Source: Enterococcus hulanensis
GTDB lineage: Bacteria > Bacillota > Bacilli > Lactobacillales > Enterococcaceae
DNA length: 64,000 nt
Direction of reading: 5' to 3'
NCBI RefSeq assembly: GCF_005405485.1
Contig: NZ_BJED01000008.1
Coordinates: 124,001 to 188,000 of the forward strand
Shown: positions 1 through 64,000 of the stretch, one piece after another
Layout of the letters: each line of letters opens with the position of its first letter
Numbering within the stretch: the first letter of the stretch is position 1
The notes under the pieces: model-generated
Databases searched by the model: none
What the model was told of the DNA's origin: nothing
Seen by the model: the letters and a program-made list of their open reading frames with translations, nothing else
Position numbers and translations under genes: made by a program

Positions 1-828
1 TTTCGACAATTGGATAATCCCAGGTTCTTCCTTTTTTAACTCTATACTGACGATTTTTTTTATACTCCGATAATGGACATTCACTGATTGGCAAAAATTT
101 AAATATTCTTTCTTAACAACAGAAAAATCGCAGCCTTTTTTAGCTCCAATCCCCAATACATATCTTCTTGGGACGACTTGTATGATTTTTTCAGTTAGAT
201 TTTCCTCGTTTTTATCTGAGATAAGTAAAACAGCAGCAAAGGAATCAATGGGATCATTTTTTTTAATTACCGTTAATCCTCTAGTATCCTTAACCCATTC
301 TTCACGTTGAATCAGTCCGACCTTTTGATGATTGGCTAAAAGGCGATTAACATTCTTAGTCGTTTCTTTAAAATCAGCATACCAAGCATTAATTTCCTTA
401 CTTAGTACATCGAGCGCCGTTACTTCCTGAACATCCGTGGCAGTGGTAATCACTGGACAGCTGTTCAATTTTGCCGCAATCTCTAGTGTTAACTGATTTG
501 CTCCGCCGATGTGTCCAGATAAAAGACTGATTGTATGTCTTCCCTTTTCATCAAGTACAATAACCGCTGGATCATTTTGCTTATCTTCTAATACTTCTGC
601 AATGCTGCGAACGACGATTCCAGTTGCCATAATACAAACCAATGCATCGTATTGTTTAAAAAGCAGCTGAATGCCTGTTGTAAATCTTCCGGTAGGAAAT
701 ACTGTTAAACCATTTTCTAGTTTGTCTTCAGATACAAAAATTGGGATATTATTATTCCAATTTTCCCGGAGCTCTTTAGCAAGTTTTATTCCTGCCGAGG
801 TCAAAGCTAAAATCGCAACCTTATTCAT
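1..828 (-). CDS. cbiG: CbiG, cobalt-precorrin-5A hydrolase (3' part beyond window)
   Basis: CbiG opens the lactone ring of cobalt-precorrin-5A, releasing acetaldehyde, in the anaerobic (early cobalt insertion) corrin pathway in the cytoplasm. The open frame from the ATG at 828 stays open to the window edge, giving 276 codons; family members are around 340-350 residues, so the C-terminal part lies outside. The start [17 protein letters not shown], the segment [13 protein letters not shown] and the [10 protein letters not shown] stretch near residue 105 are typical of the family. The ATG overlaps the cbiF stop by 8 nt, which suggests translational coupling. Last gene of the cob operon seen here; more cbi genes probably follow to the left. 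Confidence 0.93.
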
Positions 829-1588
829 TGCTCTTCACATCTCGATATTCATGTTTAAAGGAGGCATCATAAAGCTTGGAATAATAAAATTCATCACCCA
901 AAAATTCACCGACCATAATCAGCGCTGTTTTAGTGATATCTGCTTCTTCAATTTGTTCTGCAATCTTTTCTAATGTACTAACAATTTTCTTTTCCTCTGG
1001 CCAAGTTGCCTTATAGATGACTGCTGCGGGGGTAGTCGGTTGATAACCTCCAGCGATCAACTCCTCAACCACTTGAGCTATTCCCTGAATCGAAAGAAAA
1101 ATCACCATTGAAGTTTGATGCTGAGCAAAAGAGCGTAAACTTTCTTTTTCTGGTACCGGTGTTCTTCCTGCCATCCGCGTGATAATCACACTTTGAGATA
1201 TCTCAGGAACTGTATATTCCACTCCTAAACTAGAGGCCGCACCCAAAAAGGAGCTGACACCTGGTGTACAAGTAAATTCAATTTCACGTTTTTTTAATTC
1301 TTCAATTTGTTCGCGAATGGAACCGTAGATCGAGAAATCACCTGTTTGCAACCTGACGACCTCACTGTTTGATCGAACACCGTGCTCCATTTCATCAATG
1401 ATCTCCGTTAGATTCATTGAGGCACTGTTGAAAATCTTACAGTCCTTCGAACAATATTTCAGAAGCTCAGGATTTACGAGTGATCCTGCATAAATAACGA
1501 TATCGGCCGAACTTAGAAGCTGATATCCTTTATACGTGATAAGCTCGGGATCGCCCGGACCTGCACCAACAAAATGTACCTTTGCCAT
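821..1588 (-). CDS. cbiF: CbiF, cobalt-precorrin-4 C11-methyltransferase
   Basis: SAM-dependent methylation of cobalt-precorrin-4 at C11. The 255-residue product has the tetrapyrrole methylase N-terminal glycine loop ([15 protein letters not shown]), the [16 protein letters not shown] segment and the [12 protein letters not shown] motif near residue 97, as expected for CbiF/CobM. I place the start at the ATG of MAKVHF (1588), because an AGAGGAA ribosome site lies 7-8 nt upstream; an upstream in-frame start adds nine residues that do not fit the family. It follows cbiT by only 4 nt and overlaps cbiG, so it is within the cob operon. Confidence 0.95.
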
Positions 1589-1592
1589 ACAA

Positions 1593-2147
1593 CTATTCCT
1601 CTTTTCTCGTTTCAATAATGATTACTGGATTTTGCGGCTTAAAATAATGACCTTGACCTAATTTTGTATACTGACCAACTTGCAACTGAATCACTTGAAA
1701 AGGATAAAGTTCATCCTCCAGCCATCTAATAGCTTCAAGCGCATTTTCTATTAGAATAAAATTCAGTACTAAGCGTCCGCCTGGTTTTAAGCTTTGAAAG
1801 CCCCAAGCTAATATTTCTGAAAGACTTCCGCCTGTTCCGCCTATAAAAATAGCGTCAAAAGTATCGTTCAACTCAACTGGTGCCTTTGCCAAAATGCTTT
1901 TTATATTGGTTAACTGAAACTTGTTTTGATTCAGCTTTAAGACATCGAGTGCAGCCTGCTTCGAGTCAATCGTTGTGACCATTAGTTTTGGATACATATA
2001 GGCTGCTTCGATTGCCATACTGCCCGTTCCAGTACCAATGTCCAAAAATTTCTCTGCTTTTTGCAGCTGCAGCTTTGCCAAGCTAACCGTTCGAACTTCT
2101 TCTTTCGTCATCGGAACTTCTCCGCGAATAAAACAATCATCCTTCAT
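1593..2147 (-). CDS. cbiT: CbiT, cobalt-precorrin-6B C15-methyltransferase (decarboxylating)
   Basis: CbiT methylates C15 and decarboxylates the C12 acetate side chain of cobalt-precorrin-7 (naming varies). The 184-residue protein begins with the usual [14 protein letters not shown] leader, followed by the SAM-binding glycine motif [16 protein letters not shown] around residues 35-50 and IFIGGTGG near residue 100. It is a stand-alone CbiT, as in other anaerobic-pathway Firmicutes, rather than fused to CbiE as in CobL. Its ATG lies inside the end of cbiE (11-nt overlap), so the pair is probably translationally coupled. An internal ATG at 2111 has a ribosome-site-like sequence, but the family motif before it favours the longer start. 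Confidence 0.94.
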
Positions 2148-2748
2148 TTATCATCACCACTGCATTCATTTGATAGTCTTCATCAGGAACTTCACAGGCC
2201 TTGTAACAGCTAATCTTTTCATCAGAGTAGCTAAGATTTTCTCCAATATAAAAAATTGTCTTGCTGCCTCGCTTTACCGCTTCTTGAGCTAGCTGATAGG
2301 GTCCATTAACTTTATCCGTAACAATTCCAACTTTTGGTAATTTAAAGAGCAATGAAAAGTCAGGGATTCGGCCATGACTACTGGTAATAAAGCAGTCTTC
2401 CATCGGAATATTTAAACGATTAAATAAATAGTGAAGCGAACTGATTCCTGGCAAAATCGTCAATTTTTCTGATGAAAATCGTTTGGTTAACCATTTCCCA
2501 ATACCATAAGTCAATGGATCTCCAGAAGCTAAAAGTACAATCTCCTCGTTTTGATGATCTGTTAAAAATACAGCCAGATCATCTAAATTACGAGGGAGCT
2601 GGCGGCATTTATTTATTTTGTTTGCTGGGACAATCTTCAACTGCCTTTCGCTTCCGATAATTAATTCTGCTGCAGCAATTGCATCTTTGGCTCTATCAAA
2701 CAAATAATCCTGTGTTCCTCCCGGTCCAATTCCAACAACAGTGATCAT
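2137..2748 (-). CDS. cbiE: CbiE, cobalt-precorrin-7 C5-methyltransferase
   Basis: Tetrapyrrole methylase acting at C5 in the late methylation steps. The 203-residue product shows VVGIGPGG at the N-terminus, LLASGDPLTYGIG near residue 75, and LPGISSLHYLFNRL near residue 100, all normal for CbiE. Two in-frame ATGs compete. I chose 2748, because GGAGG lies 7 nt upstream and the codon overlaps the cbiD stop as ATGA; the ATG at 2754 sits directly on the ribosome site. Together with the separate CbiT it does the work of the aerobic CobL. Confidence 0.93.
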   Translation of the reverse strand: MITVVGIGPGGTQDYLFDRAKDAIAAAELIIGSERQLKIVPANKINKCRQLPRNLDDLAVFLTDHQNEEIVLLASGDPLTYGIGKWLTKRFSSEKLTILPGISSLHYLFNRLNIPMEDCFITSSHGRIPDFSLLFKLPKVGIVTDKVNGPYQLAQEAVKRGSKTIFYIGENLSYSDEKISCYKACEVPDEDYQMNAVVMINEG

Positions 2749-3866
2749 TTCCATTCCTCCTTCAACGACTCAAGTGATTTAGTTGAAGCTAAGTAACCTC
2801 TTTGAGAAGAAAATAAAACGACCTCGATAGTTGGTTCATGCTTTCGATATTTTAGTAGACCTTCAGAACGTTGTTTTATTTTTTCAGCTATGACTTCATA
2901 AACTTCTTCATAGCCTGTATTTGCAATAATCTCTCCTGCTGCTTCTGTCGTTAAGCATTTTTGAATTTGTTTTAGTTGCGCAACTGGCATACCTAACAAA
3001 GCTAGATTGGCAATCAAAATTTCAGTTCGCGCATCCGCATCCTTGCTATGGGTGGAAAAAATACCAGCAGAAACTTTGATCAACTTTCCTAAATGTCCTA
3101 CCATCAATATTTTTTCAAATTCCAAACGCTGCACCTCTTTCAGAACGTATCCGACAAAATTGCTCATAGAAACAATTTTATCTTTACTAAGCTGCAGTGT
3201 TTGAAGAACGAAATCTTCTCCATAATTTCCTGGACATAAGATTACTGAGCGCTGACCTTGGCTTTTCTTCATTTCTAGTTCTAGGGAAATAGACTGTTTC
3301 CAGCCTTCTTCAGACATGGGCGTGACAATACCCGTAGTTCCTAAAATTGAAATACCGCCGATAATTCCCAAACGACGGTTCATCGTTTGATTTGCAATAG
3401 TTGCCCCTTCTGGAGCAAAAATCATGATATCTGCCCCTTGGTCTGGTCCAATGATTTCTCGAACAGATGCTTCAATCATTTTTCTTGGAACCGGATTGAT
3501 CGCAGCCTCGCCCACGGGAAGCTGCAAGCCAACTTCCGTTACTCGGCCGATACCGATGCCGCCATCAATAACAATTTGATTTGTTGTTGTTTTTGCAACC
3601 CTTGCTCCAATCAGCATCCCGTCCGTTGCATCAACATCGTCACCACCGTCTTTTACGACAAAAGCTTGGCATCCTTCTTTCTTCATTTCCATCGAAGCGA
3701 TCGGAATCGTTAATTTTTCTTTATTCGGCAATTCGATTTGAACATTCTCATGAGCCTCATCCTTGAATAGCAAACATGCTGCTGCGGTTGCAGCTGCCGT
3801 CGCGCAAGAACCCGTGGTGTATCCCTTGCGTAATTTTTTTCCATTATAGAAAACAAATTCCTCCAT
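2745..3866 (-). CDS. cbiD: CbiD, cobalt-precorrin-5B C1-methyltransferase
   Basis: CbiD transfers a methyl group to C1 of cobalt-precorrin-5B after CbiG action. The 373-residue length is normal. The N-terminal LRKGYTTGSCATAAATAAA motif is the family signature, and the glycine-rich VKDGGDDVDATDGMLIGARV and GGISILGTTGIVTPMSEE segments agree. The start ATG shares a base with the cbiC stop and the stop overlaps cbiE as ATGA, so translation is coupled on both sides. No truncation or unusual residues were noticed. Confidence 0.96.
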   Translation of the reverse strand: MEEFVFYNGKKLRKGYTTGSCATAAATAAACLLFKDEAHENVQIELPNKEKLTIPIASMEMKKEGCQAFVVKDGGDDVDATDGMLIGARVAKTTTNQIVIDGGIGIGRVTEVGLQLPVGEAAINPVPRKMIEASVREIIGPDQGADIMIFAPEGATIANQTMNRRLGIIGGISILGTTGIVTPMSEEGWKQSISLELEMKKSQGQRSVILCPGNYGEDFVLQTLQLSKDKIVSMSNFVGYVLKEVQRLEFEKILMVGHLGKLIKVSAGIFSTHSKDADARTEILIANLALLGMPVAQLKQIQKCLTTEAAGEIIANTGYEEVYEVIAEKIKQRSEGLLKYRKHEPTIEVVLFSSQRGYLASTKSLESLKEEWK

Positions 3867-4516
3867 CAGCTTTCCCTTTCTACTAACTGGTAAAGCATTG
3901 CATTGATGATCGCGGCCGCAACATTACTACCGCCTTTTCGTCCCCTGGCGACAATAGATGGAACATCGCTTTCAAATAGAGCTTCCTTTGATTCGGCTGC
4001 TCCAACAAAACCAACAGGAGCTCCAATAACTGCTGATGCTGCTAATTTCTTTTTGTCAATTAACTCCAATAGTTTAAAAATTGCAGTCGGTGCATTGCCG
4101 ATGACAAAGAGTTTTGGCCCCTCAACGTTTGCTGCTCGTTCGATTCCTGCCATTGAACGGGTCATCCCTTTAGCCTTTGCTTGTTCAGCAACTTCAGGAT
4201 CAGCTATATAGCATTCATATCGAATACCCAATTTATCTAAAATCCGTTTATTGATCCCGCTAAGAGCCATCGTCGTATCTGTAAAAATAGTGCCATTGCC
4301 TGCTAAGAAAAAAGTTTCTAATTCTGTGATGACATCATTGGAAAATACAAGATTTTTCAAATAATCAAAATCTGCACTCGTGTGAATCACACGTTTGATG
4401 ATTTTCTCTTCTGTAGTATTAAAAAAGACGAAATTAGGAAACTCCTTGTCGATAATTTCTTGAATAATATGGAAACTTTCTTCTTCAATCATTTGCGGAT
4501 TTTTTATATAGTCCAC
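3866..4516 (-). CDS. cbiC: CbiC, cobalt-precorrin-8 methylmutase
   Basis: CbiC moves the C11 methyl group to C12, turning cobalt-precorrin-8 into cobyrinate. The protein has the VIHTSADFDY motif carrying the catalytic histidine near residue 45, the TDTTMALSGIN motif near residue 85, and the glycine-rich VIGAPVGFVGAAESK and ARGRKGGSNVAAA segments at the C-terminus. I prefer the GTG at 4516 (protein start VDYIKNPQMIEEES, 216 residues) because AGAGGG lies 6 nt upstream; the further upstream GTG at 4534 lacks any ribosome site. Confidence 0.92.
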   Translation of the reverse strand: MDYIKNPQMIEEESFHIIQEIIDKEFPNFVFFNTTEEKIIKRVIHTSADFDYLKNLVFSNDVITELETFFLAGNGTIFTDTTMALSGINKRILDKLGIRYECYIADPEVAEQAKAKGMTRSMAGIERAANVEGPKLFVIGNAPTAIFKLLELIDKKKLAASAVIGAPVGFVGAAESKEALFESDVPSIVARGRKGGSNVAAAIINAMLYQLVERES

Positions 4517-4530
4517 ACGATTCCCTCTTT

Positions 4531-5487
4531 TCACAAAAAATAGTAGTTGATAAAAAATGCTATCACACTGAATGCAATAAGACTCAAAACAGCGGCCGTA
4601 TATAATAAAGCATTTGCGGTTAAAATATCTTTGGGTTCTGCTGAACGTAACGGCATCCCGATAGTCGGTTTATAAATCTCTATGCCGTGATAAAGGTGTG
4701 TTCCTCCTAGTTGAATCCCTAGGGCTCCTGCCACGACGGCTTCTGGATAACCGCTGTTGGGACTTTTATGATTTCGACAATCTTTTTTTCCGACCGTCCA
4801 CGCATTAGCAGTATTGAGCTGCAACAATTTGGCGGCGCCCAGTAAATACAACCAAGTCAAACGAGCGGGAATAAAATTCCATAGATCATCCATTTTTGCT
4901 GAAAACCAGCCGATTGCTCGATACTTTGGAGTTACATAACCCACCATCGAATCAAGTGTATTCACAGCTTTGTACATCATCGCCAAAGTTGGTCCTCCGA
5001 TGAATAGGCAAAGCAACGGGGCGATCACCCCATCACTAGTGTTTTCGGCAACTGTTTCAATCGTTGCTTTAGTAATTTCTTCTTTCGTTAACTCATTCGT
5101 ATCTCTGCCAACAATCATCGCCACCTGCTTACGAGCATTTTCTAAACTGTCATGCACCAATTTTTGATAAACTTTTTTTCCTTCTATTGATAGGCTTTTA
5201 GTTGCCAACGTTGTGTAAGCCAAATAGACATAACAGAACCTCCCCAAGAAAGGATGGACCAAGTAGCCTAACCGTAAAATTGAGTAAGTAATGAGTCCCG
5301 ATCCTAAAACAGTGACCAGCCACAAAAGGATGCCCCAGCGAAATCTCTCTTTTTCATTTTTAGTTTGAATGAATTTTTGCTGAAACCAGGCAATAAAATT
5401 GCCAATGACTTTGATCGGATGCGGCCAGTTGTAAGGATCACCAATCAGCAGATCTAATAAAAATGCAATAACAATCAAACCAATCAT
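4531..5487 (-). CDS. cbiB: CbiB, adenosylcobinamide-phosphate synthase
   Basis: Membrane enzyme that attaches the aminopropanol phosphate arm (made by CobD) to adenosylcobyric acid. The 318-residue product begins with a hydrophobic LIVIAFLLDLLIGDPYNWPHPI segment, whose GDP-xx-PHP core is the family signature, and has GRDTNELTKEEI and TVAENTSDGVIAPL motifs around residues 125-155. Several membrane segments are visible, including a C-terminal one. The start overlaps the cbiA stop by 4 nt (ATGA). The genes for CobD, threonine kinase and CbiB lie in one operon, which supports aminopropanol-phosphate arm assembly from threonine. Confidence 0.95.
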   Translation of the reverse strand: MIGLIVIAFLLDLLIGDPYNWPHPIKVIGNFIAWFQQKFIQTKNEKERFRWGILLWLVTVLGSGLITYSILRLGYLVHPFLGRFCYVYLAYTTLATKSLSIEGKKVYQKLVHDSLENARKQVAMIVGRDTNELTKEEITKATIETVAENTSDGVIAPLLCLFIGGPTLAMMYKAVNTLDSMVGYVTPKYRAIGWFSAKMDDLWNFIPARLTWLYLLGAAKLLQLNTANAWTVGKKDCRNHKSPNSGYPEAVVAGALGIQLGGTHLYHGIEIYKPTIGMPLRSAEPKDILTANALLYTAAVLSLIAFSVIAFFINYYFL

Positions 5488-6839
5488 GAGCCCTCCCTCA
5501 CTTGCTGCAATAGATTCTGTAAAAAATATTCGCTTTGATAGAAATGAAGATGCAGATAACTGCCAAATGTATTTTTCTTTTGATAACCGCCAGTCCAGTT
5601 TTTTACCACTTCTCCATCTCGTTTTTTGGTCATTTTTAACACTGTTGCTTCTTTAGTGTTAAAGATCGAATGATGAAATTCATGACCCACCACAGTCGTG
5701 CCTTTTTTACCGATGAGCGTATCTTCTTTAATCTCGCCATAACAGTAGCCAAATTTTCTCAACCCCGCGGTCATTTCACTGATCCCATCAAAAATTCCTA
5801 CCATTGGATAAAGCTGCTCATCTTTTTTGAATGAGGAGCCTAGATACATCAATCCTCCGCACTCTGCTAATATGAATGCGCCCTGCTCATGCTTTTCTTT
5901 AATACTTTTTCGTATCAGATTATTTTCAGCAAGCTGCAGCGCAAATTCTTCAGGATTACCACCGCCAAAATAATATAAATCAGCATCGGGAAGTTGATGA
6001 CCCCTCATTGGACTAAAGGAAATGAGCTCCACTCCGTGCGCAGCCAACAGCTCAAGATTATCTTGATAATAAAAGTGAAATGCTTCATCTAGTGCATAGG
6101 CCACCTTGAGTTCAGAAAACTGCGGATATTTTGACTGCTTATATGACACTTCTTCTTCTGGTAATTTTTCTATTAAACTCTGAGAATCAAATGTCTTTTC
6201 CAAAGATTCTGCAACTTGCTGGATTTTTTCAGTGACATCATCGATTTCTCTATCAGGTACTAATCCTAGCTGTCTAGAAGGAAGTTCTATTCCTGCTTCA
6301 CGCTTCAAATAGCCGAAAACTGGAATATTCGTATACGTCTCGACTGCTTTTTTAATTAATTGATAATGGGTTTCGGAGGCAACTTTGTTAATAATCACTC
6401 CGCAAATCATGAGATCGGGATCAAAATCAGCAAATCCCTTTACTACAGCGGCGACTGAGGTTGAAGCCGACTGTCCATTGACCACTAACAACACTGGACA
6501 GTTCAATTGTTTTGCTACTCCTGCGCTAGAACAAAAATCTTTATCTACACCTAATCCATCAAAAAGCCCCATTACTCCTTCAATCACACAAATATCTGCA
6601 TGTTGGGCTTCCTTTTCAAATAAGGCCCGCAGCCGTGTCTGATCCTGAACTAAAAACATATCTAGATTACGCGAAGGTTTTCCTGTTATTCGAGTATGGT
6701 ATTGTGTATCGACATAATCTGGTCCGACTTTATAAGGCTGAATTTGATACCCTTGATTCTGTAAAAGCTTCATCAAACCAAGTGTTATCGTCGTTTTTCC
6801 TGAGCCGCTGGAAACTGCGGCGACCATCAGCTTCTTCAT
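5484..6839 (-). CDS. cbiA: CbiA, cobyrinate a,c-diamide synthase
   Basis: ATP- and glutamine-dependent amidation of the a and c side chains of cobyrinate. The 451-residue protein has an N-terminal P-loop-like dethiobiotin-synthase fold (VAAVSSGSGKTTITLGLMK), the VEGVMGLFDG-type segment near residue 85, and a C-terminal class I glutamine amidotransferase domain with FILAECGGLMYLG (nucleophile Cys near residue 330) and a GHEFHHS histidine. A GAGGGG ribosome site lies 5 nt before the ATG. The first 110 nt overlap the reading frame of the upstream kinase gene, which is unusual (see findings). Confidence 0.95.
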   Translation of the reverse strand: MKKLMVAAVSSGSGKTTITLGLMKLLQNQGYQIQPYKVGPDYVDTQYHTRITGKPSRNLDMFLVQDQTRLRALFEKEAQHADICVIEGVMGLFDGLGVDKDFCSSAGVAKQLNCPVLLVVNGQSASTSVAAVVKGFADFDPDLMICGVIINKVASETHYQLIKKAVETYTNIPVFGYLKREAGIELPSRQLGLVPDREIDDVTEKIQQVAESLEKTFDSQSLIEKLPEEEVSYKQSKYPQFSELKVAYALDEAFHFYYQDNLELLAAHGVELISFSPMRGHQLPDADLYYFGGGNPEEFALQLAENNLIRKSIKEKHEQGAFILAECGGLMYLGSSFKKDEQLYPMVGIFDGISEMTAGLRKFGYCYGEIKEDTLIGKKGTTVVGHEFHHSIFNTKEATVLKMTKKRDGEVVKNWTGGYQKKNTFGSYLHLHFYQSEYFLQNLLQQVREGS

Positions 6840-7719
6840 CGTTTCCCCTCACTTCTTTCAGCTGTACGCCTTGATAACAGCTTTGATGGTCACTCACTTT
6901 TGAATAGCAGCGATTAAGTTCGGATCGCTGAATAGCTGTCAAAACTGTGTCGATTTCTTCTTGAGTTTCAACCATTATCCCGATTACAGAACCGCTATGC
7001 GCAACGTTGACACCCAACCACTGATGTTGACGTTGAAGCTTTAGTAATTCTGAAAAATAAGGCTTAGGTAAAATTTTTTGATTCAATATAGCACTTTGAA
7101 TCGCTGCTTCCCCAAGCAGTTTTACAGATCGTTCCTTTACAGCTTTCGCGTAATGAAGATAAACTTTTTCAAATTGTGTACGTTGCTGATAGAATAAACG
7201 ATCAGTTTCTTTTGAATGAAAGGCTTCTGTTGTAACGGTTTTTTTCGGTTCCAAAACAACTACATAAAAATGCGGTGCCCAACCACTTTCCTCTCTAACC
7301 AGACCATCCTTTTGTTCAAATAGGGTGAGAGTCGGGAAAAGTATGCTGTCAGTTCGTTCGATTGCCAGACAAATTTCTATGATCTCTTCCATTGATATCG
7401 TTTTTCCATGAAAAGCTGCAACAGCCTGACAGGTAGCTGCGATGTCTGCTGTACTACTCGCCATCCCTTTAGCTACCGGCAATTCTGAATCAATCGATAG
7501 TGAAATGTTCTTACTATCTGTATCGGGAAGATCAAAGTGAACCAAGGTTCTTTGTAAAGCCTCTTTAGCTTTTGAGTGACTATGCTCAAAAGAACTTCCT
7601 GGAGAAATAGTCACGTTGGAAAAGCGATCAATGCCGTAACTGACTAATTTTTGCGAATCACCAAGCCATCCTTGAATTAGTTCGCCGCATGAGCCGGGAC
7701 AAGAAGCTGTCACTCGCAT
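6730..7719 (-). CDS. pduX: PduX-like L-threonine kinase
   Basis: GHMP-family kinase that would phosphorylate L-threonine, giving the substrate for the CobD decarboxylase next door. The N-terminus (VTASCPGSCGELIQGWL) and the ATP-binding LPVAKGMASSTADIAA motif near residue 85 are characteristic of PduX. The start overlaps the cobD stop by 10 nt. The frame is 329 residues against about 300 for the family, and the last ~37 codons lie inside cbiA in another frame; their sequence is low-quality (charged, not family-like). A TGA lies in a neighbouring frame just before the cbiA start. A natural long overlap or a recent frameshift at the 3' end are both possible. Confidence 0.85.
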   Translation of the reverse strand: MRVTASCPGSCGELIQGWLGDSQKLVSYGIDRFSNVTISPGSSFEHSHSKAKEALQRTLVHFDLPDTDSKNISLSIDSELPVAKGMASSTADIAATCQAVAAFHGKTISMEEIIEICLAIERTDSILFPTLTLFEQKDGLVREESGWAPHFYVVVLEPKKTVTTEAFHSKETDRLFYQQRTQFEKVYLHYAKAVKERSVKLLGEAAIQSAILNQKILPKPYFSELLKLQRQHQWLGVNVAHSGSVIGIMVETQEEIDTVLTAIQRSELNRCYSKVSDHQSCYQGVQLKEVRGNDEEADGRRSFQRLRKNDDNTWFDEAFTESRVSNSAL

Positions 7720-8780
7720 AAAATCGCCCCCAATGCTTCTAGTAATAATTGGTTTTCCGCTCTAGATTTAACCGCGATTCGATAATATTTTTGGGTCAAT
7801 CCCTTAAAGCTGCTGCAATTTCGAATCAAAATATTCTTCTGAATCATTTTTTCTTGCAGACACCCCTCACCTAAATAACGAAAGAAAAGAAAATTCGTTT
7901 GGCTGGGAAATAGTTCCAGCTCTTTAAACGTGGATAAACCTTTTTCTAAAAAGAGACGTTCCTTTACAATGTAGTGTTGACTCTCTTCTATAAATTGTGT
8001 TTCCTTCAATGCCTGCTGACCGGCTAAATCAGCAAATGTATTGATATGCCACGGAATCGTCTTTTTGTTTATTTCTGCTAAAACCGTCGAGTTGCTTGTC
8101 AGCAAATAACCTAATCGTAATCCTGGAATCGCAAACATTTTGGTCAGTGAGCGAAAAATGAATAAGTTCTGATATTCTTTGATTGCTGAAACAAGTGAAT
8201 GTTCCTCTTTCGTAAAATCTACAAACGCTTCGTCAACGATTAAACTCATTTCGTTTTCTCGGCAAAAGGTTAACAGCTCATCTAATTCGGATTGCTTTAA
8301 TAATTGTCCTGTTGGATTATTGGGATTACAAAGACAAATTCCCGTAACTTTCTGCTTTCTCGCTGTTTGAATGAATTCTGAAATCGACCATTGAAAATTT
8401 CGCTGCTCCAAATTGAAGTAGCAAAATTCTGTATTTTGTTGACTAAAGGCCTCCTCATATTCCATGAAAGTTGGTGCAAGCAGCAGCATTTTCTCTAATC
8501 TCAAGGTGCGTCCCAGCATAAAAATCGCTTCAGCTGCCCCGTTTGCTGGATAAACATACGTCTCTGGAATTTCATGAAACGTTGCGATCGTTTGAATCAA
8601 CGAGCGATAACGAATATCTGGATAATGAATTAAATCCTCAATGCTGCTAGTTAAAACTTGCTTGATTTCCTCTGGAATGCCTAGTGGATTGATGTTTGCA
8701 CTAAAATCAATCAACTGCTGTTTGTCCTTTTGATAAATTTCACTAATTTCTTGAATATTGCCTCCATGCTTAGCTGCCAT
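7710..8780 (-). CDS. cobD: CobD, L-threonine-O-3-phosphate decarboxylase
   Basis: PLP-dependent class I/II aminotransferase-fold enzyme making (R)-1-aminopropan-2-ol phosphate for the corrin lower-loop linker. The 356-residue protein opens with KHGGNIQEI and IDFSANINPLGIP, has CLCNPNNPTGQLL near residue 150, LIVDEAFVDF near residue 180, and the PLP-lysine region FRSLTKMFAIPGLRLGYLL near residue 210-225. These match CobD more closely than histidinol-phosphate aminotransferase, and the cob context agrees. It is preceded by the S-component gene with a 21-nt gap and overlaps the threonine kinase gene. Confidence 0.94.
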   Translation of the reverse strand: MAAKHGGNIQEISEIYQKDKQQLIDFSANINPLGIPEEIKQVLTSSIEDLIHYPDIRYRSLIQTIATFHEIPETYVYPANGAAEAIFMLGRTLRLEKMLLLAPTFMEYEEAFSQQNTEFCYFNLEQRNFQWSISEFIQTARKQKVTGICLCNPNNPTGQLLKQSELDELLTFCRENEMSLIVDEAFVDFTKEEHSLVSAIKEYQNLFIFRSLTKMFAIPGLRLGYLLTSNSTVLAEINKKTIPWHINTFADLAGQQALKETQFIEESQHYIVKERLFLEKGLSTFKELELFPSQTNFLFFRYLGEGCLQEKMIQKNILIRNCSSFKGLTQKYYRIAVKSRAENQLLLEALGAILCE

Positions 8781-8801
8781 ATCAACGACTCCGATTTTTA
8801 A

Positions 8802-9302
8802 TTATTTTAAAAAAATTGCTTCTTTATATTTTGAGGGAATGCCGAGAATCACGACCTCAGACAAACATAAATTAACGACAGTTGCCAAAGTTAATGGAAC
8901 AAACAACATGAAGACAACCGGTCCCATGATTGGATACAGCAACAATAAATCAAGCGGTACATTAATTGTGTAGCCAACTAACATTGAAACGACTGAAGCG
9001 ACAACTTTATTCTTTGAGAGTTTTCTGCGTGTCCAGCTGTAAAAAAACATACAGGCTGCCATCAATACCGCAATAATTAAGTGGATCGGCAAGGTATTAG
9101 GAAAGCCGGATAATAAAGCAGAGATCATGTGACCGAAAAAGCCTAAAAAAGCACCTGCTGCTGGTCCTAGAATAATCGCGCCGATAAATGCCGGAAATGA
9201 ATCTAATGCGATCGAACCTAAAATTTTGATATTTGCGCCAATTACACAGAGAGCCAGTAGAATTGCCAGTGTTGCCAACTTCTTTGTTGAATACTTCATC
9301 AT
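8802..9302 (-). CDS. ECF transporter S component, probable corrinoid-precursor uptake (CblT-like)
   Basis: Small integral membrane substrate-binding (S) subunit of an energy-coupling-factor transporter. The 166-residue protein has about five to six hydrophobic helices, starts with KLATLAILLALCVIGANIKI and contains GAIILGPAAGAFLGFFGHMIS, typical of the ECF_trnsprt family. No energizing module genes lie beside it, as is usual when the housekeeping EcfA/A'/T module is shared. Being first in the cob operon directly behind a cobalamin riboswitch, it most likely imports a cobalamin precursor such as alpha-ribazole or a lower-ligand base, or cobalamin itself; the sequence does not decide. Start chosen at 9302, 6 nt after AGGAGG; ATG 9299 is also possible. 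Confidence 0.8.
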   Translation of the reverse strand: MMKYSTKKLATLAILLALCVIGANIKILGSIALDSFPAFIGAIILGPAAGAFLGFFGHMISALLSGFPNTLPIHLIIAVLMAACMFFYSWTRRKLSKNKVVASVVSMLVGYTINVPLDLLLLYPIMGPVVFMLFVPLTLATVVNLCLSEVVILGIPSKYKEAIFLK

Positions 9303-9314
9303 AAATTCCCTCCT

Positions 9315-9360
9315 AAAAAATAAACACGACGAGTCCAAAAAAGATGGGCTCGCCGCGTTT
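9315..9360 (-). terminator. Terminator between cobalamin riboswitch and cob operon
   Basis: On the minus strand, a GC-rich hairpin with arms at 9349-9358 and 9324-9333 (about 9-10 bp with wobble pairs) is followed by a T-rich run that ends directly before the AGGAGG of the S-component gene. This is the probable expression platform of the riboswitch: ligand binding would favour this terminator and switch off the operon. Confidence 0.75.
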
Positions 9361-9433
9361 TTAATTTGTCTAAATTTCTTAATAGACCGTCAGCAAAATA
9401 ATCTTCCCGATCCAATTATTTTTTAATCCCTAA

Positions 9434-9558
9434 ACAAGGTATCCTGACTTCGCTTCATCCTACTCTCCTGCCTTCCCGTTAAGTGGCAATCTAGATTTCG
9501 TCTGCTTATACAGTAGAAAGGGGCTGCTGAGGATTCTCACCTCATTCCCTTGTCCAGT
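9434..9558 (-). promoter_or_regulatory. Cobalamin (B12) riboswitch, intact copy
   Basis: Read on the minus strand the element contains, in order, GTGAGAATC, an ACAGCCCC-like paired region (CAGCCCCTTTCTACTGT), GACGAAAT, GCCACTTAAC, GGGAAGGC, and the 3' B12 box AAGTCAGGATACC. These are the conserved blocks of the cobalamin riboswitch in the right order. It lies about 75 nt upstream of a terminator hairpin and about 130 nt upstream of the ECF S-component gene, so it would repress the whole cob operon when adenosylcobalamin is abundant. Confidence 0.92.
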
Positions 9559-9580
9559 TATTAATTATTCGGTTTTTATT

Positions 9581-9599
9581 ATTATAGCAAACGTTTACA
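9581..9599 (-). promoter_or_regulatory. cre box (CcpA site) abutting the cob operon -10 box
   Basis: The minus strand reads TGTAAACGTTTGCT at 9586-9599, matching the cre consensus TGWAARCGYTWNCW at all 14 positions, and it runs straight into TATAAT at 9581-9586. No good -35 box is evident. A CcpA complex bound here would block RNA polymerase, so the cob operon is probably catabolite-repressed in addition to being riboswitch-controlled. Confidence 0.7.
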
Positions 9600-9689
9600 G
9601 TGCGGCTTCGCCTTTACAAGCAACACAGCCACATTGTGTTATCTTTTATTGCGAGAGGACAAAATATTACTATGATGACGCTTCAGTTT

Positions 9690-9800
9690 TAGTTGCCTTC
9701 ATCCTACTCTCCTGCCTTCTTGTTAAGTGGCAATCTAGATTTCGTCTGCTTATACAGTAGAAAGGGGCTGTTGAGGATTCTCACCTCATTCCCATTCATT
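9690..9800 (-). repeat. Second, partial cobalamin riboswitch copy lacking the B12 box
   Basis: Positions 9697-9793 match 9453-9549 of the intact riboswitch at 94 of 97 positions (two adjacent C/T changes in the GGGAAGGC arm and one in the CAGCCCC region). The similarity ends on the 3' side just where the intact copy reads into the B12 box, so this copy has GGATGAAGGCAAC in place of the AAGTCAGGATACC region. It looks like a tandem duplicate that has lost ligand-binding capacity, or one left as a recombination relic. Confidence 0.85.
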
Positions 9801-10067
9801 GAATGCGTTTTCTTAAATACTAAGTGACCGATCGCTAAAAAACTATTCAATCCAATCAGCTCAGCCAAAATTTGTTATTTCTTGCAAAAACAAAGCAAGA
9901 TATTGTTATTGTATCTGCTGGTGTGCTTAGAAGTGTTGATTTATCAACCATCTGATTCGCTTACAGCAAAATATTTCATTCACAATCGTTCTTTTTCCAT
10001 CACCAGCCATCTTGTCTTTTTTTTTGAAAGAAAATAAGATAGAAGAAAAGACCATTAGGAGCAGACG
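9801..10067. other. Intergenic region before the permease gene
   Basis: About 270 AT-rich bases between the decayed riboswitch copy and the plus-strand permease. I see no gene or strong hairpin. The plus-strand promoter of the permease should be near its 3' end, and a TAGGAGC ribosome site lies just before the start codon. Confidence 0.5.
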
Positions 10068-11579
10068 ATGGATAAAAAGAAATCTTCTCAAAATTTGATC
10101 TTGATCATCACTACCACGGTGTATTCATTTTCCAGTATGATTTCCGCTTTCTTTATGCTGGGAAGTCAATCGCTTATCTGGTTTTTCATTAGTGCTTTTT
10201 TCTACTTTATTCCCTATGCGTTGATCGTCGCGCAATATACTAAAAAATATGCCCATCGCTCTGGAGCAATCTATGATTGGTTAAAAGAATCGCTGTCGCC
10301 TAAAGCGGCTTTCACGACGGTTTTCCTTTGGTATAGCAGTTATTTTATTTGGATGATCAGTCTATTTATGAAACTCTTGATTCCGATATCGATTCTTCTT
10401 TTCGGAAAAGACATTACCGCCTCGATTAATTGGCTGGGAATCTCTCCGCAAATTTGGTTGGCTCTTTTATCAATTTTGGCGGTATTGTTTATCACCTGGA
10501 TGAATAAGCGCGGTTTTCAAGTTATTTTTAGATTTTTGCATATCAGCGGTTATGCTATGGTGGGGTTATTGATCCTTTCGATCATCGGCAACCTGCTGCT
10601 GATCATTAGAAATCCTGAACAAGTGGCAGAAAATATCAGTCACAGTATTTCAGTATCCAGTTTTTTCCAAGAATCATCGAGCCGTCTGCTGTCGCAGCTG
10701 CCATTCTTCATTTTCTCAATCACGGCATTTGGTGGTTTAGATACTATAGCCAGTCTGGCCGATAAGACCAAAAAAAGCCGCACGAGATTTCCCCGCGCGG
10801 TGATTATCAGCTCTTTTGTTGTCTTGCTGCTGTATGTCAGCGGAATTATTCTTTGGAGCTGTGCGAACAATATCGAAGGTTTGCGAAATACGACTTCCCT
10901 TCATCTAGGTAATCTCATGTATGGGGTAATGGAACAGCTGGCTAAAACTTTAGCGGCGAGCTTCCAGCTTTCCGCCAGTCATAGTTATTTATTAACGCAG
11001 CTTTTTATTCGCTATACGGCCTTGACGATGGGACTGGCATACTTAAGTCTGCTAAGTTCGATCAGTTATGGTCCTTTGAAAAGTTTGCTCAAAAGTACGC
11101 CTAAAATCTTTTGGCCAAAGTTTTCAGCGCTTAATAAAAACCAGATGCCAGAGAATGCACTCTGGATTCAAGCGATCCTTATCTCGTTATTTATTGGTTT
11201 GCTCTCTTTTAGCAACACCTTCTTAGCGGAATTGTTCAATCAACTGACTTATATGACAAATGTTTCGCGGGCGATTCCTTACTTTATCGTTGCGGCGAGC
11301 TTTCCATTCTCTTTGAGGAAGAAGGTTATTCAAAAGGAATCGTTGATTATTAAGAATAACTCTCTGAATTATCTATTCTCTATTAGTGTGTGCCTGTGTA
11401 TTTTTGTGGCGATCGCTTTTCAAATTTACGAGCCGTTGAAATTGGGCAATTACTTGAACTTTTCTACATTGCTTTTAGGGCCGGTATTCTTTGGTGTCCT
11501 TTCACACTTCATCTATTTTCATTTGGAACAAAAGAAGGCAGTGCTAAGTCTTTCTGAACAAAATAATGAACAGCGTTAG
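10068..11579 (+). CDS. APC-family amino acid permease (YjeM/GadC-like)
   Basis: A 503-residue polytopic membrane protein with about twelve hydrophobic segments and short charged loops, of the amino acid-polyamine-organocation superfamily. The N-terminal segment TTVYSFSSMISAFFMLG replaces the common GxG motif of helix 1, and the FSITAFGGLDTIASLADKTKK stretch near residue 220-240 (helix 6 and following loop) resembles glutamate/GABA-antiporter-like and YjeM-like permeases. The substrate cannot be told from sequence. The gene is followed after 30 nt by a precorrin-2 dehydrogenase gene on the same strand, so the two may be cotranscribed, although a functional link is not obvious. Confidence 0.8.
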   Translation: MDKKKSSQNLILIITTTVYSFSSMISAFFMLGSQSLIWFFISAFFYFIPYALIVAQYTKKYAHRSGAIYDWLKESLSPKAAFTTVFLWYSSYFIWMISLFMKLLIPISILLFGKDITASINWLGISPQIWLALLSILAVLFITWMNKRGFQVIFRFLHISGYAMVGLLILSIIGNLLLIIRNPEQVAENISHSISVSSFFQESSSRLLSQLPFFIFSITAFGGLDTIASLADKTKKSRTRFPRAVIISSFVVLLLYVSGIILWSCANNIEGLRNTTSLHLGNLMYGVMEQLAKTLAASFQLSASHSYLLTQLFIRYTALTMGLAYLSLLSSISYGPLKSLLKSTPKIFWPKFSALNKNQMPENALWIQAILISLFIGLLSFSNTFLAELFNQLTYMTNVSRAIPYFIVAASFPFSLRKKVIQKESLIIKNNSLNYLFSISVCLCIFVAIAFQIYEPLKLGNYLNFSTLLLGPVFFGVLSHFIYFHLEQKKAVLSLSEQNNEQR

Positions 11580-11609
11580 GGTAAATTAGGAAACAAAGGA
11601 GTTAAGCCG

Positions 11610-12062
11610 ATGTATCCAATTCTAATTGATATCAAGCAGTTTTCGATTCTAGTAGTCGGTGGTGGAAAGATCGCCACTAGAAAGGTCTGCGGATTAATTG
11701 AAGCAGGTGCAAAGCCTACTGTTATTTCGCCAAATTTTTCCGATACCTTACTGAATGCCAAAAAAAGTGGGTCTGTCGTATTACGTGAGCGCTCCTTTCA
11801 ATATGGAGATACCAAGAGCTTTCAAATCATTTTTATCTGCACGAATAACAAAGCGGTTAATCAGGCGATCTTAAATGAGACTACTCCTCGTCAACTCGTA
11901 AACGATACGACAAATCAGTACAACAGCAACTTCTTCAACATGGCCTTGATCAAAGAAAAGGACTTTGGCATTGCTTTAACGACTAAGGGGAAAAATCCTG
12001 CGAAAACCAAACTTCTAAAGCAGAAACTTCGCAGCTTGTTAAAAGGTATTTCTTTAGATTAA
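11610..12062 (+). CDS. Precorrin-2 dehydrogenase (SirC / CysG N-terminal domain-like)
   Basis: NAD-dependent oxidation of precorrin-2 to sirohydrochlorin, the step before cobalt insertion in the anaerobic B12 pathway and before iron insertion for siroheme. The 150-residue protein starts with YPILIDIKQFSILVVGGGKIATRK, a Rossmann glycine motif typical of the family, followed by FIICTNNKAVNQAI-like and NDTTNQYNSNFFNMALI segments. It is shorter than most homologues (about 200), keeping the dehydrogenase domain and little of the helical C-terminal domain. It lies outside the riboswitch-controlled operon and on the other strand; an AAAGGAG site precedes the ATG. Confidence 0.85.
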   Translation: MYPILIDIKQFSILVVGGGKIATRKVCGLIEAGAKPTVISPNFSDTLLNAKKSGSVVLRERSFQYGDTKSFQIIFICTNNKAVNQAILNETTPRQLVNDTTNQYNSNFFNMALIKEKDFGIALTTKGKNPAKTKLLKQKLRSLLKGISLD

Positions 12063-12119
12063 AAAAACGCTTGGATGCAAGATTCCGATTTAGGAAAAGT
12101 CGCATCCAAGCGTTTTTTA
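12061..12119. terminator. Bidirectional terminator
   Basis: A near-perfect inverted repeat (AAAAAACGCTTGGATGC ... GCATCCAAGCGTTTTTT) with a ~24-nt loop lies between convergent sirC-like and tetR genes. It has A/T runs on both sides, so it can serve both; the tetR stop codon lies within its 3' flank. Confidence 0.9.
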
Positions 12120-12689
12120 GTTCAGCCCATTAACAAAGCGGGCAACTGCATGAGTAACAAAAACTTCTTTATCTTTTTGGTACTGCTCATGGCTGGCATA
12201 AGCATTTAAGAACGCAAAGCCGATCATACTTGAAAAGATCAATTCCGCGGTTTCTTTCGGATCGCTGATCTCAATGATCTTCTTTTCCTCCATCTTAATT
12301 AAGTAGTCTTGGATTACCTGTATAAAGGAGGTAGGGATTTTTTGGATATACGGCAGTGTTTCTTGATAAATTTCTTGTGCCCGCAGTCCAATGGAAAAAC
12401 GAACGATTTCTGGTGTCACCTGTTCAAAATATTCTTCCATGATCATGGACAGATCTTTTGCAAGTTCCCATTGAAATCGATCAAAAATATCCTTGCTTAC
12501 AGTGGGAGTCCAATCAGCTTCTTTTAAAGTCGTCAGTAATAATTCCTTTTTGGTGCCAAATTGGCGGAACACTGTCGCCTCATTCACCTGCGCTTTTCTT
12601 GCTATATCCTTCGTGGTCATGTCTCTGTAACCTTTTTCTACGATCAAGCTTTTGGTCGCTGCCATGATATTGGTTCGGGTGTTTTTCAT
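12117..12689 (-). CDS. TetR-family transcriptional regulator
   Basis: A 190-residue regulator with an N-terminal helix-turn-helix (IMAATKSLIVEKGYRDMT, then DIARKAQVNEATVFRQFGTKKEL around residues 25-50) and a C-terminal helical ligand-binding domain. It is 11 nt downstream of ilvN and seems to be the third gene of an ilvB-ilvN-tetR transcript. TetR regulators commonly control their own operon; a 16-nt inverted repeat at the ilvB promoter is a candidate operator. The ligand is unknown, and a link to acetolactate or branched-chain metabolism is inferred only from position. Confidence 0.88.
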   Translation of the reverse strand: MKNTRTNIMAATKSLIVEKGYRDMTTKDIARKAQVNEATVFRQFGTKKELLLTTLKEADWTPTVSKDIFDRFQWELAKDLSMIMEEYFEQVTPEIVRFSIGLRAQEIYQETLPYIQKIPTSFIQVIQDYLIKMEEKKIIEISDPKETAELIFSSMIGFAFLNAYASHEQYQKDKEVFVTHAVARFVNGLN

Positions 12690-12700
12690 TTTACTTTTCT

Positions 12701-13198
12701 TTACTCCTTTGTAAGGCTGGCAATCGCCACGCTTCCTCCGCGAATCACCTCAAATTCCTTTGAAATGGACTGAAGTTCGTCGAGCAATTTATTATTCAGC
12801 CCTTCAGTGTTGCTGCTTTCGATCAGCAGTTCATTTGCCGTGCGATCAGTAATCTCAAAGGATACACGCTTTTGCAGATTTATTAGTTTAGAATCGAGCG
12901 CTTCATAGTACTTGAGTTTTACATACATCACTTCTTTTGCATGAATCGGAATGTTGCTGTAATCGATCACTTGAATCACTTCAATCATGTTGCTCAATTG
13001 ATGTTTGACTTGTTCAAACGTTCGATTATCGCTGTAAAGACTAATTGTCATGCGAGAGGTATCCGCAGATTCCGTTTCACCAACTGTCAAACTATTTAAA
13101 TTATACAATTTTCCCGAGAATAAACCAGCGACTCTTGCCAAAACTCCTATTTCATTTTCGACATAGACACTCAACCATTTCTGTTCGATTTTATTCAT
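12701..13198 (-). CDS. ilvN: Acetolactate synthase small (regulatory) subunit
   Basis: ACT-domain regulatory subunit that activates the catalytic subunit and gives valine feedback control. The 165-residue protein starts MNKIEQKWLSVYVENEIGVLARVAGLFSGKL-like, the typical IlvN/IlvH ACT signature, with NLNSLTVGETE and RMTISLYSDN following. I choose the ATG at 13198, preceded by AAAGGA; the upstream TTG in frame is less likely. It overlaps the ilvB 3' end by 8 nt, so the subunits are translationally coupled. Confidence 0.9.
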   Translation of the reverse strand: MNKIEQKWLSVYVENEIGVLARVAGLFSGKLYNLNSLTVGETESADTSRMTISLYSDNRTFEQVKHQLSNMIEVIQVIDYSNIPIHAKEVMYVKLKYYEALDSKLINLQKRVSFEITDRTANELLIESSNTEGLNNKLLDELQSISKEFEVIRGGSVAIASLTKE

Positions 13199-14870
13199 AA
13201 ACAATCATTTCCTTTAAGCTATGACCTGGGGCAACGATCGGCATGACTTTTTGTTCAGTTGCTAACATAAATTCCAATACAAAGGTTCTATCCTTCATTT
13301 GCTTGGCTCGAAGAAAGGCCTCATCGATTTGTTCTTCACTCGTGATTCTCAGCCCATCCGCACCGTAACTGTGAGCCAACGCTAAGAAGTCAGGAATATA
13401 TTGTTTATCATCTTCCTTTAGCATGGTGTAGGAATAACACTTTTCATAAAACATCTCCTGCCACTGCCGGACATTTCCTAAGCAGCTATTATTGAAAATA
13501 CAGATGATGATTGGGATTTTTTCTATCATTACAGTGGCAAGCTCCTGCAGATTCATTTGAAAGCCGCCATCTCCGGTAATCGTTAAGACAGCTTTTTGGG
13601 GATTTCCCAGCTTTGCGCCGATCGCGGCGGGAAATCCGAAGCCCATTGTCCCTAAGCCTCCTGAAGTCAGCAGTTGTCTATCTTTCGTCACTTCTAAAAA
13701 TTGCGTGGTCCAAAGCTGATTTTGTCCTACGTCAGTGACTACGATCGCATCAGAAAAATGTTCATTGATTTTCTTTATGATTTTCTCTGGGGTCAAGCCA
13801 GCCTCTTCCATATGAAGCGGAAAAGCTGTAGCCAGTTTTTTAATCTCCTGCAGCCAGTTGTTTTGACACTTCGTAATTGATAGAGTCGTAATCCTAGGCA
13901 GCACCTCTTTAATATCGCCAACAAGCTCCACACAGGCATCGATATTTTTGTTGATTGTAGCAGGATCAATATCTAGATGAATTATTTTGGCAGAAGGACA
14001 GAAGGTTGCCGCATTTCCCGTCACTCGATCATTTAAACGAGTTCCCAATGCCAAGATCGCATCACTTTTGGTAAGTGCTTGATTTGCCGCATAGCTGCCG
14101 TGAATCCCGACATTGCCCACATAATTAGCGTGGTCGCTGGGCAAGGCACCTTTTCCCATAATCGTAGACACAACCATAATTTTCGTCTTTTCAACAAACG
14201 CCAGTAACTCTTCGTAAGCCTTTCCACGATGAACTCCGCCGCCAATCAATACAATTGGTTTTTCAGCATGATTCAAAATATCGGCCGCTTCTTTTATTTT
14301 TTCAGTTGGAATGTGTTGCTTTTTTTGTCCGCCGCGAATTTCAACTGTTTCTGGATAGCTTTCTGAACCAAGTTCTTGCTGAATATTTTTAGGGATGTCC
14401 ACCACTACGACACCAGGCTTTCCTGACTGCGCAATCACAAAAGCCTTTTTTAAAATCATTCCTAAATCTGCTCTCTTCTTAACAGTCACCGCATATTTGG
14501 CAATCGAACGACTAATTCCTACCATATCGACCTCTTGAAAAGCGTCCTTTCCAATCAAATGGGTCGACACCTGTCCTGTAATGCAAACTAATGGAGAAGA
14601 ATCATATCCTGCCGTAGCAATTCCCGTGATCAAGTTGGTGGCTCCCGGTCCGCTTGTCACCATACAGACGCCAACTTTTCCTGTAGAACGAGCATAACCG
14701 TCCGCCGCGTGGATCAGTCCCTGCTCGTGTCGCGGCAATACTACTCGAAACTCCTCTCTTTGATAAAGTGCATCAAACAAATCAATCGCCTGTCCTCCTG
14801 GATAAGCAAAACAGACTTCAACCTGCTCTTTTACAAGTGACTTAACAACCAATTCAGCTCCCGAAATCAT
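13191..14870 (-). CDS. ilvB: Acetolactate synthase large (catalytic) subunit
   Basis: Thiamine-diphosphate enzyme condensing two pyruvates to 2-acetolactate (or pyruvate and 2-oxobutyrate). The 559-residue protein shows CFAYPGGQAIDLFDAL and the catalytic Glu in LPRHEQGLIHAADGYAR near residue 48, TSGPGATNLITGIA, the FAD-associated central domain, and the ThDP motif ITGDGGFQMNLQEL-(23-27)-NN near residue 430-460. Pairing with an ACT subunit marks it as the anabolic type rather than catabolic AlsS. No ilvC, ilvD or ilvA is present in the window. A GGAGG site precedes the ATG. Confidence 0.94.
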   Translation of the reverse strand: MISGAELVVKSLVKEQVEVCFAYPGGQAIDLFDALYQREEFRVVLPRHEQGLIHAADGYARSTGKVGVCMVTSGPGATNLITGIATAGYDSSPLVCITGQVSTHLIGKDAFQEVDMVGISRSIAKYAVTVKKRADLGMILKKAFVIAQSGKPGVVVVDIPKNIQQELGSESYPETVEIRGGQKKQHIPTEKIKEAADILNHAEKPIVLIGGGVHRGKAYEELLAFVEKTKIMVVSTIMGKGALPSDHANYVGNVGIHGSYAANQALTKSDAILALGTRLNDRVTGNAATFCPSAKIIHLDIDPATINKNIDACVELVGDIKEVLPRITTLSITKCQNNWLQEIKKLATAFPLHMEEAGLTPEKIIKKINEHFSDAIVVTDVGQNQLWTTQFLEVTKDRQLLTSGGLGTMGFGFPAAIGAKLGNPQKAVLTITGDGGFQMNLQELATVMIEKIPIIICIFNNSCLGNVRQWQEMFYEKCYSYTMLKEDDKQYIPDFLALAHSYGADGLRITSEEQIDEAFLRAKQMKDRTFVLEFMLATEQKVMPIVAPGHSLKEMIVYE

Positions 14871-14890
14871 TTTTTCCGCCTCCTAATTAT

Positions 14891-14936
14891 GCAAGTATTG
14901 ACTTGCGTTTTACAGAAAGGCCAGATGGATTGTCAA
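14891..14936 (-). promoter_or_regulatory. ilvB promoter with adjoining inverted repeat (candidate TetR operator)
   Basis: On the minus strand, TTGACA (14931-14936) and TAAAAC (14907-14912) are separated by 18 nt. Directly downstream of the -10 box lies GCAAGT-CAAT-ACTTGC (14891-14906), a perfect inverted repeat with 6-bp arms that would cover the transcription start. This is a good position for repression, and the operon ends with a tetR gene; the pairing is my inference. Confidence 0.6.
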
Positions 14937-14946
14937 GCGTTTTCAA

Positions 14947-14977
14947 AAGAAAAAGACCGTTCACTCGAAACGATCTT
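14947..14977 (-). terminator. Terminator after tenA
   Basis: Minus-strand hairpin with arms AAGATCGTT and AACGGTCTT (14969-14977 and 14953-14961) followed by a short T run, located just after the tenA stop codon. Confidence 0.8.
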
Positions 14978-14985
14978 CTTTCGGA

Positions 14986-15642
14986 TTACCATTTTTCTAA
15001 ATTCGTCGCCATTTCCCAAAATGCGTATTCCATTTTACTGCTGATTACAAAAGCTTCAATCATTTGCTGCTGTTCTTTTGCTGACGCTTCTTGGTAGAGT
15101 CGATCTAACAGCGCGCGCTCTTTTTTGATTCCTTCAGCTGCGGCTTCCCCTGCATAAGTCTCGATCCATCGCTGGTATAACGGATGAGGTGAGCCTGTCT
15201 CGATCAAACGAACTCCTATTTCTTGATAAAGCCAAGCGCAAGGGAGCATTCCGGCATAAGCCGTCTTGAATGTGCCGTCGATCAGCTGACGATACATATG
15301 AGAGACATAATTATAGGCGGTTGGTGCGACTGGAGTTGCTAGGATTTCTTCTTCCGTGATGTTTAGTTCAGTAAAGAATTCCTCGCGAATCGCCAATTCA
15401 CCCAGCTTAAGGTTTTCCGCATTTTCCTGTAGCTGTGCTTGTACTTCTTTGTCATCCGTTTGTTCGGCAATATAGCTGTAAAGCTTGCTGAAATGCTCAA
15501 GGTAATAGCGGTCTTGCAGCAAGTAATAACGAAATATCTCTGGTGCCAAATCTCCGGCGGCCAACGATTGGACAAAGGGATGTTCAAAGCTGCCTTCCCA
15601 AAATACCGCTGCTTCTTTTCGTGCCAAGTCTGTAAATGTCAT
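14986..15642 (-). CDS. tenA: TenA, aminopyrimidine aminohydrolase (thiaminase II)
   Basis: Salvages the thiamine pyrimidine by hydrolysing aminopyrimidine derivatives or thiamine to 4-amino-5-hydroxymethyl-2-methylpyrimidine. The 218-residue all-helical protein has HPFVQSLAAGDLAPEIFRYYLLQDRYYLEHFSK at residues 21-53, with the expected Asp-Tyr-Tyr pocket residues, LPCAWLYQEIG with the nucleophilic Cys near residue 135, and YAGEAAAEGI near residue 165. A GAAGGAGAA ribosome site precedes the ATG. A TPP riboswitch and two terminators stand upstream, so it is a monocistronic thiamine-repressed gene. Confidence 0.95.
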   Translation of the reverse strand: MTFTDLARKEAAVFWEGSFEHPFVQSLAAGDLAPEIFRYYLLQDRYYLEHFSKLYSYIAEQTDDKEVQAQLQENAENLKLGELAIREEFFTELNITEEEILATPVAPTAYNYVSHMYRQLIDGTFKTAYAGMLPCAWLYQEIGVRLIETGSPHPLYQRWIETYAGEAAAEGIKKERALLDRLYQEASAKEQQQMIEAFVISSKMEYAFWEMATNLEKW

Positions 15643-15722
15643 GCATGTTCTCCTTCTCTGTTAAAAATTTGAGTTCCTTCCATAAAAACAACTGCGGCCA
15701 ACAACCTTCCCTAACGCAACAT

Positions 15723-15756
15723 AAAAAACCCCCTCTTTTACGAATGAAAAGGAGGC
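15723..15756 (-). terminator. Terminator hairpin in the tenA leader, proximal
   Basis: On the minus strand arms CCTCCTTTT and AAAAGAGGGG pair around a small loop and are followed by a T run. It lies between the riboswitch and tenA. With the distal hairpin at 15783-15812 it gives two successive stop signals in the leader. Confidence 0.75.
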
Positions 15757-15782
15757 TCCTATGTTGGAAAAAGCATACATAA

Positions 15783-15812
15783 GAAAACCCGACCGCAAAT
15801 AAGCGATCGGGT
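15783..15812 (-). terminator. Terminator hairpin in the tenA leader, TPP riboswitch platform
   Basis: Minus-strand CCCGATCGC-TTATTT-GCGGTCGGG followed by TTTTCTT. It lies about 20 nt after the TPP aptamer and is the likely expression platform: TPP binding would favour it and stop transcription before tenA. Confidence 0.85.
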
Positions 15813-15831
15813 GCAAATTTCTAAAACATCA

Positions 15832-15904
15832 CACATTCCCTGCGTCAGTTCTAACTGTTTCAGGTTCAATGGGTATAATCTCAGCTCTAAAAGCACCCCT
15901 AGTG
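15832..15904 (-). promoter_or_regulatory. TPP (thi-box) riboswitch
   Basis: The minus strand reads GGGGTGCTTTT ... GCTGAGA ... ACCC ... GAACCTGAAACAGTTAG ... GCGTAGGGA-like (GACGCAGGGAATGTG), the conserved thi-box order. A possible extended -10 promoter, TGCTATACT, lies about 20 nt upstream (near 15919-15927). The element controls tenA through downstream terminators. Confidence 0.93.
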
Positions 15905-15972
15905 TCATTCAATTACTAAAAGTATAGCATACCTTTTTAGAAAAAACGATTCCATTTAAGGTATTTCAACAA

Positions 15973-16881
15973 CTAGTCGAAGATTTTTGATTCTTTTACA
16001 AGCACTGCACTGGGAGTTAACGTTGCTTCCGCGATTGACTTTCCGGTATTTTTTAAGTACGCCTTCACTAGCTGATAGCCGATAGTATAGCCGGCATTTC
16101 TCGAAAGTCCGACTGGCTGATATCCCTGCTCTCTTGCTACTTCATCACCATACATATAAGCTGAAACTTGATCAAACCCGCGCGCTTCACGCCCATCCTT
16201 CATTACTTCGATCGTATATTCCAGCTCCTCCTCATCGTACTCCTGCACCCACGGACCGCGATGCTCGATACCATAAAGCTCCTCAGCGAAAACTTCTGCC
16301 AAGCCTTCGATCACTAAATAATCCTCGACACTCACATCTCCATGATTAAATGGTTCATAAGTAAAGCGAACATTATGATTGAATTCGTGTGCTAAGGCGG
16401 ACTTCAAGCACGTACGATTAAAATCGTTCGGCACAACAATCAATAGCATGTATCCGGGTATCCCGCCAAATCCGCTATACCCTTCACTCGCCATCAATAC
16501 CTTATTTTCCGGATCGCCCAATAAAATATCTACAATGAATTCATTTACTGGAATTTGATAGCCGATTTCACTGAAGAGCTGCGCGCTTTCGACAATAACT
16601 TCACTGCACTCATTGAAAATATTGGTTTTGCTTAACGTTTCTACTTTGGACTCAATTAACTCGATGCTTTTTCGCGGTGTCCAGATGCCCAGCATTTCCG
16701 AAGCCATCACCACGTCATAGCCTCCAGGTGTTTTAGGCGTGAGCGGCGCATTCAAATAACGCCACATCCCTTCAAGCGGCCGCATCAGCTCATAACGAAA
16801 AGCCTGCTCATCCACTGTTTCCTGCAGACACTTTCTGTAAAAAGACAGTGAATCCACGATCGTAACTTTCAACTCATTCAT
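15973..16881 (-). CDS. DUF2268 family predicted zinc-dependent protease (YjaZ-like)
   Basis: A 302-residue soluble protein with the metallopeptidase-like LKSALAHEFNHNVRFTYE motif (HExxH-related HEFNH) near residue 165, and a glutamate-rich VIEGLAEVFAEELYG segment about 30 residues later that could supply the third zinc ligand. This layout fits the DUF2268 family. The C-terminus has a YTIGYQLVKAYL helix. Start chosen at the ATG at 16881, preceded by GGAGGGG; an upstream in-frame start lacks this. It has no signal peptide, so it probably acts in the cytoplasm. Its substrate is unknown. Confidence 0.8.
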   Translation of the reverse strand: MNELKVTIVDSLSFYRKCLQETVDEQAFRYELMRPLEGMWRYLNAPLTPKTPGGYDVVMASEMLGIWTPRKSIELIESKVETLSKTNIFNECSEVIVESAQLFSEIGYQIPVNEFIVDILLGDPENKVLMASEGYSGFGGIPGYMLLIVVPNDFNRTCLKSALAHEFNHNVRFTYEPFNHGDVSVEDYLVIEGLAEVFAEELYGIEHRGPWVQEYDEEELEYTIEVMKDGREARGFDQVSAYMYGDEVAREQGYQPVGLSRNAGYTIGYQLVKAYLKNTGKSIAEATLTPSAVLVKESKIFD

Positions 16882-17025
16882 TTTGAACCCCTCCTTGCTT
16901 TTTATCATAATGGTTGACGTTGCGTGAAGGTCAAGAAAAAGATAGCAATTATCTAAATCGGGTTTCGCAACTATATTTGCAAACGTTTTATAATTATGTT
17001 AGCATTTATATAAAGAGGTGATCTA

Positions 17026-17754
17026 ATGGAAACCGAATTGACGATTGAGGAAATAAAAAAGGGCTATTCAAAAAAGGGCGAATTTCTTTTTCAATGTCTG
17101 TATTGTGATCAAACGTTTGATGATCGTTTCGTCTATCCCATCAGCGGCTCAAACAGCCAGTTAGCCCGAGCTGAAGGCGCGATGATCTATCATCTAAAAC
17201 ACCAGCATGACGGACCGTTTGATGCTTTATTGAATTTAGATAAAAATCAAAGCGGCTTAAGCGATACCCAGAAAAAGTTTTTAGCGTTGTTTTCCAAAGG
17301 AATCGACGATCAGGAAATAGCGGATCAGCTAAATATCACGACTTCTGCTGTGAGAAATCACCGCTTCAAATTTAGGGAAAAGAAACGCCAAGCCAAAATC
17401 CTCTTGGCATTGTTAGAGTCGATCGAGGAAAAAGAACAGGATGAATTTACTGCAAACTCATTGATTGATTCAGACGAACGATTCATTTCAAGCAAGAAAG
17501 AAAGAGAAAAAGTCTTTGATACTTTTCTTGATGAAAATGGAAAAGCCGTTCAGATTCCCAAAAAGGAAAAAAAGCGGATCATTTTGCTGCAAAGGCTGGC
17601 TGAAAACTTTGCTCCTGAGAAGCAATATACCGAAAAACAAGTGAATGAGATTATCTCAGAAATGTTTGATGATTTCGTGACGATCAGACGCTATCTCATT
17701 GAGTATGGGATATTGGGTCGAACGGTGGATGGGACGACTTATTGGAAGATCTAG
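17026..17754 (+). CDS. DUF2087 domain regulator with LuxR-like helix-turn-helix
   Basis: A 242-residue predicted transcription factor. Residues 1-65 contain a CxxC pair (CLYCDQTF) and an HLKHQH segment, which together may form a zinc site. Residues 85-130 (LSDTQKKFLALFSKGIDDQEIADQLNI...) form a LuxR/sigma-like helix-turn-helix. The C-terminal 90 residues (IPKKEKKRIILLQRLAENFAPEKQYTEKQVNEII) fit DUF2087. A VOC-family gene follows 34 nt downstream and may be its partner or target. The promoter region has TATAAT near 16990 and an imperfect cre-like sequence that I do not trust. Confidence 0.78.
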   Translation: METELTIEEIKKGYSKKGEFLFQCLYCDQTFDDRFVYPISGSNSQLARAEGAMIYHLKHQHDGPFDALLNLDKNQSGLSDTQKKFLALFSKGIDDQEIADQLNITTSAVRNHRFKFREKKRQAKILLALLESIEEKEQDEFTANSLIDSDERFISSKKEREKVFDTFLDENGKAVQIPKKEKKRIILLQRLAENFAPEKQYTEKQVNEIISEMFDDFVTIRRYLIEYGILGRTVDGTTYWKI

Positions 17755-17788
17755 CGCGTTGAAAGTAGCAAGTGAAATGGTACTACCG

Positions 17789-18217
17789 ATGAAAGTCGAT
17801 CACCTGCAGGTTACGGTGAAAGACGTCAATGAAGTGGAAGCTTTTTATGATGGCTTAATGGATGCTTTAGGGTTTGATTTAAGCAAGAAAATCAAGGTTT
17901 ACTTGGAAGAATTGGATATGCATGTCATCGAATATCTCGACCGCACTTATGATTTTGGAATCTGTTCTGCGTTACAACAATACGAAGACGAAACGATTCA
18001 TAGAAGAAAACCCGGTGCGATCCACCACATTGCCTTTAGAGCCGCATCCAGAGATGAAGTCGATCGAATTTATCAAAAGGTCTTGTCACTGGGCGCTGAA
18101 ATTTTGGATGCGCCGCAAATTTTTCCCCAGCATGGCCCTAATTACTATGCCCTTTTCTTTAACGATCCGGACGGAATCAAGTATGAGATCGTGAATAATG
18201 ACGATCACTGTTCGTAA
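17789..18217 (+). CDS. VOC (glyoxalase/bleomycin resistance/dioxygenase) family protein
   Basis: A 142-residue metal-binding vicinal-oxygen-chelate protein, possibly a small-molecule-modifying or resistance enzyme. The start MKVDHLQVTVKDVNEVEAFY, the AIHHIAFRAASRDEVDRIY segment and the C-terminal YYALFFNDPDGIKYEIV motif give the two beta-alpha-beta-beta-beta modules with H, H and E metal ligands. The ribosome site is poor; ATG 17777 is an alternative start. It follows the DUF2087 regulator gene closely. The substrate is unknown. Confidence 0.85.
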   Translation: MKVDHLQVTVKDVNEVEAFYDGLMDALGFDLSKKIKVYLEELDMHVIEYLDRTYDFGICSALQQYEDETIHRRKPGAIHHIAFRAASRDEVDRIYQKVLSLGAEILDAPQIFPQHGPNYYALFFNDPDGIKYEIVNNDDHCS

Positions 18218-18252
18218 AAAGCCAGCCGGATAGCACCGGCTGGCTTTTTATT
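18217..18252. terminator. Bidirectional terminator
   Basis: Hairpin AGCCAGCCGG-ATAGCA-CCGGCTGGCT with A and T runs on either side, between the convergent VOC and arginase-family genes. Confidence 0.9.
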
Positions 18253-19114
18253 CTCTAAATATCTCGACACCTTCCAACGCCTTTCGCAAATTGATCGCAT
18301 CCCACGGAATATGTTCACCGATACTAAAGCCGACGATCTCCGTTTTCTTGGCAACGTCGCCGATTATTCGAGCAATTTGCTCCAAGGTCATGGTTCCAAC
18401 AGGAGCGGGAAACTGCTCGACCGCTAAGTAAGGCTTCGCCGGTTTCGTCGAGCGAAAATCCTGCGGCGACAATACATCTAAATCAAAATGGATGGCCAGC
18501 TGTTTGAACTGATTTTGACAAATCCAGTCGATCAGCGGCTGGCTATCATTGGCCAATTCTTCAGGCGTCAGGTAATTCATGTTCAACTCATCGACTTGAT
18601 GATCGCACGGCCGCAGCTCTTGATACTTTAATCCAGCCAGCAGCACTTGTTCTACTTTGAAAGGATGCTGAACTTTTTCTGCGAAGCTCGGCGCGCCCTG
18701 CCCCAAAAGATTACCCAGCACCATCATATGTCCCCGCGTACTATCATTGATCGTCGACATATCGGAGTGCGCATCCAGCCAAAGTATCCCCAGCGAATCC
18801 GGATACCGTCCATGCAAATAGTCAAAAGGCGCTTGGGATATCGAACAATCTCCACCCAAAGTAATGACCTTATCTGGCCGCTTTTCTTCTAAAACCTTCG
18901 CAGCTTCTGCTAATTGCTTTAACAGGCCGCTTTCACCTAGGACGCCATTTTCAAGTGGCAGTTCTTGGGAAAGAGTCTCATCCACTGTAACGCGGACCGT
19001 TTCAGCCTTGGCACTTGGCGGTACGATGTGACTCAGTAATTCAGAACCGAAAACATAATTTGGATCATTTCCCCCTTGCCATTGAGGAAAGACCAATCTG
19101 AGGGTTTTGCTCAT
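18248..19114 (-). CDS. Arginase/agmatinase/formiminoglutamase family ureohydrolase
   Basis: A 288-residue manganese ureohydrolase-fold enzyme. It has the metal-binding motifs GGDCSISQAPFD near residue 93, LWLDAHSDM near residue 118 and HFDLDVLSP near residue 215, and a terminal GFSIGEHIPWDAINLR. These match the family but do not decide between arginase, agmatinase and related activities; the LDAHSDM variant (rather than DAHxDxN) suggests an atypical member. Start chosen at 19114, after a GGAGG site; a further upstream start lacks one. It seems monocistronic. Confidence 0.82.
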   Translation of the reverse strand: MSKTLRLVFPQWQGGNDPNYVFGSELLSHIVPPSAKAETVRVTVDETLSQELPLENGVLGESGLLKQLAEAAKVLEEKRPDKVITLGGDCSISQAPFDYLHGRYPDSLGILWLDAHSDMSTINDSTRGHMMVLGNLLGQGAPSFAEKVQHPFKVEQVLLAGLKYQELRPCDHQVDELNMNYLTPEELANDSQPLIDWICQNQFKQLAIHFDLDVLSPQDFRSTKPAKPYLAVEQFPAPVGTMTLEQIARIIGDVAKKTEIVGFSIGEHIPWDAINLRKALEGVEIFRE

Positions 19115-19202
19115 CGAAACTTCCTCCTTCATTGCTGATTTCTTTTTCCAGTACTTCTTATCCTCAGTATACTAGCCTCTAACCCTCAGAAGCAATCGCG
19201 GC

Positions 19203-19232
19203 ATAAAAAAAGAGACTAGCAATCTAGTCCCA
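19203..19232 (-). terminator. Terminator after small gene pair
   Basis: Minus-strand GACTAG-ATTG-CTAGTC followed by TCTTTTTTT. It overlaps the stop codon of the 72-residue gene. Confidence 0.8.
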
Positions 19233-19434
19233 ATTCTTCGTGTACATATAAAAACATTTCGTCATTTTCATCGATCAGCTTATAAAAATAGTTAAGCTGT
19301 TCATCTTTTCTGGCTGCAACGAAGGCTTCTTGCAGGTCCATACATTTTTGAATCGCGTAAATCCAAATATCGGCGATAAATTCATCACACATCTTTTGAT
19401 GGATGATGCTTAAATTAAAAGTATTCACTGACAT
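19216..19434 (-). CDS. Small hypothetical protein (72 residues)
   Basis: Not recognised. A 72-residue acidic, helical protein (MSVNTFNLSIIHQK, ending HEELGLDC) with a good GGAGGAAT ribosome site. It overlaps the end of the upstream 91-residue gene by 20 nt and the pair ends in a terminator, so they form a small operon. The context (arginase family gene on one side, UvrA-like on the other) gives no clue to function. Confidence 0.65.
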   Translation of the reverse strand: MSVNTFNLSIIHQKMCDEFIADIWIYAIQKCMDLQEAFVAARKDEQLNYFYKLIDENDEMFLYVHEELGLDC

Positions 19435-19690
19435 ATTCCTCCACCTCCTGTCTTTCCTGCTCTGACCGAAAGATGATGACTAACCCTTTAGAATCTGCCG
19501 TCAATACCATATTGATGTCCTTGATCTCACTACCGTGTTTCAGCGCATAATAATATAACTGGTCCACACTCCAGCCCTGCGCAGCCAGTGTAACCATTGC
19601 CAAACATAATTTATCTACTTTTGCCTCTGCTTCTGGTGTTGCATACACCATCATGGGTGCATAGCAACAGATATTTCTCAATCGATCCAT
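19415..19690 (-). CDS. Small hypothetical protein (91 residues)
   Basis: Not recognised. The protein starts MDRLRNICCYAPMMVYATPEAEAK and has a MVTLAAQGWSVDQLYYYALKHG helix pair and an acidic C-terminus. The start at 19690 has AAGGGGG about 9 nt upstream; the ATG at 19699 is too close to that site. Overlaps the following 72-residue gene. A two-gene unit such as toxin-antitoxin is conceivable from the arrangement, but no known family motif supports it. Confidence 0.6.
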   Translation of the reverse strand: MDRLRNICCYAPMMVYATPEAEAKVDKLCLAMVTLAAQGWSVDQLYYYALKHGSEIKDINMVLTADSKGLVIIFRSEQERQEVEEYVSEYF

Positions 19691-19913
19691 CACGATCATC
19701 CCCCTTTAAGTATAACAAAATTAGTTGACTTAAATTGGAAGATTCGCTCCAACTACTTTTAAAAAATAAAAGAAAATTCAGCGGGCTTACTCTCCGTTGA
19801 GCTTTTGGCTTTTAAATAATAATCCCTCTAAACGATTCTTTTTATTTATATTTTTTGCTGCATTCAAATCAAGCTTCTGTGCTAGCGGAGCAACCGAAAA
19901 ATCTCCTGCTGAA
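19691..19913. other. Intergenic, UvrA-like terminator region
   Basis: About 220 bases between the two minus-strand units; no gene seen. It holds the UvrA-like gene terminator near 19898-19925. Confidence 0.5.
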
Positions 19914-19926
19914 TCAGCAGGAGATT
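19898..19926 (-). terminator. Terminator of UvrA-like gene
   Basis: Perfect inverted repeat AATCTCCTGCTG/CAGCAGGAGATT with T-rich tail on the minus strand. The stop codon of the UvrA-like gene lies within the stem. Confidence 0.85.
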
Positions 19927-22184
19927 GTGTTTTCGATCAGTTGACTACTTTTCTTTAGATACTCTCCAGTGATCGTGCCGCTTACTAATAAATCTTCCGG
20001 CACACCGGTGAAAACGACATTGCCGCCCTTCACGCCGCCGTCCGGTCCAATATCAATGACCCAATCGGCCTGCTTGATGATCTCGCTGTGGTGCTCGATG
20101 ATGATCAAAGTATTTCCCTTATCCACCATCCGTTGGAACAATCCATTCAGCTTCTTGATATCTGAGAGATGCAGTCCGGTGGTCGGTTCATCGAGTACAA
20201 AAACAGATTCCTTTTGCGTGATCGCTTTGGTCAACTTCAGGCGCTGACGTTCACCGCCCGAAAGTGTCGTCAGATTTCGACCAAGGGGTAAATAGGTCAA
20301 GCCGGTATCAATCATCGCCTGCAGCTTCTCGTTCATTTTCTTACTGCTGATCTCTTGATAGAAGTCCAGCAGCTCTTTTGGTGTCATGGCTAGAACATCT
20401 AAAATCGTACAGCCCATCAAACGATAACTCAAAGCTTCATCTGAAAAGCGCTGCCCTCCGCATGCTTCGCACTCATTGACGACTGGGTCCATAAAGACAA
20501 GTTCGACCGTTGTTTCCCCTTTACCATTGCAGATCGGACACGCACCTGTTGAATTGAAGCTGAACATACCGACGGGGACTTTATTTGCTTTGGCAAAGCT
20601 GCGCCGAATTTCATCATAGATCCCTAGATAAGTCGCTGGCGTTGCGCGGTTTGTTGCCTTGATCGGTGCCTGATTGATGATCGAGATTTCGTTAGGGAAC
20701 TGTTCCGGCAGAACTTTAGTGATCAATGTCGATTTTCCTGAACCGGCTACACCAGTGACTACCGTTAAAACATGTTTAGGTATATCCACTGTCACATTTT
20801 TTAGATTATGCAGCGTGGCATCTTTGACCGTCATTTTTTCATGCCAGCTGCGAGGAGCTGTATTGATCGGCAGCGTCTGGCAAATTTCTTTTCCTGTCAG
20901 ACTATCTGACCGAAGCAGTGCGGGATAATCTCCGCGGAAAATGATCTCGCCGCCCTTTTTACCGGCTGATGGTCCAATATCGATCACTTCATCAGCGATC
21001 GCAATCACATCAGGATCATGCTCCACAACAAAAACGGTATTTTCTTTGTCCCGAAGGTCCTGCAACAATCGATTGATCCGCGAAACATCCCTGGCGTGCA
21101 TACCGGTACTCGGCTCATCAAAAATATAAAACATTCCGTTCAAGGCACTCCCCATATGTTTCACCAGTTTTACTCGCTGCGCTTCTCCTCCCGATAAGGT
21201 CGGCGTCTTCCGATCCAATTGTAAATAGTCCAACCCGATATCGATCAGCCGTTGGACTTGGCGCATGATTTCAGCGATCACCTCGTTCACTTCTGGGTAA
21301 TGCAGCTCCTTTAAGAAGGTGAGAAGTTCGTGCATATCCATCGCTACGCAATCCGCGATCGAGCATCCGTTAATTTTCACTGACAAGGTTTCCTTATTTA
21401 GGCGGCGTCCTTCACAATCAGGACAAGGGGCTTCAACTAATAATTCCTTTAACTTTTCCTCATACATTTTGCTGCGTTCCGATAGGTCCCGCTTCAAAAT
21501 GATCCGTTCATAATTTCGACAGATTCCTTCCAGCTTTGGATTGAGCGGCTTCGGCTCTTTTTCAGGATGGCCATAAATCAATTGATTCCATTGAGCAGTC
21601 GTAAGCTCCTTTAATGGTTGATCGTTGTCAAAAAAATCAGCGGCTGCATACTGTTTCCAATACCAATTTCCGACTGCATATCTGGTGTCCATGACCGCTC
21701 CTTGATTCCAAGATTTTTCCCGATCGATCAATTTAGCCAGATTGATTTGATTGACCCGCCCCAAGCCAGAACACGTCTGACACATTCCTTGCGGGTGATT
21801 GAATGAGAATTGACTGGCCGAGCCAATTTGCGGCCGCCCCACTCGCGAATACAATAATCGCAATAATGAATAGGTTTCGGTGATCGTTCCGACAGTGGAG
21901 CGTTGATTTCCGCCTAGCGGAGTTTGGTCAATCACGATCGATGGATTCAAATTTTCGATCCGCTCCGCTTTCGGTTTGAGGAACTTGGGCATCCGATTCC
22001 GTACGAATGCGGAATAATTCGCATTCATTTGCCGCTGCGCTTCTGCAGCGATCGTGTCAAAGACCAAACTGGACTTTCCTGAACCTGACACGCCTGTAAA
22101 TACAATCAGCTGGTTCTTTTGAATCTCCAATGAAAGATCCTGCAAATTGTTTTGTGTGAGACCGATTAATCTTAATGGTTTCAT
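19914..22184 (-). CDS. UvrA-like ABC ATPase (short UvrA paralogue)
   Basis: A 756-residue UvrA-family protein, about 190 residues shorter than housekeeping UvrA (about 940). It has two ABC modules: Walker A VFTGVSGSGKSSLVFD near residue 35 and VTGVAGSGKSTLIT near residue 485, with signature LSGGEAQRVKLVK near residue 335 and LSGGERQRLKLTK near residue 660. CxxC pairs that could be zinc sites are seen at CQTCSGLG, CPDCEGRR, CPICNGKG and CEACGGQR. The reduced length suggests loss of part of the UvrB-binding region, as in the UvrA2-type paralogues linked to drug tolerance. No uvrB or uvrC lies nearby, so it is probably not the main excinuclease subunit. Confidence 0.88.
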   Translation of the reverse strand: MKPLRLIGLTQNNLQDLSLEIQKNQLIVFTGVSGSGKSSLVFDTIAAEAQRQMNANYSAFVRNRMPKFLKPKAERIENLNPSIVIDQTPLGGNQRSTVGTITETYSLLRLLYSRVGRPQIGSASQFSFNHPQGMCQTCSGLGRVNQINLAKLIDREKSWNQGAVMDTRYAVGNWYWKQYAAADFFDNDQPLKELTTAQWNQLIYGHPEKEPKPLNPKLEGICRNYERIILKRDLSERSKMYEEKLKELLVEAPCPDCEGRRLNKETLSVKINGCSIADCVAMDMHELLTFLKELHYPEVNEVIAEIMRQVQRLIDIGLDYLQLDRKTPTLSGGEAQRVKLVKHMGSALNGMFYIFDEPSTGMHARDVSRINRLLQDLRDKENTVFVVEHDPDVIAIADEVIDIGPSAGKKGGEIIFRGDYPALLRSDSLTGKEICQTLPINTAPRSWHEKMTVKDATLHNLKNVTVDIPKHVLTVVTGVAGSGKSTLITKVLPEQFPNEISIINQAPIKATNRATPATYLGIYDEIRRSFAKANKVPVGMFSFNSTGACPICNGKGETTVELVFMDPVVNECEACGGQRFSDEALSYRLMGCTILDVLAMTPKELLDFYQEISSKKMNEKLQAMIDTGLTYLPLGRNLTTLSGGERQRLKLTKAITQKESVFVLDEPTTGLHLSDIKKLNGLFQRMVDKGNTLIIIEHHSEIIKQADWVIDIGPDGGVKGGNVVFTGVPEDLLVSGTITGEYLKKSSQLIENTISC

Positions 22185-22345
22185 CTGATTCCCCCCTTAC
22201 CCATCCAGTCTAAAGTCTGCCGCAACTGGAGAGTCAAGCAGGTTTTAAAAATTCCCAGTCTTTTGAACCTCGGCTCGTCTATTAAGCATAATTAAGCTAT
22301 AATTATAAACAGCTTATAAATACTTATTCAGTTAGGAGTGATCAG

Positions 22346-23113
22346 GTGAATCAGCAGGAACGAATGAACCGTATTTTAGCTGAGCTGGAAACAAGGCAAT
22401 CTTTGAGTTTGAAGGATATTATGACGATTACTGATGCATCACGAGATACCGCCCGAAGAGATATTGTAAAGCTGACTGAGAAAAATGCAGTTGATCGTAC
22501 GTATGGCGGGATTAGTCTGCCCCATTCGTTTAATCGTTTAGACGATTACTTAGATCGTGCAGCGGATTTAAACGACGAAAAAAATCGGCTTGCGAAAGCG
22601 GCCAGTCATTTACTCAAAAACGCTCAGTTAATCTATCTGGATGTTTCGACAACAGTGAGTTTTATCCCAAGACATCTTGATCCTAATGATCACCTGCTTG
22701 CAATAACTAATTCATTGGACATCGCCGATCAGCTCTTGAGAAACTCCCGCAGCAAAGTACGAATATTAGGCGGAAATATTGATCGAGAAAGTCGCAATGT
22801 GACTGGAACAAAGCCGCTAGCTGAATTGGATCATTACCTTTTTGATCTGGCCTTTATCAGTGCGGCGGGAATCGATTCCGCGGGGGTTTATTACGCCTTT
22901 GAAGAGGAGATCGAATTTAAGAAGAAACTGCGCGGACAAACAAAACAGTTGATCCTGTTGGTTGATGAAACAAAAATCAATTTACCCCACAATTATCGGG
23001 TGCTTCCTTTTGAGGAAATCGACACATTGATTTGCAACCAGAAGCTCCCTGCACAGTTGGAAGAAATATTAAAAGAAGCAAGTGTGACGATTATAAATAC
23101 GAAGGAGAAATAA
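22346..23113 (+). CDS. DeoR-family transcriptional regulator
   Basis: A 255-residue sugar-metabolism regulator. The N-terminal helix-turn-helix (RILAELETRQSLSLKDIM..., then ASRDTARRDIVKLTE around residues 28-45) is followed by a C-terminal sugar-isomerase-like phosphosugar-sensing domain (AQLIYLDVSTTVSFIPRHL, ILGGNIDRESRNV, VDETKINLPHN). An AGGAGTG site precedes the start (GTG at 22346). The HAD phosphatase gene follows with a 1-nt gap, which suggests one operon and that the effector may be a phosphosugar handled by it. TATAAT lies upstream near 22295. Confidence 0.87.
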   Translation: MNQQERMNRILAELETRQSLSLKDIMTITDASRDTARRDIVKLTEKNAVDRTYGGISLPHSFNRLDDYLDRAADLNDEKNRLAKAASHLLKNAQLIYLDVSTTVSFIPRHLDPNDHLLAITNSLDIADQLLRNSRSKVRILGGNIDRESRNVTGTKPLAELDHYLFDLAFISAAGIDSAGVYYAFEEEIEFKKKLRGQTKQLILLVDETKINLPHNYRVLPFEEIDTLICNQKLPAQLEEILKEASVTIINTKEK

Positions 23114-23114
23114 A

Positions 23115-23747
23115 ATGACTACTACACTCTTATTTGATATCGATGGTACCTTGATGGACACCGAAGAGGTCATGGTGAAATCCCTACAGGCAACCTTGAA
23201 GGAACAAAAAAATCTGACGGTACCCACCCATGATCTGGATTTTATTCTCGGTATTCCTGGTAAAAAGGCGCTTGAAAAATTTAGTTCCTCTGAATCTGAG
23301 ATTGCTTTTCTTCATGAATGCTGGGTAAAAAACGTCGAGCGCTTTTTAGATTACGCAGAAATATTTCCCGGCATTCGCGAACTACTTTCGGAGCTCAAGA
23401 AAATGGCTATTCCCTTAGGTGTGGTCACCTCCAAAACAAATCAATCAATGAAAACAGAGTTTGAGCCATATGGGTTAAGTGATTATTTTGCGACCGTCGT
23501 AACTGCATCGCATACCGAAAAACACAAACCCAATCCTGATCCTATCAATTTGGCTTTAGAACTATCCGGCGCGAAAAAGGCTCAAGCTATTTACATCGGC
23601 GACTCGATCTACGACATGCAGAGCGCTCATGCAGCAGGGATCGACTTCGCCTTAGCTAAATGGGGGGCGAAGGAAAATACCGAGTTTGCCCAAGCCGATA
23701 TTATTTTGGCTGAACCAAACGACCTCTTGAAATATATCGAGCGTTGA
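23115..23747 (+). CDS. HAD-superfamily phosphatase (phosphoglycolate phosphatase/PGM-like)
   Basis: A 210-residue HAD hydrolase: nucleophile motif LFDIDGTLMDTEE (Asp8), motif II LGVVTSKTNQSMK near residue 115, conserved KPNPDPINLAL near residue 140, and motif III IYIGDSIYDMQSAHAAG near residue 160. The helical cap lies between motifs I and II (cap type I), as in phosphoglycolate phosphatase and beta-phosphoglucomutase. Translation follows the DeoR regulator by one base after an AAGGAG site. Substrate not determinable; likely a sugar phosphate. Confidence 0.86.
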   Translation: MTTTLLFDIDGTLMDTEEVMVKSLQATLKEQKNLTVPTHDLDFILGIPGKKALEKFSSSESEIAFLHECWVKNVERFLDYAEIFPGIRELLSELKKMAIPLGVVTSKTNQSMKTEFEPYGLSDYFATVVTASHTEKHKPNPDPINLALELSGAKKAQAIYIGDSIYDMQSAHAAGIDFALAKWGAKENTEFAQADIILAEPNDLLKYIER

Positions 23748-23817
23748 TCCAGCGCATCGTAACGCACGAAATTTTCAACAAAAACTAGTACTTAAGCTGG
23801 ATGACCTTTTTGTCGCT

Positions 23818-23836
23818 TACTTTTATACTAAAAGTA
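23818..23836. promoter_or_regulatory. Perfect inverted repeat upstream of small membrane gene
   Basis: TACTTTTA-TAC-TAAAAGTA, a 19-nt perfect palindrome overlapping a TATACT -10-like sequence, 27 nt before the start codon at 23864. It may be an operator; the binding protein is unknown. Confidence 0.4.
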
Positions 23837-23863
23837 CGTCATATTTCGATTGAAAGGTAAGCT

Positions 23864-24310
23864 ATGAAGAATTATCGAATTGGTTTTTCGCCCCTTGGAT
23901 TATTAGCCGTTTGTCTAGTGATGGTTCCAAATCTATTATTTCTATTTGTTACACCGCCGATTGATGCACTGAACCACAACGAAGCGTCCTTCTGGCTCTG
24001 GAACCTGTTTGAAAACATTGGCCGTTTCGGCATGATGGCTTCGCTTTGCATCATTGTAAAGAAGATACCTATGCGTAAAAATCAAATGTTGAAGATCAGT
24101 GCTGTGATTTCACTGCTTAGTTATTTTGTTCTCTGGGGATTTTATTTTAATGGCATTGCTAATGGAGTAATGCTGACCGGCATGGCCGTCTTTCCATCGC
24201 TCTTTTTTCTGCTAATTGCTTGGAAATTACGAAATACATTGGCTTGCTCATTCACCTTGCTGTTTGCCCTCACGCATATTTTGATTACAGCCAGTAATTT
24301 TCTATTTTAA
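23864..24310 (+). CDS. Small integral membrane protein, unknown
   Basis: Not recognised. A 148-residue protein with four hydrophobic segments (about 8-30, 45-63, 77-97 and 100-145) and few charges; short KKIPMRKNQ loop. GAAAGGTAAG lies before the ATG as a ribosome site. Its own palindrome-containing promoter and a downstream terminator suggest an independent gene. The start is well supported. Confidence 0.7.
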   Translation: MKNYRIGFSPLGLLAVCLVMVPNLLFLFVTPPIDALNHNEASFWLWNLFENIGRFGMMASLCIIVKKIPMRKNQMLKISAVISLLSYFVLWGFYFNGIANGVMLTGMAVFPSLFFLLIAWKLRNTLACSFTLLFALTHILITASNFLF

Positions 24311-24313
24311 TGC

Positions 24314-24351
24314 ACAAAAAAACCAGCCCTTTTAATAAGTGAGCTGGTTTT
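24314..24351. terminator. Bidirectional terminator
   Basis: Inverted repeat AAACCAGC/GCTGGTTT with A run before and T run after, between the small membrane gene and the end of the convergent grd operon. Confidence 0.85.
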
Positions 24352-24355
24352 GCTT

Positions 24356-25513
24356 TTATAAATAATTCGCTTTTTTTAATTCATCCTGAGCCGCTGGCAA
24401 ATTCTTCTCATTGACGAGAACGATCGGTCCAGTACAGCCCATTCCGCTTTCCGCGTAAATATCGGCTTCCCATAAAACCTTCACCGCATCTTCTAATTCC
24501 ATGATCTCGATCCCAGCAATCTCACTGGTCACGATCTCCTTGGCTGGCGGTTCGATTTCCTTCGTTTGTGCTGCGGGTGCCGCTGTCAGCTCACTGCAAA
24601 TTTGTTTCAAACCTGCTTGATCGGCTTTTTGGTATTCGGTCTGACTGACTTTTCCCAGCTTACCTTTTGCTAATTCATACGCGTATTCCAGAGCATTCGC
24701 GATTACCGGTGCACCGCTGGCCCGCGAAATGATACAGATATTGCGATCATAATGACGACCGATCCCCGGACCATAGCCTGCACCCAAGGTCTCGTAATTT
24801 CCGCCGCTTGAATAAGCAGAAAATAACTTCATTAAAATGTTGCCGGTCAGACTATCACAGACTACGACGTCAACACTGCCTAGCAATAAATCATTGCCGC
24901 GCAGAACTTTCCCGCCATCTTCGCGTTGACTTTCGCCAAAAGCAAGCTCATAGCCATTTTCTTGCAGCGCAATTAATGAACGCTCGACTGTTTTGGCACC
25001 CTCGACATTTAGAATACCGATTGTCGGCTGTTTGATTCCGCAAGCTTTCGCTGCCACGAGTCCATTGATTGCATTCAATACCATCGCTTCATTGCGAGCT
25101 CCGCTGGTCGTCCCAGTCGTGGTCGCGATATACAGCTCACGTCCCAATGCGGGAGTGATGACCTTACCGACAGTAGAAACGCCGATTGGAAAATTATAAT
25201 GTAGCGTCACACAGCCTTGGATTTCGCCGCTGTCCAACAGCTCTTCCATTAATTCAGCCGCTTCTTTTTGACAATCAGTGGTCGAATAATGTTCAAATTC
25301 TGCTGCCCACTCAACGTCGCTGCCGATCAAAACCAAATCAAAAAGATTCTTTTGCTTAATAGCAAACGCCGCCTGTTTCATTACATCAAGACCTAACTCG
25401 CTGCCATCAATGGTCAACCCGATCTTGATTTTCGCTTCCATTCGTCCAGTTTCCAAACTAGTTGCTAAATCCTCGAAAACTTTTTTGACTGTTTGTTTCA
25501 CTTGATCAGACAT
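24356..25513 (-). CDS. grdD: GrdD, glycine reductase complex C subunit alpha
   Basis: GrdD with GrdC forms protein C, which accepts the carboxymethyl-selenoether from GrdA and releases acetyl phosphate. The 385-residue protein has PlsX-like fold segments (KIGLTIDGSELGLDVMKQAAF, GATTSGARNEAMVLNA-like, and GAGYGPGIGRHYDRN). Only ATG 25513 has a clear ribosome site 8 nt upstream (AGAGG); an in-frame GTG nine bases earlier is an alternative. Last gene of the grd operon, followed by a terminator. The region around residues 295-330 is a proline/alanine-rich linker. Confidence 0.92.
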   Translation of the reverse strand: MSDQVKQTVKKVFEDLATSLETGRMEAKIKIGLTIDGSELGLDVMKQAAFAIKQKNLFDLVLIGSDVEWAAEFEHYSTTDCQKEAAELMEELLDSGEIQGCVTLHYNFPIGVSTVGKVITPALGRELYIATTTGTTSGARNEAMVLNAINGLVAAKACGIKQPTIGILNVEGAKTVERSLIALQENGYELAFGESQREDGGKVLRGNDLLLGSVDVVVCDSLTGNILMKLFSAYSSGGNYETLGAGYGPGIGRHYDRNICIISRASGAPVIANALEYAYELAKGKLGKVSQTEYQKADQAGLKQICSELTAAPAAQTKEIEPPAKEIVTSEIAGIEIMELEDAVKVLWEADIYAESGMGCTGPIVLVNEKNLPAAQDELKKANYL

Positions 25514-25524
25514 TGCACTCACCT

Positions 25525-27060
25525 CTATTCCGCTGAAAGATTGGCAGCAAAGCTTCTCAAGGCTTGCGCAACTTCACGTTTCACCATTTCTTCTAGATCT
25601 TGCTGATTTTCTTCAGACACTTTTCCACTGTTTCGCTCAATCAAAATTGACACACCATCAAACAAATTGGTCATCCGTCCCAAGAATAAGGAACCTTTCC
25701 CAACGATCATGGCACGTTTTTTATCACCTGTAACTAAATCTTCTGCCGCGAAACCTAAATAAGGAATTCCGCTTGGAATGTGGCCCTGTGTTGGTGCCCA
25801 GCCTACTAGAGCCTTCTCATCGACAAAGGATTTCATATCTTTCTTTTCAATATCTTTACGCAGCACGCCAATAGCTCCAATCATTTTCAGATTAGCCAAT
25901 GGCACGTCACCCGCTCCTGCCGGCTTCGTAATATCCGGATTTTGCATTTCAACCGAATACACGTCGATATCCTTAATCGTTAATTGAGCTTTTTCTAAAA
26001 TACTAGCAATCAAAGCGGAAGTAACCGCCTGAGGACTTGAACCGCTGCCAACCTCATGTTTACCAGTAAGATCATGACGTAAAACTGGATGAACCCCGTC
26101 ATTTTCACTGATTAAGGCCGCAAAACCACCTAAAACATCTTCTAAAATCGGGAAGCCCTTGCCTACGTGTGACTTGCCGTTCATTCCTAATTTAGCCGTT
26201 GCACCGCCAGCCACAAGGACGACATTTTTATGGGTCCCTGCTGCTACTAAAGAAGCTGCTGTGATCAAGGCATGTGTCGGCCCAGCACAAAAACTCCGAA
26301 TATCCGACCCTGTCGCATGCTCACATCCGCATAATTCAGCGATTGATTTGGCGAAGTTCCCGCCACCGCGCTGATTCATGTCGCCGCAGGCTTCTTCACT
26401 GCATTCGATTACATAGTCAATTTCTTTGGGATCAAGCTGATGCTTGTCGATCAATTGGCGCAGAGCCAATACACCGCTAGCTTTCACCACCAAATTTTCC
26501 AGCATCACATGAGCATTCAAATTCACATCAATTTGATGAGCAGGACTTACACAACCAACCAATTGGTGCTCATAATACAAAGCCTCTGCATGATTTTCCG
26601 CAATATCCTTTTCGATCCAATCAAGCGGTTTGCCCTCTTTGATTTTCTCCACGTCGTCTTTAAACAAAGGATGATTGCTTAATGCTTCACGCACAGTTGC
26701 TGCAAAGCCTTCTTCCAAGTGAACCAATTCGAACACGTCAGCGATCTGCAGCAAACCATAAAACTCTAGCTCCGGCATAATTTCGCCGAACTTGCCTTCA
26801 CGTTTGCCCTCAAATGTTTGATTGACCCATGGTTGAGGAATTTCCTTCAGCTCTTGATAACTTAAGTTCCCGATAAACGTTTGATTCGGTGCATAGTTAA
26901 CCACTTCATCGTAACTGCGAATATTGTCATAAAGATTCGCTAAGTAAGGACTGTCTGGTGTCGTAATCTTTTCCATAGTTTGAGTTGTTCCATTATGTTC
27001 GATCATATCAGGCGTATGGACCAAGACATAACTTGCCCCTCGTAAAGTTGAATATTTCAT
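25525..27060 (-). CDS. grdC: GrdC, glycine reductase complex C subunit beta
   Basis: FabH/KAS III-like subunit of protein C that works with GrdD in forming acetyl phosphate. The 511-residue protein has the sequence YSTLRGASYVLVHTPD at its start, thiolase-like SEEACGDMNQRGGGNFAKSIAELCG near residue 225, and DIRSFCAGPTHALITAASLVAAG with the conserved cysteine near residue 255. Start chosen at 27060, 6 nt after a GGCGGG-type site; ATG 27066 is directly on it. It lies 12 nt downstream of trxA. Confidence 0.93.
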   Translation of the reverse strand: MKYSTLRGASYVLVHTPDMIEHNGTTQTMEKITTPDSPYLANLYDNIRSYDEVVNYAPNQTFIGNLSYQELKEIPQPWVNQTFEGKREGKFGEIMPELEFYGLLQIADVFELVHLEEGFAATVREALSNHPLFKDDVEKIKEGKPLDWIEKDIAENHAEALYYEHQLVGCVSPAHQIDVNLNAHVMLENLVVKASGVLALRQLIDKHQLDPKEIDYVIECSEEACGDMNQRGGGNFAKSIAELCGCEHATGSDIRSFCAGPTHALITAASLVAAGTHKNVVLVAGGATAKLGMNGKSHVGKGFPILEDVLGGFAALISENDGVHPVLRHDLTGKHEVGSGSSPQAVTSALIASILEKAQLTIKDIDVYSVEMQNPDITKPAGAGDVPLANLKMIGAIGVLRKDIEKKDMKSFVDEKALVGWAPTQGHIPSGIPYLGFAAEDLVTGDKKRAMIVGKGSLFLGRMTNLFDGVSILIERNSGKVSEENQQDLEEMVKREVAQALRSFAANLSAE

Positions 27061-27072
27061 AAACATCCCGCC

Positions 27073-27396
27073 TTAAATATATTTCTGGATCATTTCTTCG
27101 ATCGCCTCTTTAGTACAATCATCTTTAGCTACTTCGTCAACTTTTTCACCATTTTGGTAAATTGAAATGACCGGCAGACCTAGGATTTTATGCTGGATAC
27201 AAAAACGACGAACTTTTTTTTGTGAGGTATTAAATTTTGTGAAACGGAGTTTTTCCCCGTATTTGGCGTGCAACTCTTCTACATCAGGCATCAAAGCCAA
27301 GCAGTTTTCACAAGTCTCGCCCCACCAGTCTACTAATACTGGCGTGTCTTGTTCCAATACTTCTGCAGCAAAATTATCAACAGTTAATTCAATCAT
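27073..27396 (-). CDS. trxA: Thioredoxin with CENC active site
   Basis: A 107-residue thioredoxin that would carry electrons from TrxB to the Grd selenoproteins. The active site is WWGETCENC (Cys29, Cys32) instead of the classic WCGPC. Otherwise the fold is normal, with cis-Pro in ILGLPVISIYQNG near residue 75 (LP-VIS). Thioredoxins adjacent to grd genes in amino-acid-fermenting clostridia also deviate from WCGPC. The ATG overlaps the trxB stop as ATGA. Confidence 0.92.
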   Translation of the reverse strand: MIELTVDNFAAEVLEQDTPVLVDWWGETCENCLALMPDVEELHAKYGEKLRFTKFNTSQKKVRRFCIQHKILGLPVISIYQNGEKVDEVAKDDCTKEAIEEMIQKYI

Positions 27397-28361
27397 GTTA
27401 CGGGTGCCTCCCTTTTGATTTTTTCTACATATTTTTGAGCTGAAAATGCCGCGGTTGCACCATCACCAGTAGCGGTCACAACTTGGCGCAGAACTTTCGG
27501 ACGCATATCTCCGGCTGCAAAAACACCTGGGATTTGCGTACACATCGCTTCATCAGTGATCATATAGCCGTATTCGTTTAATGGAATTTTTCCTTCATAA
27601 AGCTTCGTGCTTGGCACATTGCCGATAAAGACAAAGATACCGAATAGTCCATCGTCTTCATCTGCTTCAAATCGGGTTAACTCGTCGGTTTTCGTATTGC
27701 GGATCGTCATAGCTTCCACCATACCATCGCCTTCGATATTTTCCACAACTGAGTCAAAAATATATTCTATCTTTTCATTGGCTTTGGCTTGCTCAACAGC
27801 GATCGCGTCCGCAGTCAGATCACTTAAATTTTGAATGATCGTCACTTTACGAGCAAATGTCGTAATGAACATTGCTTCTTCCACCGCTGAATTCCCGCCG
27901 CCGATCACAAATACTTCCATGTCTTCGAAAAAGGCCCCATCACAAGTTGCACAATAAGAAACACCTTTTCCGGCTAATTCACGCTCGCCCGTACAACCGA
28001 TTTCTCTGGGAAAAGCGCCATTAGCACAAATAACTGCATGTGCTTCGTACACACTGCCGTCATTACAAGTAATTTTTTTGACACTGCCTTCAAGATCCAA
28101 GTCTGTCACTTCTTTGCGCAGTTGAATCTCGGCACCAAATTGTTTCGCCTGGTCTGCCATTCGCCTGATCAACTCTGGACCTGAAGTTTCTTCATCCGTT
28201 GATTTGATTGATCCAGGGAAATTCGCAATTTCATGAGTCGAAACAATTTGACCGCCTAATTTTGTTTTTTCTAAAAGCAGAACATTTAAGCGTGCTCTTG
28301 CATTATACAAAGCTGCTGTTAATCCGGCTGGTCCGCCGCCGATAATAATTACATCGTACAT
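27393..28361 (-). CDS. trxB: Thioredoxin reductase
   Basis: NADPH-dependent flavoprotein that reduces the operon's thioredoxin. The 322-residue length is normal; FAD site VIIIGGGPAGLTAALYNARA at the N-terminus, redox motif SYCATCDGAFF near residue 140, NAD(P)-binding VIGGGNSAVEEAMF near residue 155, and C-terminal GVFAAGDMRPKVLRQVVTA. It stands 62 nt after grdB with its own GAAAGGAGC-like site and is coupled to trxA. It is one of probably several thioredoxin reductases in the cell. Confidence 0.94.
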   Translation of the reverse strand: MYDVIIIGGGPAGLTAALYNARARLNVLLLEKTKLGGQIVSTHEIANFPGSIKSTDEETSGPELIRRMADQAKQFGAEIQLRKEVTDLDLEGSVKKITCNDGSVYEAHAVICANGAFPREIGCTGERELAGKGVSYCATCDGAFFEDMEVFVIGGGNSAVEEAMFITTFARKVTIIQNLSDLTADAIAVEQAKANEKIEYIFDSVVENIEGDGMVEAMTIRNTKTDELTRFEADEDDGLFGIFVFIGNVPSTKLYEGKIPLNEYGYMITDEAMCTQIPGVFAAGDMRPKVLRQVVTATGDGATAAFSAQKYVEKIKREAPVT

Positions 28362-28422
28362 TTAGTTAGCTCCTTTCATCTCAATTAACCGCCTGAGTGA
28401 ATATCACTCAGGCAGTCAACAG

Positions 28423-29724
28423 TTATTCAAATACCGTTTGTTCATCTACAGGTGTTGTTAATGCCTCTAACGCTTTTTCAACGATCCCGCGACGAAGCTT
28501 TTGCTCTTCCTTCAAGCTTAGGCTTGGATTTCCTAATGGATGAGGAATCGCGACAGCTGGAACGATTCGGTTCGCACCTACTGTTTGTGAGATTGGAACC
28601 ACTGTACAAATATGAACCACAGGCAGACCTGTTTTTTCAATTTCTTTTACCATCGTTGCACCGCAACGAGTACAGGTTCCTCAGGTGGATGTCAAAATAA
28701 CAGCATCGACACCATCTGCTAATAATTTTTGTGCGATCTCAGCCGCATATTTCTTGGCATTGGCAACGGCAGTCCCGTTCCCTACTGTCGTGTAGAAGTA
28801 ATTATGCAGGCTGCCGATCACGCCTTCTTTTTCCATTTTTCTAACTATATCTAATGGCAATACTCGGTTAGGATCTTGGTTTGCATACACAGGGTCATAC
28901 CCACCATGAGCCGTTTCGTATGAGTCAGCGGTCAAAGTATCAACGTTTTCAATAGAATATGTTCCATACTTCGAAGCACTACTCGATTCGATTCGATCTG
29001 GGTTGCCTTTAGGAACAATCCCACCGGAAGTTACAAGCGCGATCTTCGCTTTCGATAAATCACTTATCGCGGTGGCTGGCGCGACGTTATCAAATTCAGG
29101 CATCGGATATTCGGTCGTAAATTCTTGTTCATTCAACTTACGTACCAGCATATCCACCGCTCTAGCAGAGCCGCGTTTTTCATCCTGAAAATTCTTTCGA
29201 TAACGAACAAAGTAATTATCCGTTTCCGGTGAAACTTGTTCCTTCTTCAACAATTTCAACGCAAGACTTGCAAGTACAGGTACTGCTTTTCTCATACCCG
29301 CCGCACTATTTCTAGTCGGTACGATATAAGCACCCTTTTTGTACATTTCAACTCCAGGGTTTTCTTCATACATCCCCGTCACAGCAGGGATGCCCAGTTC
29401 AGTCATGACCGCTTGAGCAACTTCGCCGCAAGCAATGCCGTATCTGCCGGCGTTAAAAGCCGGACCCGCAACAACAATATCTGGTTCAAATTGTTTGATT
29501 CGATCTAATACATCTTTTTTGGCACTATCCAAATTCTCGTTAAAGAAACTGTCGCCGCACACAACGGTACCGACGATTTCTGCTTCATCACCAAATGAAT
29601 TCATAAAAGCAAGACCTGGTCCTACTACTTCGGCTTTCGAGAATGGTTGGATATCCGCCTTTTCTTCACCACCTATACCAGCGTAAAACTGGTTAATGTA
29701 GTGAACAACTTTAAACTTAGTCAT
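28423..29724 (-). CDS. grdB: GrdB, glycine reductase protein B selenoprotein (in-frame UGA = Sec348)
   Basis: Substrate-specific subunit for glycine, taking part in Schiff-base activation and transfer of the carboxymethyl group to the GrdA selenol. The frame runs from ATG 29724 to a TAA at 28423 only if the TGA at 28681-28683 is read as selenocysteine (codon 348), within VILTST-U-GTCTRCGATMVKE. This U-x-x-C context and the whole 433-residue length fit GrdB, and the sequence stays family-like on both sides (N-terminal VVHYINQFYAGIGGEEKAD, then VAGPAFNAGRYGIACGEV). A hairpin sits 12 nt behind the UGA. The family has close relatives for betaine and sarcosine, so glycine specificity rests on operon context. 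Confidence 0.93.
28654..28668 (-). promoter_or_regulatory. Candidate bacterial SECIS hairpin in grdB
   Basis: Read on the minus strand, a perfect 6-bp stem CGTTGC-GGT-GCAACG begins 12 nt after the UGA at 28683-28681. Its short G-containing apical loop and distance are consistent with a SelB-recognised bSECIS. I judged this by eye only. Confidence 0.55.
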
Positions 29725-29742
29725 AAGACGCTCCTTTACTGG

Positions 29743-30216
29743 TTAGTATTTGGCGTATTGATTCCTCATTTCGGACACTTCTTCAATGATGTCATCAACA
29801 TCTAAAACCATTTCCATCATGCCGATCTGCTCTTCAAAAACATCTGAGTCGACAACTTCTTTAAATTCTGGCTCTACAGCGTGATATACAGCTAAACCTA
29901 GCTGTTCATTGGTCAATGGACCGGCATACGTAGGGTCTCCGTTAGTTACAGTTTCAGCAGCTAAACCAGCTGCTTCTCCTTCGGCAGCACCGATTAGAAC
30001 GACGACGTTCTCTGCTCCGAAGTTTTCTGCTGCTTCTTTTACTCTACGTTGATTCTCTAAGTCCATTGCCCCAGCGGCCGTTCAGACGAAACATTCTGTT
30101 GATGAGAATATTACGTCAGCGCCGGTACCTTCAATACAAGCTTCGATAGCTTGTCCTGGGATACCGTCACGGTCGCCGATCACTAAGACTTTTTTATTTT
30201 TTAAATCTAAAGTCAT
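29743..30216 (-). CDS. grdA: GrdA, glycine reductase selenoprotein A (in-frame UGA = Sec45)
   Basis: Small selenoprotein that carries the carboxymethyl-selenoether from GrdB to GrdC/GrdD. From ATG 30216, codon 45 (30082-30084) is TGA within [18 protein letters not shown]; the Cys-x-x-Sec core (CFVU) matches GrdA. With readthrough the protein is 157 residues, the family size, and ends [12 protein letters not shown]. Without it there is only an unconvincing internal ATG of 30066. A GGAGG site lies before 30216. Between grdE and grdB, order as in known grd operons. Confidence 0.95.
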
Positions 30217-30239
30217 TAGTATTTCCTCCCTATTATGTT

Positions 30240-31526
30240 TTAAACGCCTTTTGCAGACATTTTGTTAAAACCTAGTTCATTTGTTGCACCGGTAATTGCC
30301 TGGATTTCAACTTCAATCGTGCCATCGTCTTTCAGACTGCCGTCAAAGCCGCCTGCGATCACATCGACATAATCTAATTGCCCAATCAAGCGATCCATTT
30401 TTGGTAATTGGATCGTTTCATTTGCGTTTCCGCCAGTGACAACTGCAGTTGCTAATTTATCTGCATCTGCTAATGACTGGCTAGCACCATCTCTTCCAGC
30501 ATATTCATCTGTAACAATTACTGTTTTGATTCCTTTTTCTTCGACTTTTTTACAGTTCATGATCAAGTCCGTATCAGGATTCCCAAAGCCTTCTTGGGAA
30601 ATAATCACCCCGTCTAACCCGAGATATTCGCTCAATTTCGCGACAAAATCGCTGGAACGGTGTTTATCCTTTAGATAGACTGTTTCATTTGTGACGATCA
30701 CACCTAAAAAGTTAATCTCTTTACCGTGTTGTTTGTACAAATCAGCTATCACCGGATTATTTAAGTGATGATACGTCGTGTTCTTGTCACAAGCAGAAAC
30801 ACAGTTTCCGCTGATGATCGCGCCATCCATTACTTCTGTTGGATAGAGGATGGTTGGTACGATGTGCTTCGCATCTGTGCCGTAAACATAAGTATCATGA
30901 AGCAATCCTTGTGTTTGCAGCATATAAACATACCCAATTTTCGGCAGATCTGGATATTGCTGAATCTGTTCTAACAGCGGCAAAGTCTCAAATGTTTCAA
31001 TGGTATCTGGTTCGATCATTTCACCCAGCTTGCCGATATAATCAGCTGTTTTCAGTCCTGCAAAACGAGCCGCTTCTTCATATAAATGAGGATCTAACTC
31101 TTCTTGCGGTTTCAAGACTAAACAAATTTCGATTAATTGTGAGAACGGCGTCAGTTCAGAGCCAGGTCCTTGCATATCCACAATACCTTCTTGAAAACCA
31201 ACGATTTTCCCCACGGTCATGACACCGCAGCCTTTTAATACATGAGTACGTCCGCTTCCCACAACATCTACTTTGTTGATAACACCTGGGAAAATACCTG
31301 TTGTTGAATCAACCTTGCATCTTGGTTCGATCACATCTTTAACTGGTGTGATGCGAACACTGTCACCTGGTTTAGCGATTTCGATCTTGCAGTCAGCTAA
31401 ACGATCATCTGTTAAAACCAACTCTTTGATTTTTGCCGGATCGAGATACAGCGTTCCATTATCGACTTTCTCTTCTTCACCTAAAACAACTTCTTTGATT
31501 TCGATGTTTCCAATTTCGAGTTTCAT
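30240..31526 (-). CDS. grdE: GrdE, glycine reductase component B alpha/beta proprotein
   Basis: Proprotein that is cleaved into two subunits of protein B, giving a pyruvoyl-like carbonyl that binds the amino group of glycine. The 428-residue sequence begins [16 protein letters not shown] and contains [20 protein letters not shown]; the cysteine of the NC pair is residue 242 and is the expected cleavage residue (established for the family, not shown here). Other conserved stretches are [17 protein letters not shown] and [19 protein letters not shown]. The gene starts after grdX by 40 nt. Confidence 0.95.
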
Positions 31527-31566
31527 TTATTCACCTCAGTTCTGATTAGTTGCAAGACGCTGAACT

Positions 31567-31944
31567 TTATCGTGCCACCCCCATTCTGTCCAACGTACTT
31601 TGCGCGATATAAAAGTCTACAAAAGCAAAATCTTTGAGTACCGCTAAGGACCAATTAGGGCGCTGCTTATTTTTGATAAACTTTTCATAGACGGCTATCG
31701 CTGATTCGATATATTCTAAACTCTCAATATCAATGTATTGAGAAGTGGTCTCTGCTGCAAAAATCGTTTTATAATAGGTTTCGTTTGGTTTGATACTGCC
31801 GCTTAGTGGATGTGACAGTAAGCAGACGTGTTTTTCGATTATCTGTCGCTTCACTTCGTCCAATACGTCTCCGTATGAACCTTCCACATAACTAACCTCG
31901 CCTAACTTTTCTTTTACCATTGGATTATTCGTTATGATAAACAT
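31567..31944 (-). CDS. grdX: GrdX family protein
   Basis: A 125-residue protein at the head of the operon, in the place GrdX occupies in other glycine reductase operons. It has MFIITNNPMVKEKL at its start and the family-like VCLLSHPLSGSIKPNETYYKTIF segment around residues 40-62. The function of GrdX is not established. It follows the riboswitch terminator, so it is the first gene switched on by glycine. Confidence 0.85.
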   Translation of the reverse strand: MFIITNNPMVKEKLGEVSYVEGSYGDVLDEVKRQIIEKHVCLLSHPLSGSIKPNETYYKTIFAAETTSQYIDIESLEYIESAIAVYEKFIKNKQRPNWSLAVLKDFAFVDFYIAQSTLDRMGVAR

Positions 31945-32019
31945 CTATTCACCAGCCTTTATTGTGCTTATTTTCACATGATGATTTTTCACTTTACTCC
32001 TAGAAAGCATTAACAGCCA

Positions 32020-32057
32020 TAAAAAAGGGGACAACGACACACTGTGCCGTTGTCCCC
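32020..32057 (-). terminator. Terminator downstream of glycine riboswitch
   Basis: Minus-strand hairpin with 12-14-bp arms GGGGACAACGGC/GTCGTTGTCCCC followed by TTTTTT. It directly adjoins the second glycine aptamer and would be disrupted on glycine binding, turning on grdX and the operon. Confidence 0.9.
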
Positions 32058-32230
32058 TGTTCCTAGCCTGAGAGATTCCCCCCTTTCAGGGGTTGCTCCT
32101 TCGGCGCATTTCTGCTCTCCAGAGTTTCATCCAATTGCGGTCCATTTACCTGAGATGTTCACTGCAAAATCAGCAAATTTTACAACTTATACCTTCGGTG
32201 GCAGTAGCTTCTGCACTCTCCCGCAATCTT
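32055..32230 (-). promoter_or_regulatory. Tandem glycine riboswitch (two aptamers)
   Basis: Minus strand. Aptamer 1 (about 32140-32230) has GCGGGAGAGTGC, GCCACCGAAGG and CATCTCAGGTAAATGGACCGC; aptamer 2 (about 32057-32135) has CTCTGGAGAG, GCGCCGAAGGAGCAA and AATCTCTCAGGC. The short linker and order fit the cooperative glycine riboswitch. With the glycine-consuming operon behind it, this is an activating switch. Confidence 0.93.
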
Positions 32231-32242
32231 CTTGAATATTTA

Positions 32243-32256
32243 TGTAAACGCTTTCT
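32243..32256. promoter_or_regulatory. cre box (CcpA site) in grd operon promoter region
   Basis: TGTAAACGCTTTCT on the plus strand fits the consensus TGWAARCGYTWNCW at all 14 positions. It lies about 13-25 nt upstream of the first glycine aptamer, in the promoter. Catabolite repression of glycine fermentation is therefore expected. I could not fix the -35/-10 pair. Confidence 0.75.
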
Positions 32257-32562
32257 ATAATTAGATGTTAACAATTTCACGAATGAATTACAAGAAATTT
32301 TTTTAAGCGATAAAAAAATAAATCACAGTCTTCTATCACATAAAGAAAAAGATTCACTATTTGAATTCCTTGCCATTCCTAGTTTGATAGCACTCGACGA
32401 CTAAATAAATAAAATCGTCAAAAAAAAGATTTTTTTTGAATAACAATAGTTAAAAGCAAGTGAATAACAAAACTTATTGTCTTCTCATTTTCCAGAGGAT
32501 TACACCATAAATAATCCCTTCGAATGTTCAAACAACGCAGTGATCATTAGATGATTCTTTCA
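32257..32562. other. AT-rich intergenic region
   Basis: About 300 bases upstream of the grd promoter and after the 127-residue gene. No gene, hairpin or repeat that I could support, apart from possible upstream promoter elements. Confidence 0.5.
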
Positions 32563-32946
32563 TCATGATCCGCCTAATAGTGCCAAAGGTTCTTTGATAA
32601 ACTGAGTGTATAATGTTTTTATTTTCTTTGAGACAAAAGTAAGCGCTGAAAATAAACGGCTTGTCAGTGACCGCCATTCTTTTTCAGTAAAATACTCCTC
32701 AAAATATTTATAGTAGCGGCGCAAAGCCCGAGTTGATTTACTATTAAAGAAGATATGGCGAACAAGATCTTGATGGAAAAAGGAAAAATCGGCAATTCCT
32801 AATTCATCACGCACTTGAAGCGCTATCAAATATTTAATAATCGATTCTTCATCTCCAGTTTCTTCGTAATACGTCATCATTCTTTTTTCTAGTGTCTTTC
32901 TTTTTAAGGTGAATATCTGATTTGCAGTAAATGGTGAATTCGTCAT
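32563..32946 (-). CDS. Hypothetical protein (127 residues)
   Basis: Not recognised. A 127-residue, basic, mainly helical protein with no signal peptide. It begins MTNSPFTANQIFTLKRKTLEKRM, has a YYKYFEEYFTEKEWRSLTS helix pair and ends IKEPLALLGGS. A strong GGAGGG site lies 6 nt before the start. It is upstream of, and in the same direction as, the grd operon, but 600 bp and a riboswitch away, so it is probably independent. Confidence 0.65.
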   Translation of the reverse strand: MTNSPFTANQIFTLKRKTLEKRMMTYYEETGDEESIIKYLIALQVRDELGIADFSFFHQDLVRHIFFNSKSTRALRRYYKYFEEYFTEKEWRSLTSRLFSALTFVSKKIKTLYTQFIKEPLALLGGS

Positions 32947-33343
32947 GAATTTCCCTCCTTTGATTTTGTCCGGTGATCACGCCATGACTATAATCCCAAA
33001 GAATAATGGTTGTCAAACACGATTTTTTACAAAATGTGGAATTCACAAATGAACAATCCTGAAAACTCAACAATAATTGAACGAAATAAAAATTTATTTT
33101 TATTTTTCGATGTTGGCGATTAAAAAATAAAAAAATTCACTAATAACAAGCTATTTTAATGCTCTCGAAATATTGATTTATATGGAATTAACTCAGTCTC
33201 AACTGTTGTTTTTATCAAGCGGAAAGAGCATTTATGCTTCCACTTCTGCAGGCTTAACTTTAAGCTGCTATTTTCATAAGCATTTTTTTTAACGATTGTT
33301 CTGACAACGTGCTATTATTTGTAAAAAAAAGCAGGTGATTCTC
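32947..33343. other. Intergenic region, divergent promoters
   Basis: About 400 AT-rich bases between divergent genes. A TATTAT -10-like sequence near 33312 with TTAACG 18 nt upstream may be the promoter of the DUF1003 gene. No gene or RNA recognised. Confidence 0.5.
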
Positions 33344-34039
33344 ATGACAAATGAGCAATCAAATCAAGTTTTCAAAATCTCTGAGCTAGATAAAGAGCTT
33401 CAAAAATTTATCTTGAAAGTGGACACAGACTTAACAGCAGCGTCTACTATCTCCCATATAAGCCTTTTGAATTTTCGCTTTCAATACATCAATCAATTAT
33501 TAAAAAATGAAGTTTCCACCTCTAAGCAGTTTGATCATGAATTAAAGCATAAAATTCGTACGCAGCAGGTTCACATTAAAAATGTTAATGATGCTTTAAA
33601 GACCAAGGAAACATTTGGTCAAAGGATTGCAGACGGCATCGCGAAATTCGGCGGGAGCTGGACTTTTATTATTGCTTTTATTTTTATCTTAGTCGCTTGG
33701 ATAACCTTGAACACTTTACCGTTATTTTTTGAACCATTCGATAAATTCCCTTACATTCTATTGAATCTAGCCTTGTCATGTTTGGCCGCGATCCAAGCAC
33801 CCATCATCTTAATGAGTCAAAATCGCCAAACTGAACGTGACCGAGTTGAGGCGGATAACGACTACGAAGTGAACGTTAAATCGGAGGTCGAAATCCATTT
33901 ACTTCATGAAAAAATTGATTATTTGATGGAATCAAAATGGCAGCATCTAACTGAATTACAGCAATTGCAGATCGAACTTTTACAAGAACTGATAAAACAG
34001 AATCAAAATTTTTTAGAAAATGAAAAGAATAATAAGTGA
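33344..34039 (+). CDS. DUF1003 membrane protein
   Basis: A 231-residue protein with a soluble N-terminal half, two membrane helices (about residues 107-130 and 143-163) and a coiled C-terminal part. The FGQRIADGIAKFGGSWTFII... and LNLALSCLAAIQAPIILMSQNRQTERDRVEADNDYEVN stretches (cut short here to their recognisable core) are the DUF1003 signature. Function unknown; homologues are often near ion or stress genes. Start chosen at ATG 33344, 6 nt after AGGTGA; GTG 33335 is too close to it. Confidence 0.85.
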   Translation: MTNEQSNQVFKISELDKELQKFILKVDTDLTAASTISHISLLNFRFQYINQLLKNEVSTSKQFDHELKHKIRTQQVHIKNVNDALKTKETFGQRIADGIAKFGGSWTFIIAFIFILVAWITLNTLPLFFEPFDKFPYILLNLALSCLAAIQAPIILMSQNRQTERDRVEADNDYEVNVKSEVEIHLLHEKIDYLMESKWQHLTELQQLQIELLQELIKQNQNFLENEKNNK

Positions 34040-34041
34040 AC

Positions 34042-34088
34042 AAATAGACCGATAAGCTCCTATATCTGATAGAAGTTTATCGGTCTAT
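34042..34088. terminator. Bidirectional terminator
   Basis: Inverted repeat AATAGACCGATAAGCTCC/GAAGTTTATCGGTCTATT, the ends of the convergent DUF1003 and kinase genes. Confidence 0.85.
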
Positions 34089-34185
34089 TATTTGCTGACA
34101 GCTTTTATTAGAGAGTCTATTTAAATATCCTAAACAGAGTTTTAGTTATTTTATTAATAACAGAGTTTCAATTAATATTGTTTTT

Positions 34186-35121
34186 TTAAAGATAATACTT
34201 TGTTCTATCTTCGCTTAGAATATTTTCCTTGTAGCCATACAAGCCCTCTTTGATAGCAGCGATACTTTCTTCAAAAAGATCCTTCATGTCAAATTCTATA
34301 CCTAGATAAACATTTTCAAGTTGGCCATAAAAATCGATGAAATTTGCTTTGTTTACTAAATCAGCTGAATCAAGTCCATAGTATGTCAGAACTTTTTGGA
34401 CAAATTCCTGATCAAAACCTTCCTCATAATCATACATCAAGCAAACAAATTCCATATCACGATCATAAATTGCGACATCTCCAAAGTCTATCAATCCGCA
34501 AATTTTATCATCAGCTTGGTCATAATATACATTGCTGGCTCCAAAATCATTATGGATCAAGCTTTTTTGATACTGAAAGTCCTGCTTTAGCAGCTGATGA
34601 TAAACCTCGTCAATCTGGTGTTGGACCGTTTCCTTTAGATGGGGATAGGCAGCTTTTTTGATGATCTCATATTCATAGGCGGCTTTTACCTTTTTATTTA
34701 CTTCAAGTCCTTCGATTTGTGTTGACAGCTCAATCTTGTGCAGCGCCTTGAAGAAAGCTGCCAGCTCCTTAGCCATTTGCTCCTTTCGTTCATTCGTTAA
34801 TGTTGCCAATAGCTCAGCATCCAGAGGCACACCTTCGATTTTTTCGTGCCCAGCAAAAGTTAGTTGATTCGGCTGATCCGACGTTCCAATAAAACAAATC
34901 GCTGGAACTTTCAGCGGCACTTTATCCTTTATTTCCTTCAGTACGATAGCTTCCTTATAAAGATTTCTCGCCGCTCTGGCATGACGGGGGAATTTAAATA
35001 CGTAAGCCTGGTTCAGCAGAAAAGCCTCACTGTCATAACCCGCACCCAAAAACTCAATTTCTTCGATCACTAAATCAGGATATTCCTGCTTGATCTGTTT
35101 AACTGCTTCTAATTTATCCAT
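34186..35121 (-). CDS. Aminoglycoside phosphotransferase-like kinase (APH(2'')-type)
   Basis: A 311-residue protein of the choline/aminoglycoside kinase superfamily. N-terminal lobe: EEIEFLGAGYDSEAFLLN and YVFKFPRHARAARNL (nucleotide lysine). C-terminal lobe: SLIHNDFGASNVYYD (catalytic Asp in HNDFGASN, about residue 195) and GLIDFGDVAIYDRDMEF (Mg-binding Asp). This resembles APH(2'') enzymes, but intrinsic enterococcal homologues may phosphorylate other compounds. It overlaps the upstream EamA-GNAT gene by 8 nt and belongs to the same transcript, so a role in small-molecule modification or efflux is suggested only by context. Confidence 0.82.
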   Translation of the reverse strand: MDKLEAVKQIKQEYPDLVIEEIEFLGAGYDSEAFLLNQAYVFKFPRHARAARNLYKEAIVLKEIKDKVPLKVPAICFIGTSDQPNQLTFAGHEKIEGVPLDAELLATLTNERKEQMAKELAAFFKALHKIELSTQIEGLEVNKKVKAAYEYEIIKKAAYPHLKETVQHQIDEVYHQLLKQDFQYQKSLIHNDFGASNVYYDQADDKICGLIDFGDVAIYDRDMEFVCLMYDYEEGFDQEFVQKVLTYYGLDSADLVNKANFIDFYGQLENVYLGIEFDMKDLFEESIAAIKEGLYGYKENILSEDRTKYYL

Positions 35122-36487
35122 TGGTCACCTCATCTTTTAAATCTAAGCGCAGATACAACACCTCAAAAGGTAAATGTGAAAAATTTTGGGAACAAACAAT
35201 TTGATAACCCATTTTTTGATACCAATTTTTCAAATCCCTATTTTCTTTGATGATTCCGATATTGATCGTCTCCATCTGGTCGTTATAGGCAATCTCCTTT
35301 GCACGATTCAAAATAAGCTTGCCGTAATTTTTACCTCGTTCAGAAGGAATAATAGAGACTTTCTCTAAATCCGCTTGCTGATTCTCATGATAGACTAACT
35401 CAAAAAAGCCGATCATTTTCTTTCCCAAGTAAACACCAAACAGCTGACTACCATTTTCCAGATCGTTCATTAAATGTTTTGCTTGTGTAAAGGCTCCGTT
35501 GGTTGGGCAATTATCGATTGTTAAGTCAAAATCATTGGCCGTAGCCGCAAAGCTTTCTCGAATAACATGAGCCGCAGTCTCTAAATCATCCTTATTTAAA
35601 AGCCCAATCGTCACTTTTGGAGCAAATAATTGGTCACTATTAAACAAAACCAGACCAGTCAAAATGATCACTCCGCCAACAATCGTTGATACATCAGGAA
35701 ATTCTTTAGCAATGACCAATCCTAGGACCGTCGTCAATAGCGGTGTCACGTACATATAATTACTGACTGAAGCGATATTTTCAGCGACTTCAAAGGCCTT
35801 TGTCCATGAAACATAAGCGATCGCGCTTGATAAAATTCCCATGATCAAGACAAGAATCACTGAATTGAATGAGATCCCTTGTACCTCATTGATCGTTTTA
35901 GGCAAAAAAATCGCCAGCATAATCGTTCCGGCAAAAATACTCATCATCGTACTCTGAATCGCCGAGTACTTTTGGACTAATTTCTTTTGCAGCAAGTTGT
36001 AAGCTGCGAGTAATACCGCCGCCAGAAAAAGCCAGTTCAGACCATTACTGATCGTGAACCCCTTACTTAGAATCGTAATGATCAACACACCCAGAAAAGA
36101 TACACCTGTTGCGAACCATTGCTTCACGGTAATTTTTTCTTTATAGAACAACCGCGAAAGTAATGCTGTAATCATTGGTACTGTCGCGATGATGACACTG
36201 CTGGTTGCCGCGTTCACCTCTTTGACTCCTTTGTTGAAGGCGATCATATAAAAGAAAAAACCAGCCGCTCCAGTCAAGAGGATCATTCCCAAATCTTTTG
36301 ATTCAACCTTTCGTAATTTCAAAAAAGGAATCAAACATAGTAAAACGAGCGACGCAATCAAGTAGCGTAAAAAGCCTAACGCTTCTGATGATATTTCCCG
36401 CATCACCAGCCGTGACAATACAAACGCTAATGACCAGCAAATAATCGTAATGCCCGCGTACACATGGAAACTGAAATTCTTTTTCAT
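35114..36487 (-). CDS. EamA drug/metabolite transporter fused to a GNAT acetyltransferase
   Basis: A 457-residue fusion. Residues 1-290 form ten hydrophobic segments in two EamA repeats (FHVYAGITIICWSLAFVLSR ... ATVPMITALLSRLFYKEK; second repeat from GLNWLFLAAVLLAAYN). Residues about 305-450 form a GNAT domain (VTIGLLNKDDLETAAHVI ... SIIPSERGKNYGKLILNRA ... NWYQKMGYQIV). Start chosen at ATG 36487 after a GGAGGCC site. Such a fusion is unusual and suggests that an exported or imported compound is acetylated near the membrane, but this is inference. Confidence 0.85.
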   Translation of the reverse strand: MKKNFSFHVYAGITIICWSLAFVLSRLVMREISSEALGFLRYLIASLVLLCLIPFLKLRKVESKDLGMILLTGAAGFFFYMIAFNKGVKEVNAATSSVIIATVPMITALLSRLFYKEKITVKQWFATGVSFLGVLIITILSKGFTISNGLNWLFLAAVLLAAYNLLQKKLVQKYSAIQSTMMSIFAGTIMLAIFLPKTINEVQGISFNSVILVLIMGILSSAIAYVSWTKAFEVAENIASVSNYMYVTPLLTTVLGLVIAKEFPDVSTIVGGVIILTGLVLFNSDQLFAPKVTIGLLNKDDLETAAHVIRESFAATANDFDLTIDNCPTNGAFTQAKHLMNDLENGSQLFGVYLGKKMIGFFELVYHENQQADLEKVSIIPSERGKNYGKLILNRAKEIAYNDQMETINIGIIKENRDLKNWYQKMGYQIVCSQNFSHLPFEVLYLRLDLKDEVTNG

Positions 36488-36577
36488 TTTTGGCCTCCTT
36501 AAAGAATTGTTTCTTCCTCTAACCACTTTAATTAATTCAATCATACAGGGAAAATAATGCAACGACTACCCTGAATT

Positions 36578-36608
36578 AAAGAAAGCCCACAAGAGTAAAC
36601 TTGTGGAC
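36578..36608 (-). terminator. Terminator after padR
   Basis: Minus-strand GTCCACAAG-TTTACT-CTTGTGGGC followed by TTTCTTT, overlapping the padR stop and upstream of the EamA-GNAT transcript. Confidence 0.8.
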
Positions 36609-37129
36609 TACTTTTGGTATTCAGTTAACTGTTCTTTGAACCAGGTCAAATTTACTTCATGATGTCGTTTGGAATTCTCCATCATTTTTACAAAATTAGG
36701 ACGCAGCTGCTCTGGTGATTGCAGTGCAAGTTCGATCAATCGGATTTTTTCCTGCGTCTGTTGGATTTGTTTTACCAATAACTGCTCCATCTCATCGGAG
36801 CCTGCCTGATCAACAAACAGCATCGGCGTATAAAACGGAAAAATGATTGGATCATTTTGACTGCCGTATTTCATAAACAGCCGTTCAAATTCTTTTTCAC
36901 CTAAATCCGTCAGGACATAGCGATTTTTTTCTTTCTCACTAGGCTGCCCATTTGTCGGTACTTTTCTGATCATGCCCTTTTCTTCAAGCTGCTGCATATT
37001 ATAATAGAAGGAACCCTTCGTAAAACGAACAAAATATTGGAAATAATTAGCTTGCATATCAGCCAGCAATTCATAGCCATAGGACTCTGGCTTTTCTTTC
37101 AGCAAACCTAAAATCAAAAGCGGAATCAT
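36608..37129 (-). CDS. PadR-family transcriptional regulator
   Basis: A 173-residue winged-helix regulator. The N-terminal PadR domain (LLILGLLKEKPESYGYELLADM, then TKGSFYYNMQQLEEKGMI) is followed by a helical dimerisation domain, rich in Glu and Gln, from about residue 110. It is 17 nt behind the SGNH esterase gene and probably part of the same transcript. A perfect 28-bp palindrome upstream of that transcript is the obvious candidate operator for autoregulation. Confidence 0.87.
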   Translation of the reverse strand: MIPLLILGLLKEKPESYGYELLADMQANYFQYFVRFTKGSFYYNMQQLEEKGMIRKVPTNGQPSEKEKNRYVLTDLGEKEFERLFMKYGSQNDPIIFPFYTPMLFVDQAGSDEMEQLLVKQIQQTQEKIRLIELALQSPEQLRPNFVKMMENSKRHHEVNLTWFKEQLTEYQK

Positions 37130-37146
37130 CTTGCTGCTCCTTTCAC

Positions 37147-37989
37147 TTACTTGGTGATCTCAGTAAATTTTTCTATAAAATTCTGATAATCCAACTTCCC
37201 GAGTGCAAAATCGCGACTCAATAAATAGATTTTTTCATTTTTCGTCGTTGCTCGACCATAAATCTTGCTGAGCTGCTCGTCTTCATTTCCCAAGGCCGTA
37301 GAAATATCGGCCTTCTTCGCAAAAGCTTCGTAATATCGAATTCCGAATTGTCGTTGTGATTCTCCATTGATATGAATACCGTCTGGATTGGCTGTCAGGT
37401 TCTCCGCGCTGACCAAATAGCAATTTTCTAATTCTGAGACAACTTTTTCTATCTCTTGATTGATTTCCTCAAATTCCACCGCACTTAAACCAAAACCAGT
37501 TTTTCCTAAGAAGGTCGGAAGTGTTCCAACGATGATCGGCAATTCCGGCAGCCCAAGCTCTTGTCGAAAATGTTCGAAAACTGCTTTTAATTTTTCAGCA
37601 TATTCTTTATAGCGCCCATTTAAGCTGTCAGTTTCACCCTGATGCCATAAAATCCCGATCAATTCACTAGATTCCATCGCAAATTTTGCTTCACTAAGTG
37701 CATGTCGGCTCAGAACTTGATCCGACGCCCATTCATCAATCGAACTTCCGCCTTCCGCGCAGGGGATCAAACCTAATTTCTCAGCGGGATGATCTTGTGA
37801 CCAAGCGGCGGCAAAAGATGCGGCTGGACCAACACCGGCAACTTCTCGATCTGAATGAATTGGTTCTGCCATCATTTGCCAGCGGCCATTGCGCAGCATC
37901 TCGATATTTTCATTATAAATAGCTGGAACTTCACTTAGATACCCACGTCCTGCCATATTTGATTGGCCAATCAATAAAATTGATTTCAT
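37147..37989 (-). CDS. SGNH/SASA-type carbohydrate esterase (sialate O-acetylesterase-like)
   Basis: A 280-residue enzyme with the catalytic serine block SILLIGQSNMAGRGYL at residues 3-18, ILWHQGETDSLNGRYKEY near residue 110 and the C-terminal Asp-His block ANPDGIHINGESQRQFG near residue 210. This layout fits the SASA (DUF303) carbohydrate esterase family that removes acetyl groups from sugars. There is no signal peptide, so the substrate is intracellular. The remainder after residue 235 may be a short separate domain. It is the first gene of a PadR-controlled operon. Confidence 0.82.
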   Translation of the reverse strand: MKSILLIGQSNMAGRGYLSEVPAIYNENIEMLRNGRWQMMAEPIHSDREVAGVGPAASFAAAWSQDHPAEKLGLIPCAEGGSSIDEWASDQVLSRHALSEAKFAMESSELIGILWHQGETDSLNGRYKEYAEKLKAVFEHFRQELGLPELPIIVGTLPTFLGKTGFGLSAVEFEEINQEIEKVVSELENCYLVSAENLTANPDGIHINGESQRQFGIRYYEAFAKKADISTALGNEDEQLSKIYGRATTKNEKIYLLSRDFALGKLDYQNFIEKFTEITK

Positions 37990-38017
37990 TTTCTACACCT
38001 CAATTTCTTTTCTCTGC

Positions 38018-38045
38018 ACACTATAGTCTAATTAGACTATAGTGT
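38018..38045. promoter_or_regulatory. Perfect 28-bp palindrome, candidate PadR operator
   Basis: ACACTATAGTCTAA followed by its exact reverse complement, 29 bp before the esterase start codon. Its size and place fit an operator for the PadR protein encoded in the same operon. No clear -35/-10 pair was fixed. Confidence 0.65.
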
Positions 38046-38059
38046 CAATCATCAGCCCA

Positions 38060-38087
38060 CAAAAAAGCCCCTCTATAATAGAGGAGC
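38060..38087 (-). terminator. Terminator after GFA-family gene
   Basis: Minus-strand GCTCCTCTA-TTA-TAGAGGGGC followed by TTTTTT, immediately after the GFA-family gene. Confidence 0.8.
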
Positions 38088-38094
38088 AATAAAA

Positions 38095-38511
38095 TTATTC
38101 TGTAATCTCTTGAAAATTATGATCCAACCGTTTAGTTTTATTCGCGAAATCATAGTATGCTGGTTTGCGATCATAAAACAATTGCAAGCCAAAATCTGCA
38201 ACTTCGATTATTTCCGGGAATAACTCTGCATTAAAACAATAATGATCTCGCCCTAGATGATGCCAATACAGATACGTACCACAAGTCGAACAGAAACACC
38301 GCTCAACCTCTTCACTAGAACGATAGCGAGTCACTGAATCCTCCACCACATTTAATACAACATTTTCACTTTTCTCCGGATCGATACCCATTACCGGTCC
38401 AGCTGACATTTTACGACACATATCGCAGTGGCAACTGTAAATAAAATTTCCATACCGTTTGATCGTTATCTGATTTTTTCCACACAAACAAGTTCCCTTT
38501 ACATTTTCCAT
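38095..38511 (-). CDS. GFA/CENP-V-type zinc protein
   Basis: A 138-residue small zinc protein with the conserved Cys ligands in CLCGKN, YSCHCDMCRKMSA and CFCSTCGTYLYWH. This fits the GFA (glutathione-dependent formaldehyde-activating, CENP-V) fold, whose exact role in most bacteria is unclear and need not involve formaldehyde. Start chosen at 38511, after an AGGAGA site; a GTG 15 nt upstream is less convincing. Monocistronic, with its own terminator. Confidence 0.82.
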   Translation of the reverse strand: MENVKGTCLCGKNQITIKRYGNFIYSCHCDMCRKMSAGPVMGIDPEKSENVVLNVVEDSVTRYRSSEEVERCFCSTCGTYLYWHHLGRDHYCFNAELFPEIIEVADFGLQLFYDRKPAYYDFANKTKRLDHNFQEITE

Positions 38512-38715
38512 CCTATCTCTCCTCACTCTTTTAATTAAATTATAGCAGATTTTAGAGAACTGTTGTTCGTTTCAGTTGATTAACTCTCAGATTTTTTACC
38601 AATTTAGCTCTATGACGCTCTGGTATCGACTAAGTACTGATCCATTTTTAAAATGGAATTCTCAAAAAAAAGAACTTCCAAATAGGAAATTCTCAAAAAT
38701 AATCGATGACCATTT

Positions 38716-39183
38716 TTATCTCAGAACCGCTGCGACTTCCCCAACTTGCTTCTCGCCTAAATGAACGGAGACTTCCTTATCTTTCATTTCTGGGAAAACA
38801 ACGATTACGATGTTGTCTTTATTTTTTTCTGCTAGAAAAGCTAGATCGACCTGAACTAATGGGTCGCCTGTTTTTACTTTTTGGCCTTCTTGGATCGACG
38901 AGCTAAAGCCTTCGCCGTTCAGCTCCACAGTGTCCAGTCCAATATGAATCAAAACGTCTAATCCATCTTCAGCCTTCAATGTCAGCGCATGCAAAGAAGG
39001 AAAAACTGATTTGATTGTCCCTTTAACCGGTGAACAGATTTTTCCGTCTGATGGTTTGACGGCAAAGCCCTCCCCCATCATTTTTTCGCCAAAGACCGGA
39101 TCGCTTACTTCTTTTAGCTCAACTACTTCTCCATTTACAGGTGTGTTGATCTCGTTGCTTTTACTTTTGAATAATCCAAACAT
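38716..39183 (-). CDS. PTS EIIA, glucose family
   Basis: A 155-residue phosphocarrier that would pass phosphate from HPr to an EIIB of the glucose/alpha-glucoside family. The DVLIHIGLDTVEL motif gives the phosphorylated histidine (His80); His65 in SLHALTLKAE is the second active-site histidine. It is a single domain protein, and the EIICB encoded at 43695-45311 lacks an EIIA domain, so the two probably work together although they are in separate transcripts. It is divergent from the RpiR regulator. Confidence 0.9.
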   Translation of the reverse strand: MFGLFKSKSNEINTPVNGEVVELKEVSDPVFGEKMMGEGFAVKPSDGKICSPVKGTIKSVFPSLHALTLKAEDGLDVLIHIGLDTVELNGEGFSSSIQEGQKVKTGDPLVQVDLAFLAEKNKDNIVIVVFPEMKDKEVSVHLGEKQVGEVAAVLR

Positions 39184-39291
39184 TTTTGTGCTCCTTTCTA
39201 CATTGTTTAAAGTACCACTTACTTTTTTCCATTGCCCTTAGTGTATAATACAAAAGTAAGGATTTTATTAATTTTTTTAGGAGGCGCAGGA

Positions 39292-40017
39292 ATGGATCTA
39301 GAATTGATTACTAAAGGAAAACAGCTATCTGATAATGATCTGGCAATCTTGACTTATTTAGCTGCTCATATAAATGAATTAGACGGCGTTTCATTGAGAA
39401 AAATCGCCGCAACGCTTTATACTTCACCAGCGACCATTGTACGTTTAGCACAAAAACTGGACTTCTCTGGATATCTAGAGCTGTTTTACTTTTTAAAAAA
39501 TCAATACCAGCCACAAAACCAATTCGTTGAAGCCACAGTGGATATCTCTATTCCTACAGAAAGGATCGCTCCTTCGATCCAAAATATGAAGCAAATCTAT
39601 CAGAAAAACCAAGGAAAGTTCATTACGATCTATGCCACTGGTTTTTCAAGTATCATTGCCGAATATCTTTACAAAAAGCTGCTGGTAAACGGCATTAAGA
39701 CCCTTTTTGTGAATGCGGCAGATTCTTCAGGGATCATCAACAATAACGCCGATACTATTAGTATGCTGATCGTCATTTCTAAATCCGGCGAGACTCAAAA
39801 GGTCATTGAAAAAATGCAGTTTTCACAGGATCGCAACATTCCGACGATTTTATTTACAGGAAATAGTCAATCGCGGGCGACGGAAGCTGCGACGATTATT
39901 TTTGAAGTTGCCGATGAACGTCCGCTTGACAGTCAAAATATTAAATACAACAGCTTTTTCGGTAAATCACTACTACTGATGGAATATATCGTTCAAGAGT
40001 TTACCAAAACAAATTAA
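39292..40017 (+). CDS. RpiR-family transcriptional regulator
   Basis: A 241-residue regulator: N-terminal helix-turn-helix (LRKIAATLYTSPATIVRLAQKL near residue 35-55), and a C-terminal SIS phosphosugar domain (TIYATGFSSIIAEYLYKKL; VISKSGETQKVIEKM). Start chosen at ATG 39292 after GGAGGCG; an earlier in-frame start adds a hydrophobic stretch without a ribosome site. It is divergent from EIIA and convergent with the gluconokinase gene (stop codons overlap by 3 nt), so it likely controls this cluster with a phosphosugar as ligand. A CTTACTTTT/AAAAGTAAG repeat lies in its promoter. Confidence 0.87.
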   Translation: MDLELITKGKQLSDNDLAILTYLAAHINELDGVSLRKIAATLYTSPATIVRLAQKLDFSGYLELFYFLKNQYQPQNQFVEATVDISIPTERIAPSIQNMKQIYQKNQGKFITIYATGFSSIIAEYLYKKLLVNGIKTLFVNAADSSGIINNNADTISMLIVISKSGETQKVIEKMQFSQDRNIPTILFTGNSQSRATEAATIIFEVADERPLDSQNIKYNSFFGKSLLLMEYIVQEFTKTN

Positions 40018-41390
40018 TCAAAATAATTCTCTGCGATCTGATCATAGGCAGCATGATTGCTTAGATCTGGCAGAAAAATCTGCTGACTCTCTTCAATCAT
40101 CAATTCCGGCTGTTCTAATAAATAGTACAAGCCAAAAATTGGTTCATTTTGCTGGGCATAGCAGCATTTCACGCCAAAAACATCTGCTGCTAATTGTCCC
40201 AGCTCTGTCGTTTGGAAAAAGCCGCCGCTGACTGAAAGCTCTTCGCCTTTCGCGACTAATTCAACTAGTCGGCGGATATTCAGCAATACTCCCTCCACCA
40301 CGCTTCGCAGCATATCGTTTCTCGTATGCTGCAAAGTCAAATCATAAAAGCCGCCTTTGATTTCATTGCTCCAATAAGGCGCCCGCTCTCCATTCAAATA
40401 AGGCCAAAAGCGCAGCCCATTTGCCCCAATCTCCGTTTCAGTCAACAACTTCGGCAACCTCTCATAAAATCTCGCTGGATTTTCCGTTAAATGATTCGCC
40501 GCCCAAGCTAATACAACCCCGCCATTATTTGAAGGCGCTCCGCTAACCAATAAACCTGCTTTTAAATAGTAGCAAAAGTTTTGCTTCTTCTGATCCAATT
40601 GAATGTCTTTTGTGATTTGACGAACCGCGGCGCTTGTACCGATCGTCAGGCTGGCAGTTCTTCCGGTAGAATAATAGCTGGCATATGCAGCTAGCGTCCC
40701 ATCACTTGCGCCGATAACGACTTTTACATCTGGTGTAAATCCAAACAAATCACGTTTGTCAGGCACCATTTCGAAGCTTTGATCCGTATCAACCAATGGA
40801 GCCAACTGCTCTGGTTTAACTCCAAGAAATTCAAGGATCTCTTCACTCCACTGTTTTTCCCGCAAATCAAAAAGCCCCGTCGCAGAAGCAGTCGCATAAT
40901 CAATCACCGCTTCTCCGGTAAAATACTTCATAAGCAATTCCTTGATGCCATACCAATGGATTCCTGCTGGATAGATTTCATTTTCTTGAAAATACAGCAG
41001 CTTCGCAAATGTTGACATCGCGTGAATCGGCGTACCAGATAGCTTATAAAAGTGTGCCGCTAAATCCATTTGCTTAAATCGGTCAATACTCGTCGCCGCT
41101 TGAAGGTCAGACCATAAAAAGATTTGCTTTCTGCCATCATCAGGCATCAAGCTATGCATCGCTGTACTGAAGCTAATCGTCCTTACCTGCTGACGAAGCT
41201 CTATGGGGATCGCTAGCAACCCTGCTTGTAAAATCGTTAGAAGTTCATTTCCATCTTGATACTTTATCCGATCGTCGCCATAGGTTTGGAGAAGTAATTC
41301 ACTCGAATAAAGCAGTTCGTTTTCTTTGATCAGACCTAGTTTGATCGCTGTCGTTCCAATATCTATTCCTAAAAATACTGACAAAATCAT
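40014..41390 (-). CDS. Gluconokinase-like FGGY kinase
   Basis: A 458-residue FGGY sugar kinase. The N-terminal FLGIDIGTTAIKLGLI phosphate site, SFSTAMHSLMPDDGRKQ, VVIGASDGTLAAYASYY and the C-terminal GLRFWPYLNGERAPYWSNE and SGGFFQTTELGQLAADVFG segments most resemble the gluconate kinase (GntK-type FGGY) subgroup. With 6-phosphogluconate dehydrogenase directly upstream (4-nt ATGA overlap) this should convert gluconate to 6-phosphogluconate. The window contains no gluconate permease, so the gluconate might come from inside the cell. Confidence 0.85.
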   Translation of the reverse strand: MILSVFLGIDIGTTAIKLGLIKENELLYSSELLLQTYGDDRIKYQDGNELLTILQAGLLAIPIELRQQVRTISFSTAMHSLMPDDGRKQIFLWSDLQAATSIDRFKQMDLAAHFYKLSGTPIHAMSTFAKLLYFQENEIYPAGIHWYGIKELLMKYFTGEAVIDYATASATGLFDLREKQWSEEILEFLGVKPEQLAPLVDTDQSFEMVPDKRDLFGFTPDVKVVIGASDGTLAAYASYYSTGRTASLTIGTSAAVRQITKDIQLDQKKQNFCYYLKAGLLVSGAPSNNGGVVLAWAANHLTENPARFYERLPKLLTETEIGANGLRFWPYLNGERAPYWSNEIKGGFYDLTLQHTRNDMLRSVVEGVLLNIRRLVELVAKGEELSVSGGFFQTTELGQLAADVFGVKCCYAQQNEPIFGLYYLLEQPELMIEESQQIFLPDLSNHAAYDQIAENYFD

Positions 41391-42289
41391 TCATCCTTTA
41401 CAATGGCGTGTCCGCCAAACTGATTGCGCAATAATGCGACAAGCTTCTCACTTATCTTATCACAATCCTCCGAAGCAAAGCGCGTCATAAGCGACTGCGT
41501 GATCACCGGCAGATTCACTTTTAATCTCAAGGCTTCCTCAACTGTCCATTTCCCTTCACCTGAAGAAGGAATGACTCCTGCTATTTCAGTCATCTCTTTA
41601 GGCTGATGATAGATTTTTTCAGTTAACTCCATCAACCATGATCGAATCACTGAGCCATGATTGAAGACTTGAGCAACTTCAGCCAGTTGAAAATCATAAG
41701 GACTATGATGCAGTAAGTTGAAGCCTTCACCAATCGACTGCATCATCCCATATTCAATCCCATTATGAACCATCTTGAGGTAATGACCGCTGCCAGCCGG
41801 ACCAGCATGAATAAATCCTTTATCCACACACAAATCGGTAAACAGCGGCTTGAGTTCAGCAAAAATTTGCTGGTCGCCTCCAATCATCACACATGCACCA
41901 TTTCTTGCTCCTTCTACTCCGCCAGAGGTTCCGACATCAAGAAAGTGAACGCCTCGCTGCTGACAATACTCAAAATTTTTTAAACTATCCTGATAGTGAG
42001 AGTTTCCAGCTTCGATCACAATATCACCCTCGTTCAAAAAATCAGCAACAGTCATTACCATATTATTTGTCAAAATTCCTGCCGGCAGCATCAGCCAAAC
42101 GATCTGCTGCTTTGTTTGCTCCGCTAATAAGCTTTCAATATCAAAATAGAAGCTTCCACCCATTTTTTGTAGTGCTTTAGCGATACTGGGATCAATGTCA
42201 AAGCCCTTTACTTGATGCTGGTGCCTTAATAAATTTTCGGCAATCCCCATACCCATTTTACCTAAACCGATCATTGCGATCTCCATCAT
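41387..42289 (-). CDS. 6-phosphogluconate dehydrogenase, short (GndA-like) form
   Basis: Oxidative decarboxylation of 6-phosphogluconate to ribulose 5-phosphate. The 300-residue length is that of the short form (about 300 versus 470). It has the Rossmann start IAMIGLGKMGMGIAENLL, the GTSGGVEGARNGACVMIGGD segment near residue 125, and the catalytic KMVHNGIEYGMMQ segment near residue 180. Two ATG codons lie at the start, both near AGGAGG. A hairpin terminator separates it from the upstream glucosidase gene, so gnd-gntK may be made in smaller amounts than the glucosidase. Confidence 0.88.
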   Translation of the reverse strand: MMEIAMIGLGKMGMGIAENLLRHQHQVKGFDIDPSIAKALQKMGGSFYFDIESLLAEQTKQQIVWLMLPAGILTNNMVMTVADFLNEGDIVIEAGNSHYQDSLKNFEYCQQRGVHFLDVGTSGGVEGARNGACVMIGGDQQIFAELKPLFTDLCVDKGFIHAGPAGSGHYLKMVHNGIEYGMMQSIGEGFNLLHHSPYDFQLAEVAQVFNHGSVIRSWLMELTEKIYHQPKEMTEIAGVIPSSGEGKWTVEEALRLKVNLPVITQSLMTRFASEDCDKISEKLVALLRNQFGGHAIVKDE

Positions 42290-42308
42290 TATTCCTCCTG
42301 CTTTTTAG

Positions 42309-42353
42309 AAAAAGGGAACCTAACGACAACGAATTCGCTGCCGTTACGTCCCT
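42309..42353 (-). terminator. Intra-operon terminator/attenuator
   Basis: Minus-strand extended hairpin (AGGGACGTAACGGCAGCGAA paired with the second arm to AGGTTCCCT) followed by TTTTTC. It stands between the glucosidase and gnd genes and may reduce readthrough. Confidence 0.7.
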
Positions 42354-42360
42354 AAAAAAA

Positions 42361-45311
<2,951 letters not shown>

Positions 45312-45369
45312 TCTATCTCCTTCTTTTTGTGATGTGTTCAGTATACGGGGCACACTTGCAAAAATAAAT

Positions 45370-45383
45370 GGATACCGCTTACA
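45370..45383 (-). promoter_or_regulatory. cre-like sequence upstream of EIICB
   Basis: Minus strand TGTAAGCGGTATCC matches the cre consensus at 12 of 14 positions. It lies 59 nt before the EIICB start codon, a plausible place for CcpA repression. The mismatches make it weaker than the boxes at 9586, 32243 and 50448. Confidence 0.4.
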
Positions 45384-45426
45384 ACTCAACTGGTTTCATG
45401 ATTTGAAATATGTTTCATAGATAAGA

Positions 45427-45722
45427 TAAGAAAGGCTTCGCGAACTCGCTCAGCTTTTGAGCACCAAGTAGGTACTGTTCCACATCAGCTCCAAAGACCA
45501 ATCGCTGTGTCTCACAGCAATAAGACCAAAATATTTCTAAATTGCTTCTCAAATTTCGAAATATTTTTGCTTATTGCCGATATGCTAGTTCTGCTTAATG
45601 CTAATTTAGCAGCAACTGGCTGGGTCACACCGTTGTGTAGAAAGGCTAGTTCGTGAAGCCAGACATGGATATACCCGCTACAAAGCGATTTATTCATGTG
45701 AAAATTTTATACTTTCTTTATA
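45427..45722. repeat. Dispersed intergenic repeat, copy 1 (longer)
   Basis: Shares three blocks with copy 2 at 58206-58385: GAAAGGCTTCGCGAACTCGC, AATTGCTTCTCAAATTTCG and AAGCCAGACATGGATATACC. It carries two extra segments of about 60 nt that copy 2 lacks. A 61-residue open frame in it is broken by the deletions in copy 2, so I do not call it a gene. No terminal inverted repeats seen. Possibly a remnant of a mobile or regulatory element. Confidence 0.7.
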
Positions 45723-45723
45723 A

Positions 45724-45760
45724 AAAATGAGCTTCCTAAAATAGGAAGCTCATTAAACTA
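45724..45760 (-). terminator. Terminator of the sugar ABC operon
   Basis: Minus-strand ATGAGCTTCCT-ATTTT-AGGAAGCTCAT followed by TTTTTTA. It lies 21 nt after the last permease gene's stop. Confidence 0.9.
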
Positions 45761-45780
45761 TATCTATTTTGAAACCCGTA

Positions 45781-46812
45781 TCAGACCACCACATCGATGG
45801 ATTCGTCTATAGTTTCTTCTTTTGTTTTCTTTGTATCTTTCGTTCGCTTGCCGCGATTTACGATCGCCACCTGCATGACGATACAAAGGAGCATCAATAA
45901 CCCGACAAAAATCTTCGTCCACCACGAGCTGAGGGTCCCTTGAAAATCTACCATCGTACGAATCACACCCGTAATTAAGACACCTATCACCGGTCCAATC
46001 AAGGAGCCGACACCACCAGTCAATAACACCCCGCCGATTACACAAGCAGCGATAGCGTCCATTTCTAACCCCTGAGCATGCAAGCCATAGCCCGATAATG
46101 TGTAAAAGCTGAACATCACACCAGCCAATGACGATCCAAAACCACTTAAAGAGTAAATCATAATTCTCGTGCGATCCACCGGCAGGCCCATCAAGATTGC
46201 CGACTGCATGTTGCCGCCGATGGCAAAAACGGTTCGGCCAAATTGAGTATATTTTGACACATAGATACAAGCAAGTACGAAGACGATCGCAATCAACACA
46301 TTCAGCGAAATAAAGTAACCCGGCAGCAAATAGATTTTAAATTGCGACAGCTTATAAAACGTATCATCCGTAATCGGGATCGACTCGATCGAGATCAGAT
46401 AGCAGACGCCGCGGGCAAAAAACATTCCGGCAAGCGTAACGATCCAAGGATGCATCTTGAAATATTGGATAAGAAAGCCTTGAACTGTTCCAAATGCAAT
46501 ACCAATTAATAAGCAAAGGACGATTACAATAAAAGCATTCAACCCTTTTTGCAGCAAAGCAGCCGCAATCATCGACGTCATTGCGATCACTGCACCAACG
46601 GACAAATCAATACCGCCTGTTAATATTGGAAAACAAATCCCACAAGCCAGCACGATTAGATGGGCATTATTGATAAATAGATTCAAAACAACCCGCAATG
46701 ATAAAAAGCTAGGATACATCACTGAGCCCGCCAAAAACATCAAGAGGAAAATTCCAATGGAGGCCAACAACGGAATATTAAAATTACCAAGCTTAATTTT
46801 CAATCGAAACAC
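45781..46812 (-). CDS. Sugar ABC transporter permease (YjfF-like)
   Basis: A 343-residue inner membrane permease with about nine helices of the ribose/galactose (BPD_transp_2) family. It has CGICFPILTGGIDLSVGAVIAM near residue 57 and VIGGVLLTGGVGSLIGPVIGVLI near residue 255. Its charged Lys/Glu-rich tail (EETIDESIDVVV) is odd. The frame starts at GTG 46812, overlapping the other permease by 20 nt; TTG 46803 has a slightly better ribosome site. Fourth gene of a binding protein-ATPase-permease-permease operon. Confidence 0.88.
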   Translation of the reverse strand: MFRLKIKLGNFNIPLLASIGIFLLMFLAGSVMYPSFLSLRVVLNLFINNAHLIVLACGICFPILTGGIDLSVGAVIAMTSMIAAALLQKGLNAFIVIVLCLLIGIAFGTVQGFLIQYFKMHPWIVTLAGMFFARGVCYLISIESIPITDDTFYKLSQFKIYLLPGYFISLNVLIAIVFVLACIYVSKYTQFGRTVFAIGGNMQSAILMGLPVDRTRIMIYSLSGFGSSLAGVMFSFYTLSGYGLHAQGLEMDAIAACVIGGVLLTGGVGSLIGPVIGVLITGVIRTMVDFQGTLSSWWTKIFVGLLMLLCIVMQVAIVNRGKRTKDTKKTKEETIDESIDVVV

Positions 46813-47809
46813 CTGCCTTTCTTTTCTGCTTCATTGCTGTCGACCATTCTTTCATTTTTTCAGAAGAAAGCAGCACCACAAATATTACCACGATCGCTTT
46901 GACTACCATGATCGTCTCTGACGGAATCCCAAAAGTAAAAATAGTTGTCGTCAAGGTTTGGATAAACAGAGCACCGACTACTGTTCCGCCAAGATAGAAT
47001 TTCCCGCCATCCATCGACGTGCCTCCCAATACAACTGCTAGAATCGCATCAAGCTCCAACATCAGTCCGTTATTATTTCCATCTGCACTAGAAACATTTG
47101 CGCTATCCATCATTCCGCTCAATGCTGCCAGCACACCACAAATTATGTAGCATATCCATAAAACTTGCCGCGTATTGATCCCTGCATAGCGAGCGGATTG
47201 CTCATTAATCCCGACCGATTCGATCGACAGCCCTAACGAAGTCTTTCTTGTCAGCAGATAAACACCCAGAACGATCAATCCCATCAAGATTGCTGGAAAA
47301 GGGATTCCTAAAAAATAGCCTCGGCCAATAAATGAATAGGAAGTCTTTCCTAAAGTCAAAATTTCACCGCCGGAAATAATTTGAGCAAACCCGCGACCGA
47401 CTGTCATCAAGATCAACGTTGCAATCATCGGCTGGATATTCAGTTTAGCTACCAAAAAGCCATTCCATATCCCGCAAAGACAGCCCACAATTAGACCTGC
47501 TGCAATTGCCGCAACAACCGGAGTCCCAATTGTCAGTAAATAAGCAGCGACCATCGCTCCCAAGGCGTTGACTGAGCCGACCGAGATGTCGATGCCTCGA
47601 GTTGCGATTACTAAACACATCCCGATTGAAACGATGACCAATGAAGCTCCACGATTTAAGACATCGATCATACTTCCATATAAGTGTCCGTTATTAATCG
47701 ATAATTTGAAAAAGTTCGGTGAAAATATTAAGTTGAACAGTAAGATCAGTAATAGACCGACTACTGCCCACAGTTCCTTGCGTTTTAACAACCGTTTGAG
47801 TTTTTCCAT
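46793..47809 (-). CDS. Sugar ABC transporter permease (YtfT-like)
   Basis: A 338-residue permease, about nine helices. VSIGMCLVIATRGIDISVGSVNALGAMV near residue 60 (quoted here in part), MTVGRGFAQIISGG and AVVLGGTSMDGGKFYLGGTV near residue 255 are the family marks. It forms the channel with the YjfF-like partner as a heterodimer. Its ATG shares a base with the ATPase stop codon. Confidence 0.9.
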   Translation of the reverse strand: MEKLKRLLKRKELWAVVGLLLILLFNLIFSPNFFKLSINNGHLYGSMIDVLNRGASLVIVSIGMCLVIATRGIDISVGSVNALGAMVAAYLLTIGTPVVAAIAAGLIVGCLCGIWNGFLVAKLNIQPMIATLILMTVGRGFAQIISGGEILTLGKTSYSFIGRGYFLGIPFPAILMGLIVLGVYLLTRKTSLGLSIESVGINEQSARYAGINTRQVLWICYIICGVLAALSGMMDSANVSSADGNNNGLMLELDAILAVVLGGTSMDGGKFYLGGTVVGALFIQTLTTTIFTFGIPSETIMVVKAIVVIFVVLLSSEKMKEWSTAMKQKRKAGVSIEN

Positions 47810-49311
47810 TACGATACCTCCCCGGCAATAGCGCTCATGATATTGTTCTCAGAAATTTGCTCCTCAACCAATTCAGCCACTGAAAGCCGATCTCTTAGCA
47901 CGATGATCCGATCGCAGCAGCGAACCATTTCCTCATACTCAGAAGAAATGAACAAGATCGACATCCCTTTTCTGGAAATTGAAAGAATCAGACTTTCAAT
48001 TTCCCTTTTTGAACCAATATCGATTCCCCTCGTCGGTTCATCCAAAATTAGAAGCTTAGGATCGGTTACCAGCCAACGAGCCAATAACACTTTTTGCTGA
48101 TTTCCCCCCGATAACTCACCAACTTTTTTATCGGCATCTGGAGTTTTGATGTTCAATAGCTTTATATATCTTTCAGCAATCTCTTGCTGCTCTTTATAAC
48201 CGATTCGTTTCCAGCCCCGTTTTGCCTGCAAAGACACGATGATATTTTCACGAATACTCAAATCAGCCAAAATCCCTGAGACCTTTCGATCTTCAGAACA
48301 AAAGCCGATATTTTCTTTGATAGCCTTTTGCGGGAACATTTTTTTAATATGATCATTATCGATGTAAAGAACACCTTCATCAAACTCTTGTGCCCCAAAC
48401 AACAGCTCGGCTACCTCGCTTCGACCAGAACCCAAAAGCCCTGCTAAACCTAAAACCTCGCCTTCACGAATCTTCATGGAAAAATCATTGATCACGCCTT
48501 TTTTTGTGACATTCCGCATTTGAATAAAACTCGTTTGCGGATAATCGGTGGTTTTCCTGAATGCCCGAGAATCCTCATCCTTGAATTCTTGACCAATCAT
48601 TTTAGTCACCAAGTCGATCTGGCTTAGTTCATTTGCAGGATATTCTCCAATCCAGCGGCCATTTCGCAGTACAGTAATTCGATCAGAAATGGCATAGACT
48701 TGATCCAAGAAATGAGTTACGAACAAAATGGCCATTCCATTATTTTTCAACTCGCGAATAATCTCAAATAATTGCTCTACCTCATTGCCGTCCAAACTAG
48801 ATGTCGGCTCATCTAATATCAAAACCCCGGCCGACATATCTACCGCCCGTGCGATTGCAATCATCTGCTGAACGGAAACAGAGTAGCTGTCGAGTGTTTG
48901 CGTTACATCTACATCAATCTTCAATGTTTCTAACAGCTTCTTAGCATCCTCATTCATTTTCTTCCAATCAATCTTGCCCAGCTTCTTTGGTTGTCGACCA
49001 ATATAGATATTTTCTGCTACCGTTAGATTTGGACACAAATTGATTTCTTGATAAACCGTACTGATGCCGGTCTCTTGTGCTTCTTGCGGTGTCTGCGGTT
49101 CAATTTCTTGATTATTCAGTACAATCGTTCCGCTGGTTTTAGGATAGACACCGGTCATTACCTTGATCATGGTAGATTTTCCGGCACCATTTTCGCCCAT
49201 TAACGCGTGGACCTCACCTTTACGAAGCTTGAGCTTTACATCATCTAATGCCTTTACCCCGGGAAATTCTTTCGAAATATGCTCGAGGGAAAGGATCACT
49301 TCATTTTCCAT
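47809..49311 (-). CDS. Sugar ABC transporter ATPase (YtfR/RbsA-like, two ABC domains)
   Basis: A 500-residue ATPase with two ABC domains in one chain. First domain: Walker A ALMGENGAGKSTMIKVM near residue 45, signature VSVQQMIAIARAV, Walker B VLILDEPTSSLDG near residue 160. The second has GLLGSGRSEVAELLFG as a degenerate P-loop near residue 290 and LSGGNQQKVLLARWL near residue 400. This asymmetry is normal for RbsA/MglA/YtfR. Start chosen at 49311, after GGAGGAAT; a longer frame upstream lacks a site. Confidence 0.92.
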   Translation of the reverse strand: MENEVILSLEHISKEFPGVKALDDVKLKLRKGEVHALMGENGAGKSTMIKVMTGVYPKTSGTIVLNNQEIEPQTPQEAQETGISTVYQEINLCPNLTVAENIYIGRQPKKLGKIDWKKMNEDAKKLLETLKIDVDVTQTLDSYSVSVQQMIAIARAVDMSAGVLILDEPTSSLDGNEVEQLFEIIRELKNNGMAILFVTHFLDQVYAISDRITVLRNGRWIGEYPANELSQIDLVTKMIGQEFKDEDSRAFRKTTDYPQTSFIQMRNVTKKGVINDFSMKIREGEVLGLAGLLGSGRSEVAELLFGAQEFDEGVLYIDNDHIKKMFPQKAIKENIGFCSEDRKVSGILADLSIRENIIVSLQAKRGWKRIGYKEQQEIAERYIKLLNIKTPDADKKVGELSGGNQQKVLLARWLVTDPKLLILDEPTRGIDIGSKREIESLILSISRKGMSILFISSEYEEMVRCCDRIIVLRDRLSVAELVEEQISENNIMSAIAGEVS

Positions 49312-49346
49312 GTAGGGATTCCTCCTTTTATCGCGATCCATAAAGT

Positions 49347-49381
49347 TTAAAAAAGGAATAGAGCGACCTCTATTCCTTTTT
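49347..49381 (-). terminator. Hairpin between binding protein and ATPase genes
   Basis: Minus-strand AAAAAGGAATAGAG-GTCG-CTCTATTCCTTTTTT, a terminator-like hairpin. It probably reduces readthrough, so the binding protein is produced in excess over the membrane components, a usual arrangement. Confidence 0.8.
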
Positions 49382-49386
49382 AAGTA

Positions 49387-50403
49387 TTAGTAAGGTCTTG
49401 GTAGGTTTTCTTCTGCGTTCTTACTATCAAAGATACCGTTTTCGACAAATACTTCCTTCTTAACTTTTTCGCCTTTGGCTAATTTTTTAGCTGTTTCGAT
49501 GATGTCTTCTCCGTATAACGGGCTGCACTCAACTACACAATTGATCTTTCCATCGACAACTTGTTCCAATGCATCGTTAGTTCCATCGAAGGAAATGACT
49601 GTAATATCTTTTCCAGGTACTTTTCCTACCTCTTCGATTGCTTGAATTGCCCCCATTGCCATATCATCATTTTCCGAGAAGAGTACATCAATGTTATCGC
49701 CATTCGATTTCATGAAGGCTTCCATTACTTCTTTGCCTTCCGCACGAGTGAAGTTACCAGACTGCTGTTCAATGATTTTCCAGTTTTTGTGTTTCTTGAC
49801 TCCTTCCGTAATTCCAGCCGTACGTCCAACTTGCGCAGAAGATCCGGTGGTCCCTTGCAGATGGGCGATATTCAATGCATCGCTTTCTTTGCCCGTTTCC
49901 TTCAACTGGTCTTCTAGCCATTTAATTCCTCTTTCACCTTCATCTTTAGAGTCGGTTCCGATCCAAGCGCTGTACAAGTCGTCGATCTTCTTGCCTTTCA
50001 TCTTCCGGTCAACGATCAATACAGGAATATTCGCATCCTTCGCTTCTGTCAAAACAGTTTCCCAGCCAGTTTCCACAACCGGAGCCACTGCGATTACGTC
50101 TACACCTTGTTGAATGAAGTTACGAATAGCCGAAATTTGGTTTTCTTGTTTTTGCTGTGCATCAGAGAATTTTAAATTGACGTTCGGATCATTTTTCGCC
50201 GCATCTTGAACTGATTTCGTATTGGCTGTCCGCCACTGACTTTCAGCACCTAATTGAGAAAAACCGATAGTAATTTTTTCGTCTTTCCCTTTTTTAGCAC
50301 TAGAGCCATCTGTAGAACCGCCACCGCCACCACAACCAGCTAACAATGTAGCAACTAATGTAAGTGACAAGAACGCGCTGACCAAATTTTTCTTTTTCAT
50401 CAT
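49387..50403 (-). CDS. Sugar-binding lipoprotein of ABC transporter (YtfQ-like)
   Basis: A 338-residue periplasmic-type binding lipoprotein. The signal peptide ends in the lipobox TLLAGC (Cys 23) after a KKKN-hydrophobic start and is followed by a Gly/Ser linker. The domain starts ITIGFSQLGAESQWRTANTK, has RNFIQQGVDVIAVAPVVETGW near residue 100 and ISFDGTNDALEQVVDGKINCV near residue 270. This GFSQLGAESxWR start is shared with YtfQ, the galactofuranose/galactose binder of E. coli. The second, related lipoprotein at 50643 is its likely sensory paralogue. A perfect cre box lies 45 bp upstream. Confidence 0.92.
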   Translation of the reverse strand: MMKKKNLVSAFLSLTLVATLLAGCGGGGGSTDGSSAKKGKDEKITIGFSQLGAESQWRTANTKSVQDAAKNDPNVNLKFSDAQQKQENQISAIRNFIQQGVDVIAVAPVVETGWETVLTEAKDANIPVLIVDRKMKGKKIDDLYSAWIGTDSKDEGERGIKWLEDQLKETGKESDALNIAHLQGTTGSSAQVGRTAGITEGVKKHKNWKIIEQQSGNFTRAEGKEVMEAFMKSNGDNIDVLFSENDDMAMGAIQAIEEVGKVPGKDITVISFDGTNDALEQVVDGKINCVVECSPLYGEDIIETAKKLAKGEKVKKEVFVENGIFDSKNAEENLPRPY

Positions 50404-50447
50404 TTTCCCTCGCTTCTTCTTTTGATGAGTTAATCATAAAGCGAAAT

Positions 50448-50461
50448 TGAAAACGCTACCA
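50448..50461. promoter_or_regulatory. cre box (CcpA site), divergent transporter/sensor region
   Basis: TGAAAACGCTACCA matches the cre consensus at all 14 positions. It lies 45 bp upstream of the binding protein gene and 182 bp upstream of the sensory gene. The rest of the 239-bp divergent region is AT-rich and should hold the promoters and the response regulator's binding sites. Confidence 0.75.
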
Positions 50462-50642
50462 TGGATCATTTATGCTAAATTCCTTTAAATATTTCAGGCT
50501 TTTCCCTAAACTAAAAAATAAACGTCAGAGAACCTTGATTATTTTTAGATAGTTCCTTAAAAAAATTTCGATTTGCTATCTTTGGTATATTTTTTTTCAT
50601 ACAATATAGGTAAGAATAGTTGAGGATTTGAGGGGAAGAAAA

Positions 50643-51611
50643 ATGAAAAGGGTTTCACTTTTAATAGTACTGCTTTTACTGCTTACTAGCTGCTCTGCTG
50701 GAAAATCCAAGTCAGGTACAGATAAGAAACAATACGTGATCGGTTTTTCTCAGATCGGTGCGGAAAGTTCTTGGCGGGAACGTAATACCGAATCGGTCTT
50801 AGACGCAGGAAAAAAAGCCGATTATAAGATCCTTTATAAAAATGCTAACCAAAGCCAAGCAGAGCAAATCAAGGACGTACGTTCCTTCATCGCTTCACGC
50901 GTTGACCTGATTATTTTGACCCCCATTGTGGAGACTGGATGGAAGCACGTCTTAGAAGAAGCTGCTGCGGCCGACATTCCGGTTGTTATTAATGATCGGC
51001 TGATTTCAGAGGAGGATTCTCACCTTTATCAAACTTTTGTTGGTCCAAATGTGCCTATTCAAGGAATTCAAACAGCCGACTTTCTAAAAAAGAAATTTAA
51101 AAATGTTCCTGCACCGATCAATATCGTCGAAATCCAAGGAAGCAAAGATGCTTCACCAGCTATCAGCCGGCATGCTGGTTTACTGGAAGGTATAAAGGAT
51201 GATACTCGTTTTCAAATGATTGCTTCCGTTCATGGCGACTTTATGCTCTCCAAAGGCCGCGAGGCAATTAAGAATGTGGCCAAATCTCATGATCTTCGAC
51301 AAGTGGATGTGATTTACTGTCACAATGATGATATGACCGACGGCGTAGTCTCCTATTTAGAAGAAACGGATATCAAACCGGGAAAAGACATTATTATTTG
51401 CAGCGTTGACGGTCAGCAAAGTGCGATTAATCTGCTAAAGGCTGGGAAAATCAACTGCGTAATCGAATGTGATCCAAATATGGGTGAAATGCTTTTTGAG
51501 GTCGTAACTGCTGTATTGGAAGGAAAAGACGTTCCCAAAGAGAACTTTACTACCGGAAGGATTTTTTCTGAGTTTTCTGAGTTGAATAAAATTGAGGAAC
51601 GAGGGTATTGA
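50643..51611 (+). CDS. Sensory sugar-binding lipoprotein (YtfQ/XylFII-like)
   Basis: A 322-residue periplasmic-binding-protein-like lipoprotein (signal with lipobox LLTSC, Cys 18). The domain begins YVIGFSQIGAESSWRERNTES, nearly the same start as the transporter's own binding protein, and has RSFIASRVDLIILTPIVETGWK and CHNDDMTDGVVSYLEE. It is the first gene of an operon with a histidine kinase and response regulator, so it probably senses the ligand outside and talks to the kinase. Start chosen at ATG 50643 after AGGGGAA. Confidence 0.9.
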   Translation: MKRVSLLIVLLLLLTSCSAGKSKSGTDKKQYVIGFSQIGAESSWRERNTESVLDAGKKADYKILYKNANQSQAEQIKDVRSFIASRVDLIILTPIVETGWKHVLEEAAAADIPVVINDRLISEEDSHLYQTFVGPNVPIQGIQTADFLKKKFKNVPAPINIVEIQGSKDASPAISRHAGLLEGIKDDTRFQMIASVHGDFMLSKGREAIKNVAKSHDLRQVDVIYCHNDDMTDGVVSYLEETDIKPGKDIIICSVDGQQSAINLLKAGKINCVIECDPNMGEMLFEVVTAVLEGKDVPKENFTTGRIFSEFSELNKIEERGY

Positions 51612-51613
51612 GT

Positions 51614-53062
51614 ATGAAGCGGATAAGTATCGGAAACACCTTAAACTTTCATTATAAGCTGGTGATTCTCTTAGTCATTTTACCGATGGTATTCATCAGT
51701 GTTTTCTTCATGGTCAATATTTTTCAATATCGGAAATCAATTGAGAACGTCAACTATGTCAACAAGTTGAATTCTGAAATGGCTACAAAAATCGACAACT
51801 CGGTTTTTTATTTGATTACCGGAAAACCCACAAAAATGCAGGACCCCGCTGAATTGATTCTTTATTATCACAAAAAACTGGACACATTGAAGACCAGCTC
51901 TTCTTCCGTCGATCAGCAGCAGACCTTAGATGTGGCAAAACGCATATTAGACACTGATCGCCATTATGTGAATACGATCAAAGATAATATAGCCACAGAA
52001 AAACCAATCAGTGAGAGTGAAGCGATCCTAGTCGAAATTCGCAACGTCAATGTTCTATTAAAAGACACCTTACAGGAATTTGTGACGGGCGAGATCAATC
52101 TCTCAAATAAAAAGAGCAATCAGATTTTCCAAACGATTATTATTTTGCTGTTTTTAGAACTCTGTTTAGTCGTCATTCTCATTCTTATTATCAGCCGAAA
52201 TAAAAAAGATTTAACTGCCCGAATACAGACACCAATGGACAAAATTCTAACTTCCCTCTCTGAAGTTTCTAAAGGAAACTGGGATACTCAGGTGGAAAGC
52301 TCTGAAATCATTGAGTTTGACCTTTTATCGACTGAGGTCAATCAAATGACCACTCAGATCAAAGCGCTAATAGAACAAAACGAACGTAAACAACAAGCAA
52401 TTGCCAAAGCCGAATTGAAAGCCTTGCAGGCCCAAATAACGCCCCATTTCATTTACAACAGCTTAGATGCGATCATCACCTTATCAGAATTAGATGAACC
52501 AGAACGGGTGGTCGAAACAACACTAGCCTTATCGAATTTTTTTAAGCTGACACTAAACAATGGCAAAGATTGGGTGACCGTCCAACAAGAAATCGAACAT
52601 GTCAAAAGCTATCTGCAGATTTTAAAAACTCGCTATGGCTCGATTTTAGAGTATCAGCTTATGATTGATCCTTCGATCGAGAACATTAAAATGCTAAAAA
52701 TGATTTTACAGCCGCTCGTTGAAAATGCCATGTATCACGGGATTAAACACAGCCGCCGACGCGGACTCATCGAAATTCGCGGGACACAGCAAAATCAAAT
52801 GCTGATCTTTGAAGTCGCAGATAACGGCAGCGGGATGTCCCCTCGGCAAGTGGCTGAGCTGCAAAAAAATATTCAAGAGCTCGATCCTACTGGTGTATCT
52901 GGCGGTTATGGACTTTATAATGTTTATCGCAGATTGCGGCTTTACTTTGGTGCGGCAGCTGAGCTGCGAATAGCTAGTCAAGAAAATCAAGGAACAACAG
53001 TTACAATCATGCTGCCGATTCGAGATGATGCGTTTTTAGAAACGGAGGAAGAAGATGCTTAA
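51614..53062 (+). CDS. Sensor histidine kinase (LytS/YesM-like)
   Basis: A 482-residue membrane kinase. It has a hydrophobic segment at about residues 17-37, an extracytoplasmic region to about residue 175, a second membrane segment (IIILLFLELCLVVILILII), a HAMP-like linker, then the His kinase motif ITPHFIYNSLDAIITLSEL with His278. The ATPase region has LVENAMYHGIKHSRR near residue 375 and GGYGLYNVYRRLRLYFG near the end. Start chosen at ATG 51614, 2 nt after the lipoprotein stop, with GAGGG upstream. The extracytoplasmic part presumably contacts the lipoprotein. Confidence 0.92.
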   Translation: MKRISIGNTLNFHYKLVILLVILPMVFISVFFMVNIFQYRKSIENVNYVNKLNSEMATKIDNSVFYLITGKPTKMQDPAELILYYHKKLDTLKTSSSSVDQQQTLDVAKRILDTDRHYVNTIKDNIATEKPISESEAILVEIRNVNVLLKDTLQEFVTGEINLSNKKSNQIFQTIIILLFLELCLVVILILIISRNKKDLTARIQTPMDKILTSLSEVSKGNWDTQVESSEIIEFDLLSTEVNQMTTQIKALIEQNERKQQAIAKAELKALQAQITPHFIYNSLDAIITLSELDEPERVVETTLALSNFFKLTLNNGKDWVTVQQEIEHVKSYLQILKTRYGSILEYQLMIDPSIENIKMLKMILQPLVENAMYHGIKHSRRRGLIEIRGTQQNQMLIFEVADNGSGMSPRQVAELQKNIQELDPTGVSGGYGLYNVYRRLRLYFGAAAELRIASQENQGTTVTIMLPIRDDAFLETEEEDA

Positions 53063-54626
53063 AGTGTTTATCGCTGAAGACGAGGAGATCATTCGTTTAT
53101 CGTTACGCAAACAACTTGCGAAATTGGAAAAGGAAGGCACTGTTCAATTTATTGGTGAAGCCAGCGATGGCGACATGGCTCTTTCCATGATGCAAGAGTT
53201 GAAACCCGATCTGCTTTTGACAGATATTCGCATGCCCTTTATGAACGGATTGGACCTTGCTCGTTATGCTAAAGAAATGCTGCCGTGGCTTCATGTGATC
53301 ATCATTAGCGGTTACGATGATTTTGCCTACTCTCAAGAAGCTATCGCCATTGGTGTTGATTCCTACATCACTAAGCCTGTAACTACCATTGAGCTGATCG
53401 ATGCTATCAAATCTTCACAAAAGCGAATTCAGCAAGAACGCGAGCGGCAGAATCAGCCAGATCAAAAAAATAAGCTCATGCATTTTGAATACTACAAAGA
53501 ACATTTTTTCCATCATTTAGAGAAAAACGGCTACGACCCTAGTGAATTGATCGAACGTCAGGAGAAGCTCAACTTTAATCTATTGGGACAGTATCTAACG
53601 GTCATCTACATCAAATTGCCGCAACAGCATTTAAATGAACAAAGCTATCAGCATCTTGTCCTTCGTTTAAATGAAGTCTTTGACTCAGATAAAAATGTCC
53701 TGCCAGTGGTCTATGATACCCTTACTATCAAGTGTCTAGTTAGTGGTGCAAGCGAAGGCAAATCAATGGATAAAGCCTATTACGCGGCAGATATTCTGAA
53801 ATACGAACTGTTAAGTATGGAGGAAACTGCTTTTGTTATCGCAATTGGCAATACCTCTAATCGTTTGACCGAGCTTCGCAACAATCTATTATTGACCCAA
53901 CAATTTGCACTTGAAAGTCTCGAACCCTTCAACGGGAAAATTATTCAGCGAGCAGACACACTAAATGTCGCAGATGCTGGTTTTGTCCTACCCGATAAAA
54001 CGGTCCTAAATCTCAATCAGCAAGAATTTCAAGTAACCGAATTAATCAATACGATCTTACAGGGCTTAGAAACTGAGAATGGCTTCTCCTCCTCTTCGGC
54101 CTATCAAACGACACAATACTTGCTAAAATTCTTAGAAAAATTGAACACCAATCAAGGTCGAAAAGTTTTGGTAGAATACCAAGAAGCTGATTTAGTTTTA
54201 ATCAGCAAAACACCTTCAGTTTTTCGACTGCTCCTTGAAGTATTGCTGACGGCGATCAAAAATGGGCTAAAAGAAAAAAGCTATCAGAAAAAAGAGCAGG
54301 AGCATCCTGTCGTAACAGCTGTCTACAAAGAGATCTTGGAAAACTACTCGGACCCCAATTTATCCTTACAAGTAGTTGCCGATAACGCAGGAGTTAGCCA
54401 AACATATCTAAGTACCCTTTTTTCTCAGTCAAAAGGAAAAAACTTCATTGACGCATTGACTGAGATTCGCCTAGATCATGCAAAAGAGCTGCTGAGAGAA
54501 ACAGATCTGCTAATCACTGCGATTGCCTTTGAGATTGGCTATAATGACCCTAACTATTTCAGCTATCTCTTCAAAAAGAAAATCGGCGTTTCTCCAAAAG
54601 CTTTTCGCAATTCGCAAAATAAATAA
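53055..54626 (+). CDS. Response regulator with AraC-type DNA-binding domain (YesN-like)
   Basis: A 523-residue activator. The receiver domain (residues 1-125) has acidic pocket AEDEE (8-11), phospho-acceptor Asp57 in LLLTDIRMP, and conserved Lys105 region SYITKPVT. The C-terminal AraC domain (about residues 420-520) carries QVVADNAGVSQTYLSTLFSQSKG and YNDPNYFSYLFKKKIGVSPKAFR. The long middle region is poorly conserved. Overlaps the kinase by 8 nt. It is the likely activator of the divergent sugar ABC operon. Confidence 0.92.
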   Translation: MLKVFIAEDEEIIRLSLRKQLAKLEKEGTVQFIGEASDGDMALSMMQELKPDLLLTDIRMPFMNGLDLARYAKEMLPWLHVIIISGYDDFAYSQEAIAIGVDSYITKPVTTIELIDAIKSSQKRIQQERERQNQPDQKNKLMHFEYYKEHFFHHLEKNGYDPSELIERQEKLNFNLLGQYLTVIYIKLPQQHLNEQSYQHLVLRLNEVFDSDKNVLPVVYDTLTIKCLVSGASEGKSMDKAYYAADILKYELLSMEETAFVIAIGNTSNRLTELRNNLLLTQQFALESLEPFNGKIIQRADTLNVADAGFVLPDKTVLNLNQQEFQVTELINTILQGLETENGFSSSSAYQTTQYLLKFLEKLNTNQGRKVLVEYQEADLVLISKTPSVFRLLLEVLLTAIKNGLKEKSYQKKEQEHPVVTAVYKEILENYSDPNLSLQVVADNAGVSQTYLSTLFSQSKGKNFIDALTEIRLDHAKELLRETDLLITAIAFEIGYNDPNYFSYLFKKKIGVSPKAFRNSQNK

Positions 54627-54663
54627 ACCTAAGAAGAAAATCAAGTTCTTCTTAGGTTTATTT
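54625..54663 (+). terminator. Terminator after response regulator
   Basis: Hairpin AAACCTAAGAAGAA-AATCAA-GTTCTTCTTAGGTTT followed by TATTTTT, right behind the stop codon. Confidence 0.9.
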
Positions 54664-54776
54664 TTCTGCAGTTTTCCAACATCCGTCAAATTCTTAAACA
54701 CTTATATTTCCATATAAAGAGTGCCTGAACCTCGACTAACTTAAAAATCATCGCATCCATTAGAAAATGAAACGTT

Positions 54777-55637
54777 TCATGTAGCATCCAGCTCCTGAAA
54801 AAACTGAATCATACTTTCTCTGATTTTTTGAATTATCCTATTATCACGTTGGTTTTTGAGTGTTCGAATGTATAGGATCCTCTTTAAAGGGTGTTCTAGT
54901 GAGACAAGCTGGACTTCATTATCTTGTAATTTCCATGTTTTTCTAGGAACCAAGGCTATCCCCATTCCTCGATTAATCATATCCCTGTACAATGATGGAT
55001 TATCAACTTCATAACTAATTCGAGCTTTTTTGACATGCTTAATAAAGTAGTCATCCATCGATTGTCTCAACTCATATTCTTTCGTTAAGCTGATCATCGG
55101 GATATTTTCGAGAGCAGTCAGGGAAAGTGGTGAATCAAATAATTCCTTATCATAAAGATACTTTGGAACCGCTAGTAAACACTCCTCTTCTAACACCACC
55201 TGACTGTCATACAGAGGAAGGGCCGTGGGTATAGATGATAGAACTATTTCTGCTTTTTCATCTTGCTTATTTTGAGTAAAATTTAAGGCTGAGGGAACTT
55301 GACAGGTTTCGATCCGCTCTAACAGCTCCGTAAAATAAGAGGAGGCCACCTGCAATGAAATATTGATAGGCGCAATGTCATTCGTTTCACTGACTTCTCT
55401 TTTAGCCTCTTCCCAAGAATCAATAATCTGGCAACAACGCCCTTGAAAAATTCTTCCTTTATCATTTAACGCAATCTTATTCCCAAATCGTTTAAAAAGC
55501 GGCACACCTATTTCAGTTTCTAATAAACGTATCGTTTTCGTCAATGTCGGTTGACTGATTTTTAATTCTTTTGCTGCCTTTGTTAAATTTTCGAATTTTG
55601 CTGCTGAACGAAAATAGTATAGTTTCGTTAAAAACAT
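54777..55637 (-). CDS. LysR-family transcriptional regulator
   Basis: A 286-residue regulator. The N-terminal winged helix-turn-helix is FRSAAKFENLTKAAKELKISQPTLTKTIRLLE (residues about 9-40), followed by the substrate-binding domain with LLAVPKYLY and IPMISLTKEYELRQ. It is divergent from the YjiH/YjiG/M20 operon and presumably regulates it through the CTATTC repeats in the shared region. Confidence 0.9.
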   Translation of the reverse strand: MFLTKLYYFRSAAKFENLTKAAKELKISQPTLTKTIRLLETEIGVPLFKRFGNKIALNDKGRIFQGRCCQIIDSWEEAKREVSETNDIAPINISLQVASSYFTELLERIETCQVPSALNFTQNKQDEKAEIVLSSIPTALPLYDSQVVLEEECLLAVPKYLYDKELFDSPLSLTALENIPMISLTKEYELRQSMDDYFIKHVKKARISYEVDNPSLYRDMINRGMGIALVPRKTWKLQDNEVQLVSLEHPLKRILYIRTLKNQRDNRIIQKIRESMIQFFQELDAT

Positions 55638-55727
55638 ACATCATTCCTCCTTAACCTTCTTCCTTCATAGTAGTCTATCCAATTAAAACTATCCACAACA
55701 CATCCATAAATACACTCAATAAAATAA

Positions 55728-55761
55728 CTATTCGATTTTAGAATAGTGCTATTCATAATAG
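55728..55761. promoter_or_regulatory. CTATTC repeats between lysR and the yjiH-like gene
   Basis: CTATTC-N7-GAATAG at 55728-55746, then CTATTCATAATAG at 55749-55761: three half-sites, two inverted and one direct. This arrangement, with a T-N11-A core, fits a LysR-type operator. It lies 74-107 bp before the yjiH-like gene. Confidence 0.55.
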
Positions 55762-55834
55762 TATTATATACACATCCTCATTCTTTTGATAACATATTCT
55801 CATAAATAAAAGTTATTTGGAAGGAGTGAAATAA

Positions 55835-56476
55835 ATGGAAAAAAAGGTCACATGGAAATCCTGGTTATCGTTGTTCTTTTTAATTGTCATGCTGTCTGGA
55901 CTTTTTAAAGATGTGCAAGGTCCTTTGAAAGCGCTTGATTTCCTGAATCTCACCGGAAACTTTGGTACGATTTTTGAAGAAGTCAATTTTCAAGGTCAAG
56001 GAGGGGTTGGTGCTAGAGAAGGGGTACTGGTCGCTCTGACAATTCTCCCGTCAGTCGTTTTTGCCGTTGGTCTGATTGAAACACTTCAAAGCTTTGGGGC
56101 TTTTAATGCCGCCGAAAAGCTCTTCACACCTATTTTACGTCCGATTCTAGGAATTCCCGGATCGGCCGGAATCGCATTTATTTCTTCTTTCACTAGTTCT
56201 GATGTCGGCTCTGTTATGACAAAGGAATTATTTGACAATGGGCAGCTAAGCGATGATGAGCGAAGTGTTTTTACTTCCTATCAGTACACTGCCTCCGCAG
56301 TCATTTTAAACACCATTAACACGCAGGCTGTTCTGCTGCCTATTGTTGTCTGGCCTATTGGTCTCATCATCGTCTTTTTGATTGTGATGAAAATACTTGG
56401 GGCAAATCTTGTTCGAATTATATTGAAAATCTCTAATCAAAAGGAGTTGAGAAAATGGAAAAAGAGCAAAGCGTAA
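55835..56476 (+). CDS. Nucleoside-recognition (gate) domain membrane protein, YjiH-like
   Basis: A 213-residue integral membrane protein of the gate-domain family with about four to five helices. The stretch GIPGSAGIAFISSFTSSDVGSVM near residue 108-130 is like SpmA/YjiH proteins. Its 3' end overlaps the yjiG-like gene by 22 nt, so the two form a pair. In E. coli yjiH-yjiG stand next to a peptidase gene, as here; the transported compound is unknown. A GGAAGGAG site precedes the ATG. Confidence 0.8.
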   Translation: MEKKVTWKSWLSLFFLIVMLSGLFKDVQGPLKALDFLNLTGNFGTIFEEVNFQGQGGVGAREGVLVALTILPSVVFAVGLIETLQSFGAFNAAEKLFTPILRPILGIPGSAGIAFISSFTSSDVGSVMTKELFDNGQLSDDERSVFTSYQYTASAVILNTINTQAVLLPIVVWPIGLIIVFLIVMKILGANLVRIILKISNQKELRKWKKSKA

Positions 56477-56955
56477 CACAACCAGCACCTAAAAAGGGAA
56501 TCATCGAAATTTTTTTAGCTGGCTGTAAAAAAGGACTCTACATTGGGCTGGAACAGATTTTGCCGGCAATGGTATTGGGTTATGTCGTCGTTCAATTTCT
56601 TCAATTGACAGGTATTACCGACGTTCTAAGTGTCGTTTTCGGTCCAGTGATGGGAATCTTCGGTTTACCCGGAGCATCGATTGTCGTCTTAATTTCGGCC
56701 TTTTTCGCTAAAGCTGCGGGCGCTTCAACAGCAGCGAATCTCTATGCGACAGGCGTAATCACTGCTGCACAAGCCACAATTCTTTTAATGCCATGTATGC
56801 TCATGGGAACATTAGTTGGGCATTTTGCACGAATTGTTTTAGTAGCAAATGTTAATCCTGCTCATCGAGCTTTACTTTTATGTATTCCTATCATTACTTC
56901 CGTTGTCGCTATGCTGCTGATGCGCATCCTTCTATCAGTAACTGGTCTTATGTAA
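56455..56955 (+). CDS. Nucleoside-recognition (gate) domain membrane protein, YjiG-like
   Basis: A 166-residue integral membrane protein, partner to the preceding gene. Contains YIGLEQILPAMVLGYVVVQF, GPVMGIFGLPGASIVVLISAFF and AAGASTAANLYATGVI, the same G-P-x-x-G-(I/L)-G-L-P-G motif as its YjiH-like partner. It starts within the 3' end of the previous gene, after an AAGGAG site. Probably forms one transporter complex with it. Confidence 0.8.
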   Translation: MEKEQSVTQPAPKKGIIEIFLAGCKKGLYIGLEQILPAMVLGYVVVQFLQLTGITDVLSVVFGPVMGIFGLPGASIVVLISAFFAKAAGASTAANLYATGVITAAQATILLMPCMLMGTLVGHFARIVLVANVNPAHRALLLCIPIITSVVAMLLMRILLSVTGLM

Positions 56956-56988
56956 AGCACCACGCTATTAAGAGAGGAGCAACAATTT

Positions 56989-58155
56989 ATGATCAATAAA
57001 AATCAGGAGATACTTGCATTTATCGAGGAACAAAAACCGAATATTTTAAAGGATTGGCAAGAACTTGTTGAATTAGAAGGTTCTACCCTAGAAAAGCCTA
57101 AAGTCGAAAAAACAATCAGTAAATTCCAATCATGGTTAGAAGCAGAAGGCTTTACCTGTAAAGTCATTGATGTAGGCGAACAAACAGCCGGCACTCTTAT
57201 CGGCATGCTCGGTGAAGAACGAGCAGGAAAGCCGATTCTATTCTCAGGTCATTTAGATACTGTTTATCCAGAAGGCACCTTTGAAAAGGAATTTCAAATC
57301 GTCGATGGAAAAGCTTTTGGTCCAGGAGTATTAGATATGAAGGGCGGCTTAATTATTGCCTTGTATGTAGTCAAAGCTTTACGAATGTTGGGCTATGAAG
57401 AGACTCCTATCAAATTTATCGTTTCGGGCGATGAGGAAAACGGACATCAGCTATCCAAAGGTGACGATCTGTTCGTTGAAGAAGCAAAAAATTGTTTGTT
57501 CGGTTTGAACATGGAAACCGGTCGGATCGACAATAAATTATGTATTGGCAGAAAAGGTGTCATCAATGCGTTGATCACCGTCACAGGAGTAGGCAGTCAC
57601 GCCGGCAATGATTTCGAATCCGGTCGTAATGCTATTACTGAGATGGCGCATAAAGTCCTCCTGCTCCATGACTTAACTGATTTGGAAGCTGGAACGACAG
57701 TCAACCCTGGGGTTATCGCAGGCGGAACTGTGATCAATGCTACTCCTGCCAGCTGTACATTAAAAGTCGATGTCCGCTATAAAAGCTTAGATGCTGCAGA
57801 AAAAGTCGTAAATGAAATTAAGAATATCTGTAAAAAAACTTATATTGAAGGAACCTCAACCGAAGTCAAAATCATTGAAGCCTTAAAGAGCTTTGAAACC
57901 AATGACAAAGTTGAGAAATTGCTTGGCTTTATTCAAACTATCGCTGCTGAAACAAATCATGATGTCCCCGGCAGTGTCTACCTCGGCGGCGGCTCTGATG
58001 CTGCTTATGTCGGCATCGCTGGGACCCCTGCTATTTGTTCGATCGGCGTGTTAGGTCAATGGAACCATACACAAGAGGAATATGCAGTTGTTCAATCGAT
58101 GTTTGATCGAATCAGCTTAGTAACCACGGTTGTGTTAAATCAAAAAAACTTTTAA
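56989..58155 (+). CDS. M20 family metallopeptidase (glutamate carboxypeptidase-like)
   Basis: A 388-residue zinc-dependent peptidase or amidase. Metal-binding motifs are LFSGHLDTVYPEG near residue 85, GPGVLDMKGGL near residue 110 and VSGDEENG near residue 145, with catalytic Glu. The dimerisation lid (residues 190-300) contains GVGSHAGNDFESGRNAI. C-terminal GGGSDAAYVG supplies another metal ligand region. Most like CPG2-type carboxypeptidases that release a C-terminal amino acid. It is the third gene after the YjiH/YjiG pair, suggesting uptake and cleavage of a peptide or acyl-amino acid. Confidence 0.9.
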   Translation: MINKNQEILAFIEEQKPNILKDWQELVELEGSTLEKPKVEKTISKFQSWLEAEGFTCKVIDVGEQTAGTLIGMLGEERAGKPILFSGHLDTVYPEGTFEKEFQIVDGKAFGPGVLDMKGGLIIALYVVKALRMLGYEETPIKFIVSGDEENGHQLSKGDDLFVEEAKNCLFGLNMETGRIDNKLCIGRKGVINALITVTGVGSHAGNDFESGRNAITEMAHKVLLLHDLTDLEAGTTVNPGVIAGGTVINATPASCTLKVDVRYKSLDAAEKVVNEIKNICKKTYIEGTSTEVKIIEALKSFETNDKVEKLLGFIQTIAAETNHDVPGSVYLGGGSDAAYVGIAGTPAICSIGVLGQWNHTQEEYAVVQSMFDRISLVTTVVLNQKNF

Positions 58156-58160
58156 TTTCT

Positions 58161-58199
58161 ACTCCCACTGCTAAATTTAATGGCATGTGGGAGTTTTTC
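58161..58199 (+). terminator. Terminator after M20 gene
   Basis: Hairpin ACTCCCAC ... GTGGGAGT followed by TTTTTCTTT, shortly behind the stop codon. Confidence 0.88.
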
Positions 58200-58205
58200 T
58201 TTAAA

Positions 58206-58385
58206 TTAAGAAAGGCTTCGCGAACTCGCTCAGCTTTTGAGCAATAAGACCAAAATATTTCTAAATTGCTTCTCAAATTTCGAAATATTTTTGCTTACTG
58301 CCGATAAAGCTAGTTCGTGAAGCCAGACATGGATATACCCGCTACAAAGCGATTTATTCCTGTTGAAATTCTATACTTTCTTTAT
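58206..58385. repeat. Dispersed intergenic repeat, copy 2 (shorter)
   Basis: Matches copy 1 at 45427-45722 closely but lacks two segments of about 60 nt; the first loss lies between short AGCA repeats and the second at the CTAGTTC repeat of copy 1, so simple deletions explain the difference. No gene fits. Confidence 0.7.
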
Positions 58386-58391
58386 AGTCAA

Positions 58392-58430
58392 AAAAACGAG
58401 CTCCTTATAAAAAGCAGCCCGCTAAATTTT
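58392..58430 (-). terminator. Probable terminator of the hydrolase gene
   Basis: Minus-strand AGCGGGCT and GGAGCTCGTT pair with wobble, followed by TTTTTTT, 30-60 nt after the hydrolase stop. Confidence 0.6.
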
Positions 58431-58455
58431 TTATATAAAATCTTGATTGTTTGCC

Positions 58456-59970
58456 TTAAACAATTTCATTACTCTGATAGGATAAGCAATGCTCATCGAT
58501 CCACTTAAATAGTTCCGCCAGATCATAATCCCCACAATGATAGATCCCCCAAGGCAATTCGAAATCTACATCGTATCCTTTGTTTTTAAGCAAGGTTGCT
58601 AAAATCACCGGAATCGCCAGCGACGTATCTCGATCAAATGACCCATGGCGAATACGCCAGTGTTTTGCTATATCTGCTTTGTTTTCACGAATATACACGG
58701 TCGGGTTCAACAATCTGATCGTCATATCATCCGCAAGCTCTGCATCCGGCACTCTGCTGTGTTCCATCGAAAAAGCAGTAAAGTGTCGACTGTCTATTAC
58801 CTCATTCCCAAATTCCTCATTCTCAGGACTGGTTAAATCTACTGCATCAAAAGCCGGTGCAGCCTTCATCCGAGTAATCTTTGTCACAAAAGTATCCCAA
58901 TCCAAATCAATTACGTGATTGTCCGCAACTTTAAGATATCTTTGTGTGTTAATCTCACTGCCATCCATCATCCAGCGGGTACGGAGCGATTCATTCTCAT
59001 GTGTCTGCAATTCTTTATTAGCAGAAGCGAGCAGCTCTTTCTTTACGAACTCTTTAAAGCTGCCTTCTCCGTCTTCATCTAGCGTTAAAATTTCTCCAGC
59101 TTCGTCTGTCAGTCCAAGACTATTCACATATGCGGGAAATAGAGCTTTTAACGATCTCGATAACGCCAGCTGCTGATCCGTCATCTGTCCATCATCGGGA
59201 ATTCGGATAATGCCGTTGTCCGTTCGCAAGTGCTTGGTGCGATAATAATCCTTCTGTCCTGAAAAAAGCCATTCATAGGCACTATCTGCATTTTCAAGAT
59301 TATGAATAGGACAATAGCTGCTAACAGCAAAAATATCATCCCGCTCATCTGCTGCTCCGATCTCGGCCAAATACGAATCATAATCTGGGCTATTTCCGGT
59401 GGCTCCTACCAGTGCTGAAAGCGCGCCGCCCGCACTGGTTCCATTGGTGATAATGCGCTCCGTATCACCTGGGATCAAGTGCTTATTGTAACGAAGATAG
59501 CGAATCGCTGCCTTATAATCTACAATCAACGCTGGTGCACGCCCCACCATATGACCTGTTGCTTCTATATACTCTTCTTCCTTACTGCCTTCAAAATAAT
59601 CAGCCGTAATTCTGCCGGAGGTACGACCACGCACACCCGCACTGACTACCACATATCCATGCTCCAACGCTAGAAAGATTAAATTCACGTTTTTTGAATA
59701 TCTATCCTCTCCAGGCTCATCGACTGGTCCAGGAAGATACCCTCCAACTGTATTAGGCATAAAAATTGGTGCACTCGATCGATCGTATGCTCCAATGGCT
59801 AATCCATGATAATAGTCCTCCGGCACATAAATACTCAATTTTTGAATCAAATCGACTGGCTTCTCACAATAACTGAGATTTTCGAAAGCTCGATAGGTTA
59901 TTTTCCGGCCCCCTTGTTCACAGGTCTTGATGACATACTGCTCAGTTGGAAGCCGCAGTTTATCTGACAT
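58456..59970 (-). CDS. Alpha/beta hydrolase, tannase-like (subtype B)
   Basis: A 504-residue esterase-fold protein without a signal peptide. Nucleophile motif [19 protein letters not shown] (Ser in GTSAGG, near residue 175), and C-terminal [19 protein letters not shown] near residue 447 with the likely catalytic histidine and acid. The layout recalls subtype B tannases of lactobacilli, which hydrolyse galloyl and related phenolic esters; this is a family-level guess. It is directly downstream of a beta-glucoside-family PTS gene in the same direction, so the substrate may be an acylated or phenolic glycoside. Confidence 0.75.
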
Positions 59971-60016
59971 TCCATTTCCTCCCTATTAAATCCAACAACG
60001 TAGTGTAAGGTATAAC

Positions 60017-60050
60017 AGGATGCCAAGAACTATCTAGGCATCCTGTGTTT
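60017..60050. terminator. Stem-loop between PTS and hydrolase genes
   Basis: ACAGGATGCC-TAGATAGTTCTT-GGCATCCTGT on the minus strand; a short T-rich tail is better on the plus strand. On the minus strand it may be a leaky terminator or an mRNA processing/stability element between the PTS and hydrolase genes. Confidence 0.5.
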
Positions 60051-61520
60051 TTACTGTTCAACTTGACCAAGAACCTGAGTCGCCTCTTCATCGTTGTAAA
60101 CTAAAATCGTCGCAATAATTGTAAAGATCGCACCAAACGCAATTCCGATACAATATTTCACGATATCTTGAACGCCGCTGCCGCCAGCATAGTTTAAAAT
60201 GCCGAAGAGTCCGCTTCCGCCAAACATATACATCTTTGTTCCCAGCGCACCGATAATTGCTCCGCCGATGCAGCCGCCAATGATATTGATTAAGAATAAT
60301 TTTTTGATCGGAATTAAAATAGAGTACATCAATGGTTCCCCAACTCCGCAAATCTGTGAAATCGTTGCAGGAATTGCAAGATCTCGAACCTTTTGATTTT
60401 TACGACATGCCCAGCAAATTGCTAAACCTTGAAACACGCCAATCATCGGACCAATACCGCCACAGGCCATAATATTATCAAAACCATTTAACGCAATTAA
60501 CTGCAGCGCCATACCAATAATGACCCAATGCAGACCAAAGAGTACCAACACCCCGAAGCCGCCGCCAAGTATAGCTCCAGCAATTACTCCGCCGACAACC
60601 GGTATGTTGAATAATGCATCGATAACAATAGAAATCACACCACAGACAGCATTCAACACAGGACCAATGACAATGTAGGCTAAAACAATGGTGATAATCA
60701 ACGTAATAATCGGCGTTAAAACACCACGAATGGCCTCTGGAATTGTTTTTTTACACCATTTTTCAATTTTGGATGCTAAATACACCGCAAGAATCACCGG
60801 AAATACGCTAGACGTGTAACCTGCGCCCGGCATAATGATCGGGATTCCAAAAAAGGTATTGTAATACGTCATTTCAAAAGCAGAACCTGCAAACAATGCA
60901 TGAGAAACATCAAAAGCTTCGGCAATATTAACCATCCCCGGATAAACCAAAGCAGCACCAATCGCCGCACCAATGAATTCATTACAGTTAAATTTCCGAG
61001 CAGCGGTGAAGCCCAGCATGATAGGTAAGAAATAGAAGAAGCCATCTCCCAAAGCATAAAGCAGCATATAAACTCCGCTACTGGTACTAAGGACACCGAT
61101 ATTATCTAGTGCTAAAAAGGCCACAACACCTTTTGTAATACCTGCGGCTGTAAGTACCCCCAACGTAGGAACCAAGATACCGGAAATAGTTCCCATTAAT
61201 GTGTTGAGTATCCCCTTCTTGTTCTCCTCTGCTGTTGATTCATCAGCTGCCACCTCGCCGTTGCCAGCGATATCATATTCTGAAATAATTGCATCATAAA
61301 TTCCGCTGACTTTATTTCCGACAACAACTTGCAGCTGCCCGCCAGAATCTAAAACGGTTAAAACATATTCAGTTTTTGAAAGTTTTTCTTTATCGGCCTT
61401 GCTAGTATCCTTGAGAACAAAGCGAAGACGTGTGATACAATGAGTAAGGGATTGAACATTTTCCTTCCCGCCAACAAGCTCCATAATTTTGCCTGCAACA
61501 GCATCGTATTTCCCAGCCAT
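60051..61520 (-). CDS. PTS EIIBC, beta-glucoside family
   Basis: A 489-residue permease with EIIB first: VQSLTHCITRLRFVLKD near residue 25 (Cys phosphorylation site), then EIIC with about ten helices, LVPTLGVLTAAGI near residue 110, GVGEPLMYSILIPIKKLF near residue 395. It belongs to the BglP/TreB/SacP/MurP group; no EIIA domain is present, so an EIIA from elsewhere (possibly 38716) is needed. Start chosen at 61520 after GGAGGTT. Divergent from an RpiR gene, which often goes with MurP-type systems, but no murQ is present. Confidence 0.9.
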   Translation of the reverse strand: MAGKYDAVAGKIMELVGGKENVQSLTHCITRLRFVLKDTSKADKEKLSKTEYVLTVLDSGGQLQVVVGNKVSGIYDAIISEYDIAGNGEVAADESTAEENKKGILNTLMGTISGILVPTLGVLTAAGITKGVVAFLALDNIGVLSTSSGVYMLLYALGDGFFYFLPIMLGFTAARKFNCNEFIGAAIGAALVYPGMVNIAEAFDVSHALFAGSAFEMTYYNTFFGIPIIMPGAGYTSSVFPVILAVYLASKIEKWCKKTIPEAIRGVLTPIITLIITIVLAYIVIGPVLNAVCGVISIVIDALFNIPVVGGVIAGAILGGGFGVLVLFGLHWVIIGMALQLIALNGFDNIMACGGIGPMIGVFQGLAICWACRKNQKVRDLAIPATISQICGVGEPLMYSILIPIKKLFLINIIGGCIGGAIIGALGTKMYMFGGSGLFGILNYAGGSGVQDIVKYCIGIAFGAIFTIIATILVYNDEEATQVLGQVEQ

Positions 61521-61641
61521 TTTATTAACCTCCATAAAGTAATTTTTAGGTATGATAGATAAAGCTTAACAACTGAGTTTCTGGATGGCCATCCTTACTA
61601 AATCATGTTGATAACTTGATTATAGGAACATCCGCTTGTTA

Positions 61642-61655
61642 TGTAAATGCTTTCT
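61642..61655. promoter_or_regulatory. cre-like sequence between PTS and RpiR genes
   Basis: TGTAAATGCTTTCT matches the cre consensus at 13 of 14 positions; the mismatch is in the central CG pair. It lies about 120 bp upstream of both start codons. CcpA control is plausible. Confidence 0.45.
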
Positions 61656-61774
61656 GGAGTTTAGGCTATTCCTTGCAGAATTAATAAAGTAAGGGCTTTT
61701 ATTTGAAATTTTATTGCAAAGCTAAATTCTTTTTTACGCTCACTAACAAGTATGAAATATGTAGGAGGATTATA

Positions 61775-62638
61775 ATGGACATTATCGAAAAAATGCGTTG
61801 CCAAGAAAAATTCACTACCTCTGAGCTTGAAATCATAAAACTGCTGTTAAACGATCCAAATATTTTGTTGTCTAGTCCCACAGCAGCACAGCTTGGCGTA
61901 GCTGCCTATACATCTGCTTCTACTGTGGTACGTTTGTGCCAAAAGCTGGATTGTAAAAATTTTGCAGAATTCAAGACCCAGTTTATTTCAGATTATCAAC
62001 AAAGAGAACAAACAAATCTTTACGTAGATGCCGATCTGCCTTTTACTGCAGCAGATTCTCCTGAAACAGTCTTAGATCAGCTGACCGCTTTAGAAGAAAT
62101 TGCCATTCGTTTAACCCGCTCAATAATTAATCCAAAAGATTACCAAACCGCGGCGAAGATATTAAACGAAGCTGCTTGCATTGATGTGTACGGTGAAGGC
62201 GGAAATGTCAATTTACTCCATGATTTTGCTTATAAAATGGGAAGAATACATCATCAAGTCCATATCCATCAAGACAACCAGCAGCAGATGCTCTCTGCTT
62301 CCATCAAGCATACGAATCATTGTGCCATTGTTATTTCATATTCAGGCGAGACACCTTCAATTTTGCGCTACGCAAAGCTTTTGAAAAGCAATAATGTTCC
62401 TACATTATCTATCACCAGTCAAGGAACGAACAGCCTAGCATCAATTACGAATATTAATTTGAATATGGCTACACTAGAAAGCAAACCCTGTGCTAATGTA
62501 AAACTTGGCACGTTTACTTCAAGCATCTCCATAATCACGATCATGAACTACCTTTATGCGGGAGTCTTCCAGCTGGATTATGAGACGCATTACGAACATT
62601 TAAATGAAGACCTGCTTATCTTCTTGAAAGATCGCTAG
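61775..62638 (+). CDS. RpiR/MurR-family transcriptional regulator
   Basis: A 287-residue regulator: N-terminal helix-turn-helix (TAAQLGVAAYTSASTVVRLCQKL, residues about 37-60) and C-terminal SIS domain (IDVYGEGGNVNLLHDF; AIVISYSGETPSILRYAKLL). Start chosen at ATG 61775 after AGGAGGAT. It is divergent from the PTS/hydrolase pair, which it probably controls in response to a phosphosugar. It is not closely related to the other RpiR protein at 39292 beyond the family fold. Confidence 0.87.
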   Translation: MDIIEKMRCQEKFTTSELEIIKLLLNDPNILLSSPTAAQLGVAAYTSASTVVRLCQKLDCKNFAEFKTQFISDYQQREQTNLYVDADLPFTAADSPETVLDQLTALEEIAIRLTRSIINPKDYQTAAKILNEAACIDVYGEGGNVNLLHDFAYKMGRIHHQVHIHQDNQQQMLSASIKHTNHCAIVISYSGETPSILRYAKLLKSNNVPTLSITSQGTNSLASITNINLNMATLESKPCANVKLGTFTSSISIITIMNYLYAGVFQLDYETHYEHLNEDLLIFLKDR

Positions 62639-62652
62639 TCTTTCACATTAAG

Positions 62653-62690
62653 CTCCTTTTCAGAAAAGTTCTGATGAGGAGTTTTTATTT
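62653..62690 (+). terminator. Terminator after RpiR gene
   Basis: Hairpin CTCCTTTTCAGAA-AAG-TTCTGATGAGGAG (imperfect) followed by TTTTTATTTT. Confidence 0.8.
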
Positions 62691-62731
62691 TGAAATCAAA
62701 TCCTGAACATTCTGTTTCCGAATTTATAAAA

Positions 62732-62766
62732 TAAAAAAACGAGCCGCCCATAAAGGGTAGCTCGTT
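62732..62766 (-). terminator. Terminator after rpmE2
   Basis: Minus-strand ACGAGCTACCC-TTTAT-GGGCGGCTCGT followed by TTTTTTT, just after the L31 gene. Confidence 0.88.
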
Positions 62767-62791
62767 AAAGTCTGTTTGAACAGAATTTTGA

Positions 62792-63055
62792 TTACTCCGC
62801 AGCGTTTTGATCTTTGAGACCGTATTTTTTGTTGAAACGATCGACACGTCCATCTGCTTGAGTGAATTTTTGACGTCCTGTGTAGAATGGATGAGAGTCA
62901 GAAGTAACTTCGACACGGATTACTGGGTAAGTATTTCCGTCTTCCCATTCAACTGTTTCTTGTGAAGATTTAGTAGAACCTGACAAGAATTTGAAACCTG
63001 TAGTTGAGTCCATAAATACAACTGGATGATATTCTGGATGAATTCCTTGTTTCAT
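62792..63055 (-). CDS. rpmE2: 50S ribosomal protein L31 type B
   Basis: An 87-residue ribosomal protein starting [20 protein letters not shown] and containing FTGRQK-like [25 protein letters not shown]. It lacks the CxxC zinc motifs of L31 type A, so it is the zinc-independent type B. Start chosen at 63055 after AAAGGAGCG; longer in-frame starts lie on that ribosome site. It follows rho, as commonly seen in Firmicutes. Confidence 0.96.
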
Positions 63056-63149
63056 AGTTTTTTTCGCTCCTTTGCCCTGAATCATTTGCTGGTTCAGAGT
63101 TATTTATTTACAACATGAATATACTATCATGAATGATTCGACAATGCAA

Positions 63150-64000
63150 TTATCTTTTTTGATTTCTGCGAGGTGTTTTTCCACCGAAGGAAACATCTTT
63201 GAAGGCCTTGAAAACTCCCTCGTTATTCTTCGTCTTTTTCAAGAAGTTTATAAATTGTGAGGTATATTCTAACGAATCCCCTGTCATATTGTTACGCAGC
63301 TTAAAGATTTCTTCTAAACGATCTGGACTCATCAATAAGTCTTCTTTACGAGTACCAGATTTTTTGATATCGATTGCTGGGAAGACCCGACGTTCAGATA
63401 ACTCACGAGACAATTGCAATTCTAAGTTCCCTGTTCCCTTGAACTCCTCATAAATTACATCATCCATCCGACTGCCCGTATCAACAAGCGCCGTTGCTAA
63501 AATCGTCAAACTCCCGCCTTCTTCAATATTCCGTGCAGCACCAAAGAATTTCTTCGGTTTGTATAACGCCGCGGGATCAATACCACCGCTTAATGTCCGA
63601 CCGCTTGGAGGAACGACTAAATTATAAGCACGTGCCAAACGCGTGATACTATCCATCAAAATTACAACATCTCGCTTATCTTCTACCAAGCGCATGGCCC
63701 GTTCTAAGACCAACTCAGACACACGAGTATGATTCTGCGGCTGCTGATCAAACGTTGAATACACCACATCTCCTTGAACACTGCGCTCTAAGTCAGTTAC
63801 TTCCTCTGGACGTTCATCGACTAACAGCACGATCAATTCAACATCAGGATAATTATCAGTAATCCCATTGGCAACTTCTTTAAGGATAGTTGTTTTTCCT
63901 GCTTTTGGCGGTGCAACGATCAAGCCCCGCTGACCAAACCCAACTGGTGAAAAGATATCGATCATTCGAGTAGACAAACGACCGGGGGTTGTTTCTAATA
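63150..64000 (-). CDS. rho: Transcription termination factor Rho, C-terminal part
   Basis: RNA-dependent ATPase that terminates transcripts. The visible 283 codons hold the ATPase domain: [27 protein letters not shown] (P-loop), [17 protein letters not shown] (Walker B-like region), [23 protein letters not shown], and [31 protein letters not shown] (Q/R-loop regions). The N-terminal RNA-binding part lies beyond the right edge (the frame stays open to the boundary). The product ends [13 protein letters not shown]. Confidence 0.96.

Follow-up and report, generated by a model that had tools for sequence, protein, structure and literature searches.

Enterococcus hulanensis carries a complete glycine reductase operon in which two genes, grdA and grdB, each contain an in-frame UGA. 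Comparative sequence analysis makes it very probable that both codons are read as selenocysteine (Sec), with the Sec-decoding set most likely on a megaplasmid while the operon lies in a chromosome-like contig. The operon was found in a 64,000-nucleotide stretch of the genome (the window). Its genes are intact, the UGAs are conserved, a SECIS element is recognizable for grdB, and a Sec-decoding set is present in the genome.

All eight genes of the operon grdX-grdE-grdA-grdB-trxB-trxA-grdC-grdD, which a first-pass annotation had listed leaving the strand unstated, were recovered by open reading frames combined with NCBIfam and Pfam profiles, and all are read in one direction from the minus strand of the window (table 1). 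NCBIfam cut-offs are passed by GrdX, GrdA, GrdB, GrdC, GrdD, and TrxA. No NCBIfam model exceeds its cut-off for GrdE, but its Cys242 (in the motif GNCVSAC) is invariant in 22 of 22 aligned rows and is presumably the cysteine turned into the pyruvoyl group. TrxB just misses the cut-off of TIGR01292 (332.2 bits; cut-off 343.45) and scores 380.8 bits on TIGR03143 (cut-off 687.65). Within the genome grdA is a single-copy gene, and two acetate kinase (ackA) genes exceed their cut-off. Beside the operon, the protein encoded at window positions 32563-32946 has a beginning that by eye resembles that of a protein on the Sec contig (locus L016, 8022-9029), both being without a Pfam match. Elsewhere in the window are a cobalamin riboswitch (9417-9586), ahead of what by eye appears from its gene names to be a cobalamin-synthesis cluster, and a TPP riboswitch (15819-15910; Rfam).

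Table 1. Features of the glycine reductase operon, with positions counted in the window
Feature	Position	Strand	Evidence
Tandem glycine riboswitch (aptamers 32233-32128 and 32124-32055)	32055..32233	-	Rfam RF00504
Intrinsic terminator where the second aptamer ends, 15 pairs and T tail	32026..32058	-	
grdX	31567..31944	-	NCBIfam NF038093, 123.7 bits, cut-off 40
grdE, predicted pyruvoyl-forming subunit of protein B	30240..31526	-	Pfam PF09338, 676.8 bits
grdA, selenoprotein A, Sec at codon 45	29743..30216	-	NCBIfam NF040748, 261.1 bits, cut-off 130
In-frame TGA (Sec45) of grdA	30082..30084	-	
grdB, selenoprotein B, Sec at codon 348	28423..29724	-	NCBIfam TIGR01917, 689.9 bits, cut-off 602.2
In-frame TGA (Sec348) of grdB	28681..28683	-	
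SECIS element of grdB (SECIS_4), immediately 3' of the TGA	28643..28680	-	Rfam RF01990, 65.3 bits, gathering 38
trxB, thioredoxin-reductase-like, TGA stop	27393..28361	-	Both NCBIfam models below cut-off
trxA, thioredoxin with CENC site	27073..27396	-	NF047697, 154.9 bits, cut-off 140
grdC, component C beta	25525..27066	-	NF040746, 789.5 bits, cut-off 450
grdD, component C alpha, GTG start	24356..25522	-	NF040747, 567 bits, cut-off 350

The proposal that grdA and grdB are broken by TGA exactly at the known Sec positions, and are otherwise full-length family members, stands. grdA has 157 codons with a single TGA in the context CFVU and grdB has 433 codons with a single TGA in STUGTC, both ending in TAA, and the over-cut-off profile matches of both proteins continue through the TGA; GrdA has a CxxU and GrdB a UxxC Sec site. 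A plain reading of open reading frames divides grdB into pieces of 347 and 76 amino acids and yields a 107-amino-acid piece of grdA. The expectation of split genes in automated annotation is correct for a plain ORF caller but out of date for RefSeq, in which grdA, grdH, and prdB of Enterococcus gilvus plasmid pCR1A are annotated at full length. The Pfam model PF07355 (GRDB) matches GrdB residues 1-347 (window 28684-29724), ending one residue before Sec348 as if it had been built on UGA-truncated proteins.

Exactly one in-frame TGA is present in 28 of 28 grdA and 32 of 32 grdB rows, comprising the window and loci picked from 80 fetched GrdB loci (the L067 grdA, lying on the opposite strand, was left out). 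In eight comparisons within Enterococcus, the 85 codons of grdB 3' of the TGA show 23-30 synonymous versus 3-12 amino-acid differences, and the corresponding 112 codons of grdA 10-28 versus 0-9; judged by these codon differences, the stretch behind the UGA is evolving as protein in both genes. Synonymous constraint 3' of the UGA is unexceptional, being as low in 10 of 95 to 36 of 142 scan windows for grdA (four settings) and in 25 of 382 and 32 of 365 for grdB (two settings). As trxB of the same operon stops at TGA, this codon has not been reassigned as a whole, ruling out a recoding of every TGA.

The SECIS_4 element of grdB is the only one above the gathering score genome-wide and is present in all eight relatives scanned; the stem-loop sequence 3' of the grdB UGA is nearly the same in the clostridial rows. 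For grdA, Rfam gave no SECIS match at E up to 10, and nothing convincing emerged from single and alignment folding (a weak fold 3' of the UGA) or from the synonymous-constraint scan. This lack of a detectable grdA SECIS is what could be said for both TGAs being true stops in decayed or silent genes, or being read as an ordinary amino acid. Such a reading is scarcely credible in view of the single TGA kept in every grdA and grdB row, the protein-like evolution behind it, the SECIS_4 element in grdB, the Sec machinery in the genome, and the TGA stop of trxB.

A sarcosine (or betaine) reductase is quite improbable, even though the sarcosine GrdF model gives GrdB a marginally higher score (695.5 bits) than the glycine model does, the best NCBIfam model for GrdE is the sarcosine GrdG (662.6 bits), and the models for GrdA, GrdC, and GrdD serve glycine, sarcosine, and betaine reductases alike. 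Both sarcosine scores fall under the curated cut-offs (800 for GrdF and 780 for GrdG), as does the betaine GrdH score (554.2; cut-off 775), and the only one of these cut-offs that GrdB passes is that of the glycine model, TIGR01917. The betaine-type GrdB proteins of relatives are only 46.8-49% identical to that of the window, and a tandem glycine riboswitch heads the operon. On the curated cut-offs and the riboswitch we rejected the sarcosine/betaine identity and retain glycine reductase.

The two glycine aptamers, upstream of grdX, reach 57.2 and 38.4 bits (gathering score 32). Folding of the leader is more stable than that of shuffled sequences (z -5.70), and the terminator search found one terminator in the leader region against a mean of 1.0 in shuffles. 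At least one aptamer precedes the operon in seven of eight relatives scanned and both in four of the eight, the locus without any being L040. We predict that abundant glycine turns the operon on through the tandem riboswitch, which would keep the terminator (32058-32026) from forming. The grd operon of Clostridium difficile is likewise preceded by a glycine riboswitch, thought to be an ON switch according to a passage in PMC11477304.

The earlier claim that this organism decodes Sec is supported, at the level of gene content, by the presence of selA, selB, selC, and selD in its draft genome (4.74 Mb, 47 contigs). One selA, one SelB, and one tRNA-Sec exceed their cut-off or gathering score, ARAGORN also finding a tRNA-Sec, and selD and yedF, both over cut-off, lie in the same cluster as selB and selA together with a cysteine-desulfurase-like gene (csd). 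A further UGA-containing gene, prdB, lies near prdA and prdC.

Because the genome is a draft, replicons have to be assigned by synteny with other species. In Enterococcus malodoratus ATCC 43197 (G009) the only tRNA-Sec and the only over-cut-off SelB are on contig C2 of 1,188,036 bases, where selA and tRNA-Sec open the sequence and selD, yedF, selB, and csd close it. These coordinates fit an exact circle, csd finishing at 1,187,996 and SelA residue 9 beginning at base 3. C2 has no 16S match and no dnaA over cut-off, and additionally encodes a betaine-type GrdB alongside a PrdB-like frame. Contig C1 of the same genome carries an over-cut-off dnaA and the glycine-type grdB, with 16S matches on C1, C3, and C4. 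The contig of the window (C8) is collinear with E. malodoratus C1:526,001-615,102 over ~92 kb, and the Sec contig of the same assembly (C16) matches E. malodoratus C2. A 17-kb stretch of the window (45434-62733) is missing from the collinear chromosome, and within it tannase and PTS genes (58481-60893) match Enterococcus raffinosus plasmid pCX012922 at 79.5%.

Of a 14.2-kb stretch of the Sec contig, the five E. raffinosus megaplasmid records found match 97-98% and E. gilvus matches 88%; plasmid matches reach at best 32% for C16:40001-60000 and 91% (in three of six records) for C16:92001-112000. For the operon stretch of C8 the best plasmid match is 3%, and for other stretches of that contig at best 0% and 8%. 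Counting against the split, besides that 3% and the low 32% of C16:40001-60000, 22% of C8:1-20000 is matched in megaplasmids, and for window 36000-60900 two plasmids give matches over 12% and 10%. A search of the six matching Enterococcus plasmid records gave no glycine-type GrdB, the best GrdB match there being 47.7% identical. The dnaA gene is on C5, neither the window contig nor the Sec contig, and no 16S gene was found in this assembly.

That Sec decoding and the grd operon share one replicon in this strain, so that the E. malodoratus arrangement would not apply, is unlikely. The draft state of the genome leaves room for it, and in another genus of the family (G025) selB, tRNA-Sec, and a PrdB-like frame do lie on a 2.8-Mb contig with dnaA. 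Against it are the collinearity of the window contig with a chromosomal contig, the matches of the Sec contig to five megaplasmids and to the E. malodoratus circle, and G+C contents of 42-44% in four Sec-contig stretches versus 38-39% in four window-contig stretches. In 13 of 13 GrdB genomes, moreover, grdB is on a contig other than that of selB and tRNA-Sec, weak evidence in drafts. We conclude from this synteny that a megaplasmid is the most likely location of the set selD-yedF-selB-csd-selA with tRNA-Sec, in which case the chromosomal operon would depend on a second replicon for reading past its UGAs.

The organism, which from its DNA alone had been said to look like an Enterococcus, belongs with the Enterococcus avium group, and the nearest named GrdB proteins are those of E. 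raffinosus N17, Enterococcus pseudoavium, and E. avium. A GrdB match at E 1e-20 occurs in 17 of 20 genomes of the genus; 13 of the 20 have a full-length GrdB (77-100% identity, one TGA each) and 5 have a betaine-like match of 48-49%. In the family the TIGR01917 cut-off is passed in 13 of 105 genomes, all in Enterococcus. tRNA-Sec and an over-cut-off SelB occur in the same 23 of these 105 genomes, and all 13 GrdB genomes are among the 23 (Fisher 8e-11, for related species that are not independent). Of the 23, 22 have a PrdB-like frame containing one TGA, suggesting that proline reductase is the constant client of Sec decoding and glycine reductase an addition. The remaining genome (G005) has SelB and tRNA-Sec without a PrdB or GrdB match, likely owing to a contig gap, since its contig has 7.1 kb before selB starts, and in G012 a PrdB-like frame precedes selB by 7.8 kb. 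Genome G095 has a TGA-free PrdB-like frame (C1:420399-421004) and no over-cut-off tRNA-Sec or SelB, consistent with a non-Sec version.

Glycine reductase was introduced in the first-pass annotation as best known from clostridia, a contrast now weakened because the operon is not confined there: in Lactobacillales the GrdB cut-off is exceeded in 26 of 395 genomes, every one of them having a single TGA. This clostridial association, and the occurrence of prdB and selB on plasmids of several genera, might suggest that the strain acquired the operon recently from clostridia, which we regard as highly improbable. In a GrdB tree of 49 rows (47 of the 80 fetched loci, top hits only, plus the window and one betaine GrdH), 25 Lactobacillales rows form one clade with support 100/98, and the E. 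avium group has the same operon order and flanks; a recent single-strain transfer is rejected by this tree. The operon is not exceptional for Lactobacillales, and what seems less expected, on the contig matches above, is Sec decoding on another replicon.

The clostridial system (C. difficile CD2357-48 and relatives) has the same subunits, with Sec in grdA (CxxU) and grdB (UxxC). It differs in that trxB-trxA, here after grdB, precede grdE in five of seven loci from outside Lactobacillales, and in that the present host is a lactic acid bacterium with its Sec set probably on another replicon. GrdB proteins of the E. avium group, Vagococcus, Loigolactobacillus, Aerococcus, and Facklamia are 68-97% identical and keep the UGA, and the eight-gene order is the same in 15 of 31 loci compared, including L029 with an only partly matched grdD. 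The loci of Aerococcus and Facklamia have grdA and grdC separated from grdX-grdE-grdB or placed outside the locus, and in two Vagococcus loci grdA is behind trxA. The partial grdD match on the E. pseudoavium contig (L029, 9031-9705) has one in-frame stop, reflecting either assembly error or decay.

Enterococcus megaplasmids carry betaine reductase (grdH) and proline reductase (prd), which are also selenoprotein reductases but plasmid-borne. In E. gilvus pCR1A grdH and prd share a replicon with the Sec set, and grdA is there too; in E. raffinosus pCX012922 prdB and sel genes are on the same replicon. GrdH-like matches occur on two of five E. raffinosus plasmids, and the plasmid GrdB-type proteins are 46.8-47.7% identical to that of the window. 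The genome of the window has prdB without a GrdH-like match. On pCR1A, hypD for trans-4-hydroxy-L-proline dehydratase (L118, 2936-5338) is ahead of the betaine reductase operon.

A published precedent for a replicon split exists in Terrisporobacter, whose 21-kb plasmids carry selA, selB, selC, selD, and prd while the glycine, sarcosine, and betaine reductase genes are chromosomal (PMC10564238); the section of that paper on the plasmids is silent on dependence. Terrisporobacter differs in belonging to the Clostridia, in plasmid size (21 kb vs about 1 Mb), and in a SelB only about 40% identical. Within Lactobacillales, a 2006 paper gives the orphan SelD of Enterococcus faecalis as the only SelD seen in the order (PMC1794560), and grdB, selA, and selB are named in Enterococcus durans in PMC8894896. 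The main texts of two E. raffinosus megaplasmid papers (PMC10323788, PMC8650288) contain no word beginning with "selen", and among titles and abstract openings we found no paper on this operon or on split replicons in Enterococcus. Five Ligilactobacillus salivarius plasmids (215-360 kb, e.g., NZ_LT604075.1) carry prdB, selB, and a stretch ~95% identical to the tRNA-Sec of the window's genome, possibly a mobile prd-sel module.

Glycine reductase uses a pyruvoyl GrdE and the Sec carriers GrdB and GrdA and yields acetyl phosphate. By analogy with the known enzyme, GrdE would cleave itself at Cys242 to form the pyruvoyl group that binds glycine, and Sec348 of GrdB and then Sec45 of GrdA would carry the two-carbon unit to GrdC/GrdD. 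These would release acetyl phosphate, from which acetate kinase would make ATP, and TrxB and TrxA would re-reduce GrdA with NADPH. For a lactic acid bacterium, glycine reduction may thus be an electron sink that also yields ATP.

Stickland-type reduction and Sec decoding are usually thought of as clostridial, yet enterococci of the E. avium group carry the genes for reduction of glycine, D-proline, and in some cases betaine, together with those for Sec decoding. If the megaplasmid split holds, the meaning of a chromosomal codon would depend on a second replicon. We think it likely that reading of UGA as Sec is plasmid-borne in the E. avium group as a whole, no SelB or tRNA-Sec being found in the cell beyond those in the prd-sel module of a ~1-Mb megaplasmid, which also has selA and selD, with chromosomal glycine reductase as a dependent client. 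Were this true, gain or loss of that replicon would change how UGA is read in chromosomal genes, and plasmid-free cells would truncate GrdA at 44 and GrdB at 347 residues. Taken with prd-sel modules of a similar kind on plasmids of Ligilactobacillus and Terrisporobacter, it would amount to a portable expansion of the genetic code.
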